DNA from: Lachnospiraceae bacterium
GTDB taxonomy: Bacteria > Bacillota > Clostridia > Lachnospirales > Lachnospiraceae
NCBI GenBank assembly: GCA_017480565.1
Contig: JAFVAL010000020.1
Location: 29,412-93,411, forward strand
Length of the DNA stretch: 64,000 bases
Direction: 5' to 3'
A program made the position numbers and the translations under genes. Numbering within the stretch: the stretch's first letter is position 1; each line of letters starts with the position of its first letter. Under the pieces are notes generated by a model, which saw only the letters and a program-made list of their open reading frames with translations, ran no database searches and was not told the origin of the DNA. Shown piece by piece: positions 1-64,000 of the stretch.

Positions 1-469
1 CGATGATACCGATGGTCTTGCCATCCAGCTCGATGAGCGGATAATCCCAGTAACAGAAGTCTGCGCTTCTCTCCCAGTCACCGTTGTGAACACTCTCATT
101 GTGATGTCCGATGTGATGGCAGATCTCAAGGAGCAGTGCGATCGCGAACTGGCCGACACTTGCGGTGCCGTAAGTTGGAACGTTGGTGACCGGAATGCCT
201 TTCTCCTTCGCATACTGATAATCCACCACATTATAGCCCGTCGCCAGCACGGAGATGAACTTCAGGTTCGGACAGGCATCGATGACCTTTTTCGTGATCG
301 GGGTCTTATTGGTAAATGCAATCTCTGCGTCTCCGATGCGCTCGATCGCTTCATTCTCATCCGTTAAGCTCGATCTGTCATAGACCGTAAGCTCGCCCAG
401 TGCGCCAAGCGCGTCCCAGCTTAAATCGCCGGGATTCTCGGTGTAGCCGTCAAGTACAACTATTTTCAT
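1..469 (-). CDS. D-2-hydroxyacid dehydrogenase, C-terminus beyond the window edge
   Basis: About 156 residues of the N-terminal part are visible. The protein begins MKIVVLDGYTENPGDLSW, and contains the substrate-domain segment ISVLATGYNVVDYQYAKEKG followed by the GTASVGQFAIALLLE helix, both typical of glycerate/lactate-type 2-hydroxyacid dehydrogenases. The sequence runs off the window at GKTIGIIG, the start of the Rossmann NAD-binding loop. The ATG at 469 has an AAGGAGAG ribosome site 6-7 nt upstream. Family knowledge: NAD(P)-dependent oxidation of a D-2-hydroxyacid (glycerate/hydroxypyruvate type most likely). The exact substrate cannot be told because the catalytic His/Glu/Arg region is outside the window. 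It lies downstream of and in line with the sugar isomerase-like gene (29-base gap), suggesting a shared transcript. Confidence 0.85.
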   Translation of the reverse strand, partial: MKIVVLDGYTENPGDLSWDALGALGELTVYDRSSLTDENEAIERIGDAEIAFTNKTPITKKVIDACPNLKFISVLATGYNVVDYQYAKEKGIPVTNVPTYGTASVGQFAIALLLEICHHIGHHNESVHNGDWERSADFCYWDYPLIELDGKTIGII

Positions 470-497
470 CCTAAATCTCTCCTTACTATTATGTGGT

Positions 498-1388
498 TCA
501 GTCTTCCAACAGCGCCCACGCACGGTTCAGGCAACGCTTGGTGTTAGCAAGCACGATTCCTTCATCCTCACCCGGACGAAGCGTCACTTCCATCGAAAGC
601 ACATAAGGCTCCTCGGCATTAAAGAATCCCTCATCCTTTAAAACACGCAGATAATCCAGAAGCTCCGGCACATCATTGGCACTGTTCGGATATCCCATGC
701 GAGGATGCAGATCACCGTAGCCATCACAGCCAGGCTTTACGACTGCATTTCCAAAATGGAAATGTGTGATATACGGACGAAGGGTACGCACGACAAACTT
801 ACTCGTCTCATAGGTTGTCGGGAAATGGCTTAGATCCACTAACAAACCAAAGTTGTTATGACTTGTGCGCATGTCCGCCGCGAACTTCGCCGCGTACGGT
901 GCAGGACCGATCAGGGCAGCCTTATCCATGTCAAAGTCAAAGACTTCCAGCTCAACGTTCATGTTCTTGGTCGCCGCATAATCGCAGAGCTTTCTCGTTG
1001 TCTTTAATAACTGCGCATAGGCCTGATCCTTCGTCGCTTCCTCCCATTTGCCGGCAAGGAATGCAATGCCCTTCGCGCCAAAATACTCGGCCTCATCAAT
1101 CGCCTCTAAAAGCGTAGCCTCTGCTTTTAAACGCTCTTCTTCATCGATCGCATTCGGGTTAAGCTTCGGGCCTAAAAGTCTCGGCTGTGCACCGTAACAG
1201 ACCTTTAAATGGCTCTGGTCAAGGAGCGCTTTCGCCTCTGCATTTCTCTCACCAAAACTCTTTACTTCAATCGCATCAAAATAATCGTCGCGGCAAACCG
1301 TCGTCAGCGCATCGATCGGATCAGACTTCGGCCAGCTCATCCAAAGAATCGTACCGACCTGAAAATACTTATGAATGGATTCTCTCAA
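498..1388 (-). CDS. Sugar phosphate isomerase/epimerase-like TIM-barrel protein
   Basis: 296 residues if translated from the TTG at 1388, which sits 7 nt after a GAGGAGG site; the frame is open further upstream but without a ribosome site. The AP-endonuclease-2/xylose-isomerase-like barrel is shown by the strand motifs NVELEVFDFD (metal-ligand Glu) and ITHFHFGNAV (metal-ligand His), and by the late SMEVTLRPGEDE strand. Such proteins interconvert keto sugars or inositol derivatives using a divalent metal; the substrate is not predictable here. It precedes a 2-hydroxyacid dehydrogenase in the same direction, which fits a small carbohydrate or hydroxyacid catabolic unit (inference). A TATAAT box at 1454-1459 lies upstream but has no good -35. 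Confidence 0.8.
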   Translation of the reverse strand: MRESIHKYFQVGTILWMSWPKSDPIDALTTVCRDDYFDAIEVKSFGERNAEAKALLDQSHLKVCYGAQPRLLGPKLNPNAIDEEERLKAEATLLEAIDEAEYFGAKGIAFLAGKWEEATKDQAYAQLLKTTRKLCDYAATKNMNVELEVFDFDMDKAALIGPAPYAAKFAADMRTSHNNFGLLVDLSHFPTTYETSKFVVRTLRPYITHFHFGNAVVKPGCDGYGDLHPRMGYPNSANDVPELLDYLRVLKDEGFFNAEEPYVLSMEVTLRPGEDEGIVLANTKRCLNRAWALLED

Positions 1389-1499
1389 CGTAAAACCTCC
1401 TCGTTCAAAACCTCTGTGCAAATGACTGCACAAACCAACCGTATTTCTTCCAGATTATAGTACCATAGAAGATAAGGATTGGTAAAGAGGTTGTACAAA

Positions 1500-1531
1500 C
1501 AAAAATAGCGCTATGTTCAAACACAGCGCTA
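1500..1531 (-). terminator. Rho-independent terminator after queA
   Basis: On the minus strand a 10-bp stem (GTAGCGCTGTG-type arms at 1522-1531 and 1506-1515, with one G-U pair) closes a short loop and is followed by ATTTTTG. It lies 17 bases past the queA stop codon. Confidence 0.85.
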
Positions 1532-1547
1532 CTTTTCTTCATCAGGC

Positions 1548-2573
1548 TCATTTTACGAGCATCGCATCTCCAAACGAGAAGAAACGATATCTCTCCTTCA
1601 CCGCCTCTTCATACGCGGCAAGCACATGCTCTCTTCCCGCGAGTGCCGACACCAACATAATCAAAGTCGATTCCGGCAGATGGAAATTTGTGATCAGGCA
1701 ATCCAGGATCTTAAACTGATATCCCGGATAGATAAAGATCTCAGTGTTTCCGCTGCCTGCATGGATCACACCGTCCGGCGTCGACGCACTCTCGACGGTG
1801 CGGCAGCTTGTCGTGCCCACACAGATCACGCGGTGGCCCTCCGCCTTTGCGCGGTTGATCTTCTCCGCCGCTTCTTCGGTCACCTCGTACCATTCGGAAT
1901 GCATGTGGTGATCTAAGATATCCTCGGTCTTCACCGGCCGGAACGTTCCCAGTCCCACGTGGAGCGTCACCTCTGCAATCTCCACGCCCATCTGGCGAAT
2001 CTCGGAAAGTAATTCTTTTGTGAAATGCAGTCCCGCAGTCGGCGCGGCAGCGGAGCCTTCGTACTTCGCATACACGGTCTGATACCGGTTCTTGTCCTTC
2101 AGTTCATGCGTAATGTAAGGCGGCAGAGGCATTTGCCCAAGCTGATCTAAGATCTCCTCAAAGATCCCCTCGTAATGAAACTGAATCAAACGATTGCCCT
2201 CATCGACCACCTCCACCACAGTGGCGCGCAGCAATCCGTCTCCAAAGACAAGCTTCGTACCGACACGCGCCTTCTTTCCAGGCTTTACCAGTGTCTCCCA
2301 GATATCATTTTCTCTGCGCTTTAAGAGCAAAACCTCAATATGGCCGCCGGTTCCCTCACGCTCCCCGAGAAGTCTTGCCGGAATCACCTTCGTATCGTTG
2401 ATCACGAGACAATCTCCGGGCGTTAAGTACTCTTTGATATCTGTAAAATGCCTGTGCTCCCAGGCACCGGTGTGCTTATCTAGCACCAGCATTCTGGAGC
2501 TGGAACGATCCTCCAGCGGATCCTGTGCGATCAGCTCCTGGGGCAAATCAAAATAAAAATCACTCTTCTTCAT
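1548..2573 (-). CDS. queA: S-adenosylmethionine:tRNA ribosyltransferase-isomerase
   Basis: 341 residues, the family's usual length. QueA moves the ribosyl part of SAM onto 7-aminomethyl-7-deazaguanine in tRNA to give epoxyqueuosine at the wobble base (GUN anticodons). Diagnostic stretches are the N-terminal [15 protein letters not shown], the SRMLVLD strand, [22 protein letters not shown], the [10 protein letters not shown] motif, [13 protein letters not shown], and the terminal [18 protein letters not shown]. The ATG at 2573 shares its A with the TGA of the upstream anti-sigma-like gene, so the two are translationally coupled; an in-frame GTG lies one codon earlier. Followed by a terminator. 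Confidence 0.97.
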
Positions 2574-3295
2574 CACTCTTCTATCACCGTAAATGCAATG
2601 GTCTCCGGCGCGTCCGGGTAAGCCGCATGCATCGCTTCATTGACCTTGCAAATGAATTCGTAAGCCGTCAAAGCGGCTCCATTCTCATCTGGCATACTTT
2701 TTAATTCCACCGAAAGAATGTCATCCTCCGTCAGGTATGCTGCATCATAGTCACTGATGCAGTCCCCCGCAAACAAGCGCTCCTTGATCGCCGCAAGCGT
2801 CTCCTCATCGATGGATCCATAGTTGACAAGACCATCTTTTTCTTCTGCGGTTTCCGGGCGGGCAACCTCAGGCATGGTCTCAGCCTCTCCGTCAAACGGG
2901 CTCGACTCTGCAGACTTTTCTACTTCCGCCGGGATCGCCTCATCATTGGCTACGACGGCTTCTCCGGTCATGACCGCCTGTACTGCCGTCGTCGTCTCCT
3001 GAACTGCCATCTCGTCTGACTTGCTCGCAGCGCCCATTCTGATCTGTGAAATCTGGTACACACCAAGCCCTAAGATCACGACGCAAAGGCACGCAGCGAC
3101 CAGTCCCGCATTCCTGCGAAATGCAGGCGTGCGGTACCACGGGATCACCTTGGGCTTACTTTCTTCTGCTACCGGGGTATTCTTTGCCTCTTCCATTGCA
3201 GCTTCCGCTGCCGCTTTTGCCCGCGCAAGCGCTTCAGGAGATACCTGGATTTTGTCTGTCGCGCTGCGATAGGTTTCCTTGATCATATCGCTCAA
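2573..3295 (-). CDS. Putative anti-sigma factor, single-pass membrane protein
   Basis: About 240 residues. The N-terminal ~60 residues are charged and cytoplasmic, with a [19 protein letters not shown] helix, then a single transmembrane segment (about residues 63-84, [18 protein letters not shown]) and an acidic extracytoplasmic domain that ends FTVIEE. No catalytic motif is seen. The gene follows the ECF sigma gene directly and overlaps it upstream, which is the usual arrangement for a membrane anti-sigma that holds its sigma factor. The start is uncertain: AAGGAGG (3304-3310) is followed 8 nt later by TTG (3295); an ATG lies at 3286. The assignment rests on topology and context, not on a recognised domain. 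Confidence 0.7.
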
Positions 3296-3308
3296 TCCAT
3301 TTACCTCC

Positions 3309-3797
3309 TTACCTGTACTCTGGGCCAAGCACTTCTTCTAACTTCTTGCGGCCGCGGTGCAAAAGAGACTTCACGGTGCTTTCTTTTTGACCTAACACCC
3401 TGGCAATCTCTGCCACCGACAATTCCTCATAGTAGAACAAATGGATCGGATCCCGATACTTCACCGGCAGATTTAGCACTGCCTGAAAGACTTCATTTTC
3501 CTCTTTGGTCTCGATGCCGCCAAGCGCGCCGTCCGTTAACGTACTCAGATCTTCCATCTGGGTCACTTTCTTCGCCCAGCTCGTCGTAAGCAGGCGGTTT
3601 GAGGCGTTGATCGTGACGCGGATCAGCCACGCCTTCTCATGTTCATCGCTCTCAAATGACTTGGCATTCATCATATATTTGACAAGCACATCCTGTAAGA
3701 TGTCCTCGGCATCATCGCGGTTCTTCACCCGCGCCAGAGCGATCTTGTAAATCATATCGCTGTAGCGGGCAAGCACCCGGTCTATTGCATTTTCCAA
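3309..3797 (-). CDS. ECF-type RNA polymerase sigma factor
   Basis: 162 residues, typical for extracytoplasmic-function sigma factors. Region 2 is visible at about residues 8-70 (DMIYKIALARVKNRDDAEDILQDV, then the EKAWLIRVTINASNRL helix that binds the -10 element), and region 4 at about 105-160 (LPVKYRDPIHLFYYEELSVAEIA and the helix-turn-helix ending ESTVKSLLHRGRKKLEE). Translation most likely starts at TTG (3797), 2-3 nt after an AAAGGAGAGG site. It is followed by a membrane anti-sigma-like gene and queA in one transcription unit. The signal it responds to and its target promoters cannot be seen. Confidence 0.93.
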   Translation of the reverse strand: MENAIDRVLARYSDMIYKIALARVKNRDDAEDILQDVLVKYMMNAKSFESDEHEKAWLIRVTINASNRLLTTSWAKKVTQMEDLSTLTDGALGGIETKEENEVFQAVLNLPVKYRDPIHLFYYEELSVAEIARVLGQKESTVKSLLHRGRKKLEEVLGPEYR

Positions 3798-3893
3798 GAC
3801 CTCTCCTTTCTCCTGCTCCCACCTCGGATCTCGGTCAGAAGAGAACCTCCTACCCTAAATACCGCAGATGCGCCTTCAAAGTTGCATGGAAAT

Positions 3894-3920
3894 GAAAAAA
3901 TAGCCGCTCCGGGGAGCGGC
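3894..3920 (-). terminator. Terminator of the infC-rpmI-rplT operon
   Basis: Just past rplT, the minus strand has an 8-bp GC stem (GCCGCTCC/GGAGCGGC at 3903-3920) with a 2-nt loop followed by TATTTTTTC. Confidence 0.9.
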
Positions 3921-3929
3921 CCATAAAAC

Positions 3930-4286
3930 TTATGCGATTGCCTTCTTTGCAGTCTCAGCAAGAGCGGTAAATCCAGCTGCATCGTTGACTGCCATCTCAG
4001 CTAACATCTTACGGTTGATATCGATACCGGCAACCTTAAGACCATGCATGAGCTTGCTGTAGGAAAGTCCGTTCATTCTTGCTGCTGCGTTGATACGAGC
4101 GATCCACAGCTGTCTGAACTGACGCTTTCTCTGCTTACGGCCTTCATAGGAAGTATTCAGAGCACGCATCACGGACTGCTTAGCGATTCTGTACTGTTTG
4201 GATCTTGCGCCGCGATAACCCTTCGCCAGCTTCAGTGTTCTGTTATGTTTCTTTCTTGCGTTTAATCCGCCTTTAATTCTAGCCAT
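3930..4286 (-). CDS. rplT: 50S ribosomal protein L20
   Basis: 118 residues, full length. It starts [20 protein letters not shown] and contains the highly conserved [12 protein letters not shown] and [15 protein letters not shown]-like stretches (here [20 protein letters not shown]). L20 binds 23S rRNA early in large-subunit assembly and, in Firmicutes, represses its own operon by binding the infC leader. Third gene of the infC-rpmI-rplT operon and followed by a strong terminator. Confidence 0.98.
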
Positions 4287-4316
4287 AATTTATATCCTCC
4301 TAACATTCCCCGCATC

Positions 4317-4514
4317 TTACAGATAAGGTAAAACTTTCTTCATTACTTTTGCATTGGTCTGATCTGTGATCGTAGGCTTTCTCAGATTTCTCTTTCTCTT
4401 CTGAGACTTCTTGGTAAGGATATGGCTCTTGTAAGCTTTCATTCTCTTTAACTTACCGGACCCTGTCTTGGTAAAGCGCTTTGCTGCAGCTCTCTTCGTT
4501 TTTAACTTCGGCAT
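4317..4514 (-). CDS. rpmI: 50S ribosomal protein L35
   Basis: 65 residues, the normal length. It starts [20 protein letters not shown] and is rich in Lys/Arg throughout, ending VMKKVLPYL. It sits between infC and rplT with short gaps (about 40 and 30 bases), the classic order. A GGAGG ribosome site precedes the ATG. Confidence 0.98.
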
Positions 4515-4553
4515 AACTGATTCCTCCTAACAATACATTTATAAGTCAAATGC

Positions 4554-5060
4554 TTATCGCTTCTGTCCCAGGAACATCGACATGTTCCTTCCTTCCATCT
4601 TCGGTGCCTTCTCAATGACCGCAACGTCTGCAATCAGCTCATAGAAGTCATCTAAGATCTTCTTCGTCTCATTCGCATGGGACATCTCACGTCCGCGGAA
4701 ACGCAAGGTTACCTTCACCTTGTCTCCCTTGGATAAAAACTTCTTTGCCTGATTGGCCTTGGTCGCCAGATCGTTCTCATCGATGTTCGGGGACATACGG
4801 ATCTCCTTCACCTCGGTGACATGCTGCTTCTTCTTGGCTTCCTTTTCCTTGCGGGCCATCTCGTAACGATACTTGCCATAGTCGATAATCTTACATACCG
4901 GCGGCTTCGCGGTCGGCGCGATCTTAACCAGATCCAGATTGGCTTCATTCGCCAACTTCTGAGCATCTCTTGCTGACATGATTCCCAGCTGCTGCCCATC
5001 TTCTCCAATGACACGTACTTCACGGTCGCGGATCTGCTCGTTAATCATTAATTCGCTAAT
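4554..5060 (-). CDS. infC: Translation initiation factor IF-3
   Basis: About 168 residues. IF-3 binds the 30S subunit and checks the start codon. The family core begins INEQIRDREVRVIGEDGQQL and ends with the C-terminal domain strand VAVIEKAPKMEGRNMSMFLG. The start choice is notable: an AAGGAGGTG site is followed 9 nt later by ATT at 5060 (ATT-AGC-GAA-TTA-ATG), while the first ATG (5048) is about 21 nt from the site, too far for normal initiation. ATT starts are known for infC in E. coli and bacilli, where they make IF-3 limit its own synthesis, so ATT is chosen here. It heads the operon with rpmI and rplT behind an attenuator leader. Confidence 0.96.
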   Translation of the reverse strand: MSELMINEQIRDREVRVIGEDGQQLGIMSARDAQKLANEANLDLVKIAPTAKPPVCKIIDYGKYRYEMARKEKEAKKKQHVTEVKEIRMSPNIDENDLATKANQAKKFLSKGDKVKVTLRFRGREMSHANETKKILDDFYELIADVAVIEKAPKMEGRNMSMFLGQKR

Positions 5061-5091
5061 TGGTCTACACCTCCTTAAGACACGAAAGATG

Positions 5092-5211
5092 AAAAAAACG
5101 TGGACACAAAGCATCCACGTTACATAAAGGGGACATCCCCTTGCGTTCGTTATCAACCCGGGTCGCCTCACTGCGCCAAGGTGAGAGTGGATACTCTGCT
5201 TTCTTTACAAC
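5092..5211 (-). ncRNA. infC leader with attenuator (L20 leader type)
   Basis: Between the promoter and the infC ribosome site the minus strand holds a structured leader. It has the segment CACCTTGGCGCAGTGAGGCG, a GGGGATGTCCCC hairpin (about 5128-5141), and then a 7-bp hairpin (ACGTGGA/TCCACGT, 5098-5120) followed directly by seven T residues, a complete intrinsic terminator placed before the gene. Firmicute infC operons are known to be controlled by transcription attenuation through L20 binding to such a leader. The assignment is by position and architecture; a covariance-model search (Rfam L20_leader) was not possible. Confidence 0.75.
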
Positions 5212-5217
5212 AAAAGA

Positions 5218-5246
5218 ATACTAGCACAAGGCAAATGGGATGTCAA
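5218..5246 (-). promoter_or_regulatory. Promoter of infC-rpmI-rplT
   Basis: Consensus TTGACA (5241-5246), exactly 17 nt spacer, TAGTAT -10 (5218-5223), reading towards infC. Confidence 0.9.
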
Positions 5247-5300
5247 GCATATTTTTACAATATTTACCGGATGAAATGTGCGCAGAAGCCAGCCTCAATA

Positions 5301-5355
5301 TCCCCCGGGGAGGGTTGTGCGGCCCCGCCCAAACGGGTAGAATAAAGCTATTCTA
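5301..5355 (+). promoter_or_regulatory. Promoter of the methyltransferase gene with two inverted repeats
   Basis: TTGTGC (5315-5320), 17 nt spacer, TAGAAT -10 (5338-5343). Just upstream of and touching the -35 region is the GC-rich TCCCCCGGGGAGGG (5301-5314). Starting at the -10 box is a perfect 7-bp inverted repeat TAGAATA-AAGC-TATTCTA (5338-5355). Both are in positions where a repressor could act. The C-run/G-run element is reminiscent of operators of CsoR/FrmR-type metal sensors, but this is only a resemblance. Confidence 0.5.
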
Positions 5356-5373
5356 CGAAGTGAGGTAACCGCC

Positions 5374-5961
5374 GTGGACACACAATCCGTAATCGCCTAT
5401 TTTGATGAGCAAGCTCCGGGATGGGACGCGAAGATGAAGAAGAACGATGCTGTCATCCATACGATCTGTGATCATGCTAAGATCACGGAAGGTCTCTCCG
5501 TCCTCGACGTTGCCTGCGGCACGGGTGTCATGATTCCCTACTATCTTAAGCGCCACGTCGCCTCCGTCATCGCGATCGACATCTCTCCCCGCATGGCAGA
5601 GATTGCCCGCGAAAAATTCCCAGAGAAAGAAGTGACGGTTCTTTGCGGTGATGTCGAAGTGGCTGACTTTGGGCGCACCTTTGATCGGATTGTCGTATAC
5701 AATGCCTGCCCGCACTTTCCAGATCCGGGCCAATTGGTCTCGCTCTTGTCTTCTCTTCTTGCGCCCGGTGGAATTCTTACCATCGCCCATGGCTTCAGCC
5801 GCGAGACGATCAATGGCAGGCACAAAGGAGGCGCATCCCCGATCTCCAGGGGTCTGCTGCCCGCAGAGGAACTTGCACAGATCTTCTCAAAGTATCTTGA
5901 AGTAACCACGGTCATCGACGATGAAACTATGTACCAGGTTGTCGGCAGATGCGCCGATTAA
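5374..5961 (+). CDS. Class I SAM-dependent methyltransferase
   Basis: 195 residues. The SAM-binding motif I is VLDVACGTGVMIPYYL (about residues 43-58), motif II acidic residue follows in VIAIDISPRMAEIA, and the post-motif segment is DRIVVYNACPHFPDP, a shape shared with UbiE/MenG-like and arsenite or small-molecule methyltransferases. The substrate is unknown. Translation starts at GTG 5374, 8 nt after GAGG. The gene stands alone on the plus strand with its own promoter carrying two inverted repeats, and converges on the lipoprotein gene only 3 bases away. The start codon and frame are well supported. Confidence 0.88.
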   Translation: MDTQSVIAYFDEQAPGWDAKMKKNDAVIHTICDHAKITEGLSVLDVACGTGVMIPYYLKRHVASVIAIDISPRMAEIAREKFPEKEVTVLCGDVEVADFGRTFDRIVVYNACPHFPDPGQLVSLLSSLLAPGGILTIAHGFSRETINGRHKGGASPISRGLLPAEELAQIFSKYLEVTTVIDDETMYQVVGRCAD

Positions 5962-5964
5962 CGC

Positions 5965-6405
5965 TTACTCCCAGTATTCATAGTCGAGACTCTGGATGTA
6001 ATCCGGGGTCTCGATTTCTTTCTCTAATGTGTCAATGGCCCGCAGAAACGTCGGCTGACTCATAAATCCCTGATCACGCATCACCAGATAATTCATTTCA
6101 GGATCTGCCTTCAGAGAATACACCAGCACATCCTTTAACTCTTCTTCATCTTGTACCACAAATCCAAGACATTTGCTCAGATCCCGGTCATTTAGCGATG
6201 TTTTCAGCGTTCCATAAGGAAGATAGGTTCTTCCCTCGTAGTCAAATACCCGGTAACCATCCTCCGCATTCTCCGGATTGATGAAATCATAGGTCACAAA
6301 CTTCACCGGATTCTCCGGAAGCTCTAACTCTCGATTCTTCCCACAGCCTGCCATCACCAGTATCGCAAAGACCAGGATCCATAACCACTTCTTCTTTCTG
6401 TTCAT
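5965..6405 (-). CDS. Hypothetical lipoprotein
   Basis: 146 residues. It begins MNRKKKWLWILVFAILVMAGC, a lipoprotein signal peptide with lipobox VMAGC, so the mature protein should be anchored to the outer face of the membrane. The rest is acidic and compact, with YRVFDYEGRTYLPYGTL and CLGFVVQDEEE; no family is recognised. The ATG at 6405 follows AAAGGTGG by 9 nt; an upstream in-frame start has no ribosome site and would spoil the signal peptide. It has its own promoter and does not share a transcript with neighbours. Confidence 0.8.
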   Translation of the reverse strand: MNRKKKWLWILVFAILVMAGCGKNRELELPENPVKFVTYDFINPENAEDGYRVFDYEGRTYLPYGTLKTSLNDRDLSKCLGFVVQDEEELKDVLVYSLKADPEMNYLVMRDQGFMSQPTFLRAIDTLEKEIETPDYIQSLDYEYWE

Positions 6406-6463
6406 ATACAAAGTCCACCTTTCTTTTGCTCTGAATGCACATTGTGTTTCATCTCGCAATGAA

Positions 6464-6493
6464 AGTATACCAAAGAGATCTTCCCCATCTCAA
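6464..6493 (-). promoter_or_regulatory. Promoter of the lipoprotein gene
   Basis: TTGAGA (6488-6493), 18 nt spacer, TATACT -10 (6464-6469), pointing at the lipoprotein start at 6405. Confidence 0.7.
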
Positions 6494-6547
6494 TGAAGAA
6501 CTCCTTAAGAAAAAGTGAGCATCTTATGATTGCTTCACATGGCTCTG

Positions 6548-6770
6548 AGACCCTACATAAGGAGATATGTCATCCAGGATCTTGATTTCGAAAAATACAA
6601 GTCGCAAAAAAGATCCTATAATGGCTTTCACTCCTTCCAGGGTCTCTATAATCTCAGTCTAGCACAAAATTTAAGACCCCGAGAAAGCCAGTTCGCCTCT
6701 CAGGGTCTCCATCATCCAATCTTATCAAAAAACCAAGATCCTAGAATAACTCATCCGCCTCTCAGGGTCT
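6548..6770 (-). repeat. Array of four 35-nt hairpin units with 62-63 bp period
   Basis: Units at 6548-6582, 6611-6645, 6674-6708 and 6736-6770 are each exactly 35 nt. On the plus strand each starts AGAYCCY and ends CAGGRTCT, and the two arms pair over about 8 bp as a hairpin. The arms differ between units in places that keep or wobble the pairing. Spacers are 28, 28 and 27 nt. On the minus strand the last three units (genomic 6736, 6674 and 6611) are followed by T-rich stretches, like intrinsic terminators of the hydrolase gene that ends at 6781. The two units nearest that gene also share a 22-bp direct repeat (6694-6715 and 6756-6777). The whole 6406-6780 gap holds only this array and one promoter. 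Confidence 0.8.
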
Positions 6771-6780
6771 CCATCATCTT

Positions 6781-8793
6781 TTACAGGAAGCTCGATCCTC
6801 CGGTCACAATCCAGCATGCCAGGATGCCTGCGATAAAGCCGCCGACATACACATTTCCGGTCTTGCGGTAGCAGAACGTGTCGATCAGCGAATATACCAC
6901 AATCTGCGGGAGCAGCAAGATCATCAAGGACATGAATGGTCCGCCAAATGTACTTCCAAAGAGCAAGTCCGCGCCAGGTCCGATGTTGGCGAAGAACGGG
7001 ATGTATTCGATCGCAACGATCAGCAGGATGCCTCCGGTCATCACCAGGCAGCTTCTCCACCAAGTTCCTAAGAAGCCCTTAAATCCAGGCTCATAGGTGG
7101 CTTTTGTACGCAGATTTGCAAATGCTTTCGAGTTCGCCACCAGGAAGTAAAGGACAAAGATCCACAGATACACAAAGAATTGTCCAATTCTCATGCCATT
7201 AAATGTCGCAAACATCGGCCAGATGATGCGCAGATCCAGCATAAAGAGCGCATCTACGATCGCGACGAAGCAGTAAACCAAAGCTGCCATGAGAATTGCG
7301 ACAAGGCCAGCCTTTCCAACGAGCTGCCAATCGATCCGATCCGGTTTTGTCTGGGAAGAAAGTCCTCTGTCGTACCAGGAGTCCACTTTTCCTTTCTTCT
7401 TTGCCTTCGCCATTCCGACCAGCATGATCGGCACGCTAAACAAAAGCACGAACAGATACCAGATCATCAGGCCACCGCCGATCGTCATCCGGAAAATGTT
7501 GTCGGGGAACGGCACAAGTGCGTGGCCAAGCTGTGTTGCAAATGGATAAAAGACACCTGCAATCAGGATGGCAGTCAAAGCAGAACCAAACCATTTCCCA
7601 CGCGGATAGATCCCGGCGCGGCTTGGAAGCGGCTGTTTTACATAAGCGAAGAACGGAATGTCAAGCAGAATCACCATAAACGCCAGCATCGCCATGAGCA
7701 CAAGCAACAATGCCGCAAGATTGAGCCATTCCTTGCCCATCGCGATTTGATCATTGGAAGCGAGACCACTCTTTACACCCAGTGCGTCCTCAAACCAATC
7801 GATCGCCGCCGCAAGGCCATTGGCGTCATGGGTGGTCAAACGATGGTTGGTGTAGAGCAGTTCAATGCGCCTTGCGGATCCGTCTGTGAAGCTTCCAAAT
7901 GTCGTATTCCACGCTGCTTTATCAGCCGTCGTTCCCAAAAACTCTGTCCGCAGATCTGACTTTAACAGGTCGTCGCTAACCGTGTTCTCATAATCGCGGA
8001 AATAGCTGAATTCATCGTACTTCGCCTGCAGCAAAAGCACGTTGTTAAAATAAATCTTGCTGTTATCGTAAACAGAATTGCGGAACAGTTCGCCACACTG
8101 GAGCACCGTCGCCTTCGGCGTGATGTCGTTGCCCGCCGCATCAGTAGCCCCCGCGTAAGCCGCAGAAACGGACCAGGACGCCCACGTACCCATCGAGTGA
8201 CCGCTCACGCCAAGACGTGTCGCGTCTACATTTGGCAGTGCCGCAAGCCATGCATATGCCTCGATACCGCCCTCGGCACTATTCTTGATGGAATTGCCTG
8301 CATCGTCTTTGGAATAGATGTCATTGAAGAAGCTTAAGTTCGAGAAGTTCATCATGATCTTATAACGAACTGTGCCGCCGATCTTCTTAAACGTCCCGTC
8401 GGCCTCGCTCTCCTCACCGAAATTCACCGATACTTTCTTGTTAACCCAGCCTCTTTCGATCAGGCCAGGCACCGTCTTGCCATGGCCAAATTCATCGATT
8501 GCGAGCACCACCATCCCACGTCTGGCAAGCTCGATTGCGTAAGCCGCGCAGGTCTCGTGATCGTTCTGATAGCCGTGCAGCAACAGTACACCAGGCGCAG
8601 GGTTTGCCTCAGTCGCTGTCACCGGTGTATAGAGTTTGTAGTTTAAGTCTCCGTCCGGTGATGCGATGATGCCTTCCGTCACATCAATTTTGCCGCTCGC
8701 TGTCTGAACCTGATTCGCTCCTACCATGCAGAGCATCGCTGCAATCAGAAGAACCACAAGCCAGACAGACGCTTTCTTCTGTCTCTTTGTCAT
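6781..8793 (-). CDS. Alpha/beta hydrolase fused to a polytopic membrane domain
   Basis: 670 residues. After an N-terminal signal anchor (about residues 9-28) comes an alpha/beta-hydrolase domain: LLLHGYQND (oxyanion region), VVLAIDEFGHG, the nucleophile elbow GVSGHSMGTWAS, an Asp-bearing strand LLLQAKYDEFSYF and a His in LYTNHRLTTHDANG. From about residue 350 there are roughly seven hydrophobic segments (for example LAALLLVLMAMLAFMVILL), so the hydrolase domain is probably extracytoplasmic. Start: the ATG at 8793 lies 8 nt after AGGGAGG; an ATG at 8799 is too close to it. Divergent from a FadR-like regulator whose predicted operator lies just downstream of this gene's promoter, so it is probably repressed by that regulator. 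The substrate may be an ester, lipid or acyl compound (inference). Confidence 0.85.
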   Translation of the reverse strand: MTKRQKKASVWLVVLLIAAMLCMVGANQVQTASGKIDVTEGIIASPDGDLNYKLYTPVTATEANPAPGVLLLHGYQNDHETCAAYAIELARRGMVVLAIDEFGHGKTVPGLIERGWVNKKVSVNFGEESEADGTFKKIGGTVRYKIMMNFSNLSFFNDIYSKDDAGNSIKNSAEGGIEAYAWLAALPNVDATRLGVSGHSMGTWASWSVSAAYAGATDAAGNDITPKATVLQCGELFRNSVYDNSKIYFNNVLLLQAKYDEFSYFRDYENTVSDDLLKSDLRTEFLGTTADKAAWNTTFGSFTDGSARRIELLYTNHRLTTHDANGLAAAIDWFEDALGVKSGLASNDQIAMGKEWLNLAALLLVLMAMLAFMVILLDIPFFAYVKQPLPSRAGIYPRGKWFGSALTAILIAGVFYPFATQLGHALVPFPDNIFRMTIGGGLMIWYLFVLLFSVPIMLVGMAKAKKKGKVDSWYDRGLSSQTKPDRIDWQLVGKAGLVAILMAALVYCFVAIVDALFMLDLRIIWPMFATFNGMRIGQFFVYLWIFVLYFLVANSKAFANLRTKATYEPGFKGFLGTWWRSCLVMTGGILLIVAIEYIPFFANIGPGADLLFGSTFGGPFMSLMILLLPQIVVYSLIDTFCYRKTGNVYVGGFIAGILACWIVTGGSSFL

Positions 8794-8840
8794 AGTCATT
8801 TCCTCCCTTTGGAAAATCTGTTGAATTGTATTACGTTCTA

Positions 8841-8855
8841 TCTGGTCAGACCAGA
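8841..8855. promoter_or_regulatory. FadR-like operator, hydrolase side
   Basis: Perfect 15-bp palindrome TCTGGTCAGACCAGA. Its core TGGTCAGACCA matches the FadR-subfamily GntR consensus TNGTNNNACNA and recurs on the other side of the divergent promoters. It lies about 13-27 bases beyond the hydrolase -10 box, within the initially transcribed region. Confidence 0.75.
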
Positions 8856-8867
8856 TTTGTTGTCTTT

Positions 8868-8896
8868 ACCATAACACGAGAGGCAAAGAAAGTCAA
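8868..8896 (-). promoter_or_regulatory. Promoter of the membrane hydrolase gene
   Basis: TTGACT (8891-8896), 17 nt spacer, TATGGT -10 (8868-8873). Back to back with the regulator promoter; the two -35 boxes are only 8 bases apart. Confidence 0.75.
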
Positions 8897-8904
8897 GAAT
8901 CTTC

Positions 8905-8933
8905 TTGCAAATGTACCCGTTTCGTTGTATACT
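8905..8933 (+). promoter_or_regulatory. Promoter of the GntR regulator gene
   Basis: TTGCAA (8905-8910), 17 nt spacer, TATACT -10 (8928-8933). Confidence 0.8.
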
Positions 8934-8951
8934 GAAGCAAGGGTCTGGTTC

Positions 8952-8962
8952 TGGTCAGACCA
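8952..8962. promoter_or_regulatory. FadR-like operator, regulator side
   Basis: TGGTCAGACCA, identical to the core of the palindrome at 8841-8855. It lies about 20 bases beyond the -10 box of the regulator promoter, suggesting autorepression. Confidence 0.7.
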
Positions 8963-8985
8963 CAAATCAGATGGAGTATGATGAT

Positions 8986-9729
8986 ATGGATTTTTCGGAG
9001 ATTGTCGCGCCGACCATCAAGGAACTATTTGTGCGGCGCATGGAAGATATGATTTTATCCGGGGAACTCCTCTGCGGCGACCAGCTGCCGAGTGAACGAG
9101 AACTTGCCGAACAGATGAAGATCAGTAAGACCGCCGTGCATTCCGGCATCACCGATATGGTACGGAAGGGCTTTTTAACTGTGGTGCCCCGCGTGGGCAT
9201 CTTTGTCGCAGACTATGCCCAGACCGGGACGCTTGAGACGCTCTCTTCGATCATGCAGCACAACGGTGGAAAGTTAGATGAGCGCAACGCGCATTCTGTG
9301 CTGGAGATCCGCTATGCGCTGGAATCAGTCGCTTTAAAGCACGTGATCGAAAGCCGTGACCCTGAAGTGCTCTCTCGCCTTGCCGCGCTCCGCGACGAAG
9401 CCATCGCTGCGCCGGAGCAGATCAAGCCGCCGATGCTCTACTCTGCCCTGGCCGAGATCTACTTTAAGTTTCACCATTACATTTGCGCGGCATCCGGCAA
9501 CACGATCGCCCCGATGATCATGAATGCCTTTCAGCCTGTCGCATTAAGCTTCTGGGCGAACTCTGCCCGCGCTTTAGGCATCACAGAAAGTGTGGGGCGT
9601 CTTAGTCGGCTTTATGACTATATTGAGGCGGGTGATCTTGAGAAAGCCATCTCCCACCTGGAATGGATCTCCACGACCTCCGATGAAATTGTCCGCGACC
9701 CCGCGCCGCAGAAAGGAGCGTCAGATTGA
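8986..9729 (+). CDS. GntR-family transcriptional regulator, FadR/FCD subfamily
   Basis: 247 residues. The N-terminal winged helix is clear (IKELFVRRMEDMILSGEL, then DQLPSERELAEQMKISKTAV, then the wing GFLTVVPRVGIFVAD). The C-terminal all-helical FCD effector domain is shown by LEIRYALESVALK and FHHYICAASGN, the latter typical of the metal/carboxylate-binding pocket. FCD regulators usually sense a carboxylic acid or acyl compound. The ATG at 8986 lies 9 nt after GGAG; upstream ATGs overlap the operator and the ribosome site. The gene overlaps the Dus gene by 4 bases and diverges from the membrane hydrolase. Both promoters carry the TGGTCAGACCA motif. Confidence 0.9.
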   Translation: MDFSEIVAPTIKELFVRRMEDMILSGELLCGDQLPSERELAEQMKISKTAVHSGITDMVRKGFLTVVPRVGIFVADYAQTGTLETLSSIMQHNGGKLDERNAHSVLEIRYALESVALKHVIESRDPEVLSRLAALRDEAIAAPEQIKPPMLYSALAEIYFKFHHYICAASGNTIAPMIMNAFQPVALSFWANSARALGITESVGRLSRLYDYIEAGDLEKAISHLEWISTTSDEIVRDPAPQKGASD

Positions 9730-10685
9730 GTGCGATTGATTCCATGACCCTGTCCATGGCACCGATGGAAGGCATCACGCGCTATCTCTTCCGCAATGCG
9801 CAGGCCGAGGTTTTCGGTGGCTTTGACAAGTATTACACGCCTTTTCTCTCACCAAACATGCATCATCATTTCCGGCACCGCGAGAGCGATGATATCGACC
9901 CGAAGAACAACGCAGGACTCACCGTCATCCCGCAGATCATGACCAACGTGCCAGAGGACTTTCTCTGGGCTGCTTGGGAATGTGCGCATCTGGGCTATCC
10001 CGAGGTCAATTTAAATCTCGGCTGCCCCGCTGCGACCGTTGCGAGAAAGACCAAAGGTTCCGGTTTTCTGACCGATCTGCCGCGCCTGGAACGGTTTCTC
10101 GACGCGATCTTTAGCGAGACGCCTGTGGATATCTCGATCAAAACCCGGCTTGGCTGGGCGGATCCCGCGGAATTTGATAAGGTCCTAAAGCTATACGAAC
10201 AGTTTCCGGTCAAGGAACTGATTGTACATGCCAGGGTTCGCGAGGAATTTTATGAAGGTGAGGCGCACCGAGACATTTATGAACATGCACTTTTAGAAAC
10301 TTCACTTCCACTCGCGTATAACGGAGACATTTTCACCAAAGAAGATGCCCTAACCTTTGCTGAAATGAATCCGCGCACCACGCAGCTGATGATCGGCCGG
10401 GGCATGCTTAGAAACCCTGCCATCGCCAGAGAAATTCGCGGCGGTTCCCCGATGACCAACGCAGAACTGCGCGAATTTTATCAGCGTGTTCACGACGGGT
10501 ATCTCGCGGTCATGGAAAATGAAACCCACGTCCTCTTTAAATGCAAAGAGCTCTGGACATACCTCATCACTCAGTTCCCTGAGGAGAAAAAGGCTGCCAA
10601 AGCTCTGAAAAAGGCAAATAAACTCGCTGCATTTGACGCAGTGGTCGAGGAGCTTCTTACTTCAGCTCCTCTGTCTCATAGATAA
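9726..10685 (+). CDS. tRNA-dihydrouridine synthase family protein
   Basis: 319 residues. It has the Dus TIM-barrel signatures: SMAPMEGITRYLFRN at the N-terminus, EVNLNLGCPAATVARKTKGS (catalytic Cys loop), ISIKTRLGW, ELIVHARVREEFYEG, LAYNGDIFTKEDA and LMIGRGMLRNPAI (FMN phosphate-binding). Dus enzymes reduce uridines in the tRNA D-loop using FMN and NAD(P)H. The start is TTG at 9726, 7 nt after AAAGGAG, overlapping the regulator stop codon, so the two are co-translated. The 3' end overlaps the convergent lipoprotein gene by 29 bases. Which uridine is modified cannot be told. Confidence 0.92.
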   Translation: MSAIDSMTLSMAPMEGITRYLFRNAQAEVFGGFDKYYTPFLSPNMHHHFRHRESDDIDPKNNAGLTVIPQIMTNVPEDFLWAAWECAHLGYPEVNLNLGCPAATVARKTKGSGFLTDLPRLERFLDAIFSETPVDISIKTRLGWADPAEFDKVLKLYEQFPVKELIVHARVREEFYEGEAHRDIYEHALLETSLPLAYNGDIFTKEDALTFAEMNPRTTQLMIGRGMLRNPAIAREIRGGSPMTNAELREFYQRVHDGYLAVMENETHVLFKCKELWTYLITQFPEEKKAAKALKKANKLAAFDAVVEELLTSAPLSHR

Positions 10686-12078
10686 AACGAACTTCTTCAC
10701 TCTCTACGCCGGGATAGCGATACTGCTGCCCGGCTTCTTTTACGGCCCGAAGCCTTGTAATCACTGTCTTCATGCCTGGGCCTGCCTTTTCGGTGAGTTC
10801 CTTCAGGCCGTCTTCGGTAAAGTCATTCACCGCATCCTCAAGCTCGGATGCCGCGGAAGTGAGCGAACTCAGTCCTTTCTTGACATCACTTCCGGAGGAC
10901 TTTAACTGCTTCGCACCAGAAGCCAGCTGTGCCAAACCGGAGGATAAGGAGGATACCCCTTCTGTGTAGCTGGAGATCCCGGAAGAAAGCTGTTTGCTTC
11001 CCTCAGAAAGCGAAGAACCGGCGGAAGATAACTGTGCGGCGATCTGTTTTGCCTGCGCAATCATTTGTGCCTGTGCCTGTGCCTGCGGATCTTCACTGTC
11101 CGCATCGACCGGTATCTGTGACAACAGCTCCGAAAGACTGTCGAGCCCGGAACTAAGGGACGAGGCACCGCTCGCGATCCCATCCGCACCATCTTTGAGT
11201 GCACTCCCGTTTTCTTCCAGGGTCTTCGCACCACTCGCCGCAGAACTGAGTCCGTCTGCGACCTTGCCGGCGCCGTCCACATAAGACGAGACACCGGATT
11301 TCACTTTCTTTGCGGCACTGGAGAATTCTCCGGCGCCGTCCTTTAATTCATCCGTCGCATCTTCCAGATCATCCAGCCCTTTGGCGAGATCTTCCATGTC
11401 TTTTAAGTCTTCCTCTTCTAACTCCGAAAGATCCAACACTTGTACCACGGTCGCGGTAAAGGAAAGAGTAAAGTCTGTGACATCTGCATCCACGGTAAAT
11501 GACTCCGCCAGATCCATCTCTTTTGTGGTCTCCCAATCGGCAAGCTTTAGGCTTTCTGAAAGGCCGGGATAGACCGTTCCGACCGCCATCTTCTCCTCTC
11601 CGATTGCATAGATTTCTCCGTTCTCGGTGGTGACGTTAGAAAACACTTCTTCGTCGAGTAAAAGCAAGGTCATGGCCATCAATGGCGCGCATACTCGGAC
11701 AGACTCTTCCCCGACTGTCGCTTCGTAGGAGGTCAGATTTTCATAGTCAAAGTGCATCGTCAGATGGCCGCTCCTGCCGGCCAGTTCTTCCGGAGAGATC
11801 GCTTCGCCATCCAGCGCATAACTCACCTTCAGTGCCAGTGGAAGGTCCTCTCCCTCCTCACGCACCGTGCCATCCATATTTGCATGCACATAGACGAGGT
11901 CGTCGTCCTCGATCTCCACGCTGGGTGCAGGTGCCTTTGTGGTTGTCTCTCTTTCTACTGTTGTAGACTCGTCTGTTTTTGCCTCTTCTTTCCCACATCC
12001 GACAAAACAGATCACAATAATCAAGGCTAGAACAGCGAGCCATCTCATCTGTTTTCTTTTCCACATTTCCTTGTTCAT
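10657..12078 (-). CDS. Lipoprotein with long heptad-like Ser/Gly/Ala repeats (YhgE/Pip-like)
   Basis: 473 residues. The signal peptide ends in a lipobox (VICFVGC). A Thr/Glu-rich linker leads to a beta-rich domain (about residues 45-235) and then to about 200 residues of repeated helix units such as LSSGISSYTEGVSSLSSGL and LKDGADGIASGASSLSSGL. These repeats resemble the region of YhgE/Pip and MMPL-associated proteins that form long extracellular helices. It starts 4 bases after the permease stop (ATG 12078, GGAG 7 nt upstream), so it is the third gene of the ABC operon. It may act as an extracellular arm or adaptor of the exporter (inference). Confidence 0.8.
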   Translation of the reverse strand: MNKEMWKRKQMRWLAVLALIIVICFVGCGKEEAKTDESTTVERETTTKAPAPSVEIEDDDLVYVHANMDGTVREEGEDLPLALKVSYALDGEAISPEELAGRSGHLTMHFDYENLTSYEATVGEESVRVCAPLMAMTLLLLDEEVFSNVTTENGEIYAIGEEKMAVGTVYPGLSESLKLADWETTKEMDLAESFTVDADVTDFTLSFTATVVQVLDLSELEEEDLKDMEDLAKGLDDLEDATDELKDGAGEFSSAAKKVKSGVSSYVDGAGKVADGLSSAASGAKTLEENGSALKDGADGIASGASSLSSGLDSLSELLSQIPVDADSEDPQAQAQAQMIAQAKQIAAQLSSAGSSLSEGSKQLSSGISSYTEGVSSLSSGLAQLASGAKQLKSSGSDVKKGLSSLTSAASELEDAVNDFTEDGLKELTEKAGPGMKTVITRLRAVKEAGQQYRYPGVESEEVRFIYETEELK

Positions 12079-12082
12079 CGCT

Positions 12083-14413
12083 CTACTCCACATTCTTCAA
12101 AGCCAGATCCATCGGAATCTTCTTGATGCGCCGCATCTCGATCAGCGCGACCAAGGCGTACGACAAAAGTCCCATGACAAATGCTTCCACGTACAGCCAG
12201 TTCGGGATCGTAAGCGGCAGCCATCCGCTGATCATCTCCAGCATCATCACATAAAACAGTTCCATCAAAACCACCTTCACGAGCGGAATGCTCACCAGCA
12301 GAGAAATCACGACCATGATCGAGGTCGAATGCAGATACAGTCCGCGGATTTCACCGCCCCGGTAGCCCAAAATCTTGGTCATTGAAATCGACTGTGCATT
12401 CTTTTCAATGATGATCTTTGAGAGCAGATACATCAGGATCAGAAAAATGATCACGGCAAACACATTAACCATATCCATCATGCTGCCCATCGAGTGCTGC
12501 AGCTGTCTGGTGACCTTCGTCATCGCATTTAAATCCACAACCGTGGACAGATAATCCTCGCTGATATCGGTGATTGGAGAATTCGAAAAGTATCCGCAGA
12601 AGAAGTCCTTCTCCTGATCAAAGATCTCATTGAGCTTCTCTCTGCTCATGAAAAATGCAACCGATCCTTCATATTCGCTCACACCGTCGATCGTGAAGGT
12701 ATAGGTTGTATCTTCATAGGCCTCCTTCATGGTAAAGGTATCGCCCGCGCCGATCCGGTATTTATCCGCCATTAATTTGGAGATCAAGATCTTTCCGTCA
12801 GACAGATCGTCCTTCACATACTGACTGCCCGGCTCGATCCCGTAGAGCGTGATGCTCTCTTCTCTCGCCACATCGCCGAGCGTTTTTAACGTCCAGGCAG
12901 AAAACTTCTCTGCGTCCGGATTGTCCGTCTCCACCTCGTGCATAAACATCGCTGCCTGCACAAGGCTCTCCAACTTTTTATTCTCATCCGTCGCGGAAAT
13001 GGGTGCATTTAACAGATACTGATAATCAGAAATCATCGTATCCTGAATCCGGTCTTGATAATTATTTAAAAGCACCGGAAGCCCCAGGCCGAAAAGCAAA
13101 AGCACATCTGCAAATAGGATTCCGATCCAGAGCACCAGATAATTGGGTACATTTTGCAAAATGACCCGCAGCCGGAACCTTGCAAAAAAAGGCAGCTTTC
13201 CAGAAAGAGGAATCGCTTTTTTCTTTTTCTTGCGGCTTAAATCTTTTCGCAGAAAACGAATCGGTGAAAGCCGCAGTGCGCGGTTTAACAAAAAGTAATT
13301 GATGATCACCGTGATGACCAGAGGGATCACTGTCGTCTGCACAAAGGCAGACACACTCCACACCGTCTCATAAGTGGGCAGACTGTAGCTGTTATAATAC
13401 ATAAAAACACAAACGTCTTTCAGCCACGTATAGCCGAGGACATTTCCCACAATGGCCGCTGCGAGCGTCACAATCGTGGGCATCGCCATATAGTGTCTGA
13501 CCAGTTCTGCCTTCGTATAGCCGGACGCGCGTAGCGTACCGATCACCGTTGCCTCCTGCGCGATTGTATTGCTTGTCGTGATCGCAAAGACAAAGGCAAT
13601 GATGATGATAATGATGTAGAGCAGCACGATCATCATGATCCGGTCACTTCCCAGATCGTCGCCCGTGAAATGAATCGCCTGGTTGATGTAGCCCGGAACG
13701 AACCGTTCAAGCTTCGTGATCTTTGCCATCTGCTTCATCAGTTCCTCGGATACCACCTTTTCCGTCGCAGCGTCTACAGGCTTCTCGTCATACTTCCAGG
13801 CATAGTTATAAGACATGCCTCGAACCGGATACTGATCGTATGCCTCTTTCGCGACCACCGCAACACCGAACGTCAGCGCATCAAACATGGTATCGTTGTT
13901 GCTCTCAAACATCGTGCTGTAATCCGAAAGCGCGACCAGTCCCGAGATCGTATACACCTTTCCGGTGCCATCTACCGTGATCGTATCCCCCACGGTCAGA
14001 TGATTGTTGTCCGCAAACATGCGGTCGACCGCGATCTCATTTTCCCCGACCGGGAGAGCTCCCTGCATCAGACAAACGAGGTTTACTTCATCTCGGATCT
14101 TAAAAATGCGCAGTCTGCTGCCGGTGGTTAACCTCTGTTCAAAATAAAACTGATCGTAGAGCTTGATGCCAAGCGCTTCGATCTCGTTCCTCTGCTCATC
14201 GTCAAGACGTTTCTTCGAGGAAAAATTTCCATCTTCAATGTTGTACTTCTCAAAGCTTTCATCGTACGCCTTGATCATGCTCTCCCCTGCCACCAGAAAT
14301 CCGGAGATGAAGCCGATCGAAAGCACGAGGAGAAGAAAGATCACCAGATACTTACCGAATTCGGTCTTCAAATCCCGCGGCAGGCGTTTTCTCAGCGGGT
14401 TCCTCATTACCAT
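12083..14413 (-). CDS. ABC transporter permease, FtsX/MacB-like
   Basis: 776 residues. An N-terminal transmembrane helix (YLVIFLLLVLSIGFISGFLV), a large extracytoplasmic domain, then three membrane segments beginning IMMIVLLYIIIIIIAFVFAI; the arrangement is repeated in the C-terminal half (VNVFAVIIFLILMYLLSKIII and following). The GTLRASGYTKAEL and KILGYRGGEIRGLYL loops are the cytoplasmic coupling motifs of FtsX-type permeases. These proteins work with a LolD/MacB-like ATPase to move lipoproteins, peptides or lipids by a mechanotransmission cycle. The start ATG (14413) lies inside the last codons of the ATPase gene, with its GGAGG site there too, so the two are coupled. Confidence 0.92.
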   Translation of the reverse strand: MVMRNPLRKRLPRDLKTEFGKYLVIFLLLVLSIGFISGFLVAGESMIKAYDESFEKYNIEDGNFSSKKRLDDEQRNEIEALGIKLYDQFYFEQRLTTGSRLRIFKIRDEVNLVCLMQGALPVGENEIAVDRMFADNNHLTVGDTITVDGTGKVYTISGLVALSDYSTMFESNNDTMFDALTFGVAVVAKEAYDQYPVRGMSYNYAWKYDEKPVDAATEKVVSEELMKQMAKITKLERFVPGYINQAIHFTGDDLGSDRIMMIVLLYIIIIIIAFVFAITTSNTIAQEATVIGTLRASGYTKAELVRHYMAMPTIVTLAAAIVGNVLGYTWLKDVCVFMYYNSYSLPTYETVWSVSAFVQTTVIPLVITVIINYFLLNRALRLSPIRFLRKDLSRKKKKKAIPLSGKLPFFARFRLRVILQNVPNYLVLWIGILFADVLLLFGLGLPVLLNNYQDRIQDTMISDYQYLLNAPISATDENKKLESLVQAAMFMHEVETDNPDAEKFSAWTLKTLGDVAREESITLYGIEPGSQYVKDDLSDGKILISKLMADKYRIGAGDTFTMKEAYEDTTYTFTIDGVSEYEGSVAFFMSREKLNEIFDQEKDFFCGYFSNSPITDISEDYLSTVVDLNAMTKVTRQLQHSMGSMMDMVNVFAVIIFLILMYLLSKIIIEKNAQSISMTKILGYRGGEIRGLYLHSTSIMVVISLLVSIPLVKVVLMELFYVMMLEMISGWLPLTIPNWLYVEAFVMGLLSYALVALIEMRRIKKIPMDLALKNVE

Positions 14414-15105
14414 TCCAGTTCCTCCGCTGTGATCTTTGTGGTATTGACGATGTTCTTTCGCACCTTGCCGTCACGCAGGGTCACGACGCGATCCGCCATG
14501 CCCGCAATTTGCTCATTGTGCGTCACCATGATCACGGTATTCCCGTACTTTTGATTGATCGTCTCGATCAGATGCAAGATCTCCTTGGAGGTTGCGTAAT
14601 CGAGTGCGCCCGTCGGCTCATCGCAGAGCAGCAGGTCCGGATTCTTCACAATCGCACGTCCGATCGCGGTGCGCTGCTGCTGTCCGCCGGAGAGCTGGTT
14701 GGGCAGCTTACCGGCCTGATCCGAAAGCCCCAGTGTCTCCAAAAGTTCATCGACATCGAGCGGATGATCGCTCAAATAAGCGCCGACTTCGATGTTCTCT
14801 CTGACGGTCAGATTGGGGATCAGGTTATACATCTGGAAAATGAATCCGAGGTGCTTTCTGCGGTAGTTGGAAAGCGCTTTTTCTTTCATCTGGGACATGT
14901 TCTCCCCACCGACGATCAGCTCTCCCGCGTCGGCAGCGTCAATCCCGCCGATGATGTTTAAAAGCGTGGATTTGCCCGATCCGGAAGGGCCTAACATCAC
15001 GCAGAATTCTCCCTTCCCCACAGAGAGATCGACGCCCCGCAGCACCTCCACCCGGTTCTCCCCTTCTCCAAACGCTTTCTTTACTTGCTTTAACTCCAAA
15101 AACAT
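14407..15105 (-). CDS. ABC transporter ATP-binding protein, LolD/MacB type
   Basis: 232 residues. Walker [18 protein letters not shown]-loop [14 protein letters not shown], signature [15 protein letters not shown], Walker [14 protein letters not shown] and switch His in [11 protein letters not shown] are all intact. The EPTGALD form of Walker B and the QMYNLIP loop place it with ATPases of FtsX-domain exporters. The ATG at 15105 lies 6 nt after GGAG; an earlier ATG (15117) overlaps that site. First gene of the operon with the permease and the repeat lipoprotein. A perfect inverted repeat lies 38 bases upstream. Confidence 0.95.
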
Positions 15106-15142
15106 ATATGACTCCATCTATGAAAATGAAACTATATCAAAT

Positions 15143-15158
15143 TAGTTACGACTAACTA
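15143..15158. promoter_or_regulatory. Inverted repeat upstream of the ABC operon
   Basis: TAGTTA-CGAC-TAACTA is a perfect 6-bp inverted repeat typical in size and base make-up of TetR or MarR operators. A TATAGT box (15132-15137) lies between it and the ATPase gene, with no good -35 at 17 nt, so the operon may be regulated here. No regulator gene lies next to it. Confidence 0.5.
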
Positions 15159-15165
15159 TTATGCA

Positions 15166-15198
15166 TCAAAGAAGGCCAAAGTGCAAGACCTTGGCCTG
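15166..15198 (-). terminator. Terminator after the DUF975 gene
   Basis: On the minus strand AGGCCAA and TTTGGCCT arms (15191-15198 and 15171-15178) form a stem followed by TCTTTG. It lies between the DUF975 stop (15215) and the ABC operon. Confidence 0.6.
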
Positions 15199-15214
15199 AA
15201 AAAACTCGCAGTAT

Positions 15215-15928
15215 TTATGCAATTGTCACCTGTTTTTTTGCCTTTAACATCTCGTAGACTTCCGCCTCAGAAGCTGCCTTGTAGGGATTTAAAAGCAATT
15301 CTCCCACAGACCCGAACACGCCGGCAAGGCCGCACAGGATCTCCCAGCCGATAAACGACAGATGAAAGACAAACAAATTCCACTTCTCTCCTTCGGTTAA
15401 GATCTTACTCAGTTCAAATACTTCATTCGTGTCACGTTTCGGGTCCTCCGCCAGAATATAAGGGATCATCGAGTGCTCCAGATACTTGATCACGCCCGGG
15501 ACGATTAAGAGCAGGCCCCACAAAATGACTTCTGCCGCTCTACGAACTCCCGCCTTAAAAATCGGCAGATAGTTCTGATCTCTAAATCCAAAGAAAATGT
15601 TGTCAAGTCCGGCATTCTCCCCGGTCCGGTTGATCAGGAAAAACCGGTTCTTCCCGACGGAGGCAATGTTGCCTACAAAGATTCTCACAATAAGATTGAT
15701 GCCTAAGATCGCGAGCACACGCCCCAGATATGCCCAGGTCAGGACACTTCGCATAAATGCTTCCGCGTGCTCTAAGTCTTCCGCCGTGACTTCGAAATGA
15801 ATCCCCGTTCCAAGGCTGTCCACAATCTCGGTGATCAGTACAATCGCAACACTAAATAACAGATTTCTCCAGATACTGGCGAAGCCTTTTCGCTTCGCTT
15901 CTTTGATGGACCAGGTTCTCTTCGCCAA
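15215..15928 (-). CDS. DUF975 family membrane protein
   Basis: 237 residues from TTG 15928, which follows AAGGAGGG at 8 nt; a longer frame exists but lacks a ribosome site. The protein starts AKRTWSIKEAKRKGFASIW, characteristic of DUF975, and has several membrane segments (LLFSVAIVLITEIV, VLAILGINLIVRIFVG, VILWGLLLIVPGVIKYLEHS, LFVFHLSFIGWEILCGLAGV). The ALADDP-like ILAEDPKRDTNEVFELSKIL stretch between the last two is also typical of the family. Function unknown; the family is widespread in Firmicutes. Divergent from the small membrane protein at 16128. Confidence 0.85.
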   Translation of the reverse strand: MAKRTWSIKEAKRKGFASIWRNLLFSVAIVLITEIVDSLGTGIHFEVTAEDLEHAEAFMRSVLTWAYLGRVLAILGINLIVRIFVGNIASVGKNRFFLINRTGENAGLDNIFFGFRDQNYLPIFKAGVRRAAEVILWGLLLIVPGVIKYLEHSMIPYILAEDPKRDTNEVFELSKILTEGEKWNLFVFHLSFIGWEILCGLAGVFGSVGELLLNPYKAASEAEVYEMLKAKKQVTIA

Positions 15929-16018
15929 AATTGGTCCCTCCTTGTTTAAGTGATACTTCATTCTACCATAAAATGCAGGAAAACGACCCATTTTTCTTCT
16001 CATTTTCGAAAATAATTC

Positions 16019-16047
16019 TTTTCAAGTGCAGATAAAAGCGATATAAT
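16019..16047 (+). promoter_or_regulatory. Promoter of the small membrane protein gene
   Basis: TTTTCA (16019-16024), 17 nt spacer, perfect TATAAT (16042-16047). Confidence 0.7.
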
Positions 16048-16127
16048 GAGTCTATTGCAGGGACGGGTTTTCTCGTTCCTCTTAAAAATGGACATTCGCG
16101 CATAGCGCATCTATTAGGAGGATAGTA

Positions 16128-16355
16128 ATGAAGAAGTTTCTCAAGGTACTCCTCGGAGCAGCGGCAGCCGGTGCCTTTGTCGGCGGTGCCTTTTATGCCA
16201 TCAAGAAAGCTGCGAAGAAGGATGCAGAAGCAGAGTACGTGACAGAGGAAGTCACGACGGAGGCAGTCGAGGAAGTCGATGAGCCGAGGGAGGAGCGTGT
16301 TTATACCACCATTCCTTCCACACAGCAGGAAGCTGCAGATCCTGCAGAAGAATAA
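16128..16355 (+). CDS. Small membrane-anchored acidic protein
   Basis: 75 residues. It opens with a short hydrophobic Gly/Ala helix (LLGAAAAGAFVGGAFYAI), then Lys-rich KKAAKKD, then an acidic Thr/Glu tail (EEVTTEAVEEVDEP). GGAGG 7 nt before the ATG, a consensus promoter and a following terminator make it a real single-gene unit. The layout resembles YtxH-like small Gly-helix proteins but no family can be assigned. Possibly a membrane-tethered stress or envelope protein (inference). Confidence 0.75.
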   Translation: MKKFLKVLLGAAAAGAFVGGAFYAIKKAAKKDAEAEYVTEEVTTEAVEEVDEPREERVYTTIPSTQQEAADPAEE

Positions 16356-16390
16356 GCTGCAGCGCAGATCAATTAAAAAACGGCAACAAA

Positions 16391-16414
16391 AAGAGGAGTG
16401 AATTCACTCCTCTT
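16391..16414. terminator. Bidirectional terminator between the small protein gene and pfkA
   Basis: A 24-bp perfect palindrome (arms AAGAGGAGTGAA and its complement) with a T-rich flank on each side: TTTCTT on plus and TTTTTG on minus. It can end both convergent genes. Confidence 0.85.
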
Positions 16415-16433
16415 TCTTACTATCATACGTTTT

Positions 16434-17411
16434 TTATCTGGTCAGATCCGTCGCGGTCTGGAACATGTACTCGTTGATATCCTTCTTCATCGACAGTGCT
16501 TCATCAATGTCGAAATCTGTGTACGTTCCGTTCTTATACGCCACGACACGGTTGGTCTGTCCAAAGGCAAGCAGATCCACCGCAACAGAGCCCATCATGG
16601 AAGCATAGACACGGTCCTTACAGGTCGGTGTGCCGCCACGCTGAATATGTCCAAGGATCGTCGCTCTCGTGCCGATGCCGGTCGCTTCCTGGATACGCTT
16701 TGCCATCTCCACGGAATCACCGATGCCCTCAGCATTGATGATAATGTGGTGCTTGCTGCCGGTCTGCTGACGTCTCTTGATATGATCGATGATCGCCTGC
16801 TCGTTCCCGTCATAACGCTCATTGACCAAAATGTCCTCGGCGCCGCCCGCGATACCAGTATAAAGTGCGATAAAGCCAGCCTTGCGGCCCATAACTTCTA
16901 CGATCGAGACGCGGGAGTGAGACGTGGAGGTATCACGAATCTTATCGATACACTCCATCGCGGTGTTGATTGCGGTATCAAAACCAATCGTATACTCGGT
17001 GCAGGCAATGTCTAAATCGATCGTTCCCGGAACACCGATGGTGTTGATGCCCAGCGCGGAGAGCTTCTGCGCACAGCGGAAAGAACCGTCACCGCCGATG
17101 ACGACAAGACCTTCGATGCCATTCTTCCGGCAGACCTCAGCCGCCCTCTGCTGGCCTTCCTCGGTCATCATCTCCTGACATCTTGCGGTATATAAAATGG
17201 TACCGCCGCGCTGAATGATCTCACACACAGAGCGGTAATCCATGTCGATGATCTCTTCATTGATCAATCCTGAATATCCACGAAGAATACCCTTGACTTC
17301 CATTCCATACTTAGAAAGAGCTGTTCTGACAACAGAACGGATCGCCGCATTCATGCCCGGCGCATCGCCGCCACTTGTTAAAACACCAATTCTTTTGATC
17401 TTGCTTTCCAT
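16434..17411 (-). CDS. pfkA: ATP-dependent 6-phosphofructokinase
   Basis: 325 residues, the standard bacterial length. It phosphorylates fructose 6-phosphate in glycolysis. Visible motifs: GVLTSGGDAPGMNAAIR (ATP site), VVIGGDGSFRCAQ, VPGTIDLDIACTEYTIGFDTA (catalytic Asp of TID, with Leu where E. coli has Asn), EVMGRKAGFIALYTGIA and TILGHIQRGGTPTCKDR. It has its own consensus promoter downstream of dnaE, so it can be made apart from the dnaE operon. The sequence reads as an ATP-type enzyme rather than PPi-type because of the GGDGS motif. Confidence 0.97.
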   Translation of the reverse strand: MESKIKRIGVLTSGGDAPGMNAAIRSVVRTALSKYGMEVKGILRGYSGLINEEIIDMDYRSVCEIIQRGGTILYTARCQEMMTEEGQQRAAEVCRKNGIEGLVVIGGDGSFRCAQKLSALGINTIGVPGTIDLDIACTEYTIGFDTAINTAMECIDKIRDTSTSHSRVSIVEVMGRKAGFIALYTGIAGGAEDILVNERYDGNEQAIIDHIKRRQQTGSKHHIIINAEGIGDSVEMAKRIQEATGIGTRATILGHIQRGGTPTCKDRVYASMMGSVAVDLLAFGQTNRVVAYKNGTYTDFDIDEALSMKKDINEYMFQTATDLTR

Positions 17412-17469
17412 GTTTATCCTTTCTGATCATCTGTTCTGATGACATGTGCACGAAAACCTTAACAGGTAT

Positions 17470-17498
17470 ATTTTACCCTGAAGCGGTGCCGATTGCAA
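17470..17498 (-). promoter_or_regulatory. Promoter of pfkA
   Basis: TTGCAA (17493-17498), 17 nt spacer, TAAAAT -10 (17470-17475). Confidence 0.75.
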
Positions 17499-17516
17499 CT
17501 ATTTTAACAAAACTCA

Positions 17517-20500
17517 TTACTTCAGCGCAATATTTTTCTTGCCAAACACTCCCTTTAGCTGATCGATCAGACCTTCCGATGCTTTGACGTTGCGGCTTGC
17601 GGGAAGTCGCTTGATCGCACGCTCCTTTTTCAGGTAAATGACGACCGCATCCCTGCCATCCACCGGTGCCAAGATCTCTAACAGCTTGGACTCATTTGCC
17701 CGGTAGGAGGCAACGTCATCAAACTGCACCCACAGCTCTCTCGGAAGATCATCAAACGAAGTAATCTCTTCCGCAATCAGTTTCGCATCTTTGTCTTCCT
17801 CGACGGAGACACGCCCTCTGACAAGAACCTTCTTATCGATCTCCATGAGCGGCCGGTACCGATCGTAATCTTTCGGGAAAACGATCGTCTCCACCGTTCC
17901 CAGCATATCTTCGATCGTCAGAAATGCCATCATGGTATTGTTTTTCGTCGCCTTCACAGATTTCTCTGCGATGATGCCGCCGATCACCGCCCTGGCATTG
18001 TCCTGCACCTTGACCGCAAGATCCTCTTCGTTCCAGATGAAATCCGCGGATGTATTCGTGATCTTTTTCTTCCAAAGCCCGGCCACCTCTTCCATCGGAT
18101 GTCCGCTGACATAGATGCCTAAGACTTCTTTCTCAAAGGTCAACTTCTCGGCTTTGGAAAACTCCGGCACATCCGGATACTCTGCCTCAAACTGCGTCCG
18201 TTCCTCTTCTCCCATGAAGTCAAAGAGAGACATTTGCCCGGAGATCTTTTTCTTCTTCTCCTGCGAAGTCTGATCGGAGATCTGGGTGTACATCATCATC
18301 TTCTGTCTGCGGGAGCCCGGCAGCGTGTCCAGTGCCCCGGCTTTGATCAGATTTTCGATCGCACGTTTGTTGAGCTCTCCGTCCATTCGGGTGATCAGAT
18401 CTTTTAACGATGTAAACTTGCCGTTCGCATTTCTCTCCGCGACGATCGAATCGATCGCAGGTCCGCCAAGGCCTTTGACCGCACTGAGCGCATACCGGAT
18501 TGCCCCGCCTGACACGGAGAAGTCTCTCTCTCCCTCGTTGATGTCCGGCGGCAGGATCGAAATCTTCATCTGCCGGCATGTCTGAATGTACTCGGAGCAT
18601 TTCGAACTGTTATCAATGACCGACGTCATCAGCGCGGCCATAAATTCGACCGGATAGTAATACTTTAACCATGCGGTCTGGTAAGCCACGACCGCATAAG
18701 CAGCCGCGTGCGACTTGTTAAATGCATAGCGGGCGAAGTCCGTCATCTCATCGAAAATGTGGTTTGCCACGGCAGGTTCAATCCCTAAGGCCGCGCAGCC
18801 GGGCACACCCTCGGTCTCATTTCCATAGACGAAGTTCTTACGCTCCCGCTCCATGACATCCGCTTTCTTCTTGGACATCGCACGGCGCACCAGATCGCTG
18901 CGGCCATAGCTGTAGCCCGCAAGATCACGCACGATCTGCATGACCTGCTCCTGGTAAACGATGCAGCCGTAGGTCGGCTCCAGAATCGGTTTTAGCTGCG
19001 GCGTCTCATAGATAATCGTCTCCGGGTGATCCTTGCCCTTAATATACTTCGGGATGAAATCCATCGGACCCGGCCGGTAAAGCGAGATACCGGCGATCAC
19101 ATCTTCGATATTGCCGGGCTTTAGCTCCTTCATGAAGCTCTTCATGCCTGCACTTTCTAGCTGGAACACGCCCTCGCAGCGTCCAGAAGAGATCATATCG
19201 TAAATGTTCTTATCCGCGTATGAAATGGTCTCGATATCGACACCGGCCATCTTTGCCGCACTCTGAATCACGGTGAGTGTACGAAGGCCCAGGAAATCCA
19301 TTTTCAAAAGACCGAGCTCTTCGAGTGTTGTCATCGTGTACTGCGTCGTGATCGCATTGTCCCCGCCCATGGAGAGTGGTACATACTCATCAACCGCCTC
19401 TTTACTGATCACAACACCGGCAGCGTGCATCGAAGTATGTCTCGGCAGTCCCTCCAGACGTCTCGACATATCGATCAGGTAACGCATCTTCTCGTCACCG
19501 TCATAGAGCTCTCTGAGTTCCTTGCTCATCGTGAGCGCTTTATCGATCGTAATACCGAGCTCGTTGGGGATCATCTTTGCAACCTGGTCTGCGGTTGCGT
19601 AAGGCAGATCCAGGGCACGTCCCACATCACGGATCACCATCTTGGCGGCCATCGTACCAAAGGTCACGATCTGAACGACCTTTTCCTTGCCGTACTTACG
19701 GCTGACATAATCGATCACTTCCTGCCGCCTCGTGTAGCAGAAGTCCACGTCGATATCGGGCATCGTCACACGTTCCGGGTTTAAGAAACGCTCAAACAGC
19801 AGGTTATAACTGATCGGGTTAATATCCGTGATGCCCAGGCTGTAGGCAACGATACTGCCTGCTGCGGAGCCTCGTCCCGGTCCGACTGCAATCCCGTGAT
19901 CCTTCGCGTACTTGATGAAATCCCAGACGATCAGGAAGTAGTCGACAAAGCCCATACTCTCGATCGTGGAAAGCTCATACTCCATGCGGTCTTTTAAGTC
20001 CTGCGTCGGTGTTCCATAGCGGCGGGCAAGACCATTTGCACAAAGCTCACGTAAATAGCTCTTGGCAGTATAGCCTTCCGGCACCGGATAGACCGGCAGC
20101 TTGTACTCGCCAAACACGATCGTCACATCGCAGCGTTCGGCAATCTTGTGGGTATTCTCAATCGCTTCCTGCGCATACGGAAAGAGCGCTCGCATCTCCT
20201 CTTCGGATTTCAGATAATACTGGCCGCCCTCGTAGCGCATCCGGTTCTCGTCATTGACTTTCTTCTGTGTCTGGATGCAAAGCAAAATGTCATGCGACTC
20301 TGCATCGGAGGCGTAGGTATAATGCACGTCATTGGTGCAGACAAGGTCGATGCCGGTCTCTTCATGCATGCGAAGCAGGCCTTGATTGACCATCTTCTGC
20401 TCCGGCATCCCGTGATCCTGTAGCTCCAGGAAGAAATTGCCTTCTCCGAACACAGACTGGAGGTGGAGTGCACTCTTCTTTGCCTCTTCATAAAAGCCCC

Positions 20501-20945
20501 TGCGCAGGTTCATCGCCACTTCTCCTGCCAGGCAGGCGGAAAGCGCAATGATGCCTTCGTGGAACTCATTTAACACCTCGTAGTCCACACGAGGCTTATA
20601 GTAAAATCCCTCCGTGAAGCCACGGGAGACAATCTTGACTAAGTTGTGGTAGCCCACATCATTCTCTGCAAGCAAAATGAGATGGTGATAGCGCTCATCC
20701 GACGTTCCGCCTTCGCGCTCAAAGCGAGACCCCGGCGCGACATACACTTCGCACCCCAGGATCGGCTTGATGCCTTCCTTGCGGCAGGCCTTATAAAAAT
20801 CGATGCAGCCGTACATCACACCGTGATCGGTGATGGCAAGGCTGTCAAATCCCAGCTCCTTCGCCTGGTGCACCATCTCGGAGATCTTGCCGGAACCATC
20901 TAACAAACTATATTCGGTATGAACATGCAAATGTGTAAATGACAA
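17517..20945 (-). CDS. dnaE: DNA polymerase III alpha subunit
   Basis: About 1142 residues. N-terminal PHP domain (FTHLHVHTEYSLLDG, AITDHGVMYG), the polymerase core with the catalytic DIDVDF motif (in MPDIDVDFCYTRRQEVIDYV) and GPGRGSAAGS, the finger helices, the helix-hairpin-helix (ISLYRPGPMDFIPKYI nearby), and a C-terminal OB fold (RAVIGGIIAEKSVKATKNN, then MAFLTIEDMLGTVETIVFP). This is the DnaE1-type replicative polymerase. The usual family start is (M)SFTHLHVH, which here would be TTG 20945; GTG at 20954 and ATG at 20966 are further in-frame options. It lies between the HPr-like gene and pfkA. Confidence 0.96.
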   Translation of the reverse strand: MSFTHLHVHTEYSLLDGSGKISEMVHQAKELGFDSLAITDHGVMYGCIDFYKACRKEGIKPILGCEVYVAPGSRFEREGGTSDERYHHLILLAENDVGYHNLVKIVSRGFTEGFYYKPRVDYEVLNEFHEGIIALSACLAGEVAMNLRRGFYEEAKKSALHLQSVFGEGNFFLELQDHGMPEQKMVNQGLLRMHEETGIDLVCTNDVHYTYASDAESHDILLCIQTQKKVNDENRMRYEGGQYYLKSEEEMRALFPYAQEAIENTHKIAERCDVTIVFGEYKLPVYPVPEGYTAKSYLRELCANGLARRYGTPTQDLKDRMEYELSTIESMGFVDYFLIVWDFIKYAKDHGIAVGPGRGSAAGSIVAYSLGITDINPISYNLLFERFLNPERVTMPDIDVDFCYTRRQEVIDYVSRKYGKEKVVQIVTFGTMAAKMVIRDVGRALDLPYATADQVAKMIPNELGITIDKALTMSKELRELYDGDEKMRYLIDMSRRLEGLPRHTSMHAAGVVISKEAVDEYVPLSMGGDNAITTQYTMTTLEELGLLKMDFLGLRTLTVIQSAAKMAGVDIETISYADKNIYDMISSGRCEGVFQLESAGMKSFMKELKPGNIEDVIAGISLYRPGPMDFIPKYIKGKDHPETIIYETPQLKPILEPTYGCIVYQEQVMQIVRDLAGYSYGRSDLVRRAMSKKKADVMERERKNFVYGNETEGVPGCAALGIEPAVANHIFDEMTDFARYAFNKSHAAAYAVVAYQTAWLKYYYPVEFMAALMTSVIDNSSKCSEYIQTCRQMKISILPPDINEGERDFSVSGGAIRYALSAVKGLGGPAIDSIVAERNANGKFTSLKDLITRMDGELNKRAIENLIKAGALDTLPGSRRQKMMMYTQISDQTSQEKKKKISGQMSLFDFMGEEERTQFEAEYPDVPEFSKAEKLTFEKEVLGIYVSGHPMEEVAGLWKKKITNTSADFIWNEEDLAVKVQDNARAVIGGIIAEKSVKATKNNTMMAFLTIEDMLGTVETIVFPKDYDRYRPLMEIDKKVLVRGRVSVEEDKDAKLIAEEITSFDDLPRELWVQFDDVASYRANESKLLEILAPVDGRDAVVIYLKKERAIKRLPASRNVKASEGLIDQLKGVFGKKNIALK

Positions 20946-20990
20946 GCAATTCACCCACTTTCTCACATAAGTGTCAAGTCAAAAGATCGT

Positions 20991-21024
20991 AAAACCGCCG
21001 CTCCCCTGGAAGCGGCGGTTCTAA
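20991..21024 (-). terminator. Hairpin between the HPr-like gene and dnaE
   Basis: A perfect 10-bp GC-rich stem (AACCGCCGCT/AGCGGCGGTT at 21011-21020 and 20993-21002) with an 8-nt loop followed by only TTTTA. The T-tract is short, so it may be a partial terminator that lowers dnaE expression from the upstream operon. Confidence 0.65.
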
Positions 21025-21030
21025 AAATTC

Positions 21031-21291
21031 TTACTTTCCGGAATGGCTTAAGTACTTCTCGATGTTGGCAACCGCAGCTGCCTCATCCGCACCGTCAGCC
21101 GAAACTGTGACCTCGGAATTCTCCGAAAAGATCATCGACGTCATCCCCAGAAGGCTCTTCGCATTGACCTTTTTGTTGTCACGGATCACATAGATGCGGC
21201 TCTCGTACTGGCAGGCCATCTGCACCAAAAGTGCAACCTTTCTTCCTTCCAGGCCTCCGGCATGTTTCACTTTTACTGTTTCCTGAATCAT
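21031..21291 (-). CDS. HPr-family protein lacking His15 (Crh-like)
   Basis: 86 residues, HPr size and fold: the family motif GLHARPA reads GLEGRKVA here, so the phosphotransfer His15 is Glu. The regulatory Ser46 site is kept exactly in place (VNAKSLLGMTSM). This is the pattern of B. subtilis Crh, which is phosphorylated only on Ser46 by HPr kinase and acts with CcpA in carbon catabolite repression. The whiA-crh gene order is also as in B. subtilis, and hprK lies 3 kb upstream in the same cluster. The ATG overlaps the whiA stop codon. A sugar phosphotransfer role is unlikely; a regulatory role is inferred. Confidence 0.88.
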   Translation of the reverse strand: MIQETVKVKHAGGLEGRKVALLVQMACQYESRIYVIRDNKKVNAKSLLGMTSMIFSENSEVTVSADGADEAAAVANIEKYLSHSGK

Positions 21292-22253
21292 AATGACTCC
21301 CCCTTTTTTTGCCGCAAACTGTCGGCGATCATACTAATTTTCCGAAGCCGGTGATTGACACCGGACTTTCCGAGCGGCGGATCCAATCGTTCCCCAAGTT
21401 CCGCCAATGAGATATCAGGCTCAGAAAGCCTTAATCTCGCGATGGTCTCCAAATTGTCGGGCAAGCTTGCAAGTCCGGCATTCTGCTTGATGTATGTGAT
21501 GTCTTCCACTTGCTTTCTTGACGCATTCACAGTCTTCTTGATGTTGGCCGCTTCGCAGTTGACGCCACGGTTGATCTGATTGCGCACTTCCTTGACGATC
21601 CGGACATTCTCCAGATTCATCAGTGCCACGTGAGCGCCCATCAGATTCAGTAGGTCCACGATCTGCTCGCCTTCCTTCACATAAACCACAAAGTTCTTCC
21701 CCCGTGTCACGATCTTCGGATCGAGCGGAAAGCTTCCGATCAGATCCCGCATCATGACCGCCTTCTCATAATCCGGCGTTACGAGTTCAAAATGATACGA
21801 CTTTTCAGGGTCTGTGATGGTTCCGGCAGCAAGAAATGTACCTCTCAGATATGCTCTCTTGCAGCAATCCCTATGAAGAAGCTTCTTCTGCTCCCCGATG
21901 ATATCTTCCCCGGGAAACGCATCGTTGCTTCTTAACAGGCCAGTCTCTAAAAGAATCTCCCTCACCAGAGTATCTTCCCTTAAAATGACTGTAAATGACG
22001 CGCCTTTCTTCTGCCCTGCCCTCCGTCTTACGGAGACTTCACAGACAGCATGAAAGGCTTTCCTCATCAATGTAAAATATTTTTTTGCGACTGTCAAGTT
22101 CTCTGTTTGAATCCACAGCTGACACTTTCCCTTCTCGTCCACCGTGATCTTCCCACAGATCCCCAGAATCGCAGCCAGCTCGGCGATCCGGCAGTGTCTG
22201 CTACCCGGAAGCACCTCGCATAACTCTCTCTTTACGTCACCGGAAAAGGACAT
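21288..22253 (-). CDS. whiA: DNA-binding protein WhiA
   Basis: 321 residues. WhiA combines an N-terminal LAGLIDADG-like domain (SFSGDVKRELC, then the long basic stretch with FTLMRKAFHAV and LRGTFLAAGTI) with a C-terminal helix-turn-helix (ISLAELGERLDPPLGKSGVNHRLRKI). It is needed for chromosome segregation and cell division control in Firmicutes. The ATG at 22253 follows AAAGGAG by 8 nt. It sits 14 bases after murB and overlaps the HPr-like gene. The usual companions rapZ and yvcK are not between murB and whiA here. Confidence 0.96.
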   Translation of the reverse strand: MSFSGDVKRELCEVLPGSRHCRIAELAAILGICGKITVDEKGKCQLWIQTENLTVAKKYFTLMRKAFHAVCEVSVRRRAGQKKGASFTVILREDTLVREILLETGLLRSNDAFPGEDIIGEQKKLLHRDCCKRAYLRGTFLAAGTITDPEKSYHFELVTPDYEKAVMMRDLIGSFPLDPKIVTRGKNFVVYVKEGEQIVDLLNLMGAHVALMNLENVRIVKEVRNQINRGVNCEAANIKKTVNASRKQVEDITYIKQNAGLASLPDNLETIARLRLSEPDISLAELGERLDPPLGKSGVNHRLRKISMIADSLRQKKGESL

Positions 22254-22267
22254 GTGCTTCACTCCTT

Positions 22268-23221
22268 TTAATCGCGGTGCACTTCCACAACCTCATGATA
22301 GCCGATGATTCGCACTTCCGGCTCCAAAAAGACACCGAACTTTTCTTCGACCTTATCCTGCACATCCATGATCAGCTGGATGGCATCCTTCGTGGTACCT
22401 TCCCCGACATTGATCATAAAGCCCGCATGCTTCTCGGAAATCATCATATCGCCGACCCGGTAGCCCTTAAGCCCCGCATCTTCAATCAGCTTTCCTGCAA
22501 AATAGCCTTCCGGGCGCTTAAAGGTGCTCCCCGCGCTCGGATATTCTAACGGCTGCTTGTCTCTTCTGCGGCCATTTAAATCGCGGATCTTCGCGTAGAT
22601 CTCTTCCTTATCACCGCGTGAGAGGATGATCGTTGCACCGACCACCACATTGGTGTCTTCCTGCAAAATGCTGTAGCGATGCCCCATGCGCAGCTGCTTG
22701 ACCGTAAAATTCTCATATCGGCCAAGGCTGTTGATGACGAGAACGTCCTTTAAGACATCCTTCATCTCCCCGCCGTAGGCACCCGCATTCATGTAGATCG
22801 CACCGCCGACCGTGCCGGGAATGCCCGCTGCAAACTCAAGGCCGGTCAGCCCCGCTTCCGCCGCTTTCATCGCAAGCCCGATTAAGCTTGCGCCGGCTCC
22901 TACACGAATCATCGCATGCTCCGGATCTTCCCCTTCACTGATCGTGATGATATCCTGGGGCGGACCCATTTTCACAACAACGCCTTTGTATCCCTTGACA
23001 CTGAAAATGATATTCGTTCCATTGCCAAGGATATAGCAGTCCACACCATTTTCACTCGTGAGGAACAAAATCTTGCGCAGCTGCTCACTGTTCTCCGGCG
23101 TGACAAAGTACTCTGCAGGACCGCCGAGTTTAATACTCGTATGATTTTTTAACGGCTCGTCTAGGAGCACGCGCTCCGCAGGCACAATCTTTGTGAGCTC
23201 TTTATAAAATCCAAAGTCCAT
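22268..23221 (-). CDS. murB: UDP-N-acetylenolpyruvoylglucosamine reductase
   Basis: 317 residues. It reduces UDP-GlcNAc-enolpyruvate to UDP-MurNAc in peptidoglycan synthesis, using FAD and NADPH. Motifs: NHTSIKLGGPAEYFVTP and ILGNGTNIIFS (FAD binding), GLEFAAGIPGTVGGAIYMNAGAYGGE, the active-site Ser loop YPSAGSTFKRP and the C-terminal EPEVRIIG. The G-AGSTFKRP form is that of the Firmicute (type II) enzymes. It lies directly after the ROK kinase gene (6-base gap) and before whiA. Confidence 0.97.
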   Translation of the reverse strand: MDFGFYKELTKIVPAERVLLDEPLKNHTSIKLGGPAEYFVTPENSEQLRKILFLTSENGVDCYILGNGTNIIFSVKGYKGVVVKMGPPQDIITISEGEDPEHAMIRVGAGASLIGLAMKAAEAGLTGLEFAAGIPGTVGGAIYMNAGAYGGEMKDVLKDVLVINSLGRYENFTVKQLRMGHRYSILQEDTNVVVGATIILSRGDKEEIYAKIRDLNGRRRDKQPLEYPSAGSTFKRPEGYFAGKLIEDAGLKGYRVGDMMISEKHAGFMINVGEGTTKDAIQLIMDVQDKVEEKFGVFLEPEVRIIGYHEVVEVHRD

Positions 23222-23227
23222 ACCAGC

Positions 23228-24175
23228 TTACTTCCCCATCACCATGCGCGCTGCACCGTAGATGCCCGCATCATTGCCAAGCACCGCAAGCTTTAAGACC
23301 GTGCCGGAAAGCGCAGTCATCAGACGCGGCCGGTAATACTTCTCCACGGTATCCAGGATGATCTGTCCGGCGCGGGAGATGCCGCCGCCGATGATGATTG
23401 CTTCCGGATTGAGGATGTTAGAAATGTTTGCGCAGGCAAATGCCATCTTATCGCCGAAGATCTCAATCGCACCCTTTGCAATCGGATCGCCTTCCTTCGC
23501 GGCATCGAAAATCACCTTCGGGTTGAGCTCCGGGGCACTGCGCAGTACAGACTCTTCCTCGCTCTGCATCAGAAGCTCCGAGGCATTCTGCACGATGCCT
23601 GCTGCCGCGGTGTAACGCTCTAAGCAGCCTCTGCAGCCACAGTTGCACAGACGGTCGCCCGGCACCTTGGTGTGTCCGATCTCTCCGCCGGCACCGGAAG
23701 TACCGTTCCAGATCTTGCCATTTAAGACGATGCCGCCGCCGATGCCGGTTCCTAACGTCACCATCACGATCGTATTATAATCGGCACCGCTGCCCTTCCA
23801 CTGCTCGCCAAGCGCTGCGATATTGGCATCGTTGGATACCACGATATTCTCAAAAGGCAGGTAAGAAGCCAGCTCATGCTTTACATTAAAAATCCCCCAG
23901 CCAAGGTTTACGGCATCCACAACGGTACCGTCATCGCGCACCGCACCAGGGATACCGATGCCAAGACCGATGATCTCTTCGCTTGGGATCGCTCTCTCCT
24001 CACACTTTGCCACGACAGAAGCCGCCACATCCTTTAAAAGCTGATGCTCCGTCACTTCCTTCGTCGTCTCACGCTTTGAGACCACTTCCCACTTCTCCAG
24101 CACGTCACCCTGCTCGTTAAACAAGCCAAGCTTCACTGTCGTTCCGCCGACATCCACACCGAAAATGTAACTCAT
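23228..24175 (-). CDS. ROK-family sugar kinase, probable glucokinase
   Basis: 315 residues. ATP-binding GVDVGGTTVKLGLF at the N-terminus, substrate motif NDANIAALGEQWKG, the catalytic-loop region TLGTGIGGGIVLNGKI, GEIGHTKVPGD, and the ROK zinc-binding signature CNCGCRGCLERY with all Cys present. The pattern is that of Firmicute glucokinases (GlcK). It lies in a carbon-regulation setting, right after hprK and in one cluster with the HPr-like regulator and pfkA. Glucose as the substrate is likely but not proven from sequence. GGGAG precedes the ATG by 7 nt. Confidence 0.92.
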   Translation of the reverse strand: MSYIFGVDVGGTTVKLGLFNEQGDVLEKWEVVSKRETTKEVTEHQLLKDVAASVVAKCEERAIPSEEIIGLGIGIPGAVRDDGTVVDAVNLGWGIFNVKHELASYLPFENIVVSNDANIAALGEQWKGSGADYNTIVMVTLGTGIGGGIVLNGKIWNGTSGAGGEIGHTKVPGDRLCNCGCRGCLERYTAAAGIVQNASELLMQSEEESVLRSAPELNPKVIFDAAKEGDPIAKGAIEIFGDKMAFACANISNILNPEAIIIGGGISRAGQIILDTVEKYYRPRLMTALSGTVLKLAVLGNDAGIYGAARMVMGK

Positions 24176-24190
24176 TTGTGTACTCCCTTC

Positions 24191-25126
24191 TCACTCTAAA
24201 TCCAACTGCAAATTCTGCGTGACACGGCGGTAAAGCTCTTCCGCCGCATTATATCCCAGTTTCTTCTGGCGATGGTTGATCGCCGCAGATTCTACAATGA
24301 TCGCCACATTTCTGCCGGGGCGGATCGGGATATTGTGACACGGCACCTGAATGCCCATGTACTCAATATGCTTCTCCTCAAGACCAAGTCTGTCATACTC
24401 GACATCCCGGTCATACTCGGATAAATTGATTACCAGATCCAAGGTCTGTGAACTCATGACGCTCGCAACACCGAACAAGCTCTTGACATCCACAATACCG
24501 ATGCCTCGCAGCTCGATCAGATGTCTTGTCACATCCGGCGCCATGCCGATCAGGGTTACCGCGGAAACACGCCTCAGTTCCACCACGTCATCACTGACCA
24601 GGCGGTGTCCACGCTTGATCAGTTCCAGCGCGGCCTCGCTCTTACCGATGCCGCTCTCTCCGGTGATTAAAACACCTTCGCCGTAAACGTTAATCAAAAC
24701 GCCATGAATGCTGATACGCGGAGCCAGTTCTACATTCAGCCATCTTGTGACTTCTGCGATAAATGAAGTCGTCGACCGCGTCGTTGCCAGCACCGGAATG
24801 TGGTATTCGTTGCCAAGCGCGATCACGCTCTCCGGCACCTCAATGCCGCGGCAATAGACGAGACCCGGGATCCCACGTTCAAACAAAGGACGCAGCATCT
24901 CTGTTCCCTCATCCTCAGAACTCTGGTGCATGTACAGGTTCTCGACATGGCCGATCACCTGGATTCTCTCGTTGTCAAAATAGTCAAAAAAACCGGTTAG
25001 CTGCAGTGCCGGACGGTTCACATCCGTGTGCGTGATCTTGATCTTGGAAAGATCCACTTCCGGCGTACAGACCGTCAGATCCATATGATCTATCAGCTTC
25101 TGAATTCCTACGGAATACAATGCCAT
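24191..25126 (-). CDS. hprK: HPr kinase/phosphorylase
   Basis: 311 residues, normal length. It phosphorylates HPr and Crh on Ser46 in response to glycolytic intermediates, and reverses the reaction. The N-terminal domain (SVGIQKLIDHMDL) is followed by the P-loop GESGIGKSEAALEL, the His in SIHGVLINVYG, and the signature LELRGIGIVDVKSLFG. Capture-loop residues and the C-terminal helix (YNAAEELYRRV) are intact. It lies between uvrC and the ROK kinase, with its predicted partner, the Ser46-bearing HPr-like protein, in the same cluster. Confidence 0.97.
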   Translation of the reverse strand: MALYSVGIQKLIDHMDLTVCTPEVDLSKIKITHTDVNRPALQLTGFFDYFDNERIQVIGHVENLYMHQSSEDEGTEMLRPLFERGIPGLVYCRGIEVPESVIALGNEYHIPVLATTRSTTSFIAEVTRWLNVELAPRISIHGVLINVYGEGVLITGESGIGKSEAALELIKRGHRLVSDDVVELRRVSAVTLIGMAPDVTRHLIELRGIGIVDVKSLFGVASVMSSQTLDLVINLSEYDRDVEYDRLGLEEKHIEYMGIQVPCHNIPIRPGRNVAIIVESAAINHRQKKLGYNAAEELYRRVTQNLQLDLE

Positions 25127-25206
25127 AGGCCCACCTCTTTCATATCTTCATCAGAGACTTCTCATTTCACAAATTTTAGTATAACAAACTTATGAATTCT
25201 TTACAA

Positions 25207-27081
25207 TCAGTCATTGACTTCTTTGTGGAAGAAATCATAGACTTGCAGGGCGGAGCGTTTGTTCATCGTCTCGATCTTGGAAAGCTCCTCAACGGATGCC
25301 GCACGGATCTCTTCCAGCGACTTGTAATGACGCATGAGTGCCTTTCTTCTGGTCTCTCCGACGCCTGGAATCTCATCCAGAATCGAATGGGTCTGCCCCT
25401 TTCCACGAAGCGACCTGTGGTACTCGATCACAAACCGGTGCGTCTCGTCCTGAATCCTCGTGATCAGCTGGAAGCCTTCGCTGTGCGTGTCGATTGGGAT
25501 CTCCACATTGTTATAATAAAGCCCTCTGGTGCGGTGATTGTCATCCTTGACCATGCCGCAGACAGGGATCTTAAGATCTAAGCTCTCTAACACTTCCAGC
25601 GCGATGTTGACCTGGCCTCGCCCGCCATCCATCAGGATCAGATCTGGGAAGCGGTTAAACTTACCATATGCCTGCGATCCATGCTTCGCCTGCTGCTCTT
25701 CCTGCTCTTTTAAGCCGTGCGAGAATCGTCTCGTTAAGACTTCCCGCATGCTCGCATAATCATCCGGCCCTACGACCGTGCGGATCCTGAATTTGCGGTA
25801 ATCTGCGTGCTTTGCTTTTCCATTTTCAAACACGACCATCGAACCGACCGAATCATAGCCGCTGATGTTGGAGATATCGTAGGACTCCATGCGGGATAGC
25901 CCCGTAAGACCCAGCCATTCTTCGATCTCGTGCACCGCACCGACCGTGCGCAGCGTCTCTCTGCGGATGTTCTCCATGTCCTTTTTTAAGACCATGTCCG
26001 CATTCTCTTTGGCGAGCATCACAAGCCTTCGCTTCTCGCCCAGCTTGGGCACCAGAAGCTGCACTTTTTGTCCACGTCTGACCCGCAGAAACTCCTCGAT
26101 TGCCTCCCGGTCATCGATCTCATTTTGCAGCAAAATCTCGCGCGGAATAATCGGCGTGCCGGCGTAAAACTGCTTGACAAAATCGGTGAGCACCGCCTCA
26201 TCTGTCTCCTCACGCACGTTGGTTACATAGAAATGTTCCCGCCCGATCATACGTCCTGAGCGGATAAAGAACACCTGCACCACGGCATCATTTTCTTCTC
26301 TGGCAAAGGCAATCACATCGCGGTCATCCGAGAGATTGGCATCCGTAATCTTTTGCTTCTCGGCCAGCTGTTTGACCGAATTCATCAGGTCTCTCTGCTC
26401 CGCCGCCCGCTCAAACTCCATCGCATCCGAAGCCGCAAGCATCCGCGCCTCCACGAGCTTGATCACCGGGTCATAGTTGCCTTCCAGAAAATCCACCGCC
26501 TGCGCCACCTGCGCCTGATAATCCTCCTCGGAAATGTATCCCTGGCACGGCGCCGAGCACTGCCCGATATGGTAATTTAAGCAAGGCCTCTCCTTGCCGA
26601 TATCACGCGGCAGCGACCGGTTGCAGGTACGAATTTTGTAAATCTTATGCAGAAGGTCTAACGAATCGCGCACCGCCCCCGCACTGGTAAACGGTCCGTA
26701 GTACTTCGACTTATCCTTCTCATTTTTCTTTCGCATCAGCTGGATTCTCGGGAATGCTTCATTCGTCACACGAATATAAGGATAGCCCTTGTCATCCTTT
26801 AACATCGTGTTGTATTTGGGCCTGTGCTCCTTGATCAGATTGCACTCGAGCACCAGCGCTTCCACCTCGGAATCCGTCACGATATATTCAAAATGATCGA
26901 TGTGCGCGACCATCTGGCGGATCTTCTCCGTGTGGTTGCGGCTGCTCTGAAAATACTGCCGCACGCGGTTTTTTAACGAAATCGCCTTCCCCACATAGAT
27001 GATCTGATCCGATGCATCGTGCATGATGTAGACGCCGGGACGTGCCGGCAGCTTCTTTAACTCATCCTCAATCACAAACAT
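25207..27081 (-). CDS. uvrC: Excinuclease ABC subunit C
   Basis: 624 residues. UvrC makes both incisions in nucleotide excision repair. The GIY-YIG domain is at the N-terminus ([19 protein letters not shown]), the cysteine-containing [25 protein letters not shown] stretch follows, the UVR domain is at about 200-235 ([12 protein letters not shown]), the RNase H-like 5' nuclease core includes [27 protein letters not shown] and DDNHRTRGL, and the tandem helix-hairpin-helix is at the C-terminus ([19 protein letters not shown]). The ATG follows GAGGG by 6 nt. Upstream gene of the hprK-ROK-murB-whiA cluster. Confidence 0.97.
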
Positions 27082-27111
27082 CTTGTTCCCTCAAAATGAA
27101 ACGGACTTTTC

Positions 27112-27600
27112 TTACAAAATCAGCTCCAGCTGGCTTTCCTTCACCGTAAGGCCCATCTTCTCATAAAATGCCTTTGCTGCGTCATTACCTTCCCAGACAT
27201 TTAACGTAATCTCATAGCAGCCACGGCGCTTAGCCTCTTCCTTCACAAAAGCGAATAACAATTGCCCGATATGCTTGCCTCTGGCACTCTCATCCACGCA
27301 CAAATCATCGATAAAGAACGCGTCAAAGGGCACCATATTGTTGGAAAACGGCTGCGCTTTCTGGACGCAAAACGCATAGCCAAGCACCTCATCCGTCTCA
27401 TCCACGGCCACATAAACCGGGGTCAGTTCATTGGCAAAAATGCCCAAAAGCTCTTCCCTCGTGTACTTTGTCGTGCCCGGAATAAAGATGTCCGGGCGAA
27501 TCTTCGCATGAATCTCCAGCACCTGAGAAAGGAGTGACAGCACTCGGTCGACATCCTTTTCCCCTGCCCTGCGGATCGTAATCTGTTCCTTCATCTCCAT
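27112..27600 (-). CDS. GNAT-family N-acetyltransferase
   Basis: 162 residues. The acetyl-CoA-binding motif is present as IDDLCVDESARGKHIGQLLF (V-x5-R-G-x-x-G-x-L), preceded by EVLGYAFCVQ and followed by CYEITLNVWEGNDAAKAFYEKMG, which is the usual GNAT end. The substrate is unknown. The ATG at 27600 is about 8 nt after GGGGG and is preferred over longer in-frame starts. It lies 30 bases upstream of uvrC in the same direction and may share its transcript. Confidence 0.9.
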   Translation of the reverse strand: MEMKEQITIRRAGEKDVDRVLSLLSQVLEIHAKIRPDIFIPGTTKYTREELLGIFANELTPVYVAVDETDEVLGYAFCVQKAQPFSNNMVPFDAFFIDDLCVDESARGKHIGQLLFAFVKEEAKRRGCYEITLNVWEGNDAAKAFYEKMGLTVKESQLELIL

Positions 27601-27702
27601 CAAAATATCCCCCATTTCTTTCTTCCACTCTATCATTGAATCTCTTTCGCGTCAATCGCCCCAGCTTGAGGTGTAATTTTGTCACCTAAAGATTCTGGTA
27701 AA

Positions 27703-27735
27703 ACAAAAGCGGCTCATGAATCTCATGAACCGCTT
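27703..27735 (-). terminator. Terminator of the tRNA-Leu gene
   Basis: A 13-bp stem (AAGCGGTTCATGA/TCATGAGCCGCTT with one G-U-compatible position) and 3-nt loop followed by TTGTTTT on the minus strand, starting 6 bases after the tRNA. Confidence 0.9.
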
Positions 27736-27740
27736 GCTCG

Positions 27741-27823
27741 TGCGGAGTATGGGACTTGAACCCATACGTCGCTATGACACATGATCCTTAGTCATGCCTG
27801 TCTGCCAATTCCAGCAACTCCGC
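27741..27823 (-). tRNA. tRNA-Leu (anticodon AAG)
   Basis: An 83-nt class II tRNA. The acceptor stem is GCGGAGT/ACTCCGC, the D-loop contains AATTGGCAGAC, the anticodon stem is CATGA/TCATG with loop CTAAGGA (anticodon AAG, reading CUU), the variable arm is long (GTC-GAC stem) and the T-arm is ATGGG-TTCAAGT-CCCAT. The discriminator is A and CCA is not encoded. Confidence 0.96.
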
Positions 27824-27838
27824 ATTTCGTACTCAACT

Positions 27839-27867
27839 ATATTACAACGGAGCCCTCGATTTGTCAA
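27839..27867 (-). promoter_or_regulatory. Promoter of the tRNA-Leu gene
   Basis: Perfect TTGACA (27862-27867), 17 nt spacer, TAATAT -10 (27839-27844). Confidence 0.85.
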
Positions 27868-27879
27868 CTACCAAAAAAA

Positions 27880-28266
27880 TTATTTTCTTTCGCCTGCGAG
27901 TTTCTTTAAGATTTCCTCGTCCGCCGGGCAAAATGCATACGCGGGGATCTCCTCCACGGTGATCCATCTCAGATCGTTGTGTTCCAGGAGTTTTGGCTCC
28001 CCCTGCGCAATCGCCGCGTGAAACAGGGTCAGATGCACTGTCAGATCAGGATACACATGATCCACTTCATAAAAGACATCTCCGACCGAAACCAGCACAT
28101 CCAGTTCCTCTCTGCATTCACGAATCAGCGCTTCTTCCTTGCTCTCACCCGGCTCCACCTTGCCGCCGACAAACTCCCAGAGTAGCCCCCTGGCCTTATG
28201 CGCAGGTCTCTGACAAATCATAAAACGGTCTTTCTCCCAGATCAAAGCTGCAACAACTTCTACCAT
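27880..28266 (-). CDS. Nudix hydrolase, MutT-like
   Basis: 128 residues. The Nudix box is complete: GGKVEPGESKEEALIRECRE followed by ELDV, matching G-x5-E-x7-R-E-U-x-E-E-x-G-U closely. The N-terminal VVAALIWEKDRFMICQRP and GLLWEFVGGK segments resemble 8-oxo-dGTP diphosphatases, so nucleotide-pool cleansing is the most likely role. The ATG at 28266 is 5 nt after GGAGG; an ATG at 28278 overlaps that site. It follows the metallo-hydrolase fusion gene with a 21-base gap and is probably co-transcribed with it. Confidence 0.9.
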   Translation of the reverse strand: MVEVVAALIWEKDRFMICQRPAHKARGLLWEFVGGKVEPGESKEEALIRECREELDVLVSVGDVFYEVDHVYPDLTVHLTLFHAAIAQGEPKLLEHNDLRWITVEEIPAYAFCPADEEILKKLAGERK

Positions 28267-28287
28267 CTTTCCCTCCATATCTCTGCA

Positions 28288-29691
28288 TCACGGCTTGCAA
28301 TTCCCACAGGGTGTATACCCCTGAGAAAGCAAGTCTTCTCTCGTTCCATGGAACTCCTGCTTATGTCCTTCGTAGATCTCACCAACATATTTACAGTCTG
28401 GCAAATGAAATTTCATGGACTTGGTATTCAAAACATAGTCTCTCGTCTCATTTTCTTCCGGATGCTCATCATCTTCCCCGGTCTCGCGAACCGCATACAA
28501 CTCGTGGTACGTCTGAAACGTATCCGCATCAGGGTTCTTCTCCGTCTCACAACGGATCGTCTCACCGTCACTTATGACCATGATCCTTCCCTGCAGATCC
28601 GTCCGGTAAAGCCTCGCTCCGATCGCCTTGATCCGATTTAAAAATGCATCCATCGGATGGCCGTGATCATTGTACGCGCCGCAGGAAGCGATGACAATCT
28701 CCGGCTGCACCGCCGCAAGAAACGCCTCGCTCGACGAATGTTCACTGCCGTGGTGCCCCGCTTTTAATACATTTGCCCGCACATCCACACCTAAGGCAAG
28801 GATCTGCGCCTCCTCATTCACTGTCGCATCTCCCGTTAACAAAAATGCATTCGCCCCGTGCGTGATCCGCACAACGATCGAGAGGTCATTTAAATCTTCC
28901 TCTTCCTCTGCGATCGGGCCTAGCACCTCGACCGTCGCACTGCCAAGCACGAAGGTGTCTCCCACCGCGGGCACGACAAGCTTTGCCCCGAAGCGGTCTA
29001 TATTTCCCAAAAGATTCTGAAAGCCATAGCCTTCGTACTCGGTCACCGGACTCCAGACCGTTTTTACATCTGTAACATAAAACGCGCCGGAGAGTCCGCC
29101 GACATGATCATCGTGCGGGTGCGTGGAGATCATCAGATCGATTTTCGTGATTCCAAGCTCTTTTAGCGTCGCGTAAATGATATCCGAAGAATGCGACGAA
29201 CCGCCATCGACGAGCATCGCCTGACCGCCGCAGGTGAAGAGAATCGCATCTCCTTGGCCAACATCCAGCACATACATGGTGAGGGGATCGATCGTTCGCG
29301 CTTCAGAGGTCTCTTCTGGAATCTCCTCTGACGATGTTTCCCTTGTCGTCTCTGCCTGCGCCTCACTCTCGGTCACAGTCACCGTGCTTTCCTGTGTGAC
29401 CGTAGTCGTCTCTACAGGCACAGCCTCCTGCTTTGGCCCACAGCCCGCAAGCAAGAAGATGACCACTTCGATCACCAGGATTGCCGGCACCCCCAGAGAA
29501 AACTTCGCCTTCTTCGTTTTATGATGAAAGAAAAGCATCCCGAGAAGCGCTCCGATCACGCCGAAAACCGCTGCGATCAGAAGCGTCCGCTCGGGAATGC
29601 GCCATTTGCCACGCTTGGCTTTGCTTTTGTCCACTCCGTAAAGAATGAACACGGCCAGATTCACAAGGCCATACAAAATATAAGGTATCAT
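28288..29691 (-). CDS. DUF1294 / metallo-beta-lactamase / Cys-rich tail fusion (ComEC-like MBL)
   Basis: 467 residues in three parts. Residues 1-80 are a DUF1294 membrane domain (VDKSKAKRGKWRIPERTL, then GALLGMLFFHHKTKKAKF), normally a separate ~90-residue protein. A Thr/Glu-rich linker follows. Residues about 135-400 are a ComEC-type metallo-beta-lactamase domain: YVLDVGQGDAILF, MISTHPHDDHVGG (metal-binding HxHxDH), LLTGDATVNEE and LKAGHHGSEHSSS. The C-terminus (MKFHLPDCKYVGEIYEGH, then GYTPCGNCKP) looks like the small Cys-based metal-binding domain often found after such hydrolases. The MBL part should be extracytoplasmic and may act on nucleic acid or nucleotides (inference). Starts 32 bp downstream of nothing else; upstream gene is the Mn-controlled protein. 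Confidence 0.87.
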   Translation of the reverse strand: MIPYILYGLVNLAVFILYGVDKSKAKRGKWRIPERTLLIAAVFGVIGALLGMLFFHHKTKKAKFSLGVPAILVIEVVIFLLAGCGPKQEAVPVETTTVTQESTVTVTESEAQAETTRETSSEEIPEETSEARTIDPLTMYVLDVGQGDAILFTCGGQAMLVDGGSSHSSDIIYATLKELGITKIDLMISTHPHDDHVGGLSGAFYVTDVKTVWSPVTEYEGYGFQNLLGNIDRFGAKLVVPAVGDTFVLGSATVEVLGPIAEEEEDLNDLSIVVRITHGANAFLLTGDATVNEEAQILALGVDVRANVLKAGHHGSEHSSSEAFLAAVQPEIVIASCGAYNDHGHPMDAFLNRIKAIGARLYRTDLQGRIMVISDGETIRCETEKNPDADTFQTYHELYAVRETGEDDEHPEENETRDYVLNTKSMKFHLPDCKYVGEIYEGHKQEFHGTREDLLSQGYTPCGNCKP

Positions 29692-29754
29692 CGCCTATTC
29701 CCTTCCTCTTTCTGGAATATTATAGGCTCTTCAATTTCCTTTCGTCAAATGATT

Positions 29755-30723
29755 TTACTTCGTAAGCAGTTCCAGGAAGGAAATCTTCGGATGATGCACC
29801 ATCTCATTGTAATAACGGTCGTTGGTCACCATCGCAAATTCATGCTCCTTGCGCAGTCTGCGAAGAGACTTCACGTCGGTCAAAAGATGCGCACCCTCGT
29901 GATTCCACTCAATCTGAGCGAGAAGAATCAGGCTCGCAACGAACCCAAAGAACCCAAATGCAATCGGGCTTCCTACAAAATAACTCGCCCACGCACCGCA
30001 GCCGATCAGATAAGCAGGCACACTGACCATCGATTTTACGTTCTTTCTGATCCGGGTTTGAAGGTTCATCTTCTTCTCCTGCAAACGCTTTCCGGTCATC
30101 CGTTTTTTCTCCGCCTCCGGAATGTCTCTTCGCAGTTCGTCAAGCGCCATGCGGCCGAAACGAACCATTTCCTCGGAAGGCGTGCGAAACATCTCTACAT
30201 AAGAGAAGGAAGCTTTCATCTCTTCTTCCACGCACTTCATCAGATACGTGAACATCGTAAGCATTCCGGTTTTGCTCTCCTTCTTCTGGTTCACCATGAA
30301 GTTCAATACATCTTTCATCGCGCGGAGGATGCTCTTTTCCGTGTTTCGCGAACCGCGAAATTTTGTTTTCAGCCCCAAAGCCTCTGTCAGATAAGAAAAC
30401 ACCACTTCCTGATCGTCTTTTCGCACATTTGCGTAGGAAATGCATCGGTCCAAAATCCTCGAAATCACGGTCGGAACCAGCTTACGAAGCCGCTCCTGCT
30501 CTTGCTCCGAGAGGTTCTTTCCCTCGCAAATGGATTCTTCCACGACACCTTGTAACCACTGATATGCCACGCCAGCTCTCTGCATCGGGATCATCGTATC
30601 AAACTCAGACAAAGTCAAGGAAGAATCTTCCTTTTTCCCGGAAGCATGAAGCAATGCATTTGCCGCATACAGATCCATCTCTGCCTCACGGAATAATTCA
30701 TAAATGTGTAACATGTCTCTCAC
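29755..30723 (-). CDS. Unrecognised membrane protein under a manganese-type riboswitch
   Basis: 322 residues. The first ~225 are charged and helical with no recognised motif (LYAANALLHASGKK, RISRI-like VISRILDRCISYANV, EEEMKASFSYVEMF). Two adjacent hydrophobic stretches (about residues 233-272, VPAYLIGCGAWASYFVGSP and FGFFGFVASLILLAQIEW) form a probable helical hairpin. The C-terminal ~50 residues are His-rich (NHEGAHLLT, KEHEFAM, MVHHPKI). The start may be GTG 30723 or ATG 30714. It is the only gene behind a yybP-ykoY riboswitch and terminator, so manganese-linked expression is predicted. It does not look like MntP, a P-type ATPase, TerC or UPF0016, the usual genes under this element. Confidence 0.78.
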   Translation of the reverse strand: MRDMLHIYELFREAEMDLYAANALLHASGKKEDSSLTLSEFDTMIPMQRAGVAYQWLQGVVEESICEGKNLSEQEQERLRKLVPTVISRILDRCISYANVRKDDQEVVFSYLTEALGLKTKFRGSRNTEKSILRAMKDVLNFMVNQKKESKTGMLTMFTYLMKCVEEEMKASFSYVEMFRTPSEEMVRFGRMALDELRRDIPEAEKKRMTGKRLQEKKMNLQTRIRKNVKSMVSVPAYLIGCGAWASYFVGSPIAFGFFGFVASLILLAQIEWNHEGAHLLTDVKSLRRLRKEHEFAMVTNDRYYNEMVHHPKISFLELLTK

Positions 30724-30740
30724 CGTTCCCTTTCCTGCGA

Positions 30741-30866
30741 TAAAAAAAGACTCTTACCGCAAACCATTGTTTACGATAAAAGTCTTGCTTTCTCACTTGA
30801 TACGGGATCTCTCCGGGTGACGATTTCAAGCCCGCCAAAGGCGTTTCGCTACTCCCTCTTATCTGT
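30741..30866 (-). ncRNA. yybP-ykoY (manganese) riboswitch with terminator
   Basis: Starting just after a consensus promoter, the minus strand shows the element's signatures: GAGGGAGTAGCGAAACGCC near the 5' side, an internal CGTCACCCGGAGA segment and the closing GCAAGACTTTT, which pairs back to the 5' strand. These match the conserved ends of B. subtilis yybP (GGGGAGUAGC ... GCAAGACC). The closing strand overlaps the first arm of a long hairpin (about 30748-30785) followed by seven T residues, a classic switch: the aptamer stem and the terminator compete. Members of this class sense Mn2+ and turn genes on. It controls the gene at 29755-30723. Confidence 0.88.
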
Positions 30867-30873
30867 TATTTCT

Positions 30874-30902
30874 ACTATAGTAAGTCTTTTTTACAAAGTC
30901 AA
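30874..30902 (-). promoter_or_regulatory. Promoter of the riboswitch transcript
   Basis: TTGACT (30897-30902), 17 nt spacer, TATAGT -10 (30874-30879). Confidence 0.85.
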
Positions 30903-31061
30903 CAGCTCTATTCTAAACAATTTATGAAATCGAAATTGTCCCAAACCAAAGCAAAGGATTGGTTACAAAAACTTAAGAAATATTTAATAATATATGGGCG
31001 ATCTATTTACAATCTTTAGGTATAATAAACAATGATTTTCAAACACCGGTGGGAGGGTGTT

Positions 31062-31127
31062 GTGGTCACGATCGAAGAACCAATCTTTAGGGATACGCAC
31101 GTTCTAAATCGTCATCTTTTATTATGA
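31062..31127 (+). CDS. Possible leader peptide upstream of the Dlt-like operon
   Basis: A 21-codon frame starts at GTG 31062, 4 nt after GGGAGGG, and reads MVTIEEPIFRDTHVLNRHLL, ending at TGA 31125-31127; it can also begin at ATG 31032 (31 codons). A TATAAT box lies at 31021-31026. It lies in the 438-base gap (30724-31162) before the adenylating enzyme. There is no terminator after it. It may be a short regulatory or chance reading frame; only the good ribosome site argues for it. Confidence 0.3.
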   Translation: MVTIEEPIFRDTHVLNRHLLL

Positions 31128-31162
31128 CACTCCCCCCGCTGCAAAATAGAATGGAGAATGTC

Positions 31163-32683
31163 ATGAATATCTTTCATGTATGCGAATATATGGAGAGATG
31201 GCTGACGGAGGATCCCGATAAAACGGCAGTGATTGATGAGAATGGTTCTGTCACATATGCACAGCTTGTGGATGCCTATCAGAGCATTGCGTCTGATCTG
31301 GCACGAAAAATTGAGCAGGGTTCCCCGGTAGCCGTCTACATGGACAAAGGGATTCCTGCTCTTTGTTCGTTTTTCGGCATTGTAAGTGCCGGCGGATTTT
31401 ATGTCCTGCTAAATCCGGATCTTCCGATTGCGAGACTCTCGCAGATTCAGTCAGTGCTGCAGGCACCTTTTGTCATCACCGATGAAGCACACTCTACGCA
31501 GGCAGCTTCCCTTTTTGCCCCCGATCAGATTCTTCGAATCGACGAGCTTGTAAAGACCCCGGTCGATCCGGTTCTTCTAAAGACTGTCCGGGCAAATGCA
31601 CTCGATACCGATCCGCTTTATGCGAACTTCACCTCAGGCTCCACAGGCGTGCCCAAAGGTGTGGTTGTCTCCCACCGGTCGGTCATCGATTTTATCGAGC
31701 ATTTTAGCGACATCTTTGCTTTTTCCAGGGAGGATGTGTTTGCCAACCAGGCTCCCTTTGATTTTGATGTGTCCGTGAAGGACATTTATACTGCGATGAA
31801 GCTTGGCGCAACCCTCGTGATCACGCCAAAGACGTTATTCTCACGCCCGGTACAGCTTCTAGACTGGCTCTGCGACCACGAAGTGACGGTCATGATCTGG
31901 GCGGTCTCTGCCCTCTGTCTGATCAGCACCTTCCACGGGCTGGACTATAAGACACCGACCAGCGTGAAAAAGATCCTCTTTAGCGGTGAAGTGATGCCCC
32001 TAAAGCATCTAAAGACGTGGCGGGCTCATTTGCCACAGACCATGTTTGTCAACCTTTACGGTCCGACCGAGATCACTTGCAACTGCACCTATCACATCCT
32101 TGAGGCAGAAAGAGACTATGCGGAAGGCATCCCGATCGGAAAGCATTTTCCGAACGAACAGATCCTTCTGTTAAATGAGGAAAATGAATGCATTACAGAA
32201 CCCGGCATCGAGGGCGAGATCTGCGTTCGCGGCACTGCGCTCGCGCTTGGCTATCTTGGTGCACCGGAGCAGACCGCAGCGGCCTTTGTACAGAATCCTA
32301 TAAATACACGCTATCCGGAGCTCATCTATCGCACAGGGGATCTCGGAAGATACGACGAGGCAGGCGATCTTTTCTTTAGCGGCCGCAGAGATCATCAGGT
32401 CAAGTACATGGGCCACCGCATCGAACTGCAGGAAGTGGAACGCGGCATGGCAAGCATTGACGGTGTGGAGCGAAGCTGCTGCATCTTCGATGAAAAAAAG
32501 CAAAAACTATATGGATTTTATCAGGGGACGATCGATAAGAATGCTCTGCATCAGGCGATGACTGCATTTCTGCCGGTCTTTATGATCCCTGGCATCTTAG
32601 ATAACGTCGAAGAATTTCCGCTCACCAAGAATGGAAAGATCGACCGCAAAGCCCTGTTGGAGCGTAAAAGGAGGCGCAAATGA
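31163..32683 (+). CDS. DltA-like amino acid adenylating enzyme
   Basis: 506 residues, the size of DltA. It should activate an amino acid as aminoacyl-AMP and load it on a carrier-protein phosphopantetheine. Core motifs are intact: A3 NFTSGSTGVPKGVVVSH, A4-A5 region APFDFDVSVKDIYTAM with the Asp that binds an alpha-amino group, NLYGPTEIT, A7 YRTGDLGRYD, hinge GRRDHQVKYMGHRIELQEVE and A10 Lys in LTKNGKIDRKAL. No carrier domain is attached. The ATG at 31163 is 6 nt after GGAG. It overlaps the decarboxylase-like gene by 4 bases and heads a five- or six-gene operon with MBOAT and SGNH genes. Whether the substrate is D-Ala, as for DltA, is uncertain because of the decarboxylase partner. Confidence 0.9.
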   Translation: MNIFHVCEYMERWLTEDPDKTAVIDENGSVTYAQLVDAYQSIASDLARKIEQGSPVAVYMDKGIPALCSFFGIVSAGGFYVLLNPDLPIARLSQIQSVLQAPFVITDEAHSTQAASLFAPDQILRIDELVKTPVDPVLLKTVRANALDTDPLYANFTSGSTGVPKGVVVSHRSVIDFIEHFSDIFAFSREDVFANQAPFDFDVSVKDIYTAMKLGATLVITPKTLFSRPVQLLDWLCDHEVTVMIWAVSALCLISTFHGLDYKTPTSVKKILFSGEVMPLKHLKTWRAHLPQTMFVNLYGPTEITCNCTYHILEAERDYAEGIPIGKHFPNEQILLLNEENECITEPGIEGEICVRGTALALGYLGAPEQTAAAFVQNPINTRYPELIYRTGDLGRYDEAGDLFFSGRRDHQVKYMGHRIELQEVERGMASIDGVERSCCIFDEKKQKLYGFYQGTIDKNALHQAMTAFLPVFMIPGILDNVEEFPLTKNGKIDRKALLERKRRRK

Positions 32684-33882
32684 ACGATCAGATTTTAGCG
32701 AAAGCCGCAGCGTTTGCTGGTACGTCCTGCTACGTTTTTGACCTTGACATGTTAAAGGAACGCATCACATATCTGCGGACACATTTGCCAGAAGATGTAG
32801 CGCTTTGTTATGCCGTAAAGGCCAATCCATTCCTTGCCGGCGCACTGGATCCGGTCGTGGACCGGCTTGAGATCTGTTCTCCAGGCGAACTTGCCATCTG
32901 CAATCGCCTGCACTGCACGTCCGGCAACTATGTGATCTCCGGTGTCTATAAGACGCCCGAAGTGATGCACGATCAGTTTTACCGCTCGGGAAATGAGATC
33001 TATACGGTGGAGTCTCTTGCGCAGTATGAGCGTCTAAAAGAGATTGCGCTCAGTGCCGAAAAGCCGATGCGTCTGCTCATCCGTCTCACCAGCGGCAATC
33101 AATTTGGCCTGGCGAAACATGACCTGGAAGCGGTGCTTGTAGACGCAATGCAGGAACCTCTTCTTCATGTTCTGGGACTCCAGTTTTTCTCCGGGACGCA
33201 AAAGACCTCCATTAAGAGGCTGAAAAAAGAACTCTCTGAGCTCGATGCCTATCTCGCCGAGTTAAAAGAGCGTTTTGGCTATGAAGCCGAAGAGCTTGAG
33301 TACGGTGCCGGCCTTCCTGTCTCGTATTTTCAAAGGGATGCATACGATGAGGATGCACACCTTGCCGGTGTCTCAGAAGCGCTTAACGCGATGACATTTG
33401 CCGGAAAAATCACGTTGGAACTTGGTAGAGCCATTGCGGCAAGCTGCGGCACTTACCTAACCAAGGTAGTCGACGAGAAAACAATCGATGGTCAGAAGTT
33501 TGCGATCACCGACGGCGGTATCCACCAGCTGACCTATTACGGACAGTTCATGGCCATGAAGCACCCGTACGTCCATCTTCTTACGCCGCATCACGGTGCG
33601 CAGGAAGAAGAATGGACCATTTTCGGGTCTCTCTGCACGATCAACGATATTCTCATCAAGCGCATCCCCTTTGCAGGGCTTCGCACGGGCGATATCCTGG
33701 CGTTTGAGCGCGCCGGGGCTTACTGCGTCACGGAAGGCATTGCACTCTTCTTAAGCATAGATCTGCCGGCAGTCGTGCTTTATGAGAATGGCGCACTTAC
33801 GTTAGCAAGAAACAACACACCGACGGATGGGCTGAACACGCCCGGGGATGCACCCCTGACCATCGCTTCAGAAACGCGATAA
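32680..33882 (+). CDS. PLP-dependent fold-III decarboxylase (DAP/ornithine decarboxylase family)
   Basis: 400 residues. The alanine-racemase-like barrel carries the PLP Lys47 in YAVKANP, the substrate-side segments DRLEICSPGELAICNRL, LQFFSGTQKT (where this family usually has HIGS), LELGRAIAASCGTY, and in the C-terminal domain Cys319 in FGSLCTINDIL plus RTGDILAFERAGAYCVTEG. The Cys followed by Asp at +4 and the GAY motif match decarboxylases such as LysA, and in particular the type seen in BtrK, which decarboxylates glutamate held on a carrier protein in butirosin synthesis. Its 4-base overlap with an adenylating enzyme gene and the carrier-protein gene nearby suggest a free or carrier-bound amino acid substrate (inference). 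It could instead be a racemase-like enzyme. Confidence 0.85.
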   Translation: MNDQILAKAAAFAGTSCYVFDLDMLKERITYLRTHLPEDVALCYAVKANPFLAGALDPVVDRLEICSPGELAICNRLHCTSGNYVISGVYKTPEVMHDQFYRSGNEIYTVESLAQYERLKEIALSAEKPMRLLIRLTSGNQFGLAKHDLEAVLVDAMQEPLLHVLGLQFFSGTQKTSIKRLKKELSELDAYLAELKERFGYEAEELEYGAGLPVSYFQRDAYDEDAHLAGVSEALNAMTFAGKITLELGRAIAASCGTYLTKVVDEKTIDGQKFAITDGGIHQLTYYGQFMAMKHPYVHLLTPHHGAQEEEWTIFGSLCTINDILIKRIPFAGLRTGDILAFERAGAYCVTEGIALFLSIDLPAVVLYENGALTLARNNTPTDGLNTPGDAPLTIASETR

Positions 33883-33892
33883 AGGAACGAAT

Positions 33893-34933
33893 ATGGGAGA
33901 AGAAAGAAAACGCCAGAGGAAGCGTAAAAAGAGTATTTCCCCCCTGCCCTTCGTCATCGCAGGCCTCGCACTGGTTGTTCTGATTACGGCGTCTGTCGTG
34001 GTTGACCAGAAGCACGTCAAACAACAGCTTGCTGAAAAAGGCGAGACGCAGACCACGGAGGAAAGTACGACAAAAGATCCTGCAAAGGATACGGAATCAA
34101 CGACCAAAGAAACCGCGACGAAACCTGCGGAAACCACAACACAGCCAGAATCGACAACGGCGCCGCAGGATACCACCGCGCCGGTCATTTCCGGGACCAA
34201 GGATCTGACCGTCACCGAGGGAGATACCGTTTCCTACAAATCCGGTGTCACCGTCACCGACGATACCGATCCGGATCCACAGCTTTCCATCGATAACAGT
34301 GCGGTCAAGCTCGATACGCCCGGCACCTACGACGTCATTTACACCGCTAAGGATGCCGCAGGTAACGTCTCAACTGTGACGATTACAGTCACGGTCAAGG
34401 AAAAAGTTGTCACCGACGAGACCACAAAAAAGCTCTATGAGAAAGCAGATGCTGTGCTGGCTGATATCCTCAAGGATGACATGGACGAGGTGCACAAGTG
34501 CTACGCGATCTGGCACTGGGTGCGTACCCATGTGCCGTGGTACGGCGGCAACGTCGATCATGACCCGGTCGATCAGGCCTTAAAAGGCCTCGCTGGCAAT
34601 GCAGGCGATTGTTACACCGACACAGTCACTTATCAGGTGTTGCTGGAGCGTGCGGGATTTGAATGCATTTTCATGCAGCGCTCGCCGGGCATCGGCTACC
34701 ATTACTGGCTGATGGTTAAGATTGAAGGCAATTGGTATCACTCCGATCCCGCACCGATCTATAAAAACCAATTTGTCTGCTTCCTCGGCACGGATGCGCA
34801 GCTAAAGTGGTTTACCGATGAGATGCGGCCAAACTACTACACGCACGATACCGAAGGAATTCCGACGACGCCGGATACACCGCGCGCCACCGTCACTTAT
34901 AAGGATGGCACGTACACGTTAAACGAAGATTGA
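33893..34933 (+). CDS. Surface protein with Ig-like and transglutaminase-like domains
   Basis: 346 residues. A basic N-terminus and one membrane anchor (FVIAGLALVVLITASVVV), a Thr/Glu/Lys-rich linker (about residues 45-90), a DUF5011/HYR-like Ig fold (DLTVTEGDTVSYKSGVTVTD through TYDVIYTAKDAAGNVST) and a C-terminal transglutaminase-like core: Cys in NAGDCYTDTV, His in GYHYWLMVKI and Asp in NWYHSDPAPI give the Cys-His-Asp triad. It faces outside. In this operon it may cross-link, cleave or acylate a wall component through a thioester (inference). AAAGGA precedes the ATG; it follows the decarboxylase gene by 10 bases. Confidence 0.87.
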   Translation: MGEERKRQRKRKKSISPLPFVIAGLALVVLITASVVVDQKHVKQQLAEKGETQTTEESTTKDPAKDTESTTKETATKPAETTTQPESTTAPQDTTAPVISGTKDLTVTEGDTVSYKSGVTVTDDTDPDPQLSIDNSAVKLDTPGTYDVIYTAKDAAGNVSTVTITVTVKEKVVTDETTKKLYEKADAVLADILKDDMDEVHKCYAIWHWVRTHVPWYGGNVDHDPVDQALKGLAGNAGDCYTDTVTYQVLLERAGFECIFMQRSPGIGYHYWLMVKIEGNWYHSDPAPIYKNQFVCFLGTDAQLKWFTDEMRPNYYTHDTEGIPTTPDTPRATVTYKDGTYTLNED

Positions 34934-34954
34934 TTTAGGAGGATGAAAGGCTTT

Positions 34955-36532
34955 ATGTCTTTTGTTTCATTTACGTTCTGGGGCTTTCTGCTCCTTCTGC
35001 TTCTGCTCTACTACCTGCTGCCAAAGCGGTTCCAGTGGAAGCTCCTGTTGATCGGAAGCCTCATTTTCTATGCCTTTGCAGGCCCCAAGTACCTCATCTA
35101 CATCGTCATCACGATCTTAAGCACCTGGGGCGCGGGCGTCCTCATGCAAAAGCACTACGATGCGCAGGATGCCTACCTAAAGGCCAACAAAACCGCCCTG
35201 TCGCGTGATGAAAAGAAGGCCTACAAGGCAGCTGTGGCAAAGAAAGCACGCCTGATTCTGACGGGCTGTCTGCTTTTAAACCTGGGCATTTTAGCGGTGA
35301 TTAAGTATTCCAACTTCTTTTTGGAAAATGTCTCCGCCCTGTTTCACGCAGACCTCGGCCGGACCTCTTTTCTCCTGCCTTTAGGCATTTCCTTTTTCAT
35401 GTTCCAGAGCTTAGGCTACGCGATCGATGTCTACCGGCGCAAATATCCCGCCGAGAAAAATCTGGCCAAATCCGCCCTCTTCACCTCATTTTTCCCGCAG
35501 GTGATCCAGGGCCCGATCAGCCGCTATGACCAGCTCTCTCAAACCCTTTACGCAGAGCACGCCTTCGAGATACAAAATATCAAAGACGGTCTCTGGCGTA
35601 TCACCTGGGGTTACTTTAAAAAGCTTGTCATCGCAGACCGACTTGCCCCTGCTGTCACGGCTTTAACGAAGAGTGCCGGTGAGTATCCCGGTGTCTATGT
35701 CGTAGCGACCATCATCTTTTATGCCCTGCAGATCTACGGAGATTTCACAGGCGGTATCGACATCACGATCGGTGTGGCAAGGCTCTTTGGCATCGAAGTC
35801 ACCGAAAACTTCAACCGGCCGTTCTTTTCCAAGAACATCGCAGACTACTGGAGACGCTGGCACATCACGATGGGATCGTGGTTTCGAGATTATCTTTTCT
35901 ACCCGGTCTCGTTAAGCAAAGGCGTCCAGAAGCTCTCTAAGTGGTGCAAAGCGCATATCGGAGAGAATTTTGGCAAGAAATTGCCTCTGTATATTTCTAC
36001 AATTGTAGTATGGCTTGCCACCGGACTTTGGCACGGTGCAGCCTGGCATTTTATCGTCTGGGGAATGGTAAACTGTGTCATTTTACTCATTTCCCAGGAA
36101 ATGACACAGCTCTACCAAAAGTTTCACGAACGCTTCGCTTTCTCCAACACCAAGTATTGGGAATGGTTCATGATCGTGCGTACCTTCTTTATGATGGGCA
36201 TGATCCGCGTGCTGGATGTCTACCAGAGCGGCGCGCTCACCGCAAAAATGTTATTTAGCATTTTTACCACACCCAACTGGGGCGCGCTCTTTGACAGAAG
36301 CTTCTTATCGCTAGGCCTTTCCGGGGCAGATTATCTGGTTGTCTTTTTCGGAACCTTGGTGATCTGGATCGTCGCGCTCATCAAAGGCCGCAAACCGGTG
36401 CTCTCCTGGCTGGAAGAAAGACCGGCTGGACTGCGCTATCTATTGTTCGGGCTTCTCGTCGTCTCGATCCTGCTCTTCGGAGCCTATGGGATCGGCTATG
36501 ACGCAAGCCAGTTCATTTACAATCAATTTTAA
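34955..36532 (+). CDS. MBOAT family O-acyltransferase, DltB-like
   Basis: 525 residues, polytopic. It starts MSFVSFTFWGFLLLLLLLYY, the hallmark of AlgI/DltB-type MBOATs, and continues with LLIGSLIFYAFAGPKYLIYI. Motifs include FFPQVIQGPISRYDQL, YALQIYGDFTGGIDITIG, FNRPFFSKNIADYWRRWHIT and the catalytic His in LATGLWHGAAWHFIVWG. Such enzymes take an acyl or aminoacyl group from a cytoplasmic thioester donor and pass it to an outside acceptor polymer. It follows the transglutaminase-like gene and precedes the SGNH-like gene, the DltB-DltD order. The earlier ATG (34943) abuts the GGAGG and is not used as start. Confidence 0.95.
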   Translation: MSFVSFTFWGFLLLLLLLYYLLPKRFQWKLLLIGSLIFYAFAGPKYLIYIVITILSTWGAGVLMQKHYDAQDAYLKANKTALSRDEKKAYKAAVAKKARLILTGCLLLNLGILAVIKYSNFFLENVSALFHADLGRTSFLLPLGISFFMFQSLGYAIDVYRRKYPAEKNLAKSALFTSFFPQVIQGPISRYDQLSQTLYAEHAFEIQNIKDGLWRITWGYFKKLVIADRLAPAVTALTKSAGEYPGVYVVATIIFYALQIYGDFTGGIDITIGVARLFGIEVTENFNRPFFSKNIADYWRRWHITMGSWFRDYLFYPVSLSKGVQKLSKWCKAHIGENFGKKLPLYISTIVVWLATGLWHGAAWHFIVWGMVNCVILLISQEMTQLYQKFHERFAFSNTKYWEWFMIVRTFFMMGMIRVLDVYQSGALTAKMLFSIFTTPNWGALFDRSFLSLGLSGADYLVVFFGTLVIWIVALIKGRKPVLSWLEERPAGLRYLLFGLLVVSILLFGAYGIGYDASQFIYNQF

Positions 36533-36547
36533 AGGAGGTCCATGAAC

Positions 36548-37603
36548 ATGAAAATAAAATGGCTCAGGCCTCTGTTATTCGCGGTTCTTTTGCTTCTTAC
36601 GCTCTGGTTGTTGCAGCGTCTTACGATGCCCAAATACATCCATGAAAATGAAGAAGGCGTTCTGGCCGCCGAGTATTATGACAATGCAGGCGACAACGAT
36701 ATTCTCTTCATCGGGGACTGTGAAGTCTACTCAAACTTCTCCCCGATCACACTCTGGAAAGACTACGGCATCACCAGTGTGATCCGTGGTACGCCGCAGC
36801 AAATGATCTGGCAGTCCTACTACATGCTTGAGGATACCCTGCGTTATGAAACGCCAAAGGTGGTCGTCTTTAATGTTTACTCGATGTGTTATGACAAGTC
36901 CGAGAGCGAAGCCTACAACCGGCTTGCACTCGATGGCTTGCGCTGGTCCAAGGTCAAGGCAGACGCGGTTCGCGCCTCGATGGAAGGAAAAGAAACCTTT
37001 GCCAGTTATCTCTTTCCCCTGCTGCGGTTCCATTCCCGGTGGAAGGAGCTTGAAAAGGACGATTTCACTTACCTCTTCCGCTCCGAACAGCTTTCCCACA
37101 ACGGCTACGTGATGCGTGTCGACACCAAGCCGGTCACGACCCTGCCGCAGCCGATTCCCCTTGCAGACTATCGCTACAGTGATACCTGCTGGGGATGGCT
37201 TGACAAGATCCGGGACTGCTGCAAGGAACACGGGATCTCTTTGATCTTAATCAAGTCCCCCTCCTGCTATCCAACCTGGTATGACGAGTGGGACGCACAG
37301 ATTGCAGACTATGCTGCGGCAAATGACCTCACTTACATCAACTTCCTTGCACACCAGGAAGAAACCGGGATTGATTATACCACCGACACATACGATGCCG
37401 GACAACACCTAAACCTCTCTGGCGCTGAAAAAGCAAGCGCTTGGTTTGGCAAGATTTTAGCTGAGCAGCCTGGCGTCCTTGACCGAAGATCCGATGACCA
37501 GATCGCCTCACGCTGGCAGGAAAAGATCTTGTTTTACGAACAGATGAAAGCCTCACAGGAAAAACAATTAGAAGAAACCGGAGCCGTCACAAGCTACCGA
37601 TAA
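36548..37603 (+). CDS. SGNH/DltD-like protein with Cys in the nucleophile position
   Basis: 351 residues with one N-terminal signal anchor (LLFAVLLLLTLWLLQRL). The block-I region is ILFIGDCEVYSNFSP, where GDS/GSS-type SGNH proteins have Ser; here Cys58 stands there. Block V looks intact (TYDAGQHLNLSGAEKASAW, giving the Asp/His pair), and a VVVFNVYSMCYDKSESE stretch lies at the expected Asn block. DltD and AlgJ/AlgX-type partners of MBOATs act outside the membrane in the final acyl transfer. The Cys suggests thioester chemistry, or loss of hydrolytic function (inference). Second ATG chosen: it is 9 nt after GGAGG, the first is 3 nt. Confidence 0.8.
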   Translation: MKIKWLRPLLFAVLLLLTLWLLQRLTMPKYIHENEEGVLAAEYYDNAGDNDILFIGDCEVYSNFSPITLWKDYGITSVIRGTPQQMIWQSYYMLEDTLRYETPKVVVFNVYSMCYDKSESEAYNRLALDGLRWSKVKADAVRASMEGKETFASYLFPLLRFHSRWKELEKDDFTYLFRSEQLSHNGYVMRVDTKPVTTLPQPIPLADYRYSDTCWGWLDKIRDCCKEHGISLILIKSPSCYPTWYDEWDAQIADYAAANDLTYINFLAHQEETGIDYTTDTYDAGQHLNLSGAEKASAWFGKILAEQPGVLDRRSDDQIASRWQEKILFYEQMKASQEKQLEETGAVTSYR

Positions 37604-37622
37604 TAGAAGGAGAAGAAAGAAA

Positions 37623-38147
37623 ATGAAACGATTTGTATTTGCAGTAGTATTCACACTCATGCTCATCACCCTTGCCGCCTGCGGCAAGAAAGACGATGTC
37701 GCAGAAACCACAACAAAGCCCGCAGCTTCTGAGCAAGAAACGAAGAAAGCAGATGAAAACTGGTATTTCTTAAAAGGGGATGTCAAAATCGAGATTGGTG
37801 CGCCCGCGCAGCCGATCATTGACGCTCTTGGGGAGTATCAAAGCTCTTACGAAGCACCCAGCTGTGCCTTTGATGGCATGGATGTCGTCTACACCTATCC
37901 CGGCTTTGAAGTCTTAACCTACGTAGTCGACGGCGAAGCAAAGATCAGCGGCGTGGTCTTAAGAGACGATACCGTAGAGACCGTCGAAGGCATCTGCATC
38001 GGCTCCTCCAAGGCGGATGTCGAAACTGCTTACGGTAAACTAGAAGAAGGAGCGACCAGCCTTCAGGTTACCAAGGGCAACTGTGAGCTGCTCGTGATCC
38101 TGACAGACGATGTCGTCTCCTCCATTCAGTACCTTGTAGCGGATTAA
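37623..38147 (+). CDS. Lipoprotein, last gene of the Dlt-like operon
   Basis: 174 residues. The signal peptide ends in lipobox LAAC, followed by a Thr/Lys linker. The mature part has two similar halves built around IEIGAPAQPIIDALG and GICIGSSKADVETAYG, a pattern resembling the SmpA/BamE-like fold with its G-x-S-x-x-D-V-x-x-x-x-G turn. No family is firmly recognised. GGAG lies 7-8 nt before the ATG, and the gene follows the SGNH-like gene by 19 bases, so it belongs to the operon. It may bind or position the modified polymer outside (inference). Confidence 0.75.
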   Translation: MKRFVFAVVFTLMLITLAACGKKDDVAETTTKPAASEQETKKADENWYFLKGDVKIEIGAPAQPIIDALGEYQSSYEAPSCAFDGMDVVYTYPGFEVLTYVVDGEAKISGVVLRDDTVETVEGICIGSSKADVETAYGKLEEGATSLQVTKGNCELLVILTDDVVSSIQYLVAD

Positions 38148-38178
38148 ACCTCCATTCCGGAGTCCTTGATCTCTGCCA

Positions 38179-38409
38179 TCAGTCCTCTTCCGACAGGCGT
38201 TCAATCAACGCCCAAAGGTTTTTCGCAGAATTGAAGTTGTCTGGGACGATCTCCACCGTGGGAATCATCACATCAAAGGCATCTTCAATCTCTGCGACCA
38301 GAGAAATAATCGAGAGAGAATCTAAATATCCTCCGTCAATCAATTCGTCACATGTCTCATAATCGACGCCTGGCTTGATCTCTTCTAAGATCTCTAACAA
38401 TTCATCCAT
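38179..38409 (-). CDS. Acyl/aminoacyl carrier protein (DltC-like)
   Basis: 76 residues, an acidic four-helix carrier protein. The phosphopantetheine Ser31 is in GGYLDSLSIISLVAEIED, the DSL/M motif of carrier proteins. It starts MDELLEILEEIKPGVD with AAAGGAG 9 nt before ATG 38409. It is the only carrier protein near the DltA-like enzyme and is the expected acceptor of the activated amino acid. Oddly it is on the opposite strand, converging on the operon's last gene, with its own strong promoter, so its supply is controlled apart from the operon. A longer in-frame upstream extension lacks a ribosome site. Confidence 0.9.
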   Translation of the reverse strand: MDELLEILEEIKPGVDYETCDELIDGGYLDSLSIISLVAEIEDAFDVMIPTVEIVPDNFNSAKNLWALIERLSEED

Positions 38410-38467
38410 AGAACAACACTCCTTTCCCGTTTTCTTCGATTCCGGCTGGAATCCTTTACAATTATCT

Positions 38468-38496
38468 ATTATAATCGATGTGAAATGACTTCTCAA
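38468..38496 (-). promoter_or_regulatory. Promoter of the carrier protein gene
   Basis: TTGAGA (38491-38496), 17 nt spacer, perfect TATAAT (38468-38473). Confidence 0.85.
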
Positions 38497-38594
38497 CCGT
38501 CAAATTCTACAGTTGCAACCACCGGTTGCGCAATTGATAAGCCGGATTTCTGGTCTGCAACCCGCCTTCCGGATATACTAAAGCCGTACAAAAC

Positions 38595-38606
38595 AAAACC
38601 GGTTTT
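38595..38606. promoter_or_regulatory. Palindrome upstream of the XRE regulator gene
   Basis: AAAACCGGTTTT is a perfect 12-bp palindrome 33 bases before the start codon, and a related ACCGGT lies at about 38520. TATACT (38574-38579) precedes it. It may be an autoregulatory operator. Confidence 0.4.
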
Positions 38607-38638
38607 ACATTTACATAATCCGAATGGAGGTATGACAA

Positions 38639-39625
38639 ATGATTCTTGCAGATAAAATTATTGATTTAAGAAAAAAGAATGGCTGGTCTCAGGAAGAGCT
38701 GGCCGAGATGATGGGAGTCAGCCGACAATCCATCTCCAAATGGGAAGGTGCACAGTCGGTGCCGGATCTTGCCCGCATCGTAAAGCTCGCTGAGATCTTT
38801 GGTGTCAGCACCGATTACTTATTAAAGGATGACCTCGAACAGACCGATGTGGCCATCGTCTCACAAGAGGACTATCCGCTTCGCACCGTCACCATGGAAG
38901 AAGCGAACGCATTTTTAAACTATCGCAGCATGCTCTCCGGCCGTGTTTCCCTCGGTGTGTTCCTTTGCATCTGCTCCCCGATCCTTCTGATTATTCTGGA
39001 AGAAGCGCATGAAGCCCATCTTTTAGCCCTTTCAGAATCACAGGTAAACGGGATTGGCTTAGTCGCCATGTTTACGATGATTGCAGCCGCAGTCGCACTC
39101 TTTGTCACGGCAGGGATTCAGGGAAATCGCTTTGAATACTTAGAAGAGCTTCCTCTGGATACCCTCTACGGTGTGGACGGTCTCGTGACGGACCGCAGAG
39201 AAAAATACCAGCCGACTTATACAAGGCGTCTGACCACAGGCATCGTGCTCTGCGTCGCATCGACCATTCCGATCTTTTTAACCAGCGCACTCTTCGGAGA
39301 CCATGATCTCTATCTGTCGATTGCGGTCTGCATCCTCTTACTTCTCGTCGCGGTTGGCGTGCTCTTGATTGTACAGGTCTCCATCATCTGGGGCAGCTTC
39401 CACATTCTTCTGGAAGAGGGAGATTATTCCAGAGACCAGAAGGAAATGCGTAAAAAGCACGGTGTCTTCTCCGGCATCTACTGGGGCCTGATGACAGCCA
39501 TCTATCTGGGGCTCAGCTTTATCACAGGGCGTTGGGAGCGAACCTGGATCATCTGGCCAGTGGCAGCCGTTGCCTACGGAGCAATCTTTGGCATCGTGTC
39601 TCTGCTGCAGAAAAACAAAAACTAA
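38639..39625 (+). CDS. XRE-family regulator with C-terminal membrane domain
   Basis: 328 residues. An N-terminal helix-turn-helix ([40 protein letters not shown]) is typical of Firmicute Xre/Cro regulators, continuing [12 protein letters not shown]. From about residue 95 there are four to five hydrophobic segments ([86 protein letters not shown]), so it is a membrane-tethered DNA-binding protein. It may sense an envelope condition. GGAGG lies 8 nt before the ATG. Its targets are unknown; the palindrome upstream may be one. Confidence 0.9.
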
Positions 39626-39644
39626 TCTATTATCTGTATCTCAT

Positions 39645-39680
39645 AAGGGGAGCGATTTACCAGAATTGCTTCCCTTTTTT
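39645..39680 (+). terminator. Terminator after the XRE gene
   Basis: Stem AAGGGGAGCGATT / AATTGCTTCCCTT around a short loop, followed by TTTTTTC. Confidence 0.8.
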
Positions 39681-39730
39681 CTTGCAATCGATTATACTAT
39701 TCCTAGTAAATCGACAAGGGGATAATCTCT

Positions 39731-41818
39731 ATGAGACATGCGAACTTTAACCCTTATGAGGGATCCGAAGACTATATCTTTATCAGTTATGCTCATAAAA
39801 ATGCAGAGGAAGTCGGCAGACTTCTTGACCGCATGCATGATGCAGGCTACCGCATCTGGTATGATGACGGAATAGCTCCCGGCAGCGAATGGCCGGAATA
39901 TATCGCACATCATTTAAACAAAGCCGCCGTCTGTCTGGCGCTGGTCTCCCCGGCATCCATCGAATCTGCAAACTGCCGCCGTGAGATTACCTACGCGCTC
40001 TCCAAGCAAAAGCCTTTCCTGGGTGTCTTTTTGGAGCGCACGGAACTCTCTCCCGGTATGGAACTGCAGCTTTCTGCACAACAGTGCATTCTCCGCTACA
40101 ACTATCGCACCGAAGATGAATTCTACCAGAAGCTGATCGACAGCGAGATTCTCTCCTCCTGCAGAACCATTCTCGTTGCTCCGGCAGCGCCGGAACCGGA
40201 GGACGAAACGCAAATTCGCACCGACGGCCCTGCTCCGATCTCGGATGCAGACATGTCTGCTGTGGAACATATGACCACCATAGCAGAAGAAGAAGCGGAT
40301 GCGCCGAAGAAAAAAGCGAAAAAGGCGAAAGCCGGCAAATCTACAGAAGGTAAGAGAAAGCGTAAGAAATGGCTCCTTCCTGCCATTCTCGCTGCTATCA
40401 TTCTTCTGATTGCAATGCCTTTCCTTCTTCCGAAAGCAACGGAAGTAAAGTTCACAGAGGATAAGAAAACCTCTCTTTCGACGAGCTATCTGGATCTGAA
40501 AGATATGGAGATCACAGACCAATCCATCAAACAGTTAAATAAGTTAAAGAAGCTCACCTCTCTGAGTTTCACAAACTGTACCTTTACTGGAGATTTTGCC
40601 TCGTATAAACGGTTCTCCGGATTACGAAGCCTCTCCCTCGAACATTGCGACGGTATCACCGATCTATCCTTCCTTCAGAAGATAGAAAACGTAAGTGATC
40701 TGACACTGATTGATGTAGGCCTGACCGATGAGATCACATCTCTCGCAGAATTAGCAAGTCTTAAAAAGGTAGACTTCTCTGAGAATGCAGATTTCACGCA
40801 GATTGCCTTACTTCCGCTTCCTCAGTTGACGAAGTTATCGATCGCCAAGACTGGCGTCAAGGACATATCCGCTCTTTCAGAGGCAACTGCCCTCAATACG
40901 TTTTCCGCTTCCGGATGCACTTTAGAGAATGCGGAGAGCCTTGTCTCCTTGACAAAGCTCACGACGCTTGATCTATCCGATACCAACGTCAGTTCGTTTT
41001 CTCAGCCGCTCGCCTCGCTTGCCATTGCAGATCTCAACCTGGAGGGATCCGAGTTCACAAGCACCGAAGCATTTGATAATCTGACGGTCTTAACCTATCT
41101 CAATATCAGTGACACAGCAATCCAGGAAGCCGCCTGCATCGCAAAGAGTAAAGACTCCCTGGCCTACTTTGCAGCGAGAAACTGTACTCTCACAGATGAA
41201 ACACTGGAGGATCTATCGCATTGCATGAAGATGAAAGAGCTTGATCTCTCCGGCATTTCTCTGAAAGAATACGCCACATATTTAGGAACAATGAAGACGA
41301 ACAGTCAGATCGATCTTCGGCTCGCACAGTCTATGCCTGAACTCACCTATATTCGTGCAGAAGGCTGTGGTTTGACCTCCCTTGACGGACTAGGCAGCAA
41401 GAAGAAACTTCACACAGTTTTGGTTGCCGGTAATCAGATTACGGATATCAGTGATATCGGATCGCTTGATTCCGGTGCTATCCTCGATCTTAGGAAGAAT
41501 CAGATTAAAAACGTCAGCTTCCTTCCTTCCGTCAGTTATCGGATGCTTCTCTTAAATGAGAATCCACTCGACCCGGCGACCATTCCCACCGGTTCCGGCC
41601 ACAACTACACGTTGCTGACACTGGACTATCAAAGTAATCTGCTGGCCTCAGATATCGCCAATACAAGCGTCAGTTACTGGTATCTGGTCGGTGTCCCTGC
41701 AGACCAACAGTTAAAAACGCAAGATCAGCTCGGTAGCTACCGGACCAACTTTGTTACCTCCGAAGCCATCGATTCTATGCTTGATACCTACGGCTACGAT
41801 CCGTACCATTGGAAATAA
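39731..41818 (+). CDS. TIR domain - transmembrane - leucine-rich-repeat protein
   Basis: 695 residues. Residues 13-140 are a TIR domain: box 1 YIFISYAHKN, then GYRIWYDDGIAPGSEWPEYI, and SANCRREITYAL with Glu85 at the place of the catalytic Glu of NAD-cleaving TIR proteins. A charged linker (KKKAKKAKAGKSTEGKRKRK) precedes one transmembrane helix (about 213-232). The remaining ~460 residues are irregular leucine-rich repeats of the internalin-like type with recurring L-x-x-L-x-x-S/L-D units (LTKLTTLDLSDTNVSSF, LHTVLVAGNQITDISDI), predicted to be outside the cell. No signal peptide is present: the membrane helix is internal. The gene has its own terminator on both sides. Confidence 0.88.
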   Translation: MRHANFNPYEGSEDYIFISYAHKNAEEVGRLLDRMHDAGYRIWYDDGIAPGSEWPEYIAHHLNKAAVCLALVSPASIESANCRREITYALSKQKPFLGVFLERTELSPGMELQLSAQQCILRYNYRTEDEFYQKLIDSEILSSCRTILVAPAAPEPEDETQIRTDGPAPISDADMSAVEHMTTIAEEEADAPKKKAKKAKAGKSTEGKRKRKKWLLPAILAAIILLIAMPFLLPKATEVKFTEDKKTSLSTSYLDLKDMEITDQSIKQLNKLKKLTSLSFTNCTFTGDFASYKRFSGLRSLSLEHCDGITDLSFLQKIENVSDLTLIDVGLTDEITSLAELASLKKVDFSENADFTQIALLPLPQLTKLSIAKTGVKDISALSEATALNTFSASGCTLENAESLVSLTKLTTLDLSDTNVSSFSQPLASLAIADLNLEGSEFTSTEAFDNLTVLTYLNISDTAIQEAACIAKSKDSLAYFAARNCTLTDETLEDLSHCMKMKELDLSGISLKEYATYLGTMKTNSQIDLRLAQSMPELTYIRAEGCGLTSLDGLGSKKKLHTVLVAGNQITDISDIGSLDSGAILDLRKNQIKNVSFLPSVSYRMLLLNENPLDPATIPTGSGHNYTLLTLDYQSNLLASDIANTSVSYWYLVGVPADQQLKTQDQLGSYRTNFVTSEAIDSMLDTYGYDPYHWK

Positions 41819-41832
41819 ATCTTTAACTAACA

Positions 41833-41870
41833 AACCCGTCTGAATCGACTTCAGGCGGGTTTTATCTTTT
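41833..41870 (+). terminator. Terminator of the TIR-LRR gene
   Basis: Stem AACCCGTCTGAA / TTCAGGCGGGTT around TCGAC, followed by TTATCTTTT. It overlaps the 3' end of the convergent SRAP gene. Confidence 0.85.
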
Positions 41871-42462
41871 CAAATACCATCTCTGTCAGTGCTCTGTGAA
41901 GTAACTCCTCCGGTCTGCTATCCGGACGAATCCAAGCATCCACTGCGTCTTCCGGCAGAATCAACGGCATCCGGTCATGAATAAAGCGAATCTCCTCTCC
42001 CGGCTCTCTGGTTAAAACAACAAAAACCGGCAAGCCTTCTTCGATTCGGTAAAGACCGCAAAGCCAGGTGACACTCACATTTTTAGGCTGAATCATGTAC
42101 TTATCACCGGTCCTTACACTGCCATCACTTGCCTTCTTATGCTCCCATTCAAAATACCAGGAAGCCGGCACGATGCAGCGATGCTTCTCCCAGGCCTCTT
42201 TAAATGTTGGTTTTACGGCCGCACTTTCGCTTCTGGCATTCACAAGCAAGGTCTTGCCGGAGAATCCCCATTTCATTGGAAAAACTGCCCTCTCGCCGCG
42301 TCTGTTTGGCGCAATCACAGGCACAACATCCGTAGGAAAGATCTCTCCCTGCGTCTTAATTCCCTTCTTCTCCTGCCAACGCTCCACCAGCCCAGACTGC
42401 ATCATCTCCTCAACGATCGGCCTAAGCTCGGGCGAAGCCTCTGCCCAATATCTGCAGCACAC
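41851..42462 (-). CDS. SRAP family protein (YedK/HMCES-like)
   Basis: 203 residues. The protein starts with GTG then Cys-Cys (MCCRYW; Cys2 becomes the N-terminal nucleophile that forms a thiazolidine with abasic sites). Other conserved parts are MKWGFSGKTLLVNARSE, CIVPASWYFEW (Glu), WLCGLYR, VLTREPGEEIRFIHDRMPLI with the conserved His, and DAVDAWI. SRAP proteins protect abasic sites in single-stranded DNA and are SOS-linked in bacteria. GGAGG lies 7 nt before the GTG. It is the last gene of the SOS cassette with the LexA-like, UmuC-like and YolD-like genes. Confidence 0.95.
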   Translation of the reverse strand: MCCRYWAEASPELRPIVEEMMQSGLVERWQEKKGIKTQGEIFPTDVVPVIAPNRRGERAVFPMKWGFSGKTLLVNARSESAAVKPTFKEAWEKHRCIVPASWYFEWEHKKASDGSVRTGDKYMIQPKNVSVTWLCGLYRIEEGLPVFVVLTREPGEEIRFIHDRMPLILPEDAVDAWIRPDSRPEELLHRALTEMVFEKIKPA

Positions 42463-42474
42463 CGTGCCACCTCC

Positions 42475-43017
42475 TTATCCTTCGTTCCACATATCTTCGC
42501 AGACTTCCTTCCGGTCGAAGATTCCTTCGCTCTCGATACACACAATGCGGTCAATCGGAATTCTGGTATCATTCACCAAAACTGTCTCGCTCACCTCTGC
42601 ATCCACTTGCATACAGATCCCACAGATGCTCTCGTAGCGCCCCTTCTTCCCGAAAGCCTCATGATTCACATCACTGCAGGGCACGTAGAAAGTCACCTCC
42701 ACAAGTACTTGATTCCTCACGGCTTCCCTCTTGTTCCAGGTCAGTCTGTGTAAAATCCGAAGCCTGCGGTTTAACTCTTCCACATCCTCAGCTTCTAACT
42801 GCATTCTCTCTTCATACATGACATTCTTCGAGAGAATCGCAAAGTCAAATCCTCTTAACGCATCAAACGGCGCGAAGATCTTCGCCCGCTTGCCGACATC
42901 CATCTTCGGATGTCGAATATGAAAATAATCGAACTCTTCATGAACCGGTTTGCCTTTTAAAAAGACTTCCCGGTAAGCAAAATCCTGCGGCATCGCCATC
43001 ACACCTATACGGCTCAT
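42475..43017 (-). CDS. YolD-like family protein
   Basis: 180 residues. The recognisable part is RAKIFAPFDALRGFDFAI (YolD-type R-x-x-I-F-A-P-F-x-A-L-x-G-F), followed by a helix-rich ELNRRLRILHRLTW. The C-terminal half carries beta-rich VLVEVTFYVPCSD and IPIDRIVCIESEGIF, where YolD proteins have a WYL-like or OB-type end. YolD-like genes usually accompany Y-family polymerases and are thought to act like UmuD partners. It lies between the polymerase and SRAP genes with 12-23-base gaps. AGGAG is 7 nt before the ATG. Confidence 0.82.
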   Translation of the reverse strand: MSRIGVMAMPQDFAYREVFLKGKPVHEEFDYFHIRHPKMDVGKRAKIFAPFDALRGFDFAILSKNVMYEERMQLEAEDVEELNRRLRILHRLTWNKREAVRNQVLVEVTFYVPCSDVNHEAFGKKGRYESICGICMQVDAEVSETVLVNDTRIPIDRIVCIESEGIFDRKEVCEDMWNEG

Positions 43018-43040
43018 CGGCTCTCTCCTCTGTCAGCAGG

Positions 43041-44438
43041 CTATGCTCTGTGGCCTCCGATCTGCCGGTTGCGTTCCAGCGTGGTTGCTCCCTTTAACAG
43101 ATCTGTTCCCTTAAAGACCGCACCCGCACCAAACCTTTTACGCACCTCGATCATCGCTCCCTGAAGCTTCCGGTCTCGCTCTAACATCTCCTCGTCCACA
43201 AACAGGCTCAGTTGATAGACACCGTAATCTTCCCGGACATCATTCGCACAGACACCGATCTTGCGGTAAAGCAGTCTGTGATCTGTCTTCTCATCAAACT
43301 GCCTCATCATCGGTGGCAAAATCAGATGCAGATTGTTCGTCTCGGTGGCAAGTTTGATCGTCCCTCCACTGTGCTTCGGGTGCAATCTGCCGTAGAAATC
43401 AATGCAGATCGGTCCCTCGTACTCCGGGCACACTTCCAGACTCTTATAGTCAAAAGAAACCCACCAGCTTACGCCACGTGTCACGAGATTCTTCGCAAAC
43501 AAATCCGTACATAGACTCTCGGTCATCTCCCGAAAGACAATCTTCGCCTCCTCATAGGGGTAGGGTCTCGGCAGTACCTGGCCGTTGCTCAAAGAATGTC
43601 CGACGCTGCGGTAACCCTTGATATCCTGCATCGTCACGGGCTCTATCCCCCAGGCATGGTCAATGATGATCTCCCCGTCGATCCCAAAGGTCTTGTAGAA
43701 GAATTCCTCGTTCCACTGGGTTCTCGCCGCGACATCTCCCATCGTAAACATCCCTGCCGACTGCAGACGTCTCGCCTTGCCAGGCCCAATCTGCCAAAAG
43801 TCCGTCAACGGCCGATGATCCCAGAGCAAATACTTGTAAGAATCCTCGTTAAGCTCCGCAATCCGCACACCATCCTGGTCTGCCGGTGCCTTCTTCGCGA
43901 CAATATCCATCGCAACCTTCGCAAGATACAGATTCGTCCCAATCCCTACGGTGGCAGTAATCCCAGTCGTCTTTAGCACATCCCGGATCATCGTGATCGC
44001 CATCACATGGGCAGCATTCAGGCCACACGCCTTCGCCTCCTGCTCATAAAAATGCAGGTATCCCGTACAATCGATAAAGCACTCGTCGATGGAGTATATG
44101 TGTACGTCCTCCGGCGCGACATAATGCAGATAAATCCCGTAAATCTGCGCAGAGATCCGCTCATATTCCGCCATGCGCGGGATCGCAGTGATATACTCGA
44201 TCCGCGTATGATGTATTCTCTCATACTCTCTGATCTTCTGCTTCGCCTCGAAAAGTCTCGGCCTGGAAGGCACACCGATGGCCTTGAGTGCAGGAGATAC
44301 CGCAAGACAAATCGTCTGGTCAGAACGCGTCGCATCTGCAACCAAAAGGTTCGCCCGCAGCGGATCCAATCCCCGGTAGACGCACTCCACCGAGGCATAG
44401 TACGACTTTAAGTCAATGCAAATATACGTCCGTTCCAT
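43041..44438 (-). CDS. Y-family DNA polymerase, UmuC-like
   Basis: 465 residues. The translesion polymerase signatures are YICIDLKSYYASVECVYRG (first catalytic Asp), IYSIDECFIDCTGYL (SIDE/D motif), TATVGIGTNLYLAKVAMDI and the HhH-like FWQIGPGKARRLQ. A UmuC-type C-terminal half (TRGVSWWVSFDYKSL, RKIGVCANDV, QLSLFVDEE) distinguishes it from plain DinB; the QLSLF stretch resembles a beta-clamp-binding motif. It lies between the LexA-like and YolD-like genes and should be SOS-induced. Confidence 0.95.
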   Translation of the reverse strand: MERTYICIDLKSYYASVECVYRGLDPLRANLLVADATRSDQTICLAVSPALKAIGVPSRPRLFEAKQKIREYERIHHTRIEYITAIPRMAEYERISAQIYGIYLHYVAPEDVHIYSIDECFIDCTGYLHFYEQEAKACGLNAAHVMAITMIRDVLKTTGITATVGIGTNLYLAKVAMDIVAKKAPADQDGVRIAELNEDSYKYLLWDHRPLTDFWQIGPGKARRLQSAGMFTMGDVAARTQWNEEFFYKTFGIDGEIIIDHAWGIEPVTMQDIKGYRSVGHSLSNGQVLPRPYPYEEAKIVFREMTESLCTDLFAKNLVTRGVSWWVSFDYKSLEVCPEYEGPICIDFYGRLHPKHSGGTIKLATETNNLHLILPPMMRQFDEKTDHRLLYRKIGVCANDVREDYGVYQLSLFVDEEMLERDRKLQGAMIEVRKRFGAGAVFKGTDLLKGATTLERNRQIGGHRA

Positions 44439-44513
44439 GGCAGACTGCGCCCTCTATCGGCCGCATCCCGTAAGCTGGTTGATCGAATGGTCTCAAATCG
44501 ACCTCTCCCTTCA

Positions 44514-45131
44514 TCAGAGCTTCTTGATGACCTGTCTTGCAACACCCTGCACCACAAGCTTGCTGACTAATATTCTCATCCCGGGATATACCTTCTCATT
44601 CGCATATCTCAGGATTGCCTTGTTGCTCTCTTCGTCGATCCCGTCATACACCTTCAGTGTATTCTCGTTCTCCGCGTCCAGCGCAACGACTACATCTCCG
44701 ATCTCACAATTCGTCTGCCTCTGTACTAAAACCAAATCACCGTCTGAGATCTGCTCATCCTCCATCGAATCTCCCACCGCACGTAAAAGATAAAAACTTC
44801 CCGTGCCAAACAAAGCCTCTGGAAGACTCACATACATCTCGACCTCTTCTTCCTCTGTCTCCGGATCGCCGCAGCGAATGCTGCCGACCAACGGTGCAGA
44901 AAAATAGCCGGTCTTCGTCTTGTTGATCTTCGCAAGGTTCGAGATCTCGCCTCCCTCGTAGGAAAGCATCTCTCGTCTGCTCATCTCGACGAGATAGCTG
45001 TGGGCTGTGGACTTCGAGATACCAAGCTCCCCCGCGATCTCACGAACCGTAGGGCACACATGCCTCGCCCGGTAATAATTCCCGACACATTCACTGATCT
45101 TCTCCATCAGCGCCGAATCCTTGCTTCTCAT
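44514..45131 (-). CDS. LexA-like SOS repressor (S24 peptidase) with Cys-Gly cleavage site
   Basis: 205 residues. An N-terminal winged helix like LexA's (CPTVREIAGELGISKSTAHS) and a C-terminal S24 domain: autocleavage site Cys87-Gly88 in SIRCGDPE, nucleophile Ser122 in VGDSMEDEQISDGD and base Lys160 in NENTLKVYDG. E. coli UmuD also cleaves at Cys-Gly, while LexA uses Ala-Gly. ATG 45131 is 6 nt after GGAG. A palindrome just beyond its own promoter suggests autorepression, and the polymerase, YolD-like and SRAP genes follow, so this is the local regulator of an SOS mutagenesis cassette. It may be the cell's only LexA or a second, cassette-specific one. Confidence 0.93.
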   Translation of the reverse strand: MRSKDSALMEKISECVGNYYRARHVCPTVREIAGELGISKSTAHSYLVEMSRREMLSYEGGEISNLAKINKTKTGYFSAPLVGSIRCGDPETEEEEVEMYVSLPEALFGTGSFYLLRAVGDSMEDEQISDGDLVLVQRQTNCEIGDVVVALDAENENTLKVYDGIDEESNKAILRYANEKVYPGMRILVSKLVVQGVARQVIKKL

Positions 45132-45189
45132 GGTGATCTCCATTCCGGCGTGTTGATCAAATGTGATCTAACCGCCAACGATTCTATCT

Positions 45190-45204
45190 CGGACAAGTTG
45201 TCCG
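45190..45204. promoter_or_regulatory. Predicted operator of the LexA-like repressor
   Basis: CGGACAAGTTGTCCG is a near-perfect 15-bp palindrome located right after the -10 box. It differs from the usual Firmicute SOS box (CGAACATATGTTCG) but keeps the CG-AC-...-GT-CG layout. Confidence 0.6.
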
Positions 45205-45212
45205 TGTATCTT

Positions 45213-45240
45213 ATTATACACGCCTTCCGACAAAATGCAA
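45213..45240 (-). promoter_or_regulatory. Promoter of the SOS mutagenesis cassette
   Basis: TTGCAT (45235-45240), 16 nt spacer, TATAAT -10 (45213-45218), followed by the palindrome. Confidence 0.75.
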
Positions 45241-45256
45241 GCACTTTTTTCCACAA

Positions 45257-45284
45257 GAAAAGGTGCAGCCAAAAGACTGCACCC
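45257..45284 (-). terminator. Terminator of ppdK
   Basis: Stem GGTGCAG/CTGCACC (45277-45283 and 45262-45268) followed by TTTTCTTG on the minus strand. Confidence 0.85.
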
Positions 45285-45320
45285 ATTCCAAATGTCTTAT
45301 GCACTTTTGTAATCTTAAGA

Positions 45321-48161
45321 TTACTTGTCGTTACGCTCCTCACCGAAGGTCTTCTTTGCTTCTTCCCAGCCAGCGACCAGGCTCTTGAAGCCAGCAGAAA
45401 CGATGTCCTTAAGCTCAACGCTTGCATCCGCTGCAGCAGCCTGAAGCTTGTCAGTTGCATCCTTAAGTGCTGCCTTTGCAGCTGCAACCTTCTCCTCAAC
45501 CTCAGCCTTTGCATCTTCCTCAGCAGCCTTGCACTCATTCTTCTGAGCGATGGCAGCCTGAGCAGCAGCCAGACGAGCAATCGGTACACGGAACGGTGAG
45601 CAAGATACATAGTCAAGACCGATCTTGTTGCAGAACTCAACAGAAGAAGGATCTCCGCCATGCTCGCCGCAGATACCTACATGCAGGCTCGGATTGACAG
45701 GTCTTCCAAGTTCGATCGCCATCTTCATCAGCTTACCAACACCAACCTGGTCAAGCTTTGCAAATGGATCGTTCTCAAGAATCTTCGCATCATAGTAAGC
45801 ATTTAAGAACTTACCAGCATCGTCACGGGAGAATCCGTAAGTCATCTGGGTCAGATCGTTGGTACCGAAGCAGAAGAAATCAGCTTCCTTCGCGATGTCA
45901 TCAGCGGTCAGAGCTGCTCTCGGGATCTCGATCATGGTACCGACTTCGTACTCAAGATCAACACCTGCTGCAGCGATCTCAGCCTCAGCGGTCTCAACAA
46001 CGAACTTTTTGACATACTTAAGCTCTTTGACTTCGCCAACCAACGGGATCATGATCTCAGGAACGATATTCCAGTCTGGATGAGCTTTCTTCACATTGAT
46101 CGCAGCACGGATCACAGCGGTTGTCTGCATCTTTGCGATCTCAGGATAGGTAACCGCCAGACGGCAGCCACGATGACCCATCATCGGGTTGAACTCCTTC
46201 AGAGACTCGATGATTGCCTTGATGGTCTCAACGCTCTTGCCCTGAGCCTCAGCAAGCTTCTTGATATCCTCTTCCTCAGTAGGAACGAACTCATGAAGCG
46301 GAGGATCCAGGAAACGGATACAAACCGGGTTGCCTTCCAGAGCTTCGAACAGACCCTCGAAGTCTCCCTGCTGATAAGGGAGAACCTTCGCGATTGCTCT
46401 TTCGCGCTCTTCTACGGTCTCGGAGCAGATCATCTCACGGAATGCATCGATTCTGCCCTCACCGAAGAACATATGCTCGGTACGGCAAAGGCCAATACCT
46501 TCTGCGCCAAGCTCAACAGCCTTCTTCGCATCTGCAGGGGTATCTGCATTGGTACGAACCTTCATGGTACGGTACTCATCTGCCCAAGCCATGATACGTC
46601 CGAACTCACCAGCGATCGTAGCGTCTACGGTCGGGATGATGCCATCATAGATATTACCTGTGGTACCATCGATGGAAATGAAATCTCCCTCGTGATATTC
46701 CTTGCCGCCAAGGGTAAATCTCTTGTTCTCTTCATCCATCACGATATCGCCGCAACCGGATACGCAGCACTCACCCATACCACGTGCACCGACTGCTGCA
46801 TGGGACGTCATGCCGCCGCGAACGGTCAGGATACCCTGCGCGCTCTTCATACCGGTGATATCTTCCGGAGAGGTCTCAAGACGAACCAGAACTACCTTCT
46901 CGCCGCGCTCTGCCCAAGCAACTGCATCGTCAGCTGTGAAGACGATCTTACCGCAAGCAGCACCAGGAGAAGCACCAAGACCCTTGCCCATCGGAGTTGC
47001 AGCCTTCAGCGCAGCTGCATCAAACTGAGGATGAAGCAGGGTATCAAGGTTACGAGGATCGATCATAGCAACCGCTTCCTCAGGCGTTCTCATGCCCTCA
47101 TCTACCAGATCGCAAGCGATCTTAAGAGCTGCCTGAGCGGTTCTCTTACCGTTACGGGTCTGCAGCATGTAAAGCTTGCCGTGCTCAACGGTAAACTCCA
47201 TATCCTGCATATCGCGGTAATGATTCTCCAGGGTCTCGCAGACGAACTTAAACTGCTCAAATGCCTCCGGGAACTTCTGCTCCATCTCGGTGATATGCAT
47301 CGGAGTACGTACGCCGGCAACAACATCTTCGCCCTGTGCGTTGGTTAAGAACTCACCGAACAGGCCCTTAGCACCGGTTGCAGGGTCACGTGTGAACGCA
47401 ACACCAGTACCGCAATCATCACCCATGTTACCAAATGCCATGGACTGAACGTTAACAGCAGTGCCCCAAGAATAAGGGATATCATTGTCACGGCGATAGA
47501 CATTCGCACGAGGGTTATCCCAGCTGCGGAATACAGCCTTGATTGCGCCCATCAGCTGCTCCTTCGGATCATCCGGGAAATCAGCGCCGATGGCCTTCTT
47601 ATACTCAGCCTTGAACTGGCCAGCCAGCTCCTTTAAGTCCTCAGCGGTCAGCTCAACATCCTGCTTCACGCCACGGTCTTCTTTCATCTTATCGATGAGT
47701 TGCTCAAAATACTTCTTGCCGACTTCCATAACGACGTCGGAATACATCTGGATAAATCTTCTGTAGCAGTCCCAAGCCCAACGAGGGTTGTTCGACTGTC
47801 TGCCGATCGACTCAACAACTTCTTCATTCAAACCAAGGTTCAAAATGGTATCCATCATACCAGGCATCGAAGCACGCGCACCGGAACGAACAGAAACAAG
47901 CAGCGGGTTCTCAACATCACCGAACTTCTTGCCGGTGATCTCTTCCATCTTTACGATGTACTCATTGATCTGAGCCTGGATCTCATCATTGATCTGACGG
48001 CCATCCTCATAATACTGTGTGCAGGCTTCGGTTGTGATGGTGAAGCCCTGAGGTACCGGAAGACCGATATTGGTCATCTCAGCCAGGTTCGCGCCCTTGC
48101 CGCCAAGGAGCTCGCGCATGTTTGCATTACCCTCACTGAACAGATACACCCATTTTCTCAT
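45321..48161 (-). CDS. ppdK: Pyruvate, phosphate dikinase with a C-terminal helical extension
   Basis: 946 residues; the first ~874 match the whole standard enzyme. It interconverts pyruvate, ATP and Pi with PEP, AMP and PPi. Visible: N-terminal ATP-grasp (LLGGKGANLAEM, SVRSGARASMPGMMDTI), the central phosphohistidine GGMTSHAAVGARGMGE and the C-terminal barrel ending CGEHGGDPSSVEFCN and YVSCSPFRVPIARLAAAQAA. A 72-residue Ala/Lys/Glu-rich tail then follows (VEEKVAAAKAALKDATDKL, then FKSLVAGWEEAKKTFGEE), not part of the family. AGGAGG lies 10 nt before ATG 48161. It stands alone between terminators, next to the Na+ decarboxylase operon that also acts at the pyruvate/oxaloacetate node. Confidence 0.97.
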   Translation of the reverse strand: MRKWVYLFSEGNANMRELLGGKGANLAEMTNIGLPVPQGFTITTEACTQYYEDGRQINDEIQAQINEYIVKMEEITGKKFGDVENPLLVSVRSGARASMPGMMDTILNLGLNEEVVESIGRQSNNPRWAWDCYRRFIQMYSDVVMEVGKKYFEQLIDKMKEDRGVKQDVELTAEDLKELAGQFKAEYKKAIGADFPDDPKEQLMGAIKAVFRSWDNPRANVYRRDNDIPYSWGTAVNVQSMAFGNMGDDCGTGVAFTRDPATGAKGLFGEFLTNAQGEDVVAGVRTPMHITEMEQKFPEAFEQFKFVCETLENHYRDMQDMEFTVEHGKLYMLQTRNGKRTAQAALKIACDLVDEGMRTPEEAVAMIDPRNLDTLLHPQFDAAALKAATPMGKGLGASPGAACGKIVFTADDAVAWAERGEKVVLVRLETSPEDITGMKSAQGILTVRGGMTSHAAVGARGMGECCVSGCGDIVMDEENKRFTLGGKEYHEGDFISIDGTTGNIYDGIIPTVDATIAGEFGRIMAWADEYRTMKVRTNADTPADAKKAVELGAEGIGLCRTEHMFFGEGRIDAFREMICSETVEERERAIAKVLPYQQGDFEGLFEALEGNPVCIRFLDPPLHEFVPTEEEDIKKLAEAQGKSVETIKAIIESLKEFNPMMGHRGCRLAVTYPEIAKMQTTAVIRAAINVKKAHPDWNIVPEIMIPLVGEVKELKYVKKFVVETAEAEIAAAGVDLEYEVGTMIEIPRAALTADDIAKEADFFCFGTNDLTQMTYGFSRDDAGKFLNAYYDAKILENDPFAKLDQVGVGKLMKMAIELGRPVNPSLHVGICGEHGGDPSSVEFCNKIGLDYVSCSPFRVPIARLAAAQAAIAQKNECKAAEEDAKAEVEEKVAAAKAALKDATDKLQAAAADASVELKDIVSAGFKSLVAGWEEAKKTFGEERNDK

Positions 48162-48307
48162 GTGTGGTTTACCTCCTAAAATAAGTTCACTTGTTATGAC
48201 TGGGAGACGTTCTTTGTCAACCCAAATAACGACCTTTCCCAGTCGCTGACATAATAGTATCATATTTCAATCTTCTTGAAAAGCTATAAATTGTGCTTTT
48301 TATTGAA

Positions 48308-48354
48308 AACATAAGAGCGCTGTGATACATCCGGGCGGATGGCTCACAGCGCTC
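48308..48354 (-). terminator. Terminator of the Na+ decarboxylase operon
   Basis: An 11-bp stem (GAGCGCTGTGA/TCACAGCGCTC, 48344-48354 and 48315-48325) with an 18-nt loop, then TTATGTTTT on the minus strand. Confidence 0.85.
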
Positions 48355-48379
48355 AGGTTCACTTAATTAAATTAACATA

Positions 48380-49594
48380 TCAACCACCGAATACGCTCAT
48401 CAGGAAACCTGCCGCGATTGCGGAGCCGATCACGCCTGCCACGTTCGGGCCCATTGCATGCATCAGAAGGAAGTTGGAAGGATTTGCCTTCTGGCCTTCT
48501 CTCTGAGAGACACGCGCTGCCATCGGAACTGCGGACACGCCTGCGGAACCGATCAGAGGATTGATCTTGCCGCCGGAGAGCTTATACATCAGCTTACCGA
48601 CTAAGAGACCACCGATGGTACTAAACGAGAATGCGACCAGACCAAGAACAACGATGTAGATCGTTCTTAGGTTCAGGAAGTTGGAGCCTACCATGGTAGC
48701 TCCTACAGAGAGGCCAAGGAACAGCGTAACGATGTTCATGAGCGCATTCTGTGCTACATCAGAAAGTCTGCCTGTCAGGCCAGTCTCATTTAAGAGGTTA
48801 CCAAACATCAGGCAGCCGATCAGCGGAGCTGTCGAAGGAAGAAGCAGGACAACGAAGATCGTGACGACGATCGGGAAGAGGATCTTCTCGGTCTTCGTTA
48901 CTTCACGTAACTGCTCCATCTTGACGGAACGTTCTTTCTCCGTGGTCAATGCCTTCATGATCGGAGGCTGAATCATAGGGATCAGTGCCATGTAGCTATA
49001 GGCTGCCACGGCGATCGGTCCTAAAAGATGAGGTGCCAGCTTCGTGGTGGTCAGGATGGCTGTCGGGCCGTCCGCACCGCCGATGATACCGATCGAAGCG
49101 GCTTCATTTCCATTAAATCCAAGCAGGGTTGCACCGAAGAATGCGAAGAACACACCAAACTGTGCCGCCGCGCCGAGCAGTAAGCTCTTCGGGTTGGAAA
49201 TCAAAGGACCGAAGTCGGTCATCGCACCGATACCGATAAAGATCAGGCACGGGTAAATACCGGCTTTGACACCGATGTAGAGAATATCAATCAGTCCGCC
49301 ATGTGACAGGATATAACCATAGCTGTGGTAAAACTCACTGGTGCTGTCTAAAAAGTTGTTCCAGAGCTCTTGATGATACAAAGCGTTCTCAAAGCCGCCC
49401 AGTACACTGACGTTGGCCAGCAAACAGCCAAACGCAATACCAACCATCAGAAGCGGCTCATACTGCTTCTTGATACCAAGATAAAGCAGTCCGCAAGCGA
49501 TCAAAACCATCGCCAGCGCTTTCCAGCCATCTTCTGAGAGAAGGATCTGGGCAAAGCCAGACTCTTGTACCAGCTTGCCGAGGGATTCTAACAT
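48380..49594 (-). CDS. Na+-translocating decarboxylase beta subunit
   Basis: 404 residues with about ten membrane segments. Diagnostic stretches are LIFIGIGAMTDFGPLISNP, SIGIIGGADGPTAI (the Asp of the Na+ site), YSYMALIPMIQPPIMKALTT and the conserved end VSAVPMAARVSQREGQK followed by MHAMGPNVAGVIGSAIAAG. It belongs to the OadB/GcdB/MmdB family, which decarboxylates carboxybiotin and pumps two Na+ out. Last gene of the operon (alpha, gamma, biotin carrier, beta). GGAGG precedes the ATG by 6-7 nt. Confidence 0.95.
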   Translation of the reverse strand: MLESLGKLVQESGFAQILLSEDGWKALAMVLIACGLLYLGIKKQYEPLLMVGIAFGCLLANVSVLGGFENALYHQELWNNFLDSTSEFYHSYGYILSHGGLIDILYIGVKAGIYPCLIFIGIGAMTDFGPLISNPKSLLLGAAAQFGVFFAFFGATLLGFNGNEAASIGIIGGADGPTAILTTTKLAPHLLGPIAVAAYSYMALIPMIQPPIMKALTTEKERSVKMEQLREVTKTEKILFPIVVTIFVVLLLPSTAPLIGCLMFGNLLNETGLTGRLSDVAQNALMNIVTLFLGLSVGATMVGSNFLNLRTIYIVVLGLVAFSFSTIGGLLVGKLMYKLSGGKINPLIGSAGVSAVPMAARVSQREGQKANPSNFLLMHAMGPNVAGVIGSAIAAGFLMSVFGG

Positions 49595-49608
49595 GTTTTC
49601 ACCCTCCT

Positions 49609-50010
49609 TTAACCCAGAACAATAATAGGAGTACCAGTATCAACCTTCGCCCCAGTCTCAACAAGAACCTGCACGACCTTTGCATCATGAGGAGCCATGA
49701 TCTCGTTCTCCATCTTCATTGCTTCCAAAACTGCCAGAACTTCGCCGCCCTTGACACTGTCGCCGGCCTTGACGTTCATCTTAACGATCGTGCCAGGCAT
49801 CGGGGAGGTGACCTGCTCACCAGCAACTGCCGCAGGAGCTGCAGGTGCTGCAGGAGCAGCCGGAGCCTGTGCCACAGGAGCAGCAGCTACAGGTGCTGCA
49901 GGTGCCGCCTGGACAGGCGCAATTGCTTCATATTCATCGAGGAGGATGGCTTCGCCATGCTCGACCTCAACCTCGTAGGTCTTTCCCATCAGCGTTACTT
50001 TATACTTCAT
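49609..50010 (-). CDS. Biotin carrier protein of the decarboxylase
   Basis: 133 residues. A beta-rich N-terminus (MKYKVTLMGKTYEVEVEHGE) is followed by an Ala/Pro linker of about 40 residues and a biotinyl domain with the target Lys in LEAMKMENEIMAP. In many relatives this domain is the end of the alpha subunit; here it is a separate protein, as in glutaconyl- and methylmalonyl-CoA decarboxylases. It begins immediately after the gamma-subunit stop codon, with its ribosome site inside that gene. Confidence 0.95.
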   Translation of the reverse strand: MKYKVTLMGKTYEVEVEHGEAILLDEYEAIAPVQAAPAAPVAAAPVAQAPAAPAAPAAPAAVAGEQVTSPMPGTIVKMNVKAGDSVKGGEVLAVLEAMKMENEIMAPHDAKVVQVLVETGAKVDTGTPIIVLG

Positions 50011-50388
50011 TTATTTGACCTCCTTGATGGATTTAAATCTAAGTTCATTGAGTGGCTTGCCCATCTGATCTGCCACAATGGCCATGATCATAGCTGCCAC
50101 CTTCGGATCGGTATCATAAAGCTTGCACTCGCCTGCGCTGCCCGGTGCTGTCTTCTTCGGTGCTTCCGGTGCGGCTTTCACAGTCTCTACGGGAGCTGCC
50201 TTCTCTTCGGCTGCTGCCTTACGCTTGGTGCTTGCCACCATGATCTTGCCAACGATGATGATTACAACCATCAGCAAAATCAGGCCTATAAATACCACCG
50301 CGTATCCCAGGATCGCCTTTAAAAACGCATCTCCCAGGCCAAGCATCTCACCCTGAATCGTGGTGCTTGTCAAACTAACCAACTGCAT
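50011..50388 (-). CDS. Na+-translocating decarboxylase gamma subunit (OadG-like)
   Basis: 125 residues. One transmembrane helix (AVVFIGLILLMVVIIIVGKI) near the N-terminus after a short outside segment, then an Ala/Lys/Pro linker and a small C-terminal domain (DTDPKVAAMIMAIVADQMG, then LNELRFKSIKEV). The gamma subunit holds the alpha and beta subunits together. The order between carboxyltransferase and biotin carrier and the tight spacing support this. AGGAGG lies 6 nt before the ATG. Confidence 0.88.
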   Translation of the reverse strand: MQLVSLTSTTIQGEMLGLGDAFLKAILGYAVVFIGLILLMVVIIIVGKIMVASTKRKAAAEEKAAPVETVKAAPEAPKKTAPGSAGECKLYDTDPKVAAMIMAIVADQMGKPLNELRFKSIKEVK

Positions 50389-50399
50389 AACTTACCTCC

Positions 50400-51800
50400 T
50401 TACGCCTCCGTGATGGTGTACTTCACAACCTTCTCACGGTCTTCTTTGCGCTTCTTGAGGAATGCCTCTGCCTGTGCAGGGAAGCAGATGTAGCTCATGA
50501 TATCCTCTTCGGTCTCTGCAAGCTCGCCCAGTGCTTCTTTCGCCTTCACGAAATCTTCGCCGGTGCGCTTGGAGTCTTCGATTCTGCAGTCGATCGGCTT
50601 GCCGCCAACGCCCAGAATCTTCTCTTCCAGTGCTGCATCCACCGGTGCAGGAGAGATACCATACTCGCCCTTGAAGTAGTTCTTTACTTCGTTGGAAATG
50701 TTCTTATAACGCTCGCCGACCAGGACGTTTGTCACTGCCTGGTTACCAACCATCTGAGACAGAGGAGTTACGAGCGGAGGATAACCCATATCCTTGCGGA
50801 CTGCCGGGATCTCAAGCAGAGCCTCGTCGAACTTATCCATCGCGTTCATGTCCTTTAAGTTCGCAATCATGTTGGAAAGCATACCGCCCGGTACCTTGTA
50901 AACCAGTGCCTGGGAGTCGGTTCCCATGCTCTTCGGATTGATCGTGCCCTTGTCGATATATTTCTGCTTGATCGGCTTAAAGTAATCATTCACCTCATTG
51001 ATGACCTTCTCGTTCAGATCGGTCTCAATGCCGTACTGCTGCAGTGCATAGAACAATGTCTCGGTTGCCGCCTGGCTGGTTCCGTTGGAGAAGCAGCTGG
51101 TTGCGGTATCGATCACGTCAACGCCGGACTCGATGGCCTTGGTTAAGGTCATGTAAGCCATACCGGTTGTGCAGTGGGTGTGCAAAATGAGCGGGATGTC
51201 GCCGACAGCGTCCTTGATCCCCTTGATCAGGCCTTCTGCCTCGTAAGGGCTCATCGTTCCAGCCATATCCTTTAAGCAAAGGGTATCGAAGCCCATCTCC
51301 ACCAGCTTCTTGCACATCTCGACATACTTGTCAACCGTGTGCACAGGGCTCTGGGTGTAGCTGATGCAGCCGGAAGCGATCGTGCGGTCGGTTGCATACT
51401 TCTTCGTCGCTGCGAGTGCGGTCTCCAGATTGCGGAAGTCATTCAGCGCATCGAAGATACGGATCACATCGATACCGTTCTTGATGGAAAGCTCCACAAA
51501 CTTCTCTACCACGTCATCGTGATAGTGCTTGTAGCCCAGAAGGTTCTGACCACGCAGCAGCATCTGCAGACGAGTGTTTGGCATACGCTCGCGAATCTTG
51601 CGCAGTCTCTCCCAAGGATCCTCTCCCAGGTAACGAAGGCAGGAGTCAAACGTTGCGCCGCCCCAGCACTCCACCGAATAGTAGCCCGCCTCATCCATCT
51701 TCGGCAAAATCGCCTCGAAATCCGCGTAAGGAAGCCTGGTAGCCATCAGTGACTGGTTGGCGTCACGCAGGACGGTTTCGGTAAATTGTACTTTTTTCAT
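50400..51800 (-). CDS. Decarboxylase alpha subunit, carboxyltransferase (oxaloacetate decarboxylase type)
   Basis: 466 residues. It shows the DRE-TIM carboxyltransferase core: VQFTETVLRDANQSLMATRL, AGYYSVECWGGATFDSC (metal and substrate site), the biotin-facing Lys in FDTLCLKDMAGTMSPYEA, LILHTHCTTGMAYMT (metal His pair) and the DTATSCFSNGTSQ region. The PYC_OADA tail follows (IPGGMLSNMI-type VPGGMLSNMIANLKDM). No biotin domain is attached; that is the separate 49609 gene. It transfers the carboxyl group from oxaloacetate (most likely, by similarity to OadA and pyruvate carboxylase) to biotin. ATG 51800 is 5 nt after GGAGG. Confidence 0.94.
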   Translation of the reverse strand: MKKVQFTETVLRDANQSLMATRLPYADFEAILPKMDEAGYYSVECWGGATFDSCLRYLGEDPWERLRKIRERMPNTRLQMLLRGQNLLGYKHYHDDVVEKFVELSIKNGIDVIRIFDALNDFRNLETALAATKKYATDRTIASGCISYTQSPVHTVDKYVEMCKKLVEMGFDTLCLKDMAGTMSPYEAEGLIKGIKDAVGDIPLILHTHCTTGMAYMTLTKAIESGVDVIDTATSCFSNGTSQAATETLFYALQQYGIETDLNEKVINEVNDYFKPIKQKYIDKGTINPKSMGTDSQALVYKVPGGMLSNMIANLKDMNAMDKFDEALLEIPAVRKDMGYPPLVTPLSQMVGNQAVTNVLVGERYKNISNEVKNYFKGEYGISPAPVDAALEEKILGVGGKPIDCRIEDSKRTGEDFVKAKEALGELAETEEDIMSYICFPAQAEAFLKKRKEDREKVVKYTITEA

Positions 51801-51841
51801 AGTGTCCTCCATATATTGCATTGCCAAAATTTTCCATGTAT

Positions 51842-51871
51842 ACTATACCACCAAACGAGGGTCGGATGCAA
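51842..51871 (-). promoter_or_regulatory. Promoter of the Na+ decarboxylase operon
   Basis: TTGCAT (51866-51871), 18 nt spacer, TATAGT -10 (51842-51847). Confidence 0.7.
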
Positions 51872-51894
51872 GAGGAAGAGCGCCCAAAACTCAT

Positions 51895-51937
51895 AAAAAA
51901 TGACACTCTTTGAAGCTTTGTCCAAAGCCTCAAAGAG
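51895..51937 (-). terminator. Terminator after the aminopeptidase gene
   Basis: Long stem CTCTTTGAGGCTTTG / CAAAGCTTCAAAGAG (51923-51937 and 51906-51920) with a tiny loop, followed after TGTCA by TTTTTT on the minus strand. Confidence 0.85.
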
Positions 51938-51963
51938 CGCCTTTCCATAAATGCAATATCTAC

Positions 51964-53199
51964 TTAAAACACCCAGTTCCCATTTCTGAAAACAGGCACG
52001 AGTGTTCCATCTTCCTTGATCCCATCCACAGACAGTTCCTTCGTGCCAAACATGAAGTCCTCATGCTCCATCGAATCGTTGGCTCCGTGCGCGGCAAGCT
52101 CCTCATCGCTCATATCCACGCCACCTTTTAAGTTCTCCGGATACGGTCTTCCCAGGGCCAGATGACACGCTGCATTTTCATCATAGAGCGTGTTGTAAAA
52201 TAAGATCCCGGACTTTGAGATCGGGGAATCGTAAGGCACCAGCGCGACCTCACCTAGATAGCAGGAGCCTTCGTCAAACTCTACCAGCTTCTTTAAGCTG
52301 TCCTTCCCTTCCTTCGCATCATAATCAACAACTTTTCCGTCTTCAAAACGCAGCCAGAAGTCCTTGATCAGTTTTCCCTGATAATTGAGCGGCTTGGACG
52401 CAAAGACGATACCATTAACACCGGTCTTTAATGGCATGCAAAATACTTCTTCAGTCGGCATGTTGGGGTCAAAATAGACCCCCTTCGGCGTTGTGCAGCC
52501 ACCGCCAACCCAGATGTGACCTTTCACGAGTTCTACGGTGATATCGGTGCCCAGCTCGCTGGTAAAATGTAATGCCTTAAAGTTATATTCATTCATTTGA
52601 TCCGCGTGCGCAATCAGCTCTGCATCGTGCTGGTTCCAGGCATCGATCGGATCATTGTCTTCCGTCACTCGCGTGACCGCAAAAATCGCATCTCCCAGTT
52701 TTTCGAACGCTTCCTCATCGCTAAGCTCCGGGAAGACCACCTTCGCCCATTCCACAGACGGTACGCCAAAGACGCACCACTGCCCTACGTTATTCATCGT
52801 GTAAGCCTGCAGATCTGCCATCTTCTTGTAATAGGCCACATTGGCCGCATGCAGCTTCTCACCGTCCACATCTGCCATCGCACCGGGCTTTTCCGAATCG
52901 ATGGAAATGTAGCAGGCGCCGCCATCATGCTGATATTTGGTTCGGTCGTATTTCCACTGAGGAACCTCGCCAAGCGTCTCGATGGACTGAAATTCATAAT
53001 CCATCTTGGAAAGCTCCATATCACGCCATTCCACGCTCACATAACGAGCGCCGGCCTCGTAAGCGTATCTGACCACTTTTCTTGCAAATGCAGCATCCCT
53101 GACATTTGCCCGGATGATCACGGGCTGGTCTTTCTGCACATTGGCGCCTTTTTTGATCACAAGCTGCGCGAGCTTATCATACATCTTCTCAGAAACCAT
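51964..53199 (-). CDS. M29 family aminopeptidase (AmpS/PepS-like)
   Basis: 411 residues, family length. It starts MYDKLAQLVIKKGANVQKDQ and carries the two-metal M29 ligands: Glu in PTEEVFCMPLKTGVNGIVFAS, Glu in CYLGEVALVPYDSPI, His in NAACHLALG and the end segment HEDFMFGTKELSVDGI. These cytoplasmic enzymes remove N-terminal residues from short peptides. AAGGAGAG-type sites precede the ATG (53199). It follows glyS in the same direction after a probable terminator. Confidence 0.94.
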   Translation of the reverse strand: MVSEKMYDKLAQLVIKKGANVQKDQPVIIRANVRDAAFARKVVRYAYEAGARYVSVEWRDMELSKMDYEFQSIETLGEVPQWKYDRTKYQHDGGACYISIDSEKPGAMADVDGEKLHAANVAYYKKMADLQAYTMNNVGQWCVFGVPSVEWAKVVFPELSDEEAFEKLGDAIFAVTRVTEDNDPIDAWNQHDAELIAHADQMNEYNFKALHFTSELGTDITVELVKGHIWVGGGCTTPKGVYFDPNMPTEEVFCMPLKTGVNGIVFASKPLNYQGKLIKDFWLRFEDGKVVDYDAKEGKDSLKKLVEFDEGSCYLGEVALVPYDSPISKSGILFYNTLYDENAACHLALGRPYPENLKGGVDMSDEELAAHGANDSMEHEDFMFGTKELSVDGIKEDGTLVPVFRNGNWVF

Positions 53200-53237
53200 G
53201 TCTCTCTCCTTCTACTCTTCATTATCTATCAAATGTT

Positions 53238-53277
53238 CTAACCAAAAAGAAAGGCCTTGCCATCCTCGGACGCAAAG
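53238..53277 (-). terminator. Probable terminator after glyS
   Basis: Stem AAGGCTTTGC / GCAAGGCCTT around an 11-nt loop, followed by TCTTTTTGG on the minus strand. Confidence 0.7.
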
Positions 53278-53301
53278 CCTTCCACTTACAACTCATTTCA
53301 C

Positions 53302-54690
53302 TTAGAAATAAAGCTTCTCCTCGAAATAAGCAACCAGATCCTTGATGGCCACTCTCTCCTGCGCCATCGTGTCACGGTCACGAACGGTCACGCAGCCGTC
53401 TTCTTCGGAATCGAAATCATAGGTCACGCAGTAAGGCGTTCCGATCTCATCGAGTCTGCGGTATCTCTTACCGATGTTGCCGCGGTCATCAAACTCGCAG
53501 TTCCAGCGCTTAGAGAGCTCTGCAAATACCTTCTCTGCGCCTTCATTTAACTTCTTGGAAAGCGGAAGCACACCGATCTTGACCGGTGCCAGTGCGGGAT
53601 GGAAATGAAGCACGGTACGGACATCGCCTCCCTCAAGTTCTTCTTCATCGTATGCACTGCAAAGGAAAGCCAAAGTCACGCGGTCTGCGCCAAGAGAAGG
53701 CTCGACAACGTAAGGAACATATTTCTCATGAATCTCATCGTCAAAGTAGGTCAGATCTTCGCCGGAGACGTTGATGTGCTGCGTCAGATCGTAATCGGTA
53801 CGGTCAGCGATACCCCAAAGTTCGCCCCAGCCGAACGGGAAGAGGAACTCGATATCGGTCGTTGCCTTGCTGTAGAAGGAAAGCTCTTCCTTCTCGTGGT
53901 CGCGCAGACGCATCTCTTCCTGCTTCATGCCAAGCGAAAGCAGCCAGTCACGGCAGAATCCTCTCCAGTACTCAAACCACTCAAGGTCGGTGTCAGGCTT
54001 GCAGAAAAACTCAAGCTCCATCTGCTCAAACTCTCTCGTACGGAAGGTAAAGTTACCCGGTGTGATCTCATTTCTAAAAGACTTACCGATCTGGCCGATA
54101 CCAAACGGAACTTTCTTGCGGGAAGTTCTCTGCACATTCTTAAAGTTGACAAAGATACCCTGTGCGGTCTCAGGGCGCAGATAAACGATGTTCTTTGCAT
54201 CCTCGGTGACGCCCTGGAAGGTCTTAAACATCAGGTTAAACTGACGAATGTCGGTCCAATCTTCCTTGCCGCAGGACGGGCAGCAGACATGACGCTCGTC
54301 AATGAACTTCTTCATCTCTTCCTGGCTCCACGCATCGACAGAACCCTCGATGGTCTCACCCTTCTCCTCGAGATAATCCTCGATCAGCTTATCCGCACGG
54401 AAACGCTCGTGGCAAGCCTTACAATCCATCAGAGGATCCGAAAAGCTCCCGAGATGTCCCGAAGCAACCCAGGTCTGCGGATTCATCAAGATCGCGCAGT
54501 CCACGCCAACATTATAAGGGTTCTCCTGGATGAACTTCTTCCACCAGGCCTTCTTGACATTGTTCTTTAACTCTACGCCCAGATTACCGTAATCCCAGGT
54601 ATTCGCAAGGCCACCGTAAATCTCGGAACCCGGATACACAAAACCACGGTTTTTCGCAAGCGCAATGATCTTCTCCATCGTCTTTTCCAT
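53302..54690 (-). CDS. glyS: Glycyl-tRNA synthetase, single-chain homodimeric type
   Basis: 462 residues, the alpha2-type class II enzyme. It starts [20 protein letters not shown] and shows class II motif 1 region [17 protein letters not shown], motif 2 [39 protein letters not shown] and motif 3 [17 protein letters not shown] Cys pair in [10 protein letters not shown] suggests the zinc insert. The anticodon-binding domain is at the end ([16 protein letters not shown]). ATG 54690 has GGGAG 9 nt upstream and follows the lipoprotein gene by 24 bases, so it is in the recO operon. No T-box leader is seen upstream. Confidence 0.97.
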
Positions 54691-54714
54691 CACATCTGTC
54701 TCCCTGTCTTTCAC

Positions 54715-55332
54715 TTATTTCTTTTTAAATAACACAATCACAGGCTCGGATCCGTCGCCGGTCACGGTAAACTTATTGGTCAGTTCACCGCCTGCAAAAT
54801 AAGCAACCTTCTGATTGACAATCACCTGGTACGCATTCTCGCCCTCGGCAGGAATTCCAAGCACCACGCCCTGGTACTGATCCGTGAAGGCCACCTGCGC
54901 ATCACTCTCTTCCATCTTTGCACTCAAGATTGTGGTCGGTGCATAAGAAAGCAGCTGATTGCCGACGCCGGTTTTTAACTCCACTTCATTAAATGCGGTG
55001 AAATCCTCCGCCGTCGCATAAGAGAGGACGACAACTGCCTTGCCTTCCGCCTCTGTCACTTCCTTAAGCGTGATTCCTTCACTACCCTTTTCCTGATTAT
55101 ATGAAGCGACCGCAGCCTCGACGTAGCCCTTTAAGTCATCGACCGCGTAGGACTCACCAAAGTCCTCCATCAAGATGCCATCGATCGTGCCATCTTCTTT
55201 GATGAGCACAGTATTCATCGTGGCACCGTCAGCCGTCAACTCCTTCGGTGCTCTTACAAATAAGCCGCATCCGCTCGCAAAAATCATCAGCATCACAAGC
55301 ACACGAGCGATGATCGTTTTAAATCTTCTCAT
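54715..55332 (-). CDS. Hypothetical lipoprotein between recO and glyS
   Basis: 205 residues. The signal peptide MRRFKTIIARVLVMLMIFAS ends in lipobox FASGC. The mature protein has KELTADGATMNTVLIKEDGTI, DDLKGYVEAAVASYNQEKG and a late QVIVNQKVAYFAGGELTNKF region. No family is recognised from the residues. GAGGAG lies before the ATG at 55332, and the gene lies in one direction with recO (95-base gap) and glyS (24-base gap). It is envelope-located by its signal but sits in a housekeeping operon. Confidence 0.82.
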   Translation of the reverse strand: MRRFKTIIARVLVMLMIFASGCGLFVRAPKELTADGATMNTVLIKEDGTIDGILMEDFGESYAVDDLKGYVEAAVASYNQEKGSEGITLKEVTEAEGKAVVVLSYATAEDFTAFNEVELKTGVGNQLLSYAPTTILSAKMEESDAQVAFTDQYQGVVLGIPAEGENAYQVIVNQKVAYFAGGELTNKFTVTGDGSEPVIVLFKKK

Positions 55333-55426
55333 CTCTATCTCCTCACAAGCGTTTCTTTCGCATACGCCTATTCATTGTAACCTCCCGGCAAGGCTTTTGC
55401 AAGCTGAAATGCCGCATTATTTCTGC

Positions 55427-56170
55427 TTAAATCTGAAAATCCAGAAGCGAAAGCGATTGAAACTCGCATTCCACGTAACGCTCGTAATAATCTTTCATCA
55501 GATCCGCGAGTTCTTCCTGCGCTTCCGGTGACAGCACAAAGGTATAAAGTTTCGCGAGCGGTGTCTGTAAAATGAACCGCATTGCGTAAAGCACGGTGTC
55601 GGAGACCTCCCGTCCTTTTAAGTCCAGCTTCTTGCAGTCCGGGCAGAGAAGCCCTCCGGCACGCACTGAAAAACAATTGATTTTCCCGGTCTGTCCGCAG
55701 CTCACACACTGAAACACCTGCGGTGCATAGCCCGCAAGCGCGATCATGCGCAGCTCACAGATTGAACGCACCAGATTTGGTGGCAGAGACTTCTTTGTCA
55801 GTGCCCGAAGCGACTGGTAAAGCAGCTGCATCACCTCGATCGCCGGCAGATTTTCTCTGGTGAAATAATTTGCCAGTTCGCAGAAATACTGCCCATAGCA
55901 GATCGTCGTCAGGTCGTCTCTTAGCTCCTCAAAATACGACAGGATATCCGCACGCACAATCGTGTAAGAATTGCGCCCCTCATAGACCTGAAAGTTCCCG
56001 TAGGCAAATGGCTGACAAGCCCCCAAAAGCGGGCTGTCCTGGCGCCTCGCTCCCCGCGCAAACGCAGAGATCTTGCCTCGCTCCTTGGTCAGCAGAAGCA
56101 CATGCCGATCACGTTCGCCCACGGGCGACACTTTCAGTACAATCCCAGTCAACGTCACGCCTCCGGCCAT
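55427..56170 (-). CDS. recO: DNA repair protein RecO
   Basis: 247 residues. RecO anneals complementary single strands and loads RecA with RecR. The N-terminal OB fold is LTGIVLKVSPVGERDRHVLLLT then GKISAFARGARRQDS, followed by the all-helical domain (LLYQSLRALTKK) and a four-Cys zinc site (FQCVSCGQTGK and GGLLCPDCKK). GGAGG precedes the ATG. It lies 56 bases after era, the common era-recO order. Confidence 0.96.
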   Translation of the reverse strand: MAGGVTLTGIVLKVSPVGERDRHVLLLTKERGKISAFARGARRQDSPLLGACQPFAYGNFQVYEGRNSYTIVRADILSYFEELRDDLTTICYGQYFCELANYFTRENLPAIEVMQLLYQSLRALTKKSLPPNLVRSICELRMIALAGYAPQVFQCVSCGQTGKINCFSVRAGGLLCPDCKKLDLKGREVSDTVLYAMRFILQTPLAKLYTFVLSPEAQEELADLMKDYYERYVECEFQSLSLLDFQI

Positions 56171-56226
56171 ACGCTCCTCCTTTCCAACGCATTTGCAAAT
56201 GTCATCGCAGCCCGATAATCATCCTC

Positions 56227-57138
56227 TTATCTCTGATCGTCGTAATATCCGAAATTCTTTAACAAGAAATCTGACTCTCTCCAGTCCTTCTTCACCTTCA
56301 CCCAAAGCTGGAGATTCACCTGCACGCCAAGCAAAGCTTCGATCCCGTAGCGCGCTCCGGTACCAATCTTTTTTAACATCGCACCGTGCTTTCCGATAAT
56401 CATCCCTTTGTGGGAATCGCGCTCGCACACGATCGTTGCATGGATCTCCATGAGCCGCCCGCCGTGCTGTTCCTTCATGCTCTCGATGCTCACAGCAATT
56501 CCGTGCGGAATCTCATCAGAGAGCAGCTTAAGCGCCTGCTCACGGATTAACTCCGCCACGATCTGCCTCTCGGGCTGATCCGTAATCGTATCCTCATCGT
56601 AATACATCGGCCCTGGCTCCAGATACTTCATCATCGTATCTAGCAGATCCTCTTTGTTCTCGCCGGTCAGTGCAGACACCGGAATGATATCCGTGAATCT
56701 ACAAATGTCCTTATACTTGTCAATGCAGGCTAAGATCTCTTCTTTCTTGACCGTATCAATCTTATTGATCACCAGGATCGCCGGCGTCTCACAGCGGTTG
56801 ATCTGCTCCGCAATGTGCTGCTCGCCCGCCCCGATATACGTCGTCGGCTCGACCAGCCACAAGATCACATCCACCTCTTTTAGCGTCTGCTCTGCGACAT
56901 TGACCATGTATTCGCCGAGCTTATTTTTCGCCTTGTGGATGCCCGGCGTGTCCAGGAAAATGATCTGGCCCCGCTCATCCGTATACACCGTTTGGATGCG
57001 GTTTCTGGTCGTCTGCGGCTTCGCAGACGTGATCGCAATCTTCTGTCCGATCAGCTGGTTCATGAGCGTCGATTTGCCCACATTCGGACGGCCAATTAAC
57101 GCCACAAACCCGGATTTAAACTCTTCTTTCTTTCCCAT
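56227..57138 (-). CDS. era: GTPase Era
   Basis: 303 residues. G1 GRPNVGKSTLMNQL, G2 region AKPQTTRNRI, G3 FLDTPGIHKAKNKLGEYM, G4 VINKIDTV and G5 PVSALTGENKE are all present, and the C-terminal KH domain (HKGMIIGKHGAMLKKIGTGA) binds the 3' end of 16S rRNA. Era is needed for 30S subunit maturation. It overlaps in arrangement with the M16 peptidase gene (2-base gap) and precedes recO. Confidence 0.98.
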   Translation of the reverse strand: MGKKEEFKSGFVALIGRPNVGKSTLMNQLIGQKIAITSAKPQTTRNRIQTVYTDERGQIIFLDTPGIHKAKNKLGEYMVNVAEQTLKEVDVILWLVEPTTYIGAGEQHIAEQINRCETPAILVINKIDTVKKEEILACIDKYKDICRFTDIIPVSALTGENKEDLLDTMMKYLEPGPMYYDEDTITDQPERQIVAELIREQALKLLSDEIPHGIAVSIESMKEQHGGRLMEIHATIVCERDSHKGMIIGKHGAMLKKIGTGARYGIEALLGVQVNLQLWVKVKKDWRESDFLLKNFGYYDDQR

Positions 57139-57140
57139 CG

Positions 57141-60035
57141 TTATTCCACCGAAAGCTTGCAGGTCTCATCAAACAAGTCCTTCGCCTTCTCAATCTTTTC
57201 TTCATTGCCGACCACGCAGATCACATTTTCCGCGCAGATCGCACGCACCGCAGGCGCTAGCGCACGCACATCCGCCTGAGTCGCTGCAAGCAGTTCATCT
57301 CTTTCTTTCTGCAGTGTCTCGTAAGTCACGCCCGTCAGATAGAAGCCTAGATCTCTGCCACCCAGCGCCGCCGCTCCGAGAGGCGCATCCAGCCCGCCGA
57401 AGGTGCCGATGATATTTCTCGTCATCTCACGGTCAGAGCAGTCATACGACGCGACAAAGTCCGCCGCCTTCTCATACACCTTGTTCGTCTCTTCCAGATT
57501 CGGATCTCTGTAAGAGGAGAAGTAACCGATCCCGGTCCTGCCAAATCCGGCCGAGCACCCGTAAGCACCGCCCTTGACGCGGACATTGTCCCACAGATAC
57601 GTCATCGAGAGAATCGAACGCAGCACGTGGAAGACCCCGTTATACGGAATTACCTGCCCGTAGCGGCCGACTCTGACCACATACTGCACCTGTCCGGCGG
57701 TCGTAAATCCTTCATTGTGATGTGAGATTGTCACCGGTGCAGTCTTCTTTGCAAATGTATCCTGCACGCCAAACGCGTTCTTTAACGCACGCAGATCCGG
57801 CAACACATCGTCAAGCATCTCTCTTCCGCAGGTCACAGAAATGAGGAGCTTCTCCGGGTCAAAGAGGCGATTTGCCAGCTTCTGAAGACGCTCTGCAACG
57901 CCTTTTAATGCAGTATCGTCCTTTGTGAGCAGATCACAGATGAACCGGTAGTAATCCACACCGCCCATCTTGTCGTTGACCGCGGCGCTCTCGGTCAGAT
58001 ACGCGTTGGCTCGCTTGACTGCCACCGCATTTCCTGCGCGGTCAAACTCATCCTGCATCCGGTAACGGATCTCCTCAAGCACCTCTTTCAGGCGCTTTAA
58101 ATCCGAATAATCGGTCTCATTTAAGATCTCTTTTGCCAACCCAAATGCCTGCTCCTTTTCAGAGAGCAATGTCCGAAGCGAGAGCATCATTTTCATCGAA
58201 AATTCCTGCTGATTCTTCGGATACAGGCCGATCGAGGTCGTCAGGCCGCCGGTGTGGATGTTGATCTCATTGTTCAGATCTTCATAACCGTGCTTTGCGG
58301 TATCCATGATGCCGAGCGCGTCCGTCAAAAGTCCGGTGTAAGGCAGATCCTCTTCTGCCATGTCTGTGATGTCAAACAGTAGATCCACATACGCAATTCC
58401 ATTGGAGAAATGATCATGGAACAAGATATGATCCTCGATCAGCTCGTTGGATAACGGTCGCGCTTTCGGATTGATGTCCTCGCGGCGAAGCAGCGGAATC
58501 TTTTCCTTGTCTTCCGGCGCATCCGGGGCTTGCTGGTACGCCCAGAGCGCTTCCTGGAAATCAACGATCCCTTTTAATTCTTCTTCACTTAACGAAGCCT
58601 TATAGGCCTCCAGTTTCTCTCGTAATTTCGCGTCATTTTTCGCCTGCAGGCCCGCTTCCGGGGCAAGCACCACCACCGCTGCGTGCGCATTTTCCAGGAA
58701 ATACTTGCGAATCAGCTGCTCGAAATAATCGGTCTTCGCAAGGTCTCTCAGCTCTCCGTAGATGTCGCCTAGATCCATCCGGTCAAACGGGGCATCATCG
58801 TCATAGAGCCACGAATCCAGCGCTTTGATGCCGTAGAGCAGTCCCTTCGGATAACCGTACTCCGCCTCGCGGTACTTAAACTCAAAAATCGAAAGCGCGG
58901 CAAGTAACGACTGCTTATTGATGCCCTCCTCGCAGAGCTTTGTGAGCGTCTCGCGGATACATTTCACAAAATCATCCGCCTGCTCAGGATTCGCACCCTT
59001 CACATCGATCTCGTAGTTCGACTGGCGCAGGGAACTTGTGTAGCCACCACTGATATCCTTACCGATCCCCGCATCCAAAAGTGCCTGCTGCAGCGGTGCG
59101 CCGGGCATGCCAAGAATCGCGTAATCCAGCACATCCATCGCCACCGTAAGAAGCGCATCCGGCTTATCTTTGATCATCACGTTGTAGGATAAATACGTCT
59201 GATCCTTGCCGTCACTTTCCGCGGAAACCGGATAGTTGCCCTGCACCACACGCATCTGATCAAACGCAGGCTGCACCTGGATCTCAGAATTGACCGGTGC
59301 ATACGTAAACGTCGATAAATACGCCTCATCCATCCACGCAAGCGTCTCCTCCATATCCATGTTGCCATAGATGAAAATGTAACTGTTGGACGGATGATAA
59401 TATCTTCGATGGAAGTTTAAATAATCCTCGTACGTCAGATCCGGAATGTGTTCCGGGTCACCGCCGGACTCCACGCCATAGCAAGTGTCCGGATAGAGTC
59501 CCTCCATCGCAAGCCGTCCCGCAACGGTCTCCGGCGAGGAATAATCCCCCTTCATCTCGTTGTAGACGACACCGTTGTAGATCAGCTCGCCCTGCTCAGT
59601 CAGCTCATAATGCCAGCCTTCCTGGCGGAAGATCTTCTCTTCCTTGTAAATGTTCGGGTGGAACACCGCGTCAAGATATACATCCATCAAGTTGCGGAAG
59701 TCCTTATCGTTACAGCTTGCCACCGGGTAAATGGTCTTATCCGGGTAAGTAATCGCATTCAAAAAGGTGTTTAACGACCCCTTTGCAAGCTCCATAAATG
59801 GATCCTTTAACGGAAACTTCTCCGAGCCGCAAAGCACCGTGTGCTCAATGATATGCGCCACGCCCGTCGAGTCCGTCGGCGGCGTGCGAAAACCGATATA
59901 AAACACCTTGTTCTCGTCGTCATTCGCGATCGTAACCACGCGCGCACCACTCTTTTTGTGGCGGTACAACGTCCCGACACTGCCGATGCCGGGAAGGTTC
60001 TGTGTCTTTAAAAATTCATAAGCATCAAAAGCCAT
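57141..60035 (-). CDS. M16C zinc peptidase, presequence-protease/insulinase-like
   Basis: 964 residues, two homologous halves of the PreP type. The zinc motif HxxEH is in TGVAHIIEHTVLCGSEKFPLKD, with the distal Glu region NEMKGDYSSPETVAGRL. The YHPSNSYIFIYGN strand, the linker rich in Glu (EEELKGIVDFQEALW) and the second half's GGAYGCSAGFGRTGIGYFSSYRDPN are family hallmarks. It probably degrades peptides in the cytoplasm, since there is no signal peptide. The first gene of the M16-era-recO-lipoprotein-glyS unit, with its own promoter. Confidence 0.95.
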   Translation of the reverse strand: MAFDAYEFLKTQNLPGIGSVGTLYRHKKSGARVVTIANDDENKVFYIGFRTPPTDSTGVAHIIEHTVLCGSEKFPLKDPFMELAKGSLNTFLNAITYPDKTIYPVASCNDKDFRNLMDVYLDAVFHPNIYKEEKIFRQEGWHYELTEQGELIYNGVVYNEMKGDYSSPETVAGRLAMEGLYPDTCYGVESGGDPEHIPDLTYEDYLNFHRRYYHPSNSYIFIYGNMDMEETLAWMDEAYLSTFTYAPVNSEIQVQPAFDQMRVVQGNYPVSAESDGKDQTYLSYNVMIKDKPDALLTVAMDVLDYAILGMPGAPLQQALLDAGIGKDISGGYTSSLRQSNYEIDVKGANPEQADDFVKCIRETLTKLCEEGINKQSLLAALSIFEFKYREAEYGYPKGLLYGIKALDSWLYDDDAPFDRMDLGDIYGELRDLAKTDYFEQLIRKYFLENAHAAVVVLAPEAGLQAKNDAKLREKLEAYKASLSEEELKGIVDFQEALWAYQQAPDAPEDKEKIPLLRREDINPKARPLSNELIEDHILFHDHFSNGIAYVDLLFDITDMAEEDLPYTGLLTDALGIMDTAKHGYEDLNNEINIHTGGLTTSIGLYPKNQQEFSMKMMLSLRTLLSEKEQAFGLAKEILNETDYSDLKRLKEVLEEIRYRMQDEFDRAGNAVAVKRANAYLTESAAVNDKMGGVDYYRFICDLLTKDDTALKGVAERLQKLANRLFDPEKLLISVTCGREMLDDVLPDLRALKNAFGVQDTFAKKTAPVTISHHNEGFTTAGQVQYVVRVGRYGQVIPYNGVFHVLRSILSMTYLWDNVRVKGGAYGCSAGFGRTGIGYFSSYRDPNLEETNKVYEKAADFVASYDCSDREMTRNIIGTFGGLDAPLGAAALGGRDLGFYLTGVTYETLQKERDELLAATQADVRALAPAVRAICAENVICVVGNEEKIEKAKDLFDETCKLSVE

Positions 60036-60084
60036 TGTATTCCTCTTTCTTTTCGTGTTATTTATGACAAATCAATCAGAGAAT

Positions 60085-60113
60085 ATTGTAGCGTAAATGA
60101 GGGGAAAAGACAA
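60085..60113 (-). promoter_or_regulatory. Promoter of the M16 peptidase-era-recO operon
   Basis: TTGTCT (60108-60113), 17 nt spacer, TACAAT -10 (60085-60090). Confidence 0.75.
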
Positions 60114-60148
60114 GACAGGCAAAGCACGATCATACGGCTTTGTCTGTC
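60113..60148 (-). terminator. Probable terminator at the end of the accessory region
   Basis: A 12-bp stem with one mismatch (GACAGACAAAGC and GCTTTGCCTGTC arms) and an 11-nt loop followed by TTGTCTTTTCC on the minus strand, ending transcription from the accessory genes. Confidence 0.65.
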
Positions 60149-60214
60149 TAGTAAATTCCCAGAGTCTTTAATCAATTGCGCTTCCCACAGTTTAACCCGA
60201 ATCTTCAGAACAAC

Positions 60215-60680
60215 TCAGAACTGTATACTTGAATAATTAAGACAAGCATAGATCTCGATGTTGCTTTGAACACCTTTTTTGTTTGGAAATATAAGTCTTC
60301 CATAAGTTGGCCATCCAATCACAAACTCATTTTTAGGTAAATCCGCATCTGGAAAACAACCTATTTTTGTTAATCCATAAGCTTGAAGACTTCTTGAACT
60401 CTGAATAGGCAAAGAATACCGAAATGCATATTGTTTTCCTCTCTTTTCACAAGGAATCAGCCCTTTGCTATTAATCTCCTTTGTTGTTCTTGGAATATCG
60501 GTAGACGGGCAAACTGTCATCAACATGATTTGATAATATGCACCATCCAAATCCTTTTCTTCTCCTATTTTGCGCAGAAGAACTGTCCATCCAGTCCATA
60601 TTGAAGAGCATATGCCCCTTTCAAGGGAAAAGCAAATGTATCTCCTATTTCCCATTTGGGTTTATAAATATGTTGTTTTA
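60215..60680 (-). pseudogene. 3' half of an interrupted gene, cut off by the IS and frameshifted
   Basis: Read from the IS edge the frame gives KQHIYKPKWEIGDTFAFPLK and YALQYGLDGQFFCAK, then hits a TAG at about 60571-60573. One base further the next frame continues sensibly (IGEEKDLDGAYYQIMLMTVC and onward to 60215, ending IYACLNYSSIQF). Inserting one A in the AAAA run near 60576 would join them. No start codon or ribosome site fits the first frame, so the 5' part is missing; it appears to lie on the other side of the IS (62404-62832). The WEIGDTFAFPL start of this domain resembles Imm26-like immunity proteins, but weakly. AT-rich compared with the core genes. Confidence 0.6.
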
Positions 60681-62412
60681 GCCTGAATTATTCACCGCTC
60701 TGTGGTGATTGCGGCTGAAATCCGCATAGTTACTATAGTTGCAAAGATTTGTTGCTTTCACTTGATAAGTGAATGGAAAAAGGACCAAATCTTTGGTAAA
60801 ATTGAGGTGTCCTAAGCCATCAATCAAACCAGAAAAGAGGTCCTCCATGACTATTTTAAACACCTTATCATTAGAAAGCAATAAGCAAATCAGAATAAAT
60901 TTTGGTGGCGGCGATCTTTCTTCAGACGGAGGCCTCCTCCTTGTCAAAGAATTCGCAGCGCGTATCGGTCTTATTAAGCTCATAAAGCGGATGTTTAAGA
61001 CCAATGATCATTCGAACTGCCGCACCCACACAGATCCCGATAATCTGATGCAGATCATCTACCAGATCATTGCCTCCTACTTTGAGGATGACTGTGCAGA
61101 TGAACTGACATATGATTCTGTTCTAACGGCAATCCTGGACAAAGACAAACTGGCTTCTCAGCCGACACTGTCCCGTTTCTGGAACCGAATGGATCTGGAC
61201 ACCCTCGCACAGTTTGATGCAATTACATCAAGGATGCGGGAACTCATCTATGCAGTTAAGCTGCCCGAACACATGCTGTTTGACCTCGACTCCACCCTCT
61301 TGAACACTTACGGTACACAGGAGAAGCCTTTAACTACCATTACCAGGCACATGGATATCATCCGCTTCTGTGTTATGATGGCCTTACCGGAGACCTGCTC
61401 AAAGCACAACTTCGGGATGGCACCAGGTGCTGCAGCAACGGCGTGGATCAGTTTATGATCCCGCTGCTTAAGGAATACCGCACGAAATATCCATCCATGC
61501 TGCTCTATCTCAGAGGTGACAGCAGCTTCGCGACGCCGGAACTACACGATGCGTGCGAAGACAATGAATGCAAGTATGCCATTCGTCTAAAGCAAAATGC
61601 ATCTCTGTTGGCGCTCGCCTCAGATGCCGATAATGCACTCTACCGGGCAACGCGCCATAACCAAGTGGATTATGCTGTCGAATACGGCGAATTCGACTAT
61701 CAGGCAGGCAGCTGGGCTCATCCAAGAAGGGTTGTCTTCAAGATAAAGAAGCCCCAGAACCAGATGGTGCACCAGTATACATTCATTGTCACAACGATGG
61801 AGAGCGAACCTTACCAGGTCGTTCAGTTTTACTGCGGCAGAGGCAAGATGGAGAACTTCATCAAGGAAGGAAAAAATGGATTCGACTTTTCTTCCGTGAG
61901 CAGTCACTCCAAGGTTGTGAATGCAACCGCCTGCAAGTGCATATGCTTGCCTACCCCCTGTTTAACTGGTTTCGACGACTAGCTCTATCCGCGAGCATGC
62001 GTTCCCTGCGGATTGACACCATTCGTTTAAAACTGCTGAAAGTTGCTGCAAGGGCGATTCATTCAGCAAGATACACGATATTCAAGCTGTGTAGTAGCTG
62101 CCCTTATCAGAAAGAGTTCTACGAAACACTTTCGAACATATGGAGACTGCAGCCACAGCTGGAATGATCAGCAAACTAAGGACCTTGACAATCTCAAAGC
62201 AGAATGTGGATAACCATGGGGAAAGTCTGCCCTTCTGTGGATTATTTTCAAGTTCTGCCGGGGACTGTTTTTACAATTTCAGCGGAGGCACAAAATTTCT
62301 ATGATTTCAGGCTTCCGTGAATAATTCAGGACAAATATTATACAATTTCGTCTGTTGGCTTTTTTAACTCTTCATCCTAAGTTATTCATCACCTTGCGGT
62401 AAATTATTCAGG
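60681..62412 (+). mobile_element. IS1380-family insertion sequence, about 1.73 kb
   Basis: The left end reads GCCTGAATTATTCACCGC and the right end, inverted, CCTGAATAATTTACCGC (15 of 17 match). It is flanked by direct repeats TTTTA (60676-60680 and 62413-62417), the expected short target duplication. A second inverted copy, GTGAATAATTCAGG (62317-62330), matches the left end over 14 bases, so an alternative right end would give 1.65 kb, but that end has no flanking duplication. A third imperfect copy (CCTAAGTTATTCATCACC) lies at about 62378. The IS carries one transposase gene, broken by two frameshifts. Confidence 0.85.
60847..62167 (+). pseudogene. IS1380-family transposase, frameshifted twice
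   Basis: Intact length would be about 440 residues. It starts MTILNTLSLESNKQIRINFG then GGDLSSDGGLLLVKEFAARI, the classical IS1380 opening, and later carries DLDSTLLNTYG (catalytic Asp), LRGDSSFATPELHDACEDN (second Asp) and FIKEGKNGFDFSSVS with the catalytic Glu. The frame breaks at about 61325 (GAG-AAG-CCT should read GAG-GAA-GCC, one G missing) and again at about 61928 (GCAACCGCC should read GCAAACCGCC, one A missing). Restoring both gives the normal FNYHYQAHGYHPLLCYDGLT and NANRLQVHMLAYPLFNWFRR sequences. The element is therefore probably unable to move itself, unless these are sequencing errors. Confidence 0.92.
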
Positions 62413-62832
62413 TTTTATCTCTTCCAACTCTTTATTAATTGTTATTGGTGGTAGTAATCTATCATTTCTTACAATAGATTTCCCATTTGTTCCAATAAAC
62501 ACAATCTCCAAAACATTCTCTCCTGGTTCGAGCAAGAACAACGATTGTTTTATATTTCTCTTGTCTTCTACAGCTGTTAAATACCGTTCTTTCAATAATC
62601 CAGAATCCTGATCCTTCAGAAAATCACCAACAATTGAAGCTCTACATGAATTATTTGATTTGTTATCTATTATCAAGTAACAATAATAATAAACCTTTCC
62701 ATCCTCTATGGAATAGTCAGAAAAAAAAGACTTTTCTTTATTTAGGACTAACTGACTGTCTGTGTCTCCTATATAACATCCACTAGCACAAATAATGCAA
62801 AAAAACAGGATCAAAATCATTGATCGCTTCAT
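62404..62832 (-). CDS. Lipoprotein next to the Rhs gene, candidate immunity protein, truncated by the IS
   Basis: 142 visible residues. It begins MKRSMILILFFCIICASGCY, a lipoprotein signal with lipobox CASGC. The rest includes YYYCYLIIDNKSNNSCRASI, ERYLTAVEDKRNIKQSLFLL and PGENVLEIVFIGTNGKSI. The stop codon and last two codons (CCT-GAA-TAA) come from the IS end; the native frame ran on. It follows the Rhs gene by 21 bases, where immunity genes normally sit, and is as AT-rich as the Rhs tip. ATG 62832 has GGAGGG 10 nt upstream. Function as immunity is inferred from position only. Confidence 0.7.
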   Translation of the reverse strand: MKRSMILILFFCIICASGCYIGDTDSQLVLNKEKSFFSDYSIEDGKVYYYCYLIIDNKSNNSCRASIVGDFLKDQDSGLLKERYLTAVEDKRNIKQSLFLLEPGENVLEIVFIGTNGKSIVRNDRLLPPITINKELEEIKPE

Positions 62833-62853
62833 CTTTTCTAATCCCTCCATTAA

Positions 62854-64000
62854 TCACTTCGTCATTGCGACAATCGTTCTGCTTCCGCATCCAATTCCTC
62901 CCAAATGGTAACTACCGTTTACATTCCATTTGACCGCGATATAATAATCTGTAGGATTCACAAACGGAATAGAATGGGCAAAATCTGATTTAGCCTTATC
63001 ACTAGAGTACTTAAAATTTGGATCAATCATATCATTCCAAGTACATCTCAAATCATATTCAATAATATCATTATAGTGCCTTTTGATGTATCCTGTTATT
63101 TGCAGTCCACCTACATCTGCATTTGTCCCATGAAGATATTGATAACCAATAATGGACTCTCCATTTTCGATCTCACAGTTTGTAGTTAAATCTAATATAA
63201 CACATTCTCCATACTGAAGACTTACTGCAACGGACTTAACGAGTATTAGTATTTTTTCGGTTAGAATTTCATTATCATTCATATACTTATCCCATTTTTC
63301 ATTGTCTGCAATGAAATCTTCTCCGTTACCCGTAAGCCAATGCCATAATATGGCTCTACCTGCCCAGTCATTTTTTAAAGACCATATGGAATTAAATGCA
63401 TACATTCCAGCATAATCTTTGTTTTCAATTGGACTATTCATACAGTATGCAAACATATTGTACCCGATAAAATCCTGTCCCGTACTCGCATAGCTATCTG
63501 CATTCACAAACCTGCAGATCTCCGGATCATAGTACCTGCTTCTCAGATAGTAGAACCCTGTTTCCTCGTCGAAGTAGTAGCCTCTATACCTGATCGGATT
63601 GGCCTGCGCGATCGTTCCGGTGATACTTGTCGCCTTGCCCCAGGCATCATAGACATAGCTGCCTACGACTGTTCCAGAGTCATTGATGATCCCGGTTACG
63701 TCTCCCTGCAGGTTCGTCACATAGAAGTACAGGTTCCAGCTTCCGCTTCCCTGTTTGTACCAGAATCCTCTCGCATTTCCGCTCTCATCATAGAGAAACT
63801 CAAAGGTGGTTCCGTCGTTCTGGTAAGTGGAGAACAGCTTATCTCCGACCCAGTTATACCTCGTGGTGACACTTCCAACGGTCTTTTGCAATCTCCTTCC
63901 ATCCGTATAGTACTGGTAGCTGATGTTGGTTCCGGTTCCGCTGTTTGTGATTCCTGTTAACTGTCTTCCGTTACTCCAGGTAAAGGTGCTCCCGTCATAC
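62854..64000 (-). CDS. Rhs-family protein, C-terminal part with toxin-like tip; 5' end beyond the window
   Basis: About 382 residues are visible and the frame stays open to the window edge. The upstream part is typical YD/RHS repeat (YDGSTFTWSNGRQLTGI, YQYYTDGRRLQKTVG, FEFLYDESGNARGFWY, GSYVYDAWGKATSITG), ending in the Rhs core signature PIRYRGYYFDEETGFYYLRS and RYYDPEICRFVNADSYASTG. After NKDYAG the sequence changes to an AT-rich tip of about 185 residues (encoded about 62854-63413) with WHWLTGNGEDFIADNEKWDK and GGIGCGSRTIVAMTK. In such polymorphic toxin systems the tip is the toxic domain, cut from the cage. The toxin family was not recognised. Confidence 0.92.
   Translation of the reverse strand, partial: YDGSTFTWSNGRQLTGITNSGTGTNISYQYYTDGRRLQKTVGSVTTRYNWVGDKLFSTYQNDGTTFEFLYDESGNARGFWYKQGSGSWNLYFYVTNLQGDVTGIINDSGTVVGSYVYDAWGKATSITGTIAQANPIRYRGYYFDEETGFYYLRSRYYDPEICRFVNADSYASTGQDFIGYNMFAYCMNSPIENKDYAGMYAFNSIWSLKNDWAGRAILWHWLTGNGEDFIADNEKWDKYMNDNEILTEKILILVKSVAVSLQYGECVILDLTTNCEIENGESIIGYQYLHGTNADVGGLQITGYIKRHYNDIIEYDLRCTWNDMIDPNFKYSSDKAKSDFAHSIPFVNPTDYYIAVKWNVNGSYHLGGIGCGSRTIVAMTK

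Follow-up and report, generated by a model that had tools for sequence, protein, structure and literature searches.

What would be placed on the cell surface by a locus that has every enzymatic role of the Dlt pathway together with a PLP decarboxylase? D-alanylation is a main means by which Gram-positive bacteria tune their surface charge and resist cationic peptides. In the window, the stretch of 64,000 nucleotides of Lachnospiraceae DNA analysed here, the region 31163-38409 encodes the four Dlt roles (adenylator, carrier, MBOAT and SGNH-like protein) in open frames, as the first-pass annotation had claimed. We favour, as the probable answer, a Dlt-like envelope modification with on-carrier decarboxylation, in which the carrier is charged with Asp or Glu through the side-chain carboxyl and an envelope polymer then receives beta-alanine or GABA. 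From the genes and their relatives we infer the substrate, the order of decarboxylation and loading, the acceptor polymer and the physiological role, which would be that of a cationic shield, as for D-alanylation.

Six genes lie on the plus strand. The stand-alone adenylating enzyme (506 aa, 31163-32683; start ATG at 31163, with a second in-frame ATG at 31124) is followed by a BtrK-like fold-III PLP decarboxylase (400 aa, 32680-33882), and the 4-base overlap (ATGA) previously claimed for the two genes is indeed seen, at 32680 versus 32683. Next come a membrane-anchored Ig-like and transglutaminase-like protein (346 aa, 33893-34933), the MBOAT acyltransferase (529 aa, 34943-36532), an SGNH-fold protein resembling DltD and PatB (353 aa, 36542-37603) and a small lipoprotein (174 aa, 37623-38147). 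The last gene, absent from the earlier annotation, has a LAAC lipobox recognized by eye, and its product matches no known family. The carrier protein (76 aa, 38179-38409) is encoded convergently on the minus strand, so that the term operon, originally applied to the whole locus, does not extend to the carrier gene in the window. A putative promoter-like site (TTGAGA-17-TATAAT, 38468-38496, minus strand; 11 of 12 matches in a consensus scan alone) lies 5' of the carrier gene.

The adenylator scores above the Pfam and NCBIfam cut-offs for AMP-binding (227.8 bits) and the amino acid adenylation domain TIGR01733 (341.2 bits), but below those for DltA (272 versus 559.85 bits for TIGR01734; 280.2 versus 476 bits for PRK04813). 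In the pocket comparison with DltA that the annotation had proposed, L198 and C269, two residues that give the D-Ala pocket its shape (PMC11253843), are replaced by V203 and S274; together with the sub-cut-off scores, this rules out DltA as the identity of the enzyme. The adenylator tree likewise separates the window from the DltA of a relative (L143 in genome G033), with support of 100/100, L143 being a long branch. By alignment, the pocket comprises D202 (235), V203 (236), K206 (239), S274 (301), C306 (330), N307 (331) and K492 (517), with GrsA numbering in brackets, and these residues are conserved across the cassette relatives. D202 corresponds to the Asp that the earlier annotation took to bind an alpha-amino group. 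The features of the VinN type, namely, Asp at 235, Ser at 301 and, at 236, a residue bulkier than Ala, are represented by D202, S274 and V203, respectively; in VinN itself, F231 and S299 have been reported at the places of DltA L198 and C269, and substitution A236V has been reported in all sequenced beta-selective TycA variants. By contrast, K330/R331 of VinN correspond to C306/N307 in the window. VinN is further marked by a beta13-beta14 loop shortened by one residue; among the cassette and DltA sequences compared, the GPTE-to-PIG span is 20 residues in the window, versus 21 in one DltA, and is also 20 in the racemase-type cassettes.

The signature V/L236-K239-S301-C330-N331 is found in 82 of the 84 decarboxylase-associated adenylator rows versus 3 of the 25 remaining rows (Fisher p about 1e-17, the rows being related to one another). 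The presence of Lys at position 239 in those 82 rows suggests that the adenylator may bind a second carboxylate. K239 is also retained in 15 of the 25 rows from loci without the decarboxylase and thus marks a wider family rather than decarboxylation. Furthermore, two decarboxylase-less loci (L152 and L157) have the identical signature in genomes (G003 and G058) that yielded no close decarboxylase relative, so the pocket does not strictly depend on the decarboxylase. Conversely, one decarboxylase cassette (L043) has the deviating code I-A-R.

The decarboxylase, with K47 as the PLP lysine and a C319-T320..D323 motif, exceeds the cut-offs for Orn_DAP_Arg_deC (57.1 bits) and Orn_Arg_deC_N (45 bits), and its best NCBIfam match, TIGR03099 (162.3 bits), lies below the cut-off of 478.45. 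Its best matches in the PDB are BtrK (92.5 and 92.2 bits), followed by SbnH (85.5) and LysA (80.6). BtrK also occupies the top row of the structural ranking, tied with LysA within 1 Z unit, at 24-25% identity over the structural alignment; the assignment to the BtrK kind is thus upheld by sequence and, with this tie, by structure. Cys319 and Asp323 are present in all 94 cassette rows. The residue following the Cys is Thr or Ser in 94/94 cassette rows (CT in BtrK) versus Glu in 11 of 14 LysA-like rows, and RP..Y occurs in 0/94 versus 10/14, respectively; we take the post-Cys Glu (CES type) and RP..Y to be LysA hallmarks. The cassette enzyme scores below the cut-off of the LysA model TIGR01048 (144.3 versus 297.9 bits). 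It is not the LysA of this genome, which carries a separate LysA-type gene, 25% identical to the decarboxylase and with RPAMY and CEN.

The MBOAT exceeds the PF03062 cut-off (65.8 bits), carries the His in LWHGAAWH and scores 143.8 versus 375 bits against the DltB model TIGR04091. It ends in FIYNQF (36512-36529), corresponding to FXYXXF, the C-terminal acyl-shuttle motif (PMC12148441). A relaxed form, [FPLM]XYXX[FY], forms the extreme C-terminus in 87 of 87 MBOAT rows, and the strict motif in 6 of 87, the first Phe often being Pro among the relatives. No separate DltX-like frame was detected: among the frames of at least 20 aa on both strands between 30900 and 38700, only the MBOAT ends in a motif of this type. 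Neither Pfam nor NCBIfam gives a significant match for the SGNH protein (best, Lipase_GDSL_2, E 0.13), whose fold was assigned from an AlphaFold model (mean pLDDT 71.4); Cys60 in GDC (codon TGT, 36719-36721) occupies the nucleophile position, and the D..H block reads DAGQH. The carrier passes the cut-off of PP-binding PF00550 (21.9 versus 20.8 bits), falls below those of two DltC models and has a phosphopantetheine site DSL, with Ser31 invariant in 14 rows. The Ig/transglutaminase-like protein, located 5' of the MBOAT as originally described, exceeds the cut-off for Bact_surface_Ig-like PF16403 (31.9 bits), falls just under that for Transglut_core PF01841 (22.9 versus 23 bits) and retains the Cys-His-Asp positions (GDC / YHYW / HSDP).

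Conservation of the gene order in other genomes, which had been named as a check, was assessed in the 80 loci that were retained, after scanning of public genomes, for having decarboxylases most similar to that of the window. The order adenylator-decarboxylase-carrier-MBOAT-SGNH is kept in 71 of the 80 (69 exactly; L065 and L083 have an additional gene), which indicates that the arrangement is not a chance neighbourhood, although the loci, picked by decarboxylase similarity, are a biased sample. The adenylator gene lies upstream of the decarboxylase gene in all 80, with a median gap of -4 bases (77 loci; starts taken from the longest frame). In three of the 13 relatives of one set (L044, L046 and L047), adenylator, decarboxylase and carrier genes are present, with no MBOAT in the fetched stretch. 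Of the 54 loci with enough upstream sequence, 26 encode both an OmpR-type regulator and a histidine kinase at most four genes upstream; the window has no adjoining pair of this kind. The only neighbour clusters found in more than six of the 80 loci are the histidine kinase (35 loci) and the OmpR-type regulator (29), plus two putative transporters, typed by eye as ABC (15) and MATE (8). Among 393 genomes sampled from the class, 21, including that of the window, contain the decarboxylase at E 1e-90 or better, and we found no description of the cassette in the open-licence papers searched.

The transfer genes also occur in sister cassettes that lack the decarboxylase, and five of 25 such loci encode an Asp/Glu-type racemase; both racemases tested also exceed the cysteate racemase (CuyB) cut-off, so that their substrate is not certain. 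Judging from gene content and trees, the window is a chimera of the two cassette kinds. The SGNH nucleophile is Ser in 79 of 81 rows, with Cys limited to the window and L053; among rows from decarboxylase-less loci, Cys occurs in 10 of 17. Relatives of the Ig/transglutaminase-like protein occur in 10 of the 25 decarboxylase-less loci, as well as in L052 and L053, and those of the lipoprotein in eight of 25 and in L053. No DltA above the cut-off was found in the window's genome or in 20 other decarboxylase-bearing genomes tested; DltA above the curated cut-off is rare in the lineage whether or not the cassette is present, so that this absence adds little. Among 98 relatives of the window, one has such a DltA. 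More tentatively, and with somewhat less than even confidence, we propose a modular family of carrier-dependent envelope aminoacylation systems, in bacteria that lack a recognizable DltA, in which an adenylator-carrier-MBOAT-SGNH core would be combined with swappable tailoring enzymes (the BtrK-like decarboxylase, the Asp/Glu-type racemase and, it may be, GNAT or radical SAM proteins), yielding beta-alanyl or GABA esters versus acidic D-amino acids depending on the branch, with the window as a two-branch chimera bearing a Cys-nucleophile SGNH protein.

In the mechanism that we favour for the window, the adenylator would activate the side-chain carboxyl of Asp (or Glu) and load the carrier; the BtrK-like enzyme would then strip the free alpha-carboxyl from the carrier-bound residue to give beta-alanyl- (or gamma-aminobutyryl-) S-carrier. 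The MBOAT would shift this cationic group onto the Tyr within the FXYXXF at its C-terminus, a fusion that, we propose, makes DltX unnecessary, and the SGNH protein would receive it on Cys60 (Ser in most relatives) and esterify an envelope polymer, probably of the teichoic-acid type.

An identical surface product would arise if the acidic amino acid were decarboxylated in free form and the resulting beta-alanine or GABA were then loaded. The genomes that keep the adenylator signature without a close decarboxylase relative fit this order, and a pocket with V236/S301 would suit beta-amino acids whether or not they carry an alpha-carboxylate. However, BtrK, the closest characterized enzyme, decarboxylates Glu while it is bound to the carrier BtrI (PMC7857480), VinO likewise acts after loading of 3-methylaspartate (PMC11284099), and Lys239 suggests a second carboxylate in the adenylator pocket; hence, we regard the free-first order as unlikely, although it retains some weight. 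Less probable still is meso-diaminopimelate as the substrate, with one alpha-carboxyl used for loading and the opposite end decarboxylated to give lysyl-S-carrier and a lysyl ester with two positive charges: the decarboxylase has its fold in common with DAP decarboxylase, and K206 could bind the distal carboxylate, but the LysA-type Glu and RP..Y are missing from all 94 cassette rows, residues that a carrier-bound substrate might not need, and the racemase of the sister loci is of the Asp/Glu type.

The acceptor might instead be a small secreted molecule or a lipid, given that adenylator-ACP-decarboxylase sets work in antibiotic pathways (VinN-VinL-VinO; BtrI-BtrK). We consider this highly improbable, as the MBOAT-SGNH systems named in PMC12148441 modify peptidoglycan, teichoic acid, alginate, cellulose or wall polysaccharides, the commonest cassette neighbours are the kinase, regulator and transporter-like clusters, and the genome encodes an LtaS-like protein. 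We assign the lowest probability, marginally below the preceding one, to a racemase-like PLP protein supplying a D-amino acid to a cassette for Dlt-like D-aminoacylation: the protein does exceed the cut-off for PF01168 Ala_racemase_N (33.1 versus 24.1 bits), and the sister loci use a racemase from another family, yet both decarboxylase domains score higher than PF01168, Cys319 and Asp323 are universal in the cassettes, and the 35 matched PDB sequences, including 2j66 (BTRK), are all named decarboxylases.

Should on-carrier decarboxylation by the cassette be confirmed, the envelope of the bacteria carrying it would bear a beta- or gamma-amino acid formed on a carrier, a chemistry that PMC11284099 and PMC7857480 describe for antibiotic pathways alone. 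The cassette would then offer a testable explanation of surface-charge control in dlt-less Clostridia, and defined enzymes for placing new amino acids on polymers, with the racemase-bearing sisters as a natural control on the substrate question. The cassette, which many gut bacteria carry, is a possible alternative to D-alanine decoration.

Among known systems, VinN-VinL-VinO, which makes the vicenistatin starter unit, shares with the window an adenylator, a free-standing ACP and a PLP decarboxylase, and VinN, like the window enzyme, combines Ser at 301 with a bulkier residue than Ala at 236. However, VinN has K330/R331 where the window has C306/N307 with K206 at 239, and the Vin enzymes feed a polyketide synthase, whereas the window set includes an MBOAT-SGNH pair. 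Of the butirosin enzymes BtrI, BtrJ and BtrK, the last is the nearest solved relative of the window decarboxylase, but the Btr product goes to an aminoglycoside, and BtrJ belongs to a different enzyme class from the window adenylator. The exosortase-A-associated decarboxylase and ligase (TIGR03099 and TIGR03098) represent both enzyme families in the context of exopolysaccharide export, but the window proteins score far under the respective cut-offs of 478.45 and 592.35 bits. The O-acetyltransferases of the MBOAT-SGNH type, such as PatA-PatB, share the FXYXXF motif fused to the MBOAT and the SGNH partner; PatA, however, uses acetyl-CoA, and according to PMC12148441 no carrier protein is present in other MBOAT-SGNH pathways, whereas the cassette has one. 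Finally, the Dlt pathway (DltA, DltC, DltB, DltX and DltD) has in common with the window the stand-alone adenylator, carrier, MBOAT, SGNH transferase and C-terminal FXYXXF; the window differs in an adenylator that scores under the DltA cut-offs and has V203/S274 in place of L198/C269, a shuttle motif on the MBOAT rather than on DltX, Cys for Ser in the SGNH protein, a carrier gene on the other strand and the extra PLP decarboxylase.

The decarboxylase and its gene neighbourhood recur in other genomes. In a protein comparison across 97 relatives, the window's own genome excluded, 13 carry a close decarboxylase relative, all with E <1e-60 and clearly separate from LysA-type proteins, with the next match at 2.6e-18. 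The adenylator gene lies directly upstream in 12 of the 13, the thirteenth locus (L041) stopping at a contig end; in L043 the carrier gene is placed between the two, and in L047 the adenylator is split over two frames. An MBOAT gene is present in nine of the 13 loci; L036 stops at a contig edge, and three loci (L044, L046 and L047) combine adenylator, decarboxylase and carrier with no MBOAT within the stretch examined. Among 393 genomes sampled evenly from the class, each at least 90% complete, the decarboxylase was detected at E 1e-90 in 21, including the window's own.

A scan of named genomes yielded at least 578 candidate relatives, the best 80 of which were retained; by record titles, these 80 include Clostridia, Coriobacteriia (Enorma, Collinsella), Acetobacterium wieringae, Ruminococcus bromii and Anaerocolumna, along with one entry under Streptococcus suis. 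The first-pass annotation had made its reading dependent on conservation of the gene order, and this is borne out: among the best 80 of at least 578, the order adenylator, decarboxylase, carrier, MBOAT, SGNH is exact in 69 loci and occurs with one extra gene in two more (L065 and L083), a recurrence that rules out a chance gene neighbourhood. Within the same 80, L115 and L125 have a doubled MBOAT-SGNH pair with the carrier between the two pairs, as if a single loader supplied two transferases; three loci at contig ends consist of adenylator and decarboxylase alone; no SGNH gene was detected in L127 (contig end) and L131; and window-type cassettes are represented by L052, truncated by a contig end, and L053, which is complete and shares the window's inverted carrier gene. 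Intergenic gaps are short (medians of -4, 11, 1 and 12 bases, with starts taken from the longest frame). In 26 of the 54 loci whose upstream sequence is long enough, a histidine kinase and a response regulator of the OmpR type are encoded at most four genes upstream, and in 17 of these both genes share the strand of the cassette. Such a pair would suit an envelope-stress response; none lies beside the window's own cassette. Outside Clostridia, a full cassette with the upstream regulator pair is also present in L084, whose genome is recorded as Streptococcus suis SSHP-D.

The cassette is likely a carrier-dependent envelope aminoacylation system. A canonical Dlt operon was weighed on the adenylator. 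Profile searches against curated cut-offs place the window adenylator in the amino-acid adenylation family, not in DltA, and no DltA exceeds the cut-off in the window's genome. Whether or not the cassette is present, the lineage almost lacks DltA over the cut-off: it is found in one of 98 relatives and in none of 35 further genomes (20 carrying the decarboxylase and 15 lacking it), so that these counts say little about mutual exclusion of cassette and DltA; G098, which lacks the decarboxylase, has a DltA score of 549 bits, narrowly under the cut-off. In the tree, the window adenylator stands apart from the sole over-cut-off DltA, itself a long branch, with support of 100/100. The alignment matches D197, L198 and C269 of DltA to D202, V203 and S274, so that the amino-group-binding Asp noted at first pass is indeed kept but the pocket is not that of DltA, Leu and Cys being replaced by Val and Ser. 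Together, these results rule out a canonical Dlt operon. The window's genome contains one additional MBOAT locus and one LtaS-like protein (76.3 bits, far under the cut-off of 970); a search with PF04464 (TagF-type) gave no hit there. Misannotation of LysA is likewise ruled out, since the genome has its own LysA-type gene (G000:C42, 25% identity) with RPAMY and CEN motifs that are missing from the cassette members.

Adenylator positions 235-517 were set from GrsA motifs, with I245 at position 278, and the DltA positions were confirmed on the alignment. According to PMC11253843, VinN has F231 and S299 at the two changed positions, and Val occupies the first of them (236) in all sequenced beta-selective TycA variants. 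The signature V/L236-K239-S301-C330-N331 is shared by 82 of 83 decarboxylase-associated adenylators, with L043 as the true exception (the L083 row of the 84-row set, an unrelated neighbour gene, was dropped), and by two of 24 decarboxylase-less adenylators (three of 25 before L167 was dropped, genome G002 having the decarboxylase on another contig, L041). L152 and L157 carry this decarboxylase-type signature in genomes in which no close decarboxylase relative was found. K239 was considered as a mark of decarboxylation and not upheld, because 15 of the 25 decarboxylase-less rows share it; K206 (position 239) may hold the alpha-carboxylate of the substrate.

For a PLP alpha-decarboxylase to act, the alpha-carboxyl must be free and adjoin a free amino group, and a carrier-bound substrate must therefore hang by another carboxyl. 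Such attachment follows from the chemistry and fits the VinN-like adenylator residues. We consider it probable that the decarboxylase acts on the carrier-bound residue, and our best guess for the product is beta-alanine or GABA, beta-alanine being placed slightly ahead because the adenylator pocket is VinN-like. No paper on such a cassette was found in searches of the open-licence literature.

Most of the 25 decarboxylase-less adenylator loci taken for comparison have carrier, MBOAT and SGNH genes beside the adenylator. Ten of the adenylators form a clade (support 100/99) with the code D-A-C/S-L-K, Gly at 301 and G-M at 330-331. An Asp/Glu racemase family gene occurs in five of the 25 loci (L146, L148, L154, L159 and L160), all of this clade, and in none of the sequence stretches examined for 93 decarboxylase loci. 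Two of these racemases, examined by profile, scored 147.6 and 144.2 bits against PF01177 and also exceeded the cut-offs of TIGR00035 and of CuyB (cysteate racemase); an Asp/Glu- or cysteate-type racemase near the adenylator suggests D-acidic aminoacylation of a surface polymer. Two further adenylator-carrier loci differ in content: L147 has a GNAT protein (7695-8486) between adenylator and carrier, and L145 (7972-11706) encodes radical SAM, cytidylyltransferase-type and, by eye, sialic-acid-synthase-like proteins.

The window itself combines the two kinds of cassette, with its loading module from one and its transfer module from the other. Its adenylator groups with the decarboxylase types, matching L052 at 81%, L053 at 78% and L036 at 70% identity, whereas its MBOAT falls inside a 13-row set of racemase/transglutaminase types plus L053 (support 100/99), with a best identity of 51% in that set versus 39% to decarboxylase types once L053 is set aside; the tree row P_L065 represents the additional MBOAT at locus L065 rather than the one belonging to its cassette. 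By identity alone, the SGNH protein behaves similarly (58% to racemase/transglutaminase types versus 28-34% to decarboxylase types). Relatives of the transglutaminase-like protein (33893-34933) occur in 10 of the 25 decarboxylase-less loci and, among the 93 decarboxylase loci, in L052 and L053 only; those of the lipoprotein (37623-38147) occur in eight and in L053 only, respectively, the L053 gene being overlapped by a frame on the opposite strand. The inverted, stranded carrier gene (38179-38409, minus strand) may be a scar of module joining. Elsewhere, the window encodes a protein with an N-terminal TIR domain and leucine-rich repeats (39731-41818), a SRAP (YedK-type) protein (41851-42462) with a Y-family DNA polymerase gene nearby in the same orientation (43041-44438), and a fusion of a DUF1294 membrane part and a metallo-beta-lactamase-fold domain (28288-29691).

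At the nucleophile site of the SGNH protein (gene 36542-37603, codon 36719-36721), Cys is found only in the window and L053 among 81 decarboxylase-cassette rows, the other 79 having Ser, versus 10 of 17 decarboxylase-less rows (L146, L148, L153, L154, L156, L158, L159, L160, L161 and L165; GDC, with GNC in L161). Cys-type SGNH proteins are thus tied to transglutaminase/racemase-type cassettes, and on these counts the replacement comes with the transfer module; a Cys-type protein is possibly an acyl-Cys transferase. In Foldseek, the SGNH model gave low TM-scores (0.32-0.38 by query length among the first rows), the top rows being partly designed scaffolds, and the VIA alignment of the model spans residues 40-320.

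The window MBOAT ends in FIYNQF. A terminal [FPLM]XYXX[FY] is present in all 87 MBOAT rows, the strict FXYXXF in six, and no other frame of at least 20 aa in 30900-38700 terminates in the shuttle motif. According to PMC12148441, the Tyr of the FIYNQF-like motif resides in Dlt on DltX, whereas PatA has the motif as part of the MBOAT itself, where it is proposed to pass the acyl group on to the SGNH protein. The cassette differs from Dlt and resembles PatA in having the motif on its MBOAT; unlike the other MBOAT-SGNH pathways, which that paper describes as lacking a carrier protein, it encodes one. The cassette thus couples a carrier-fed front end with a fused-shuttle back end.
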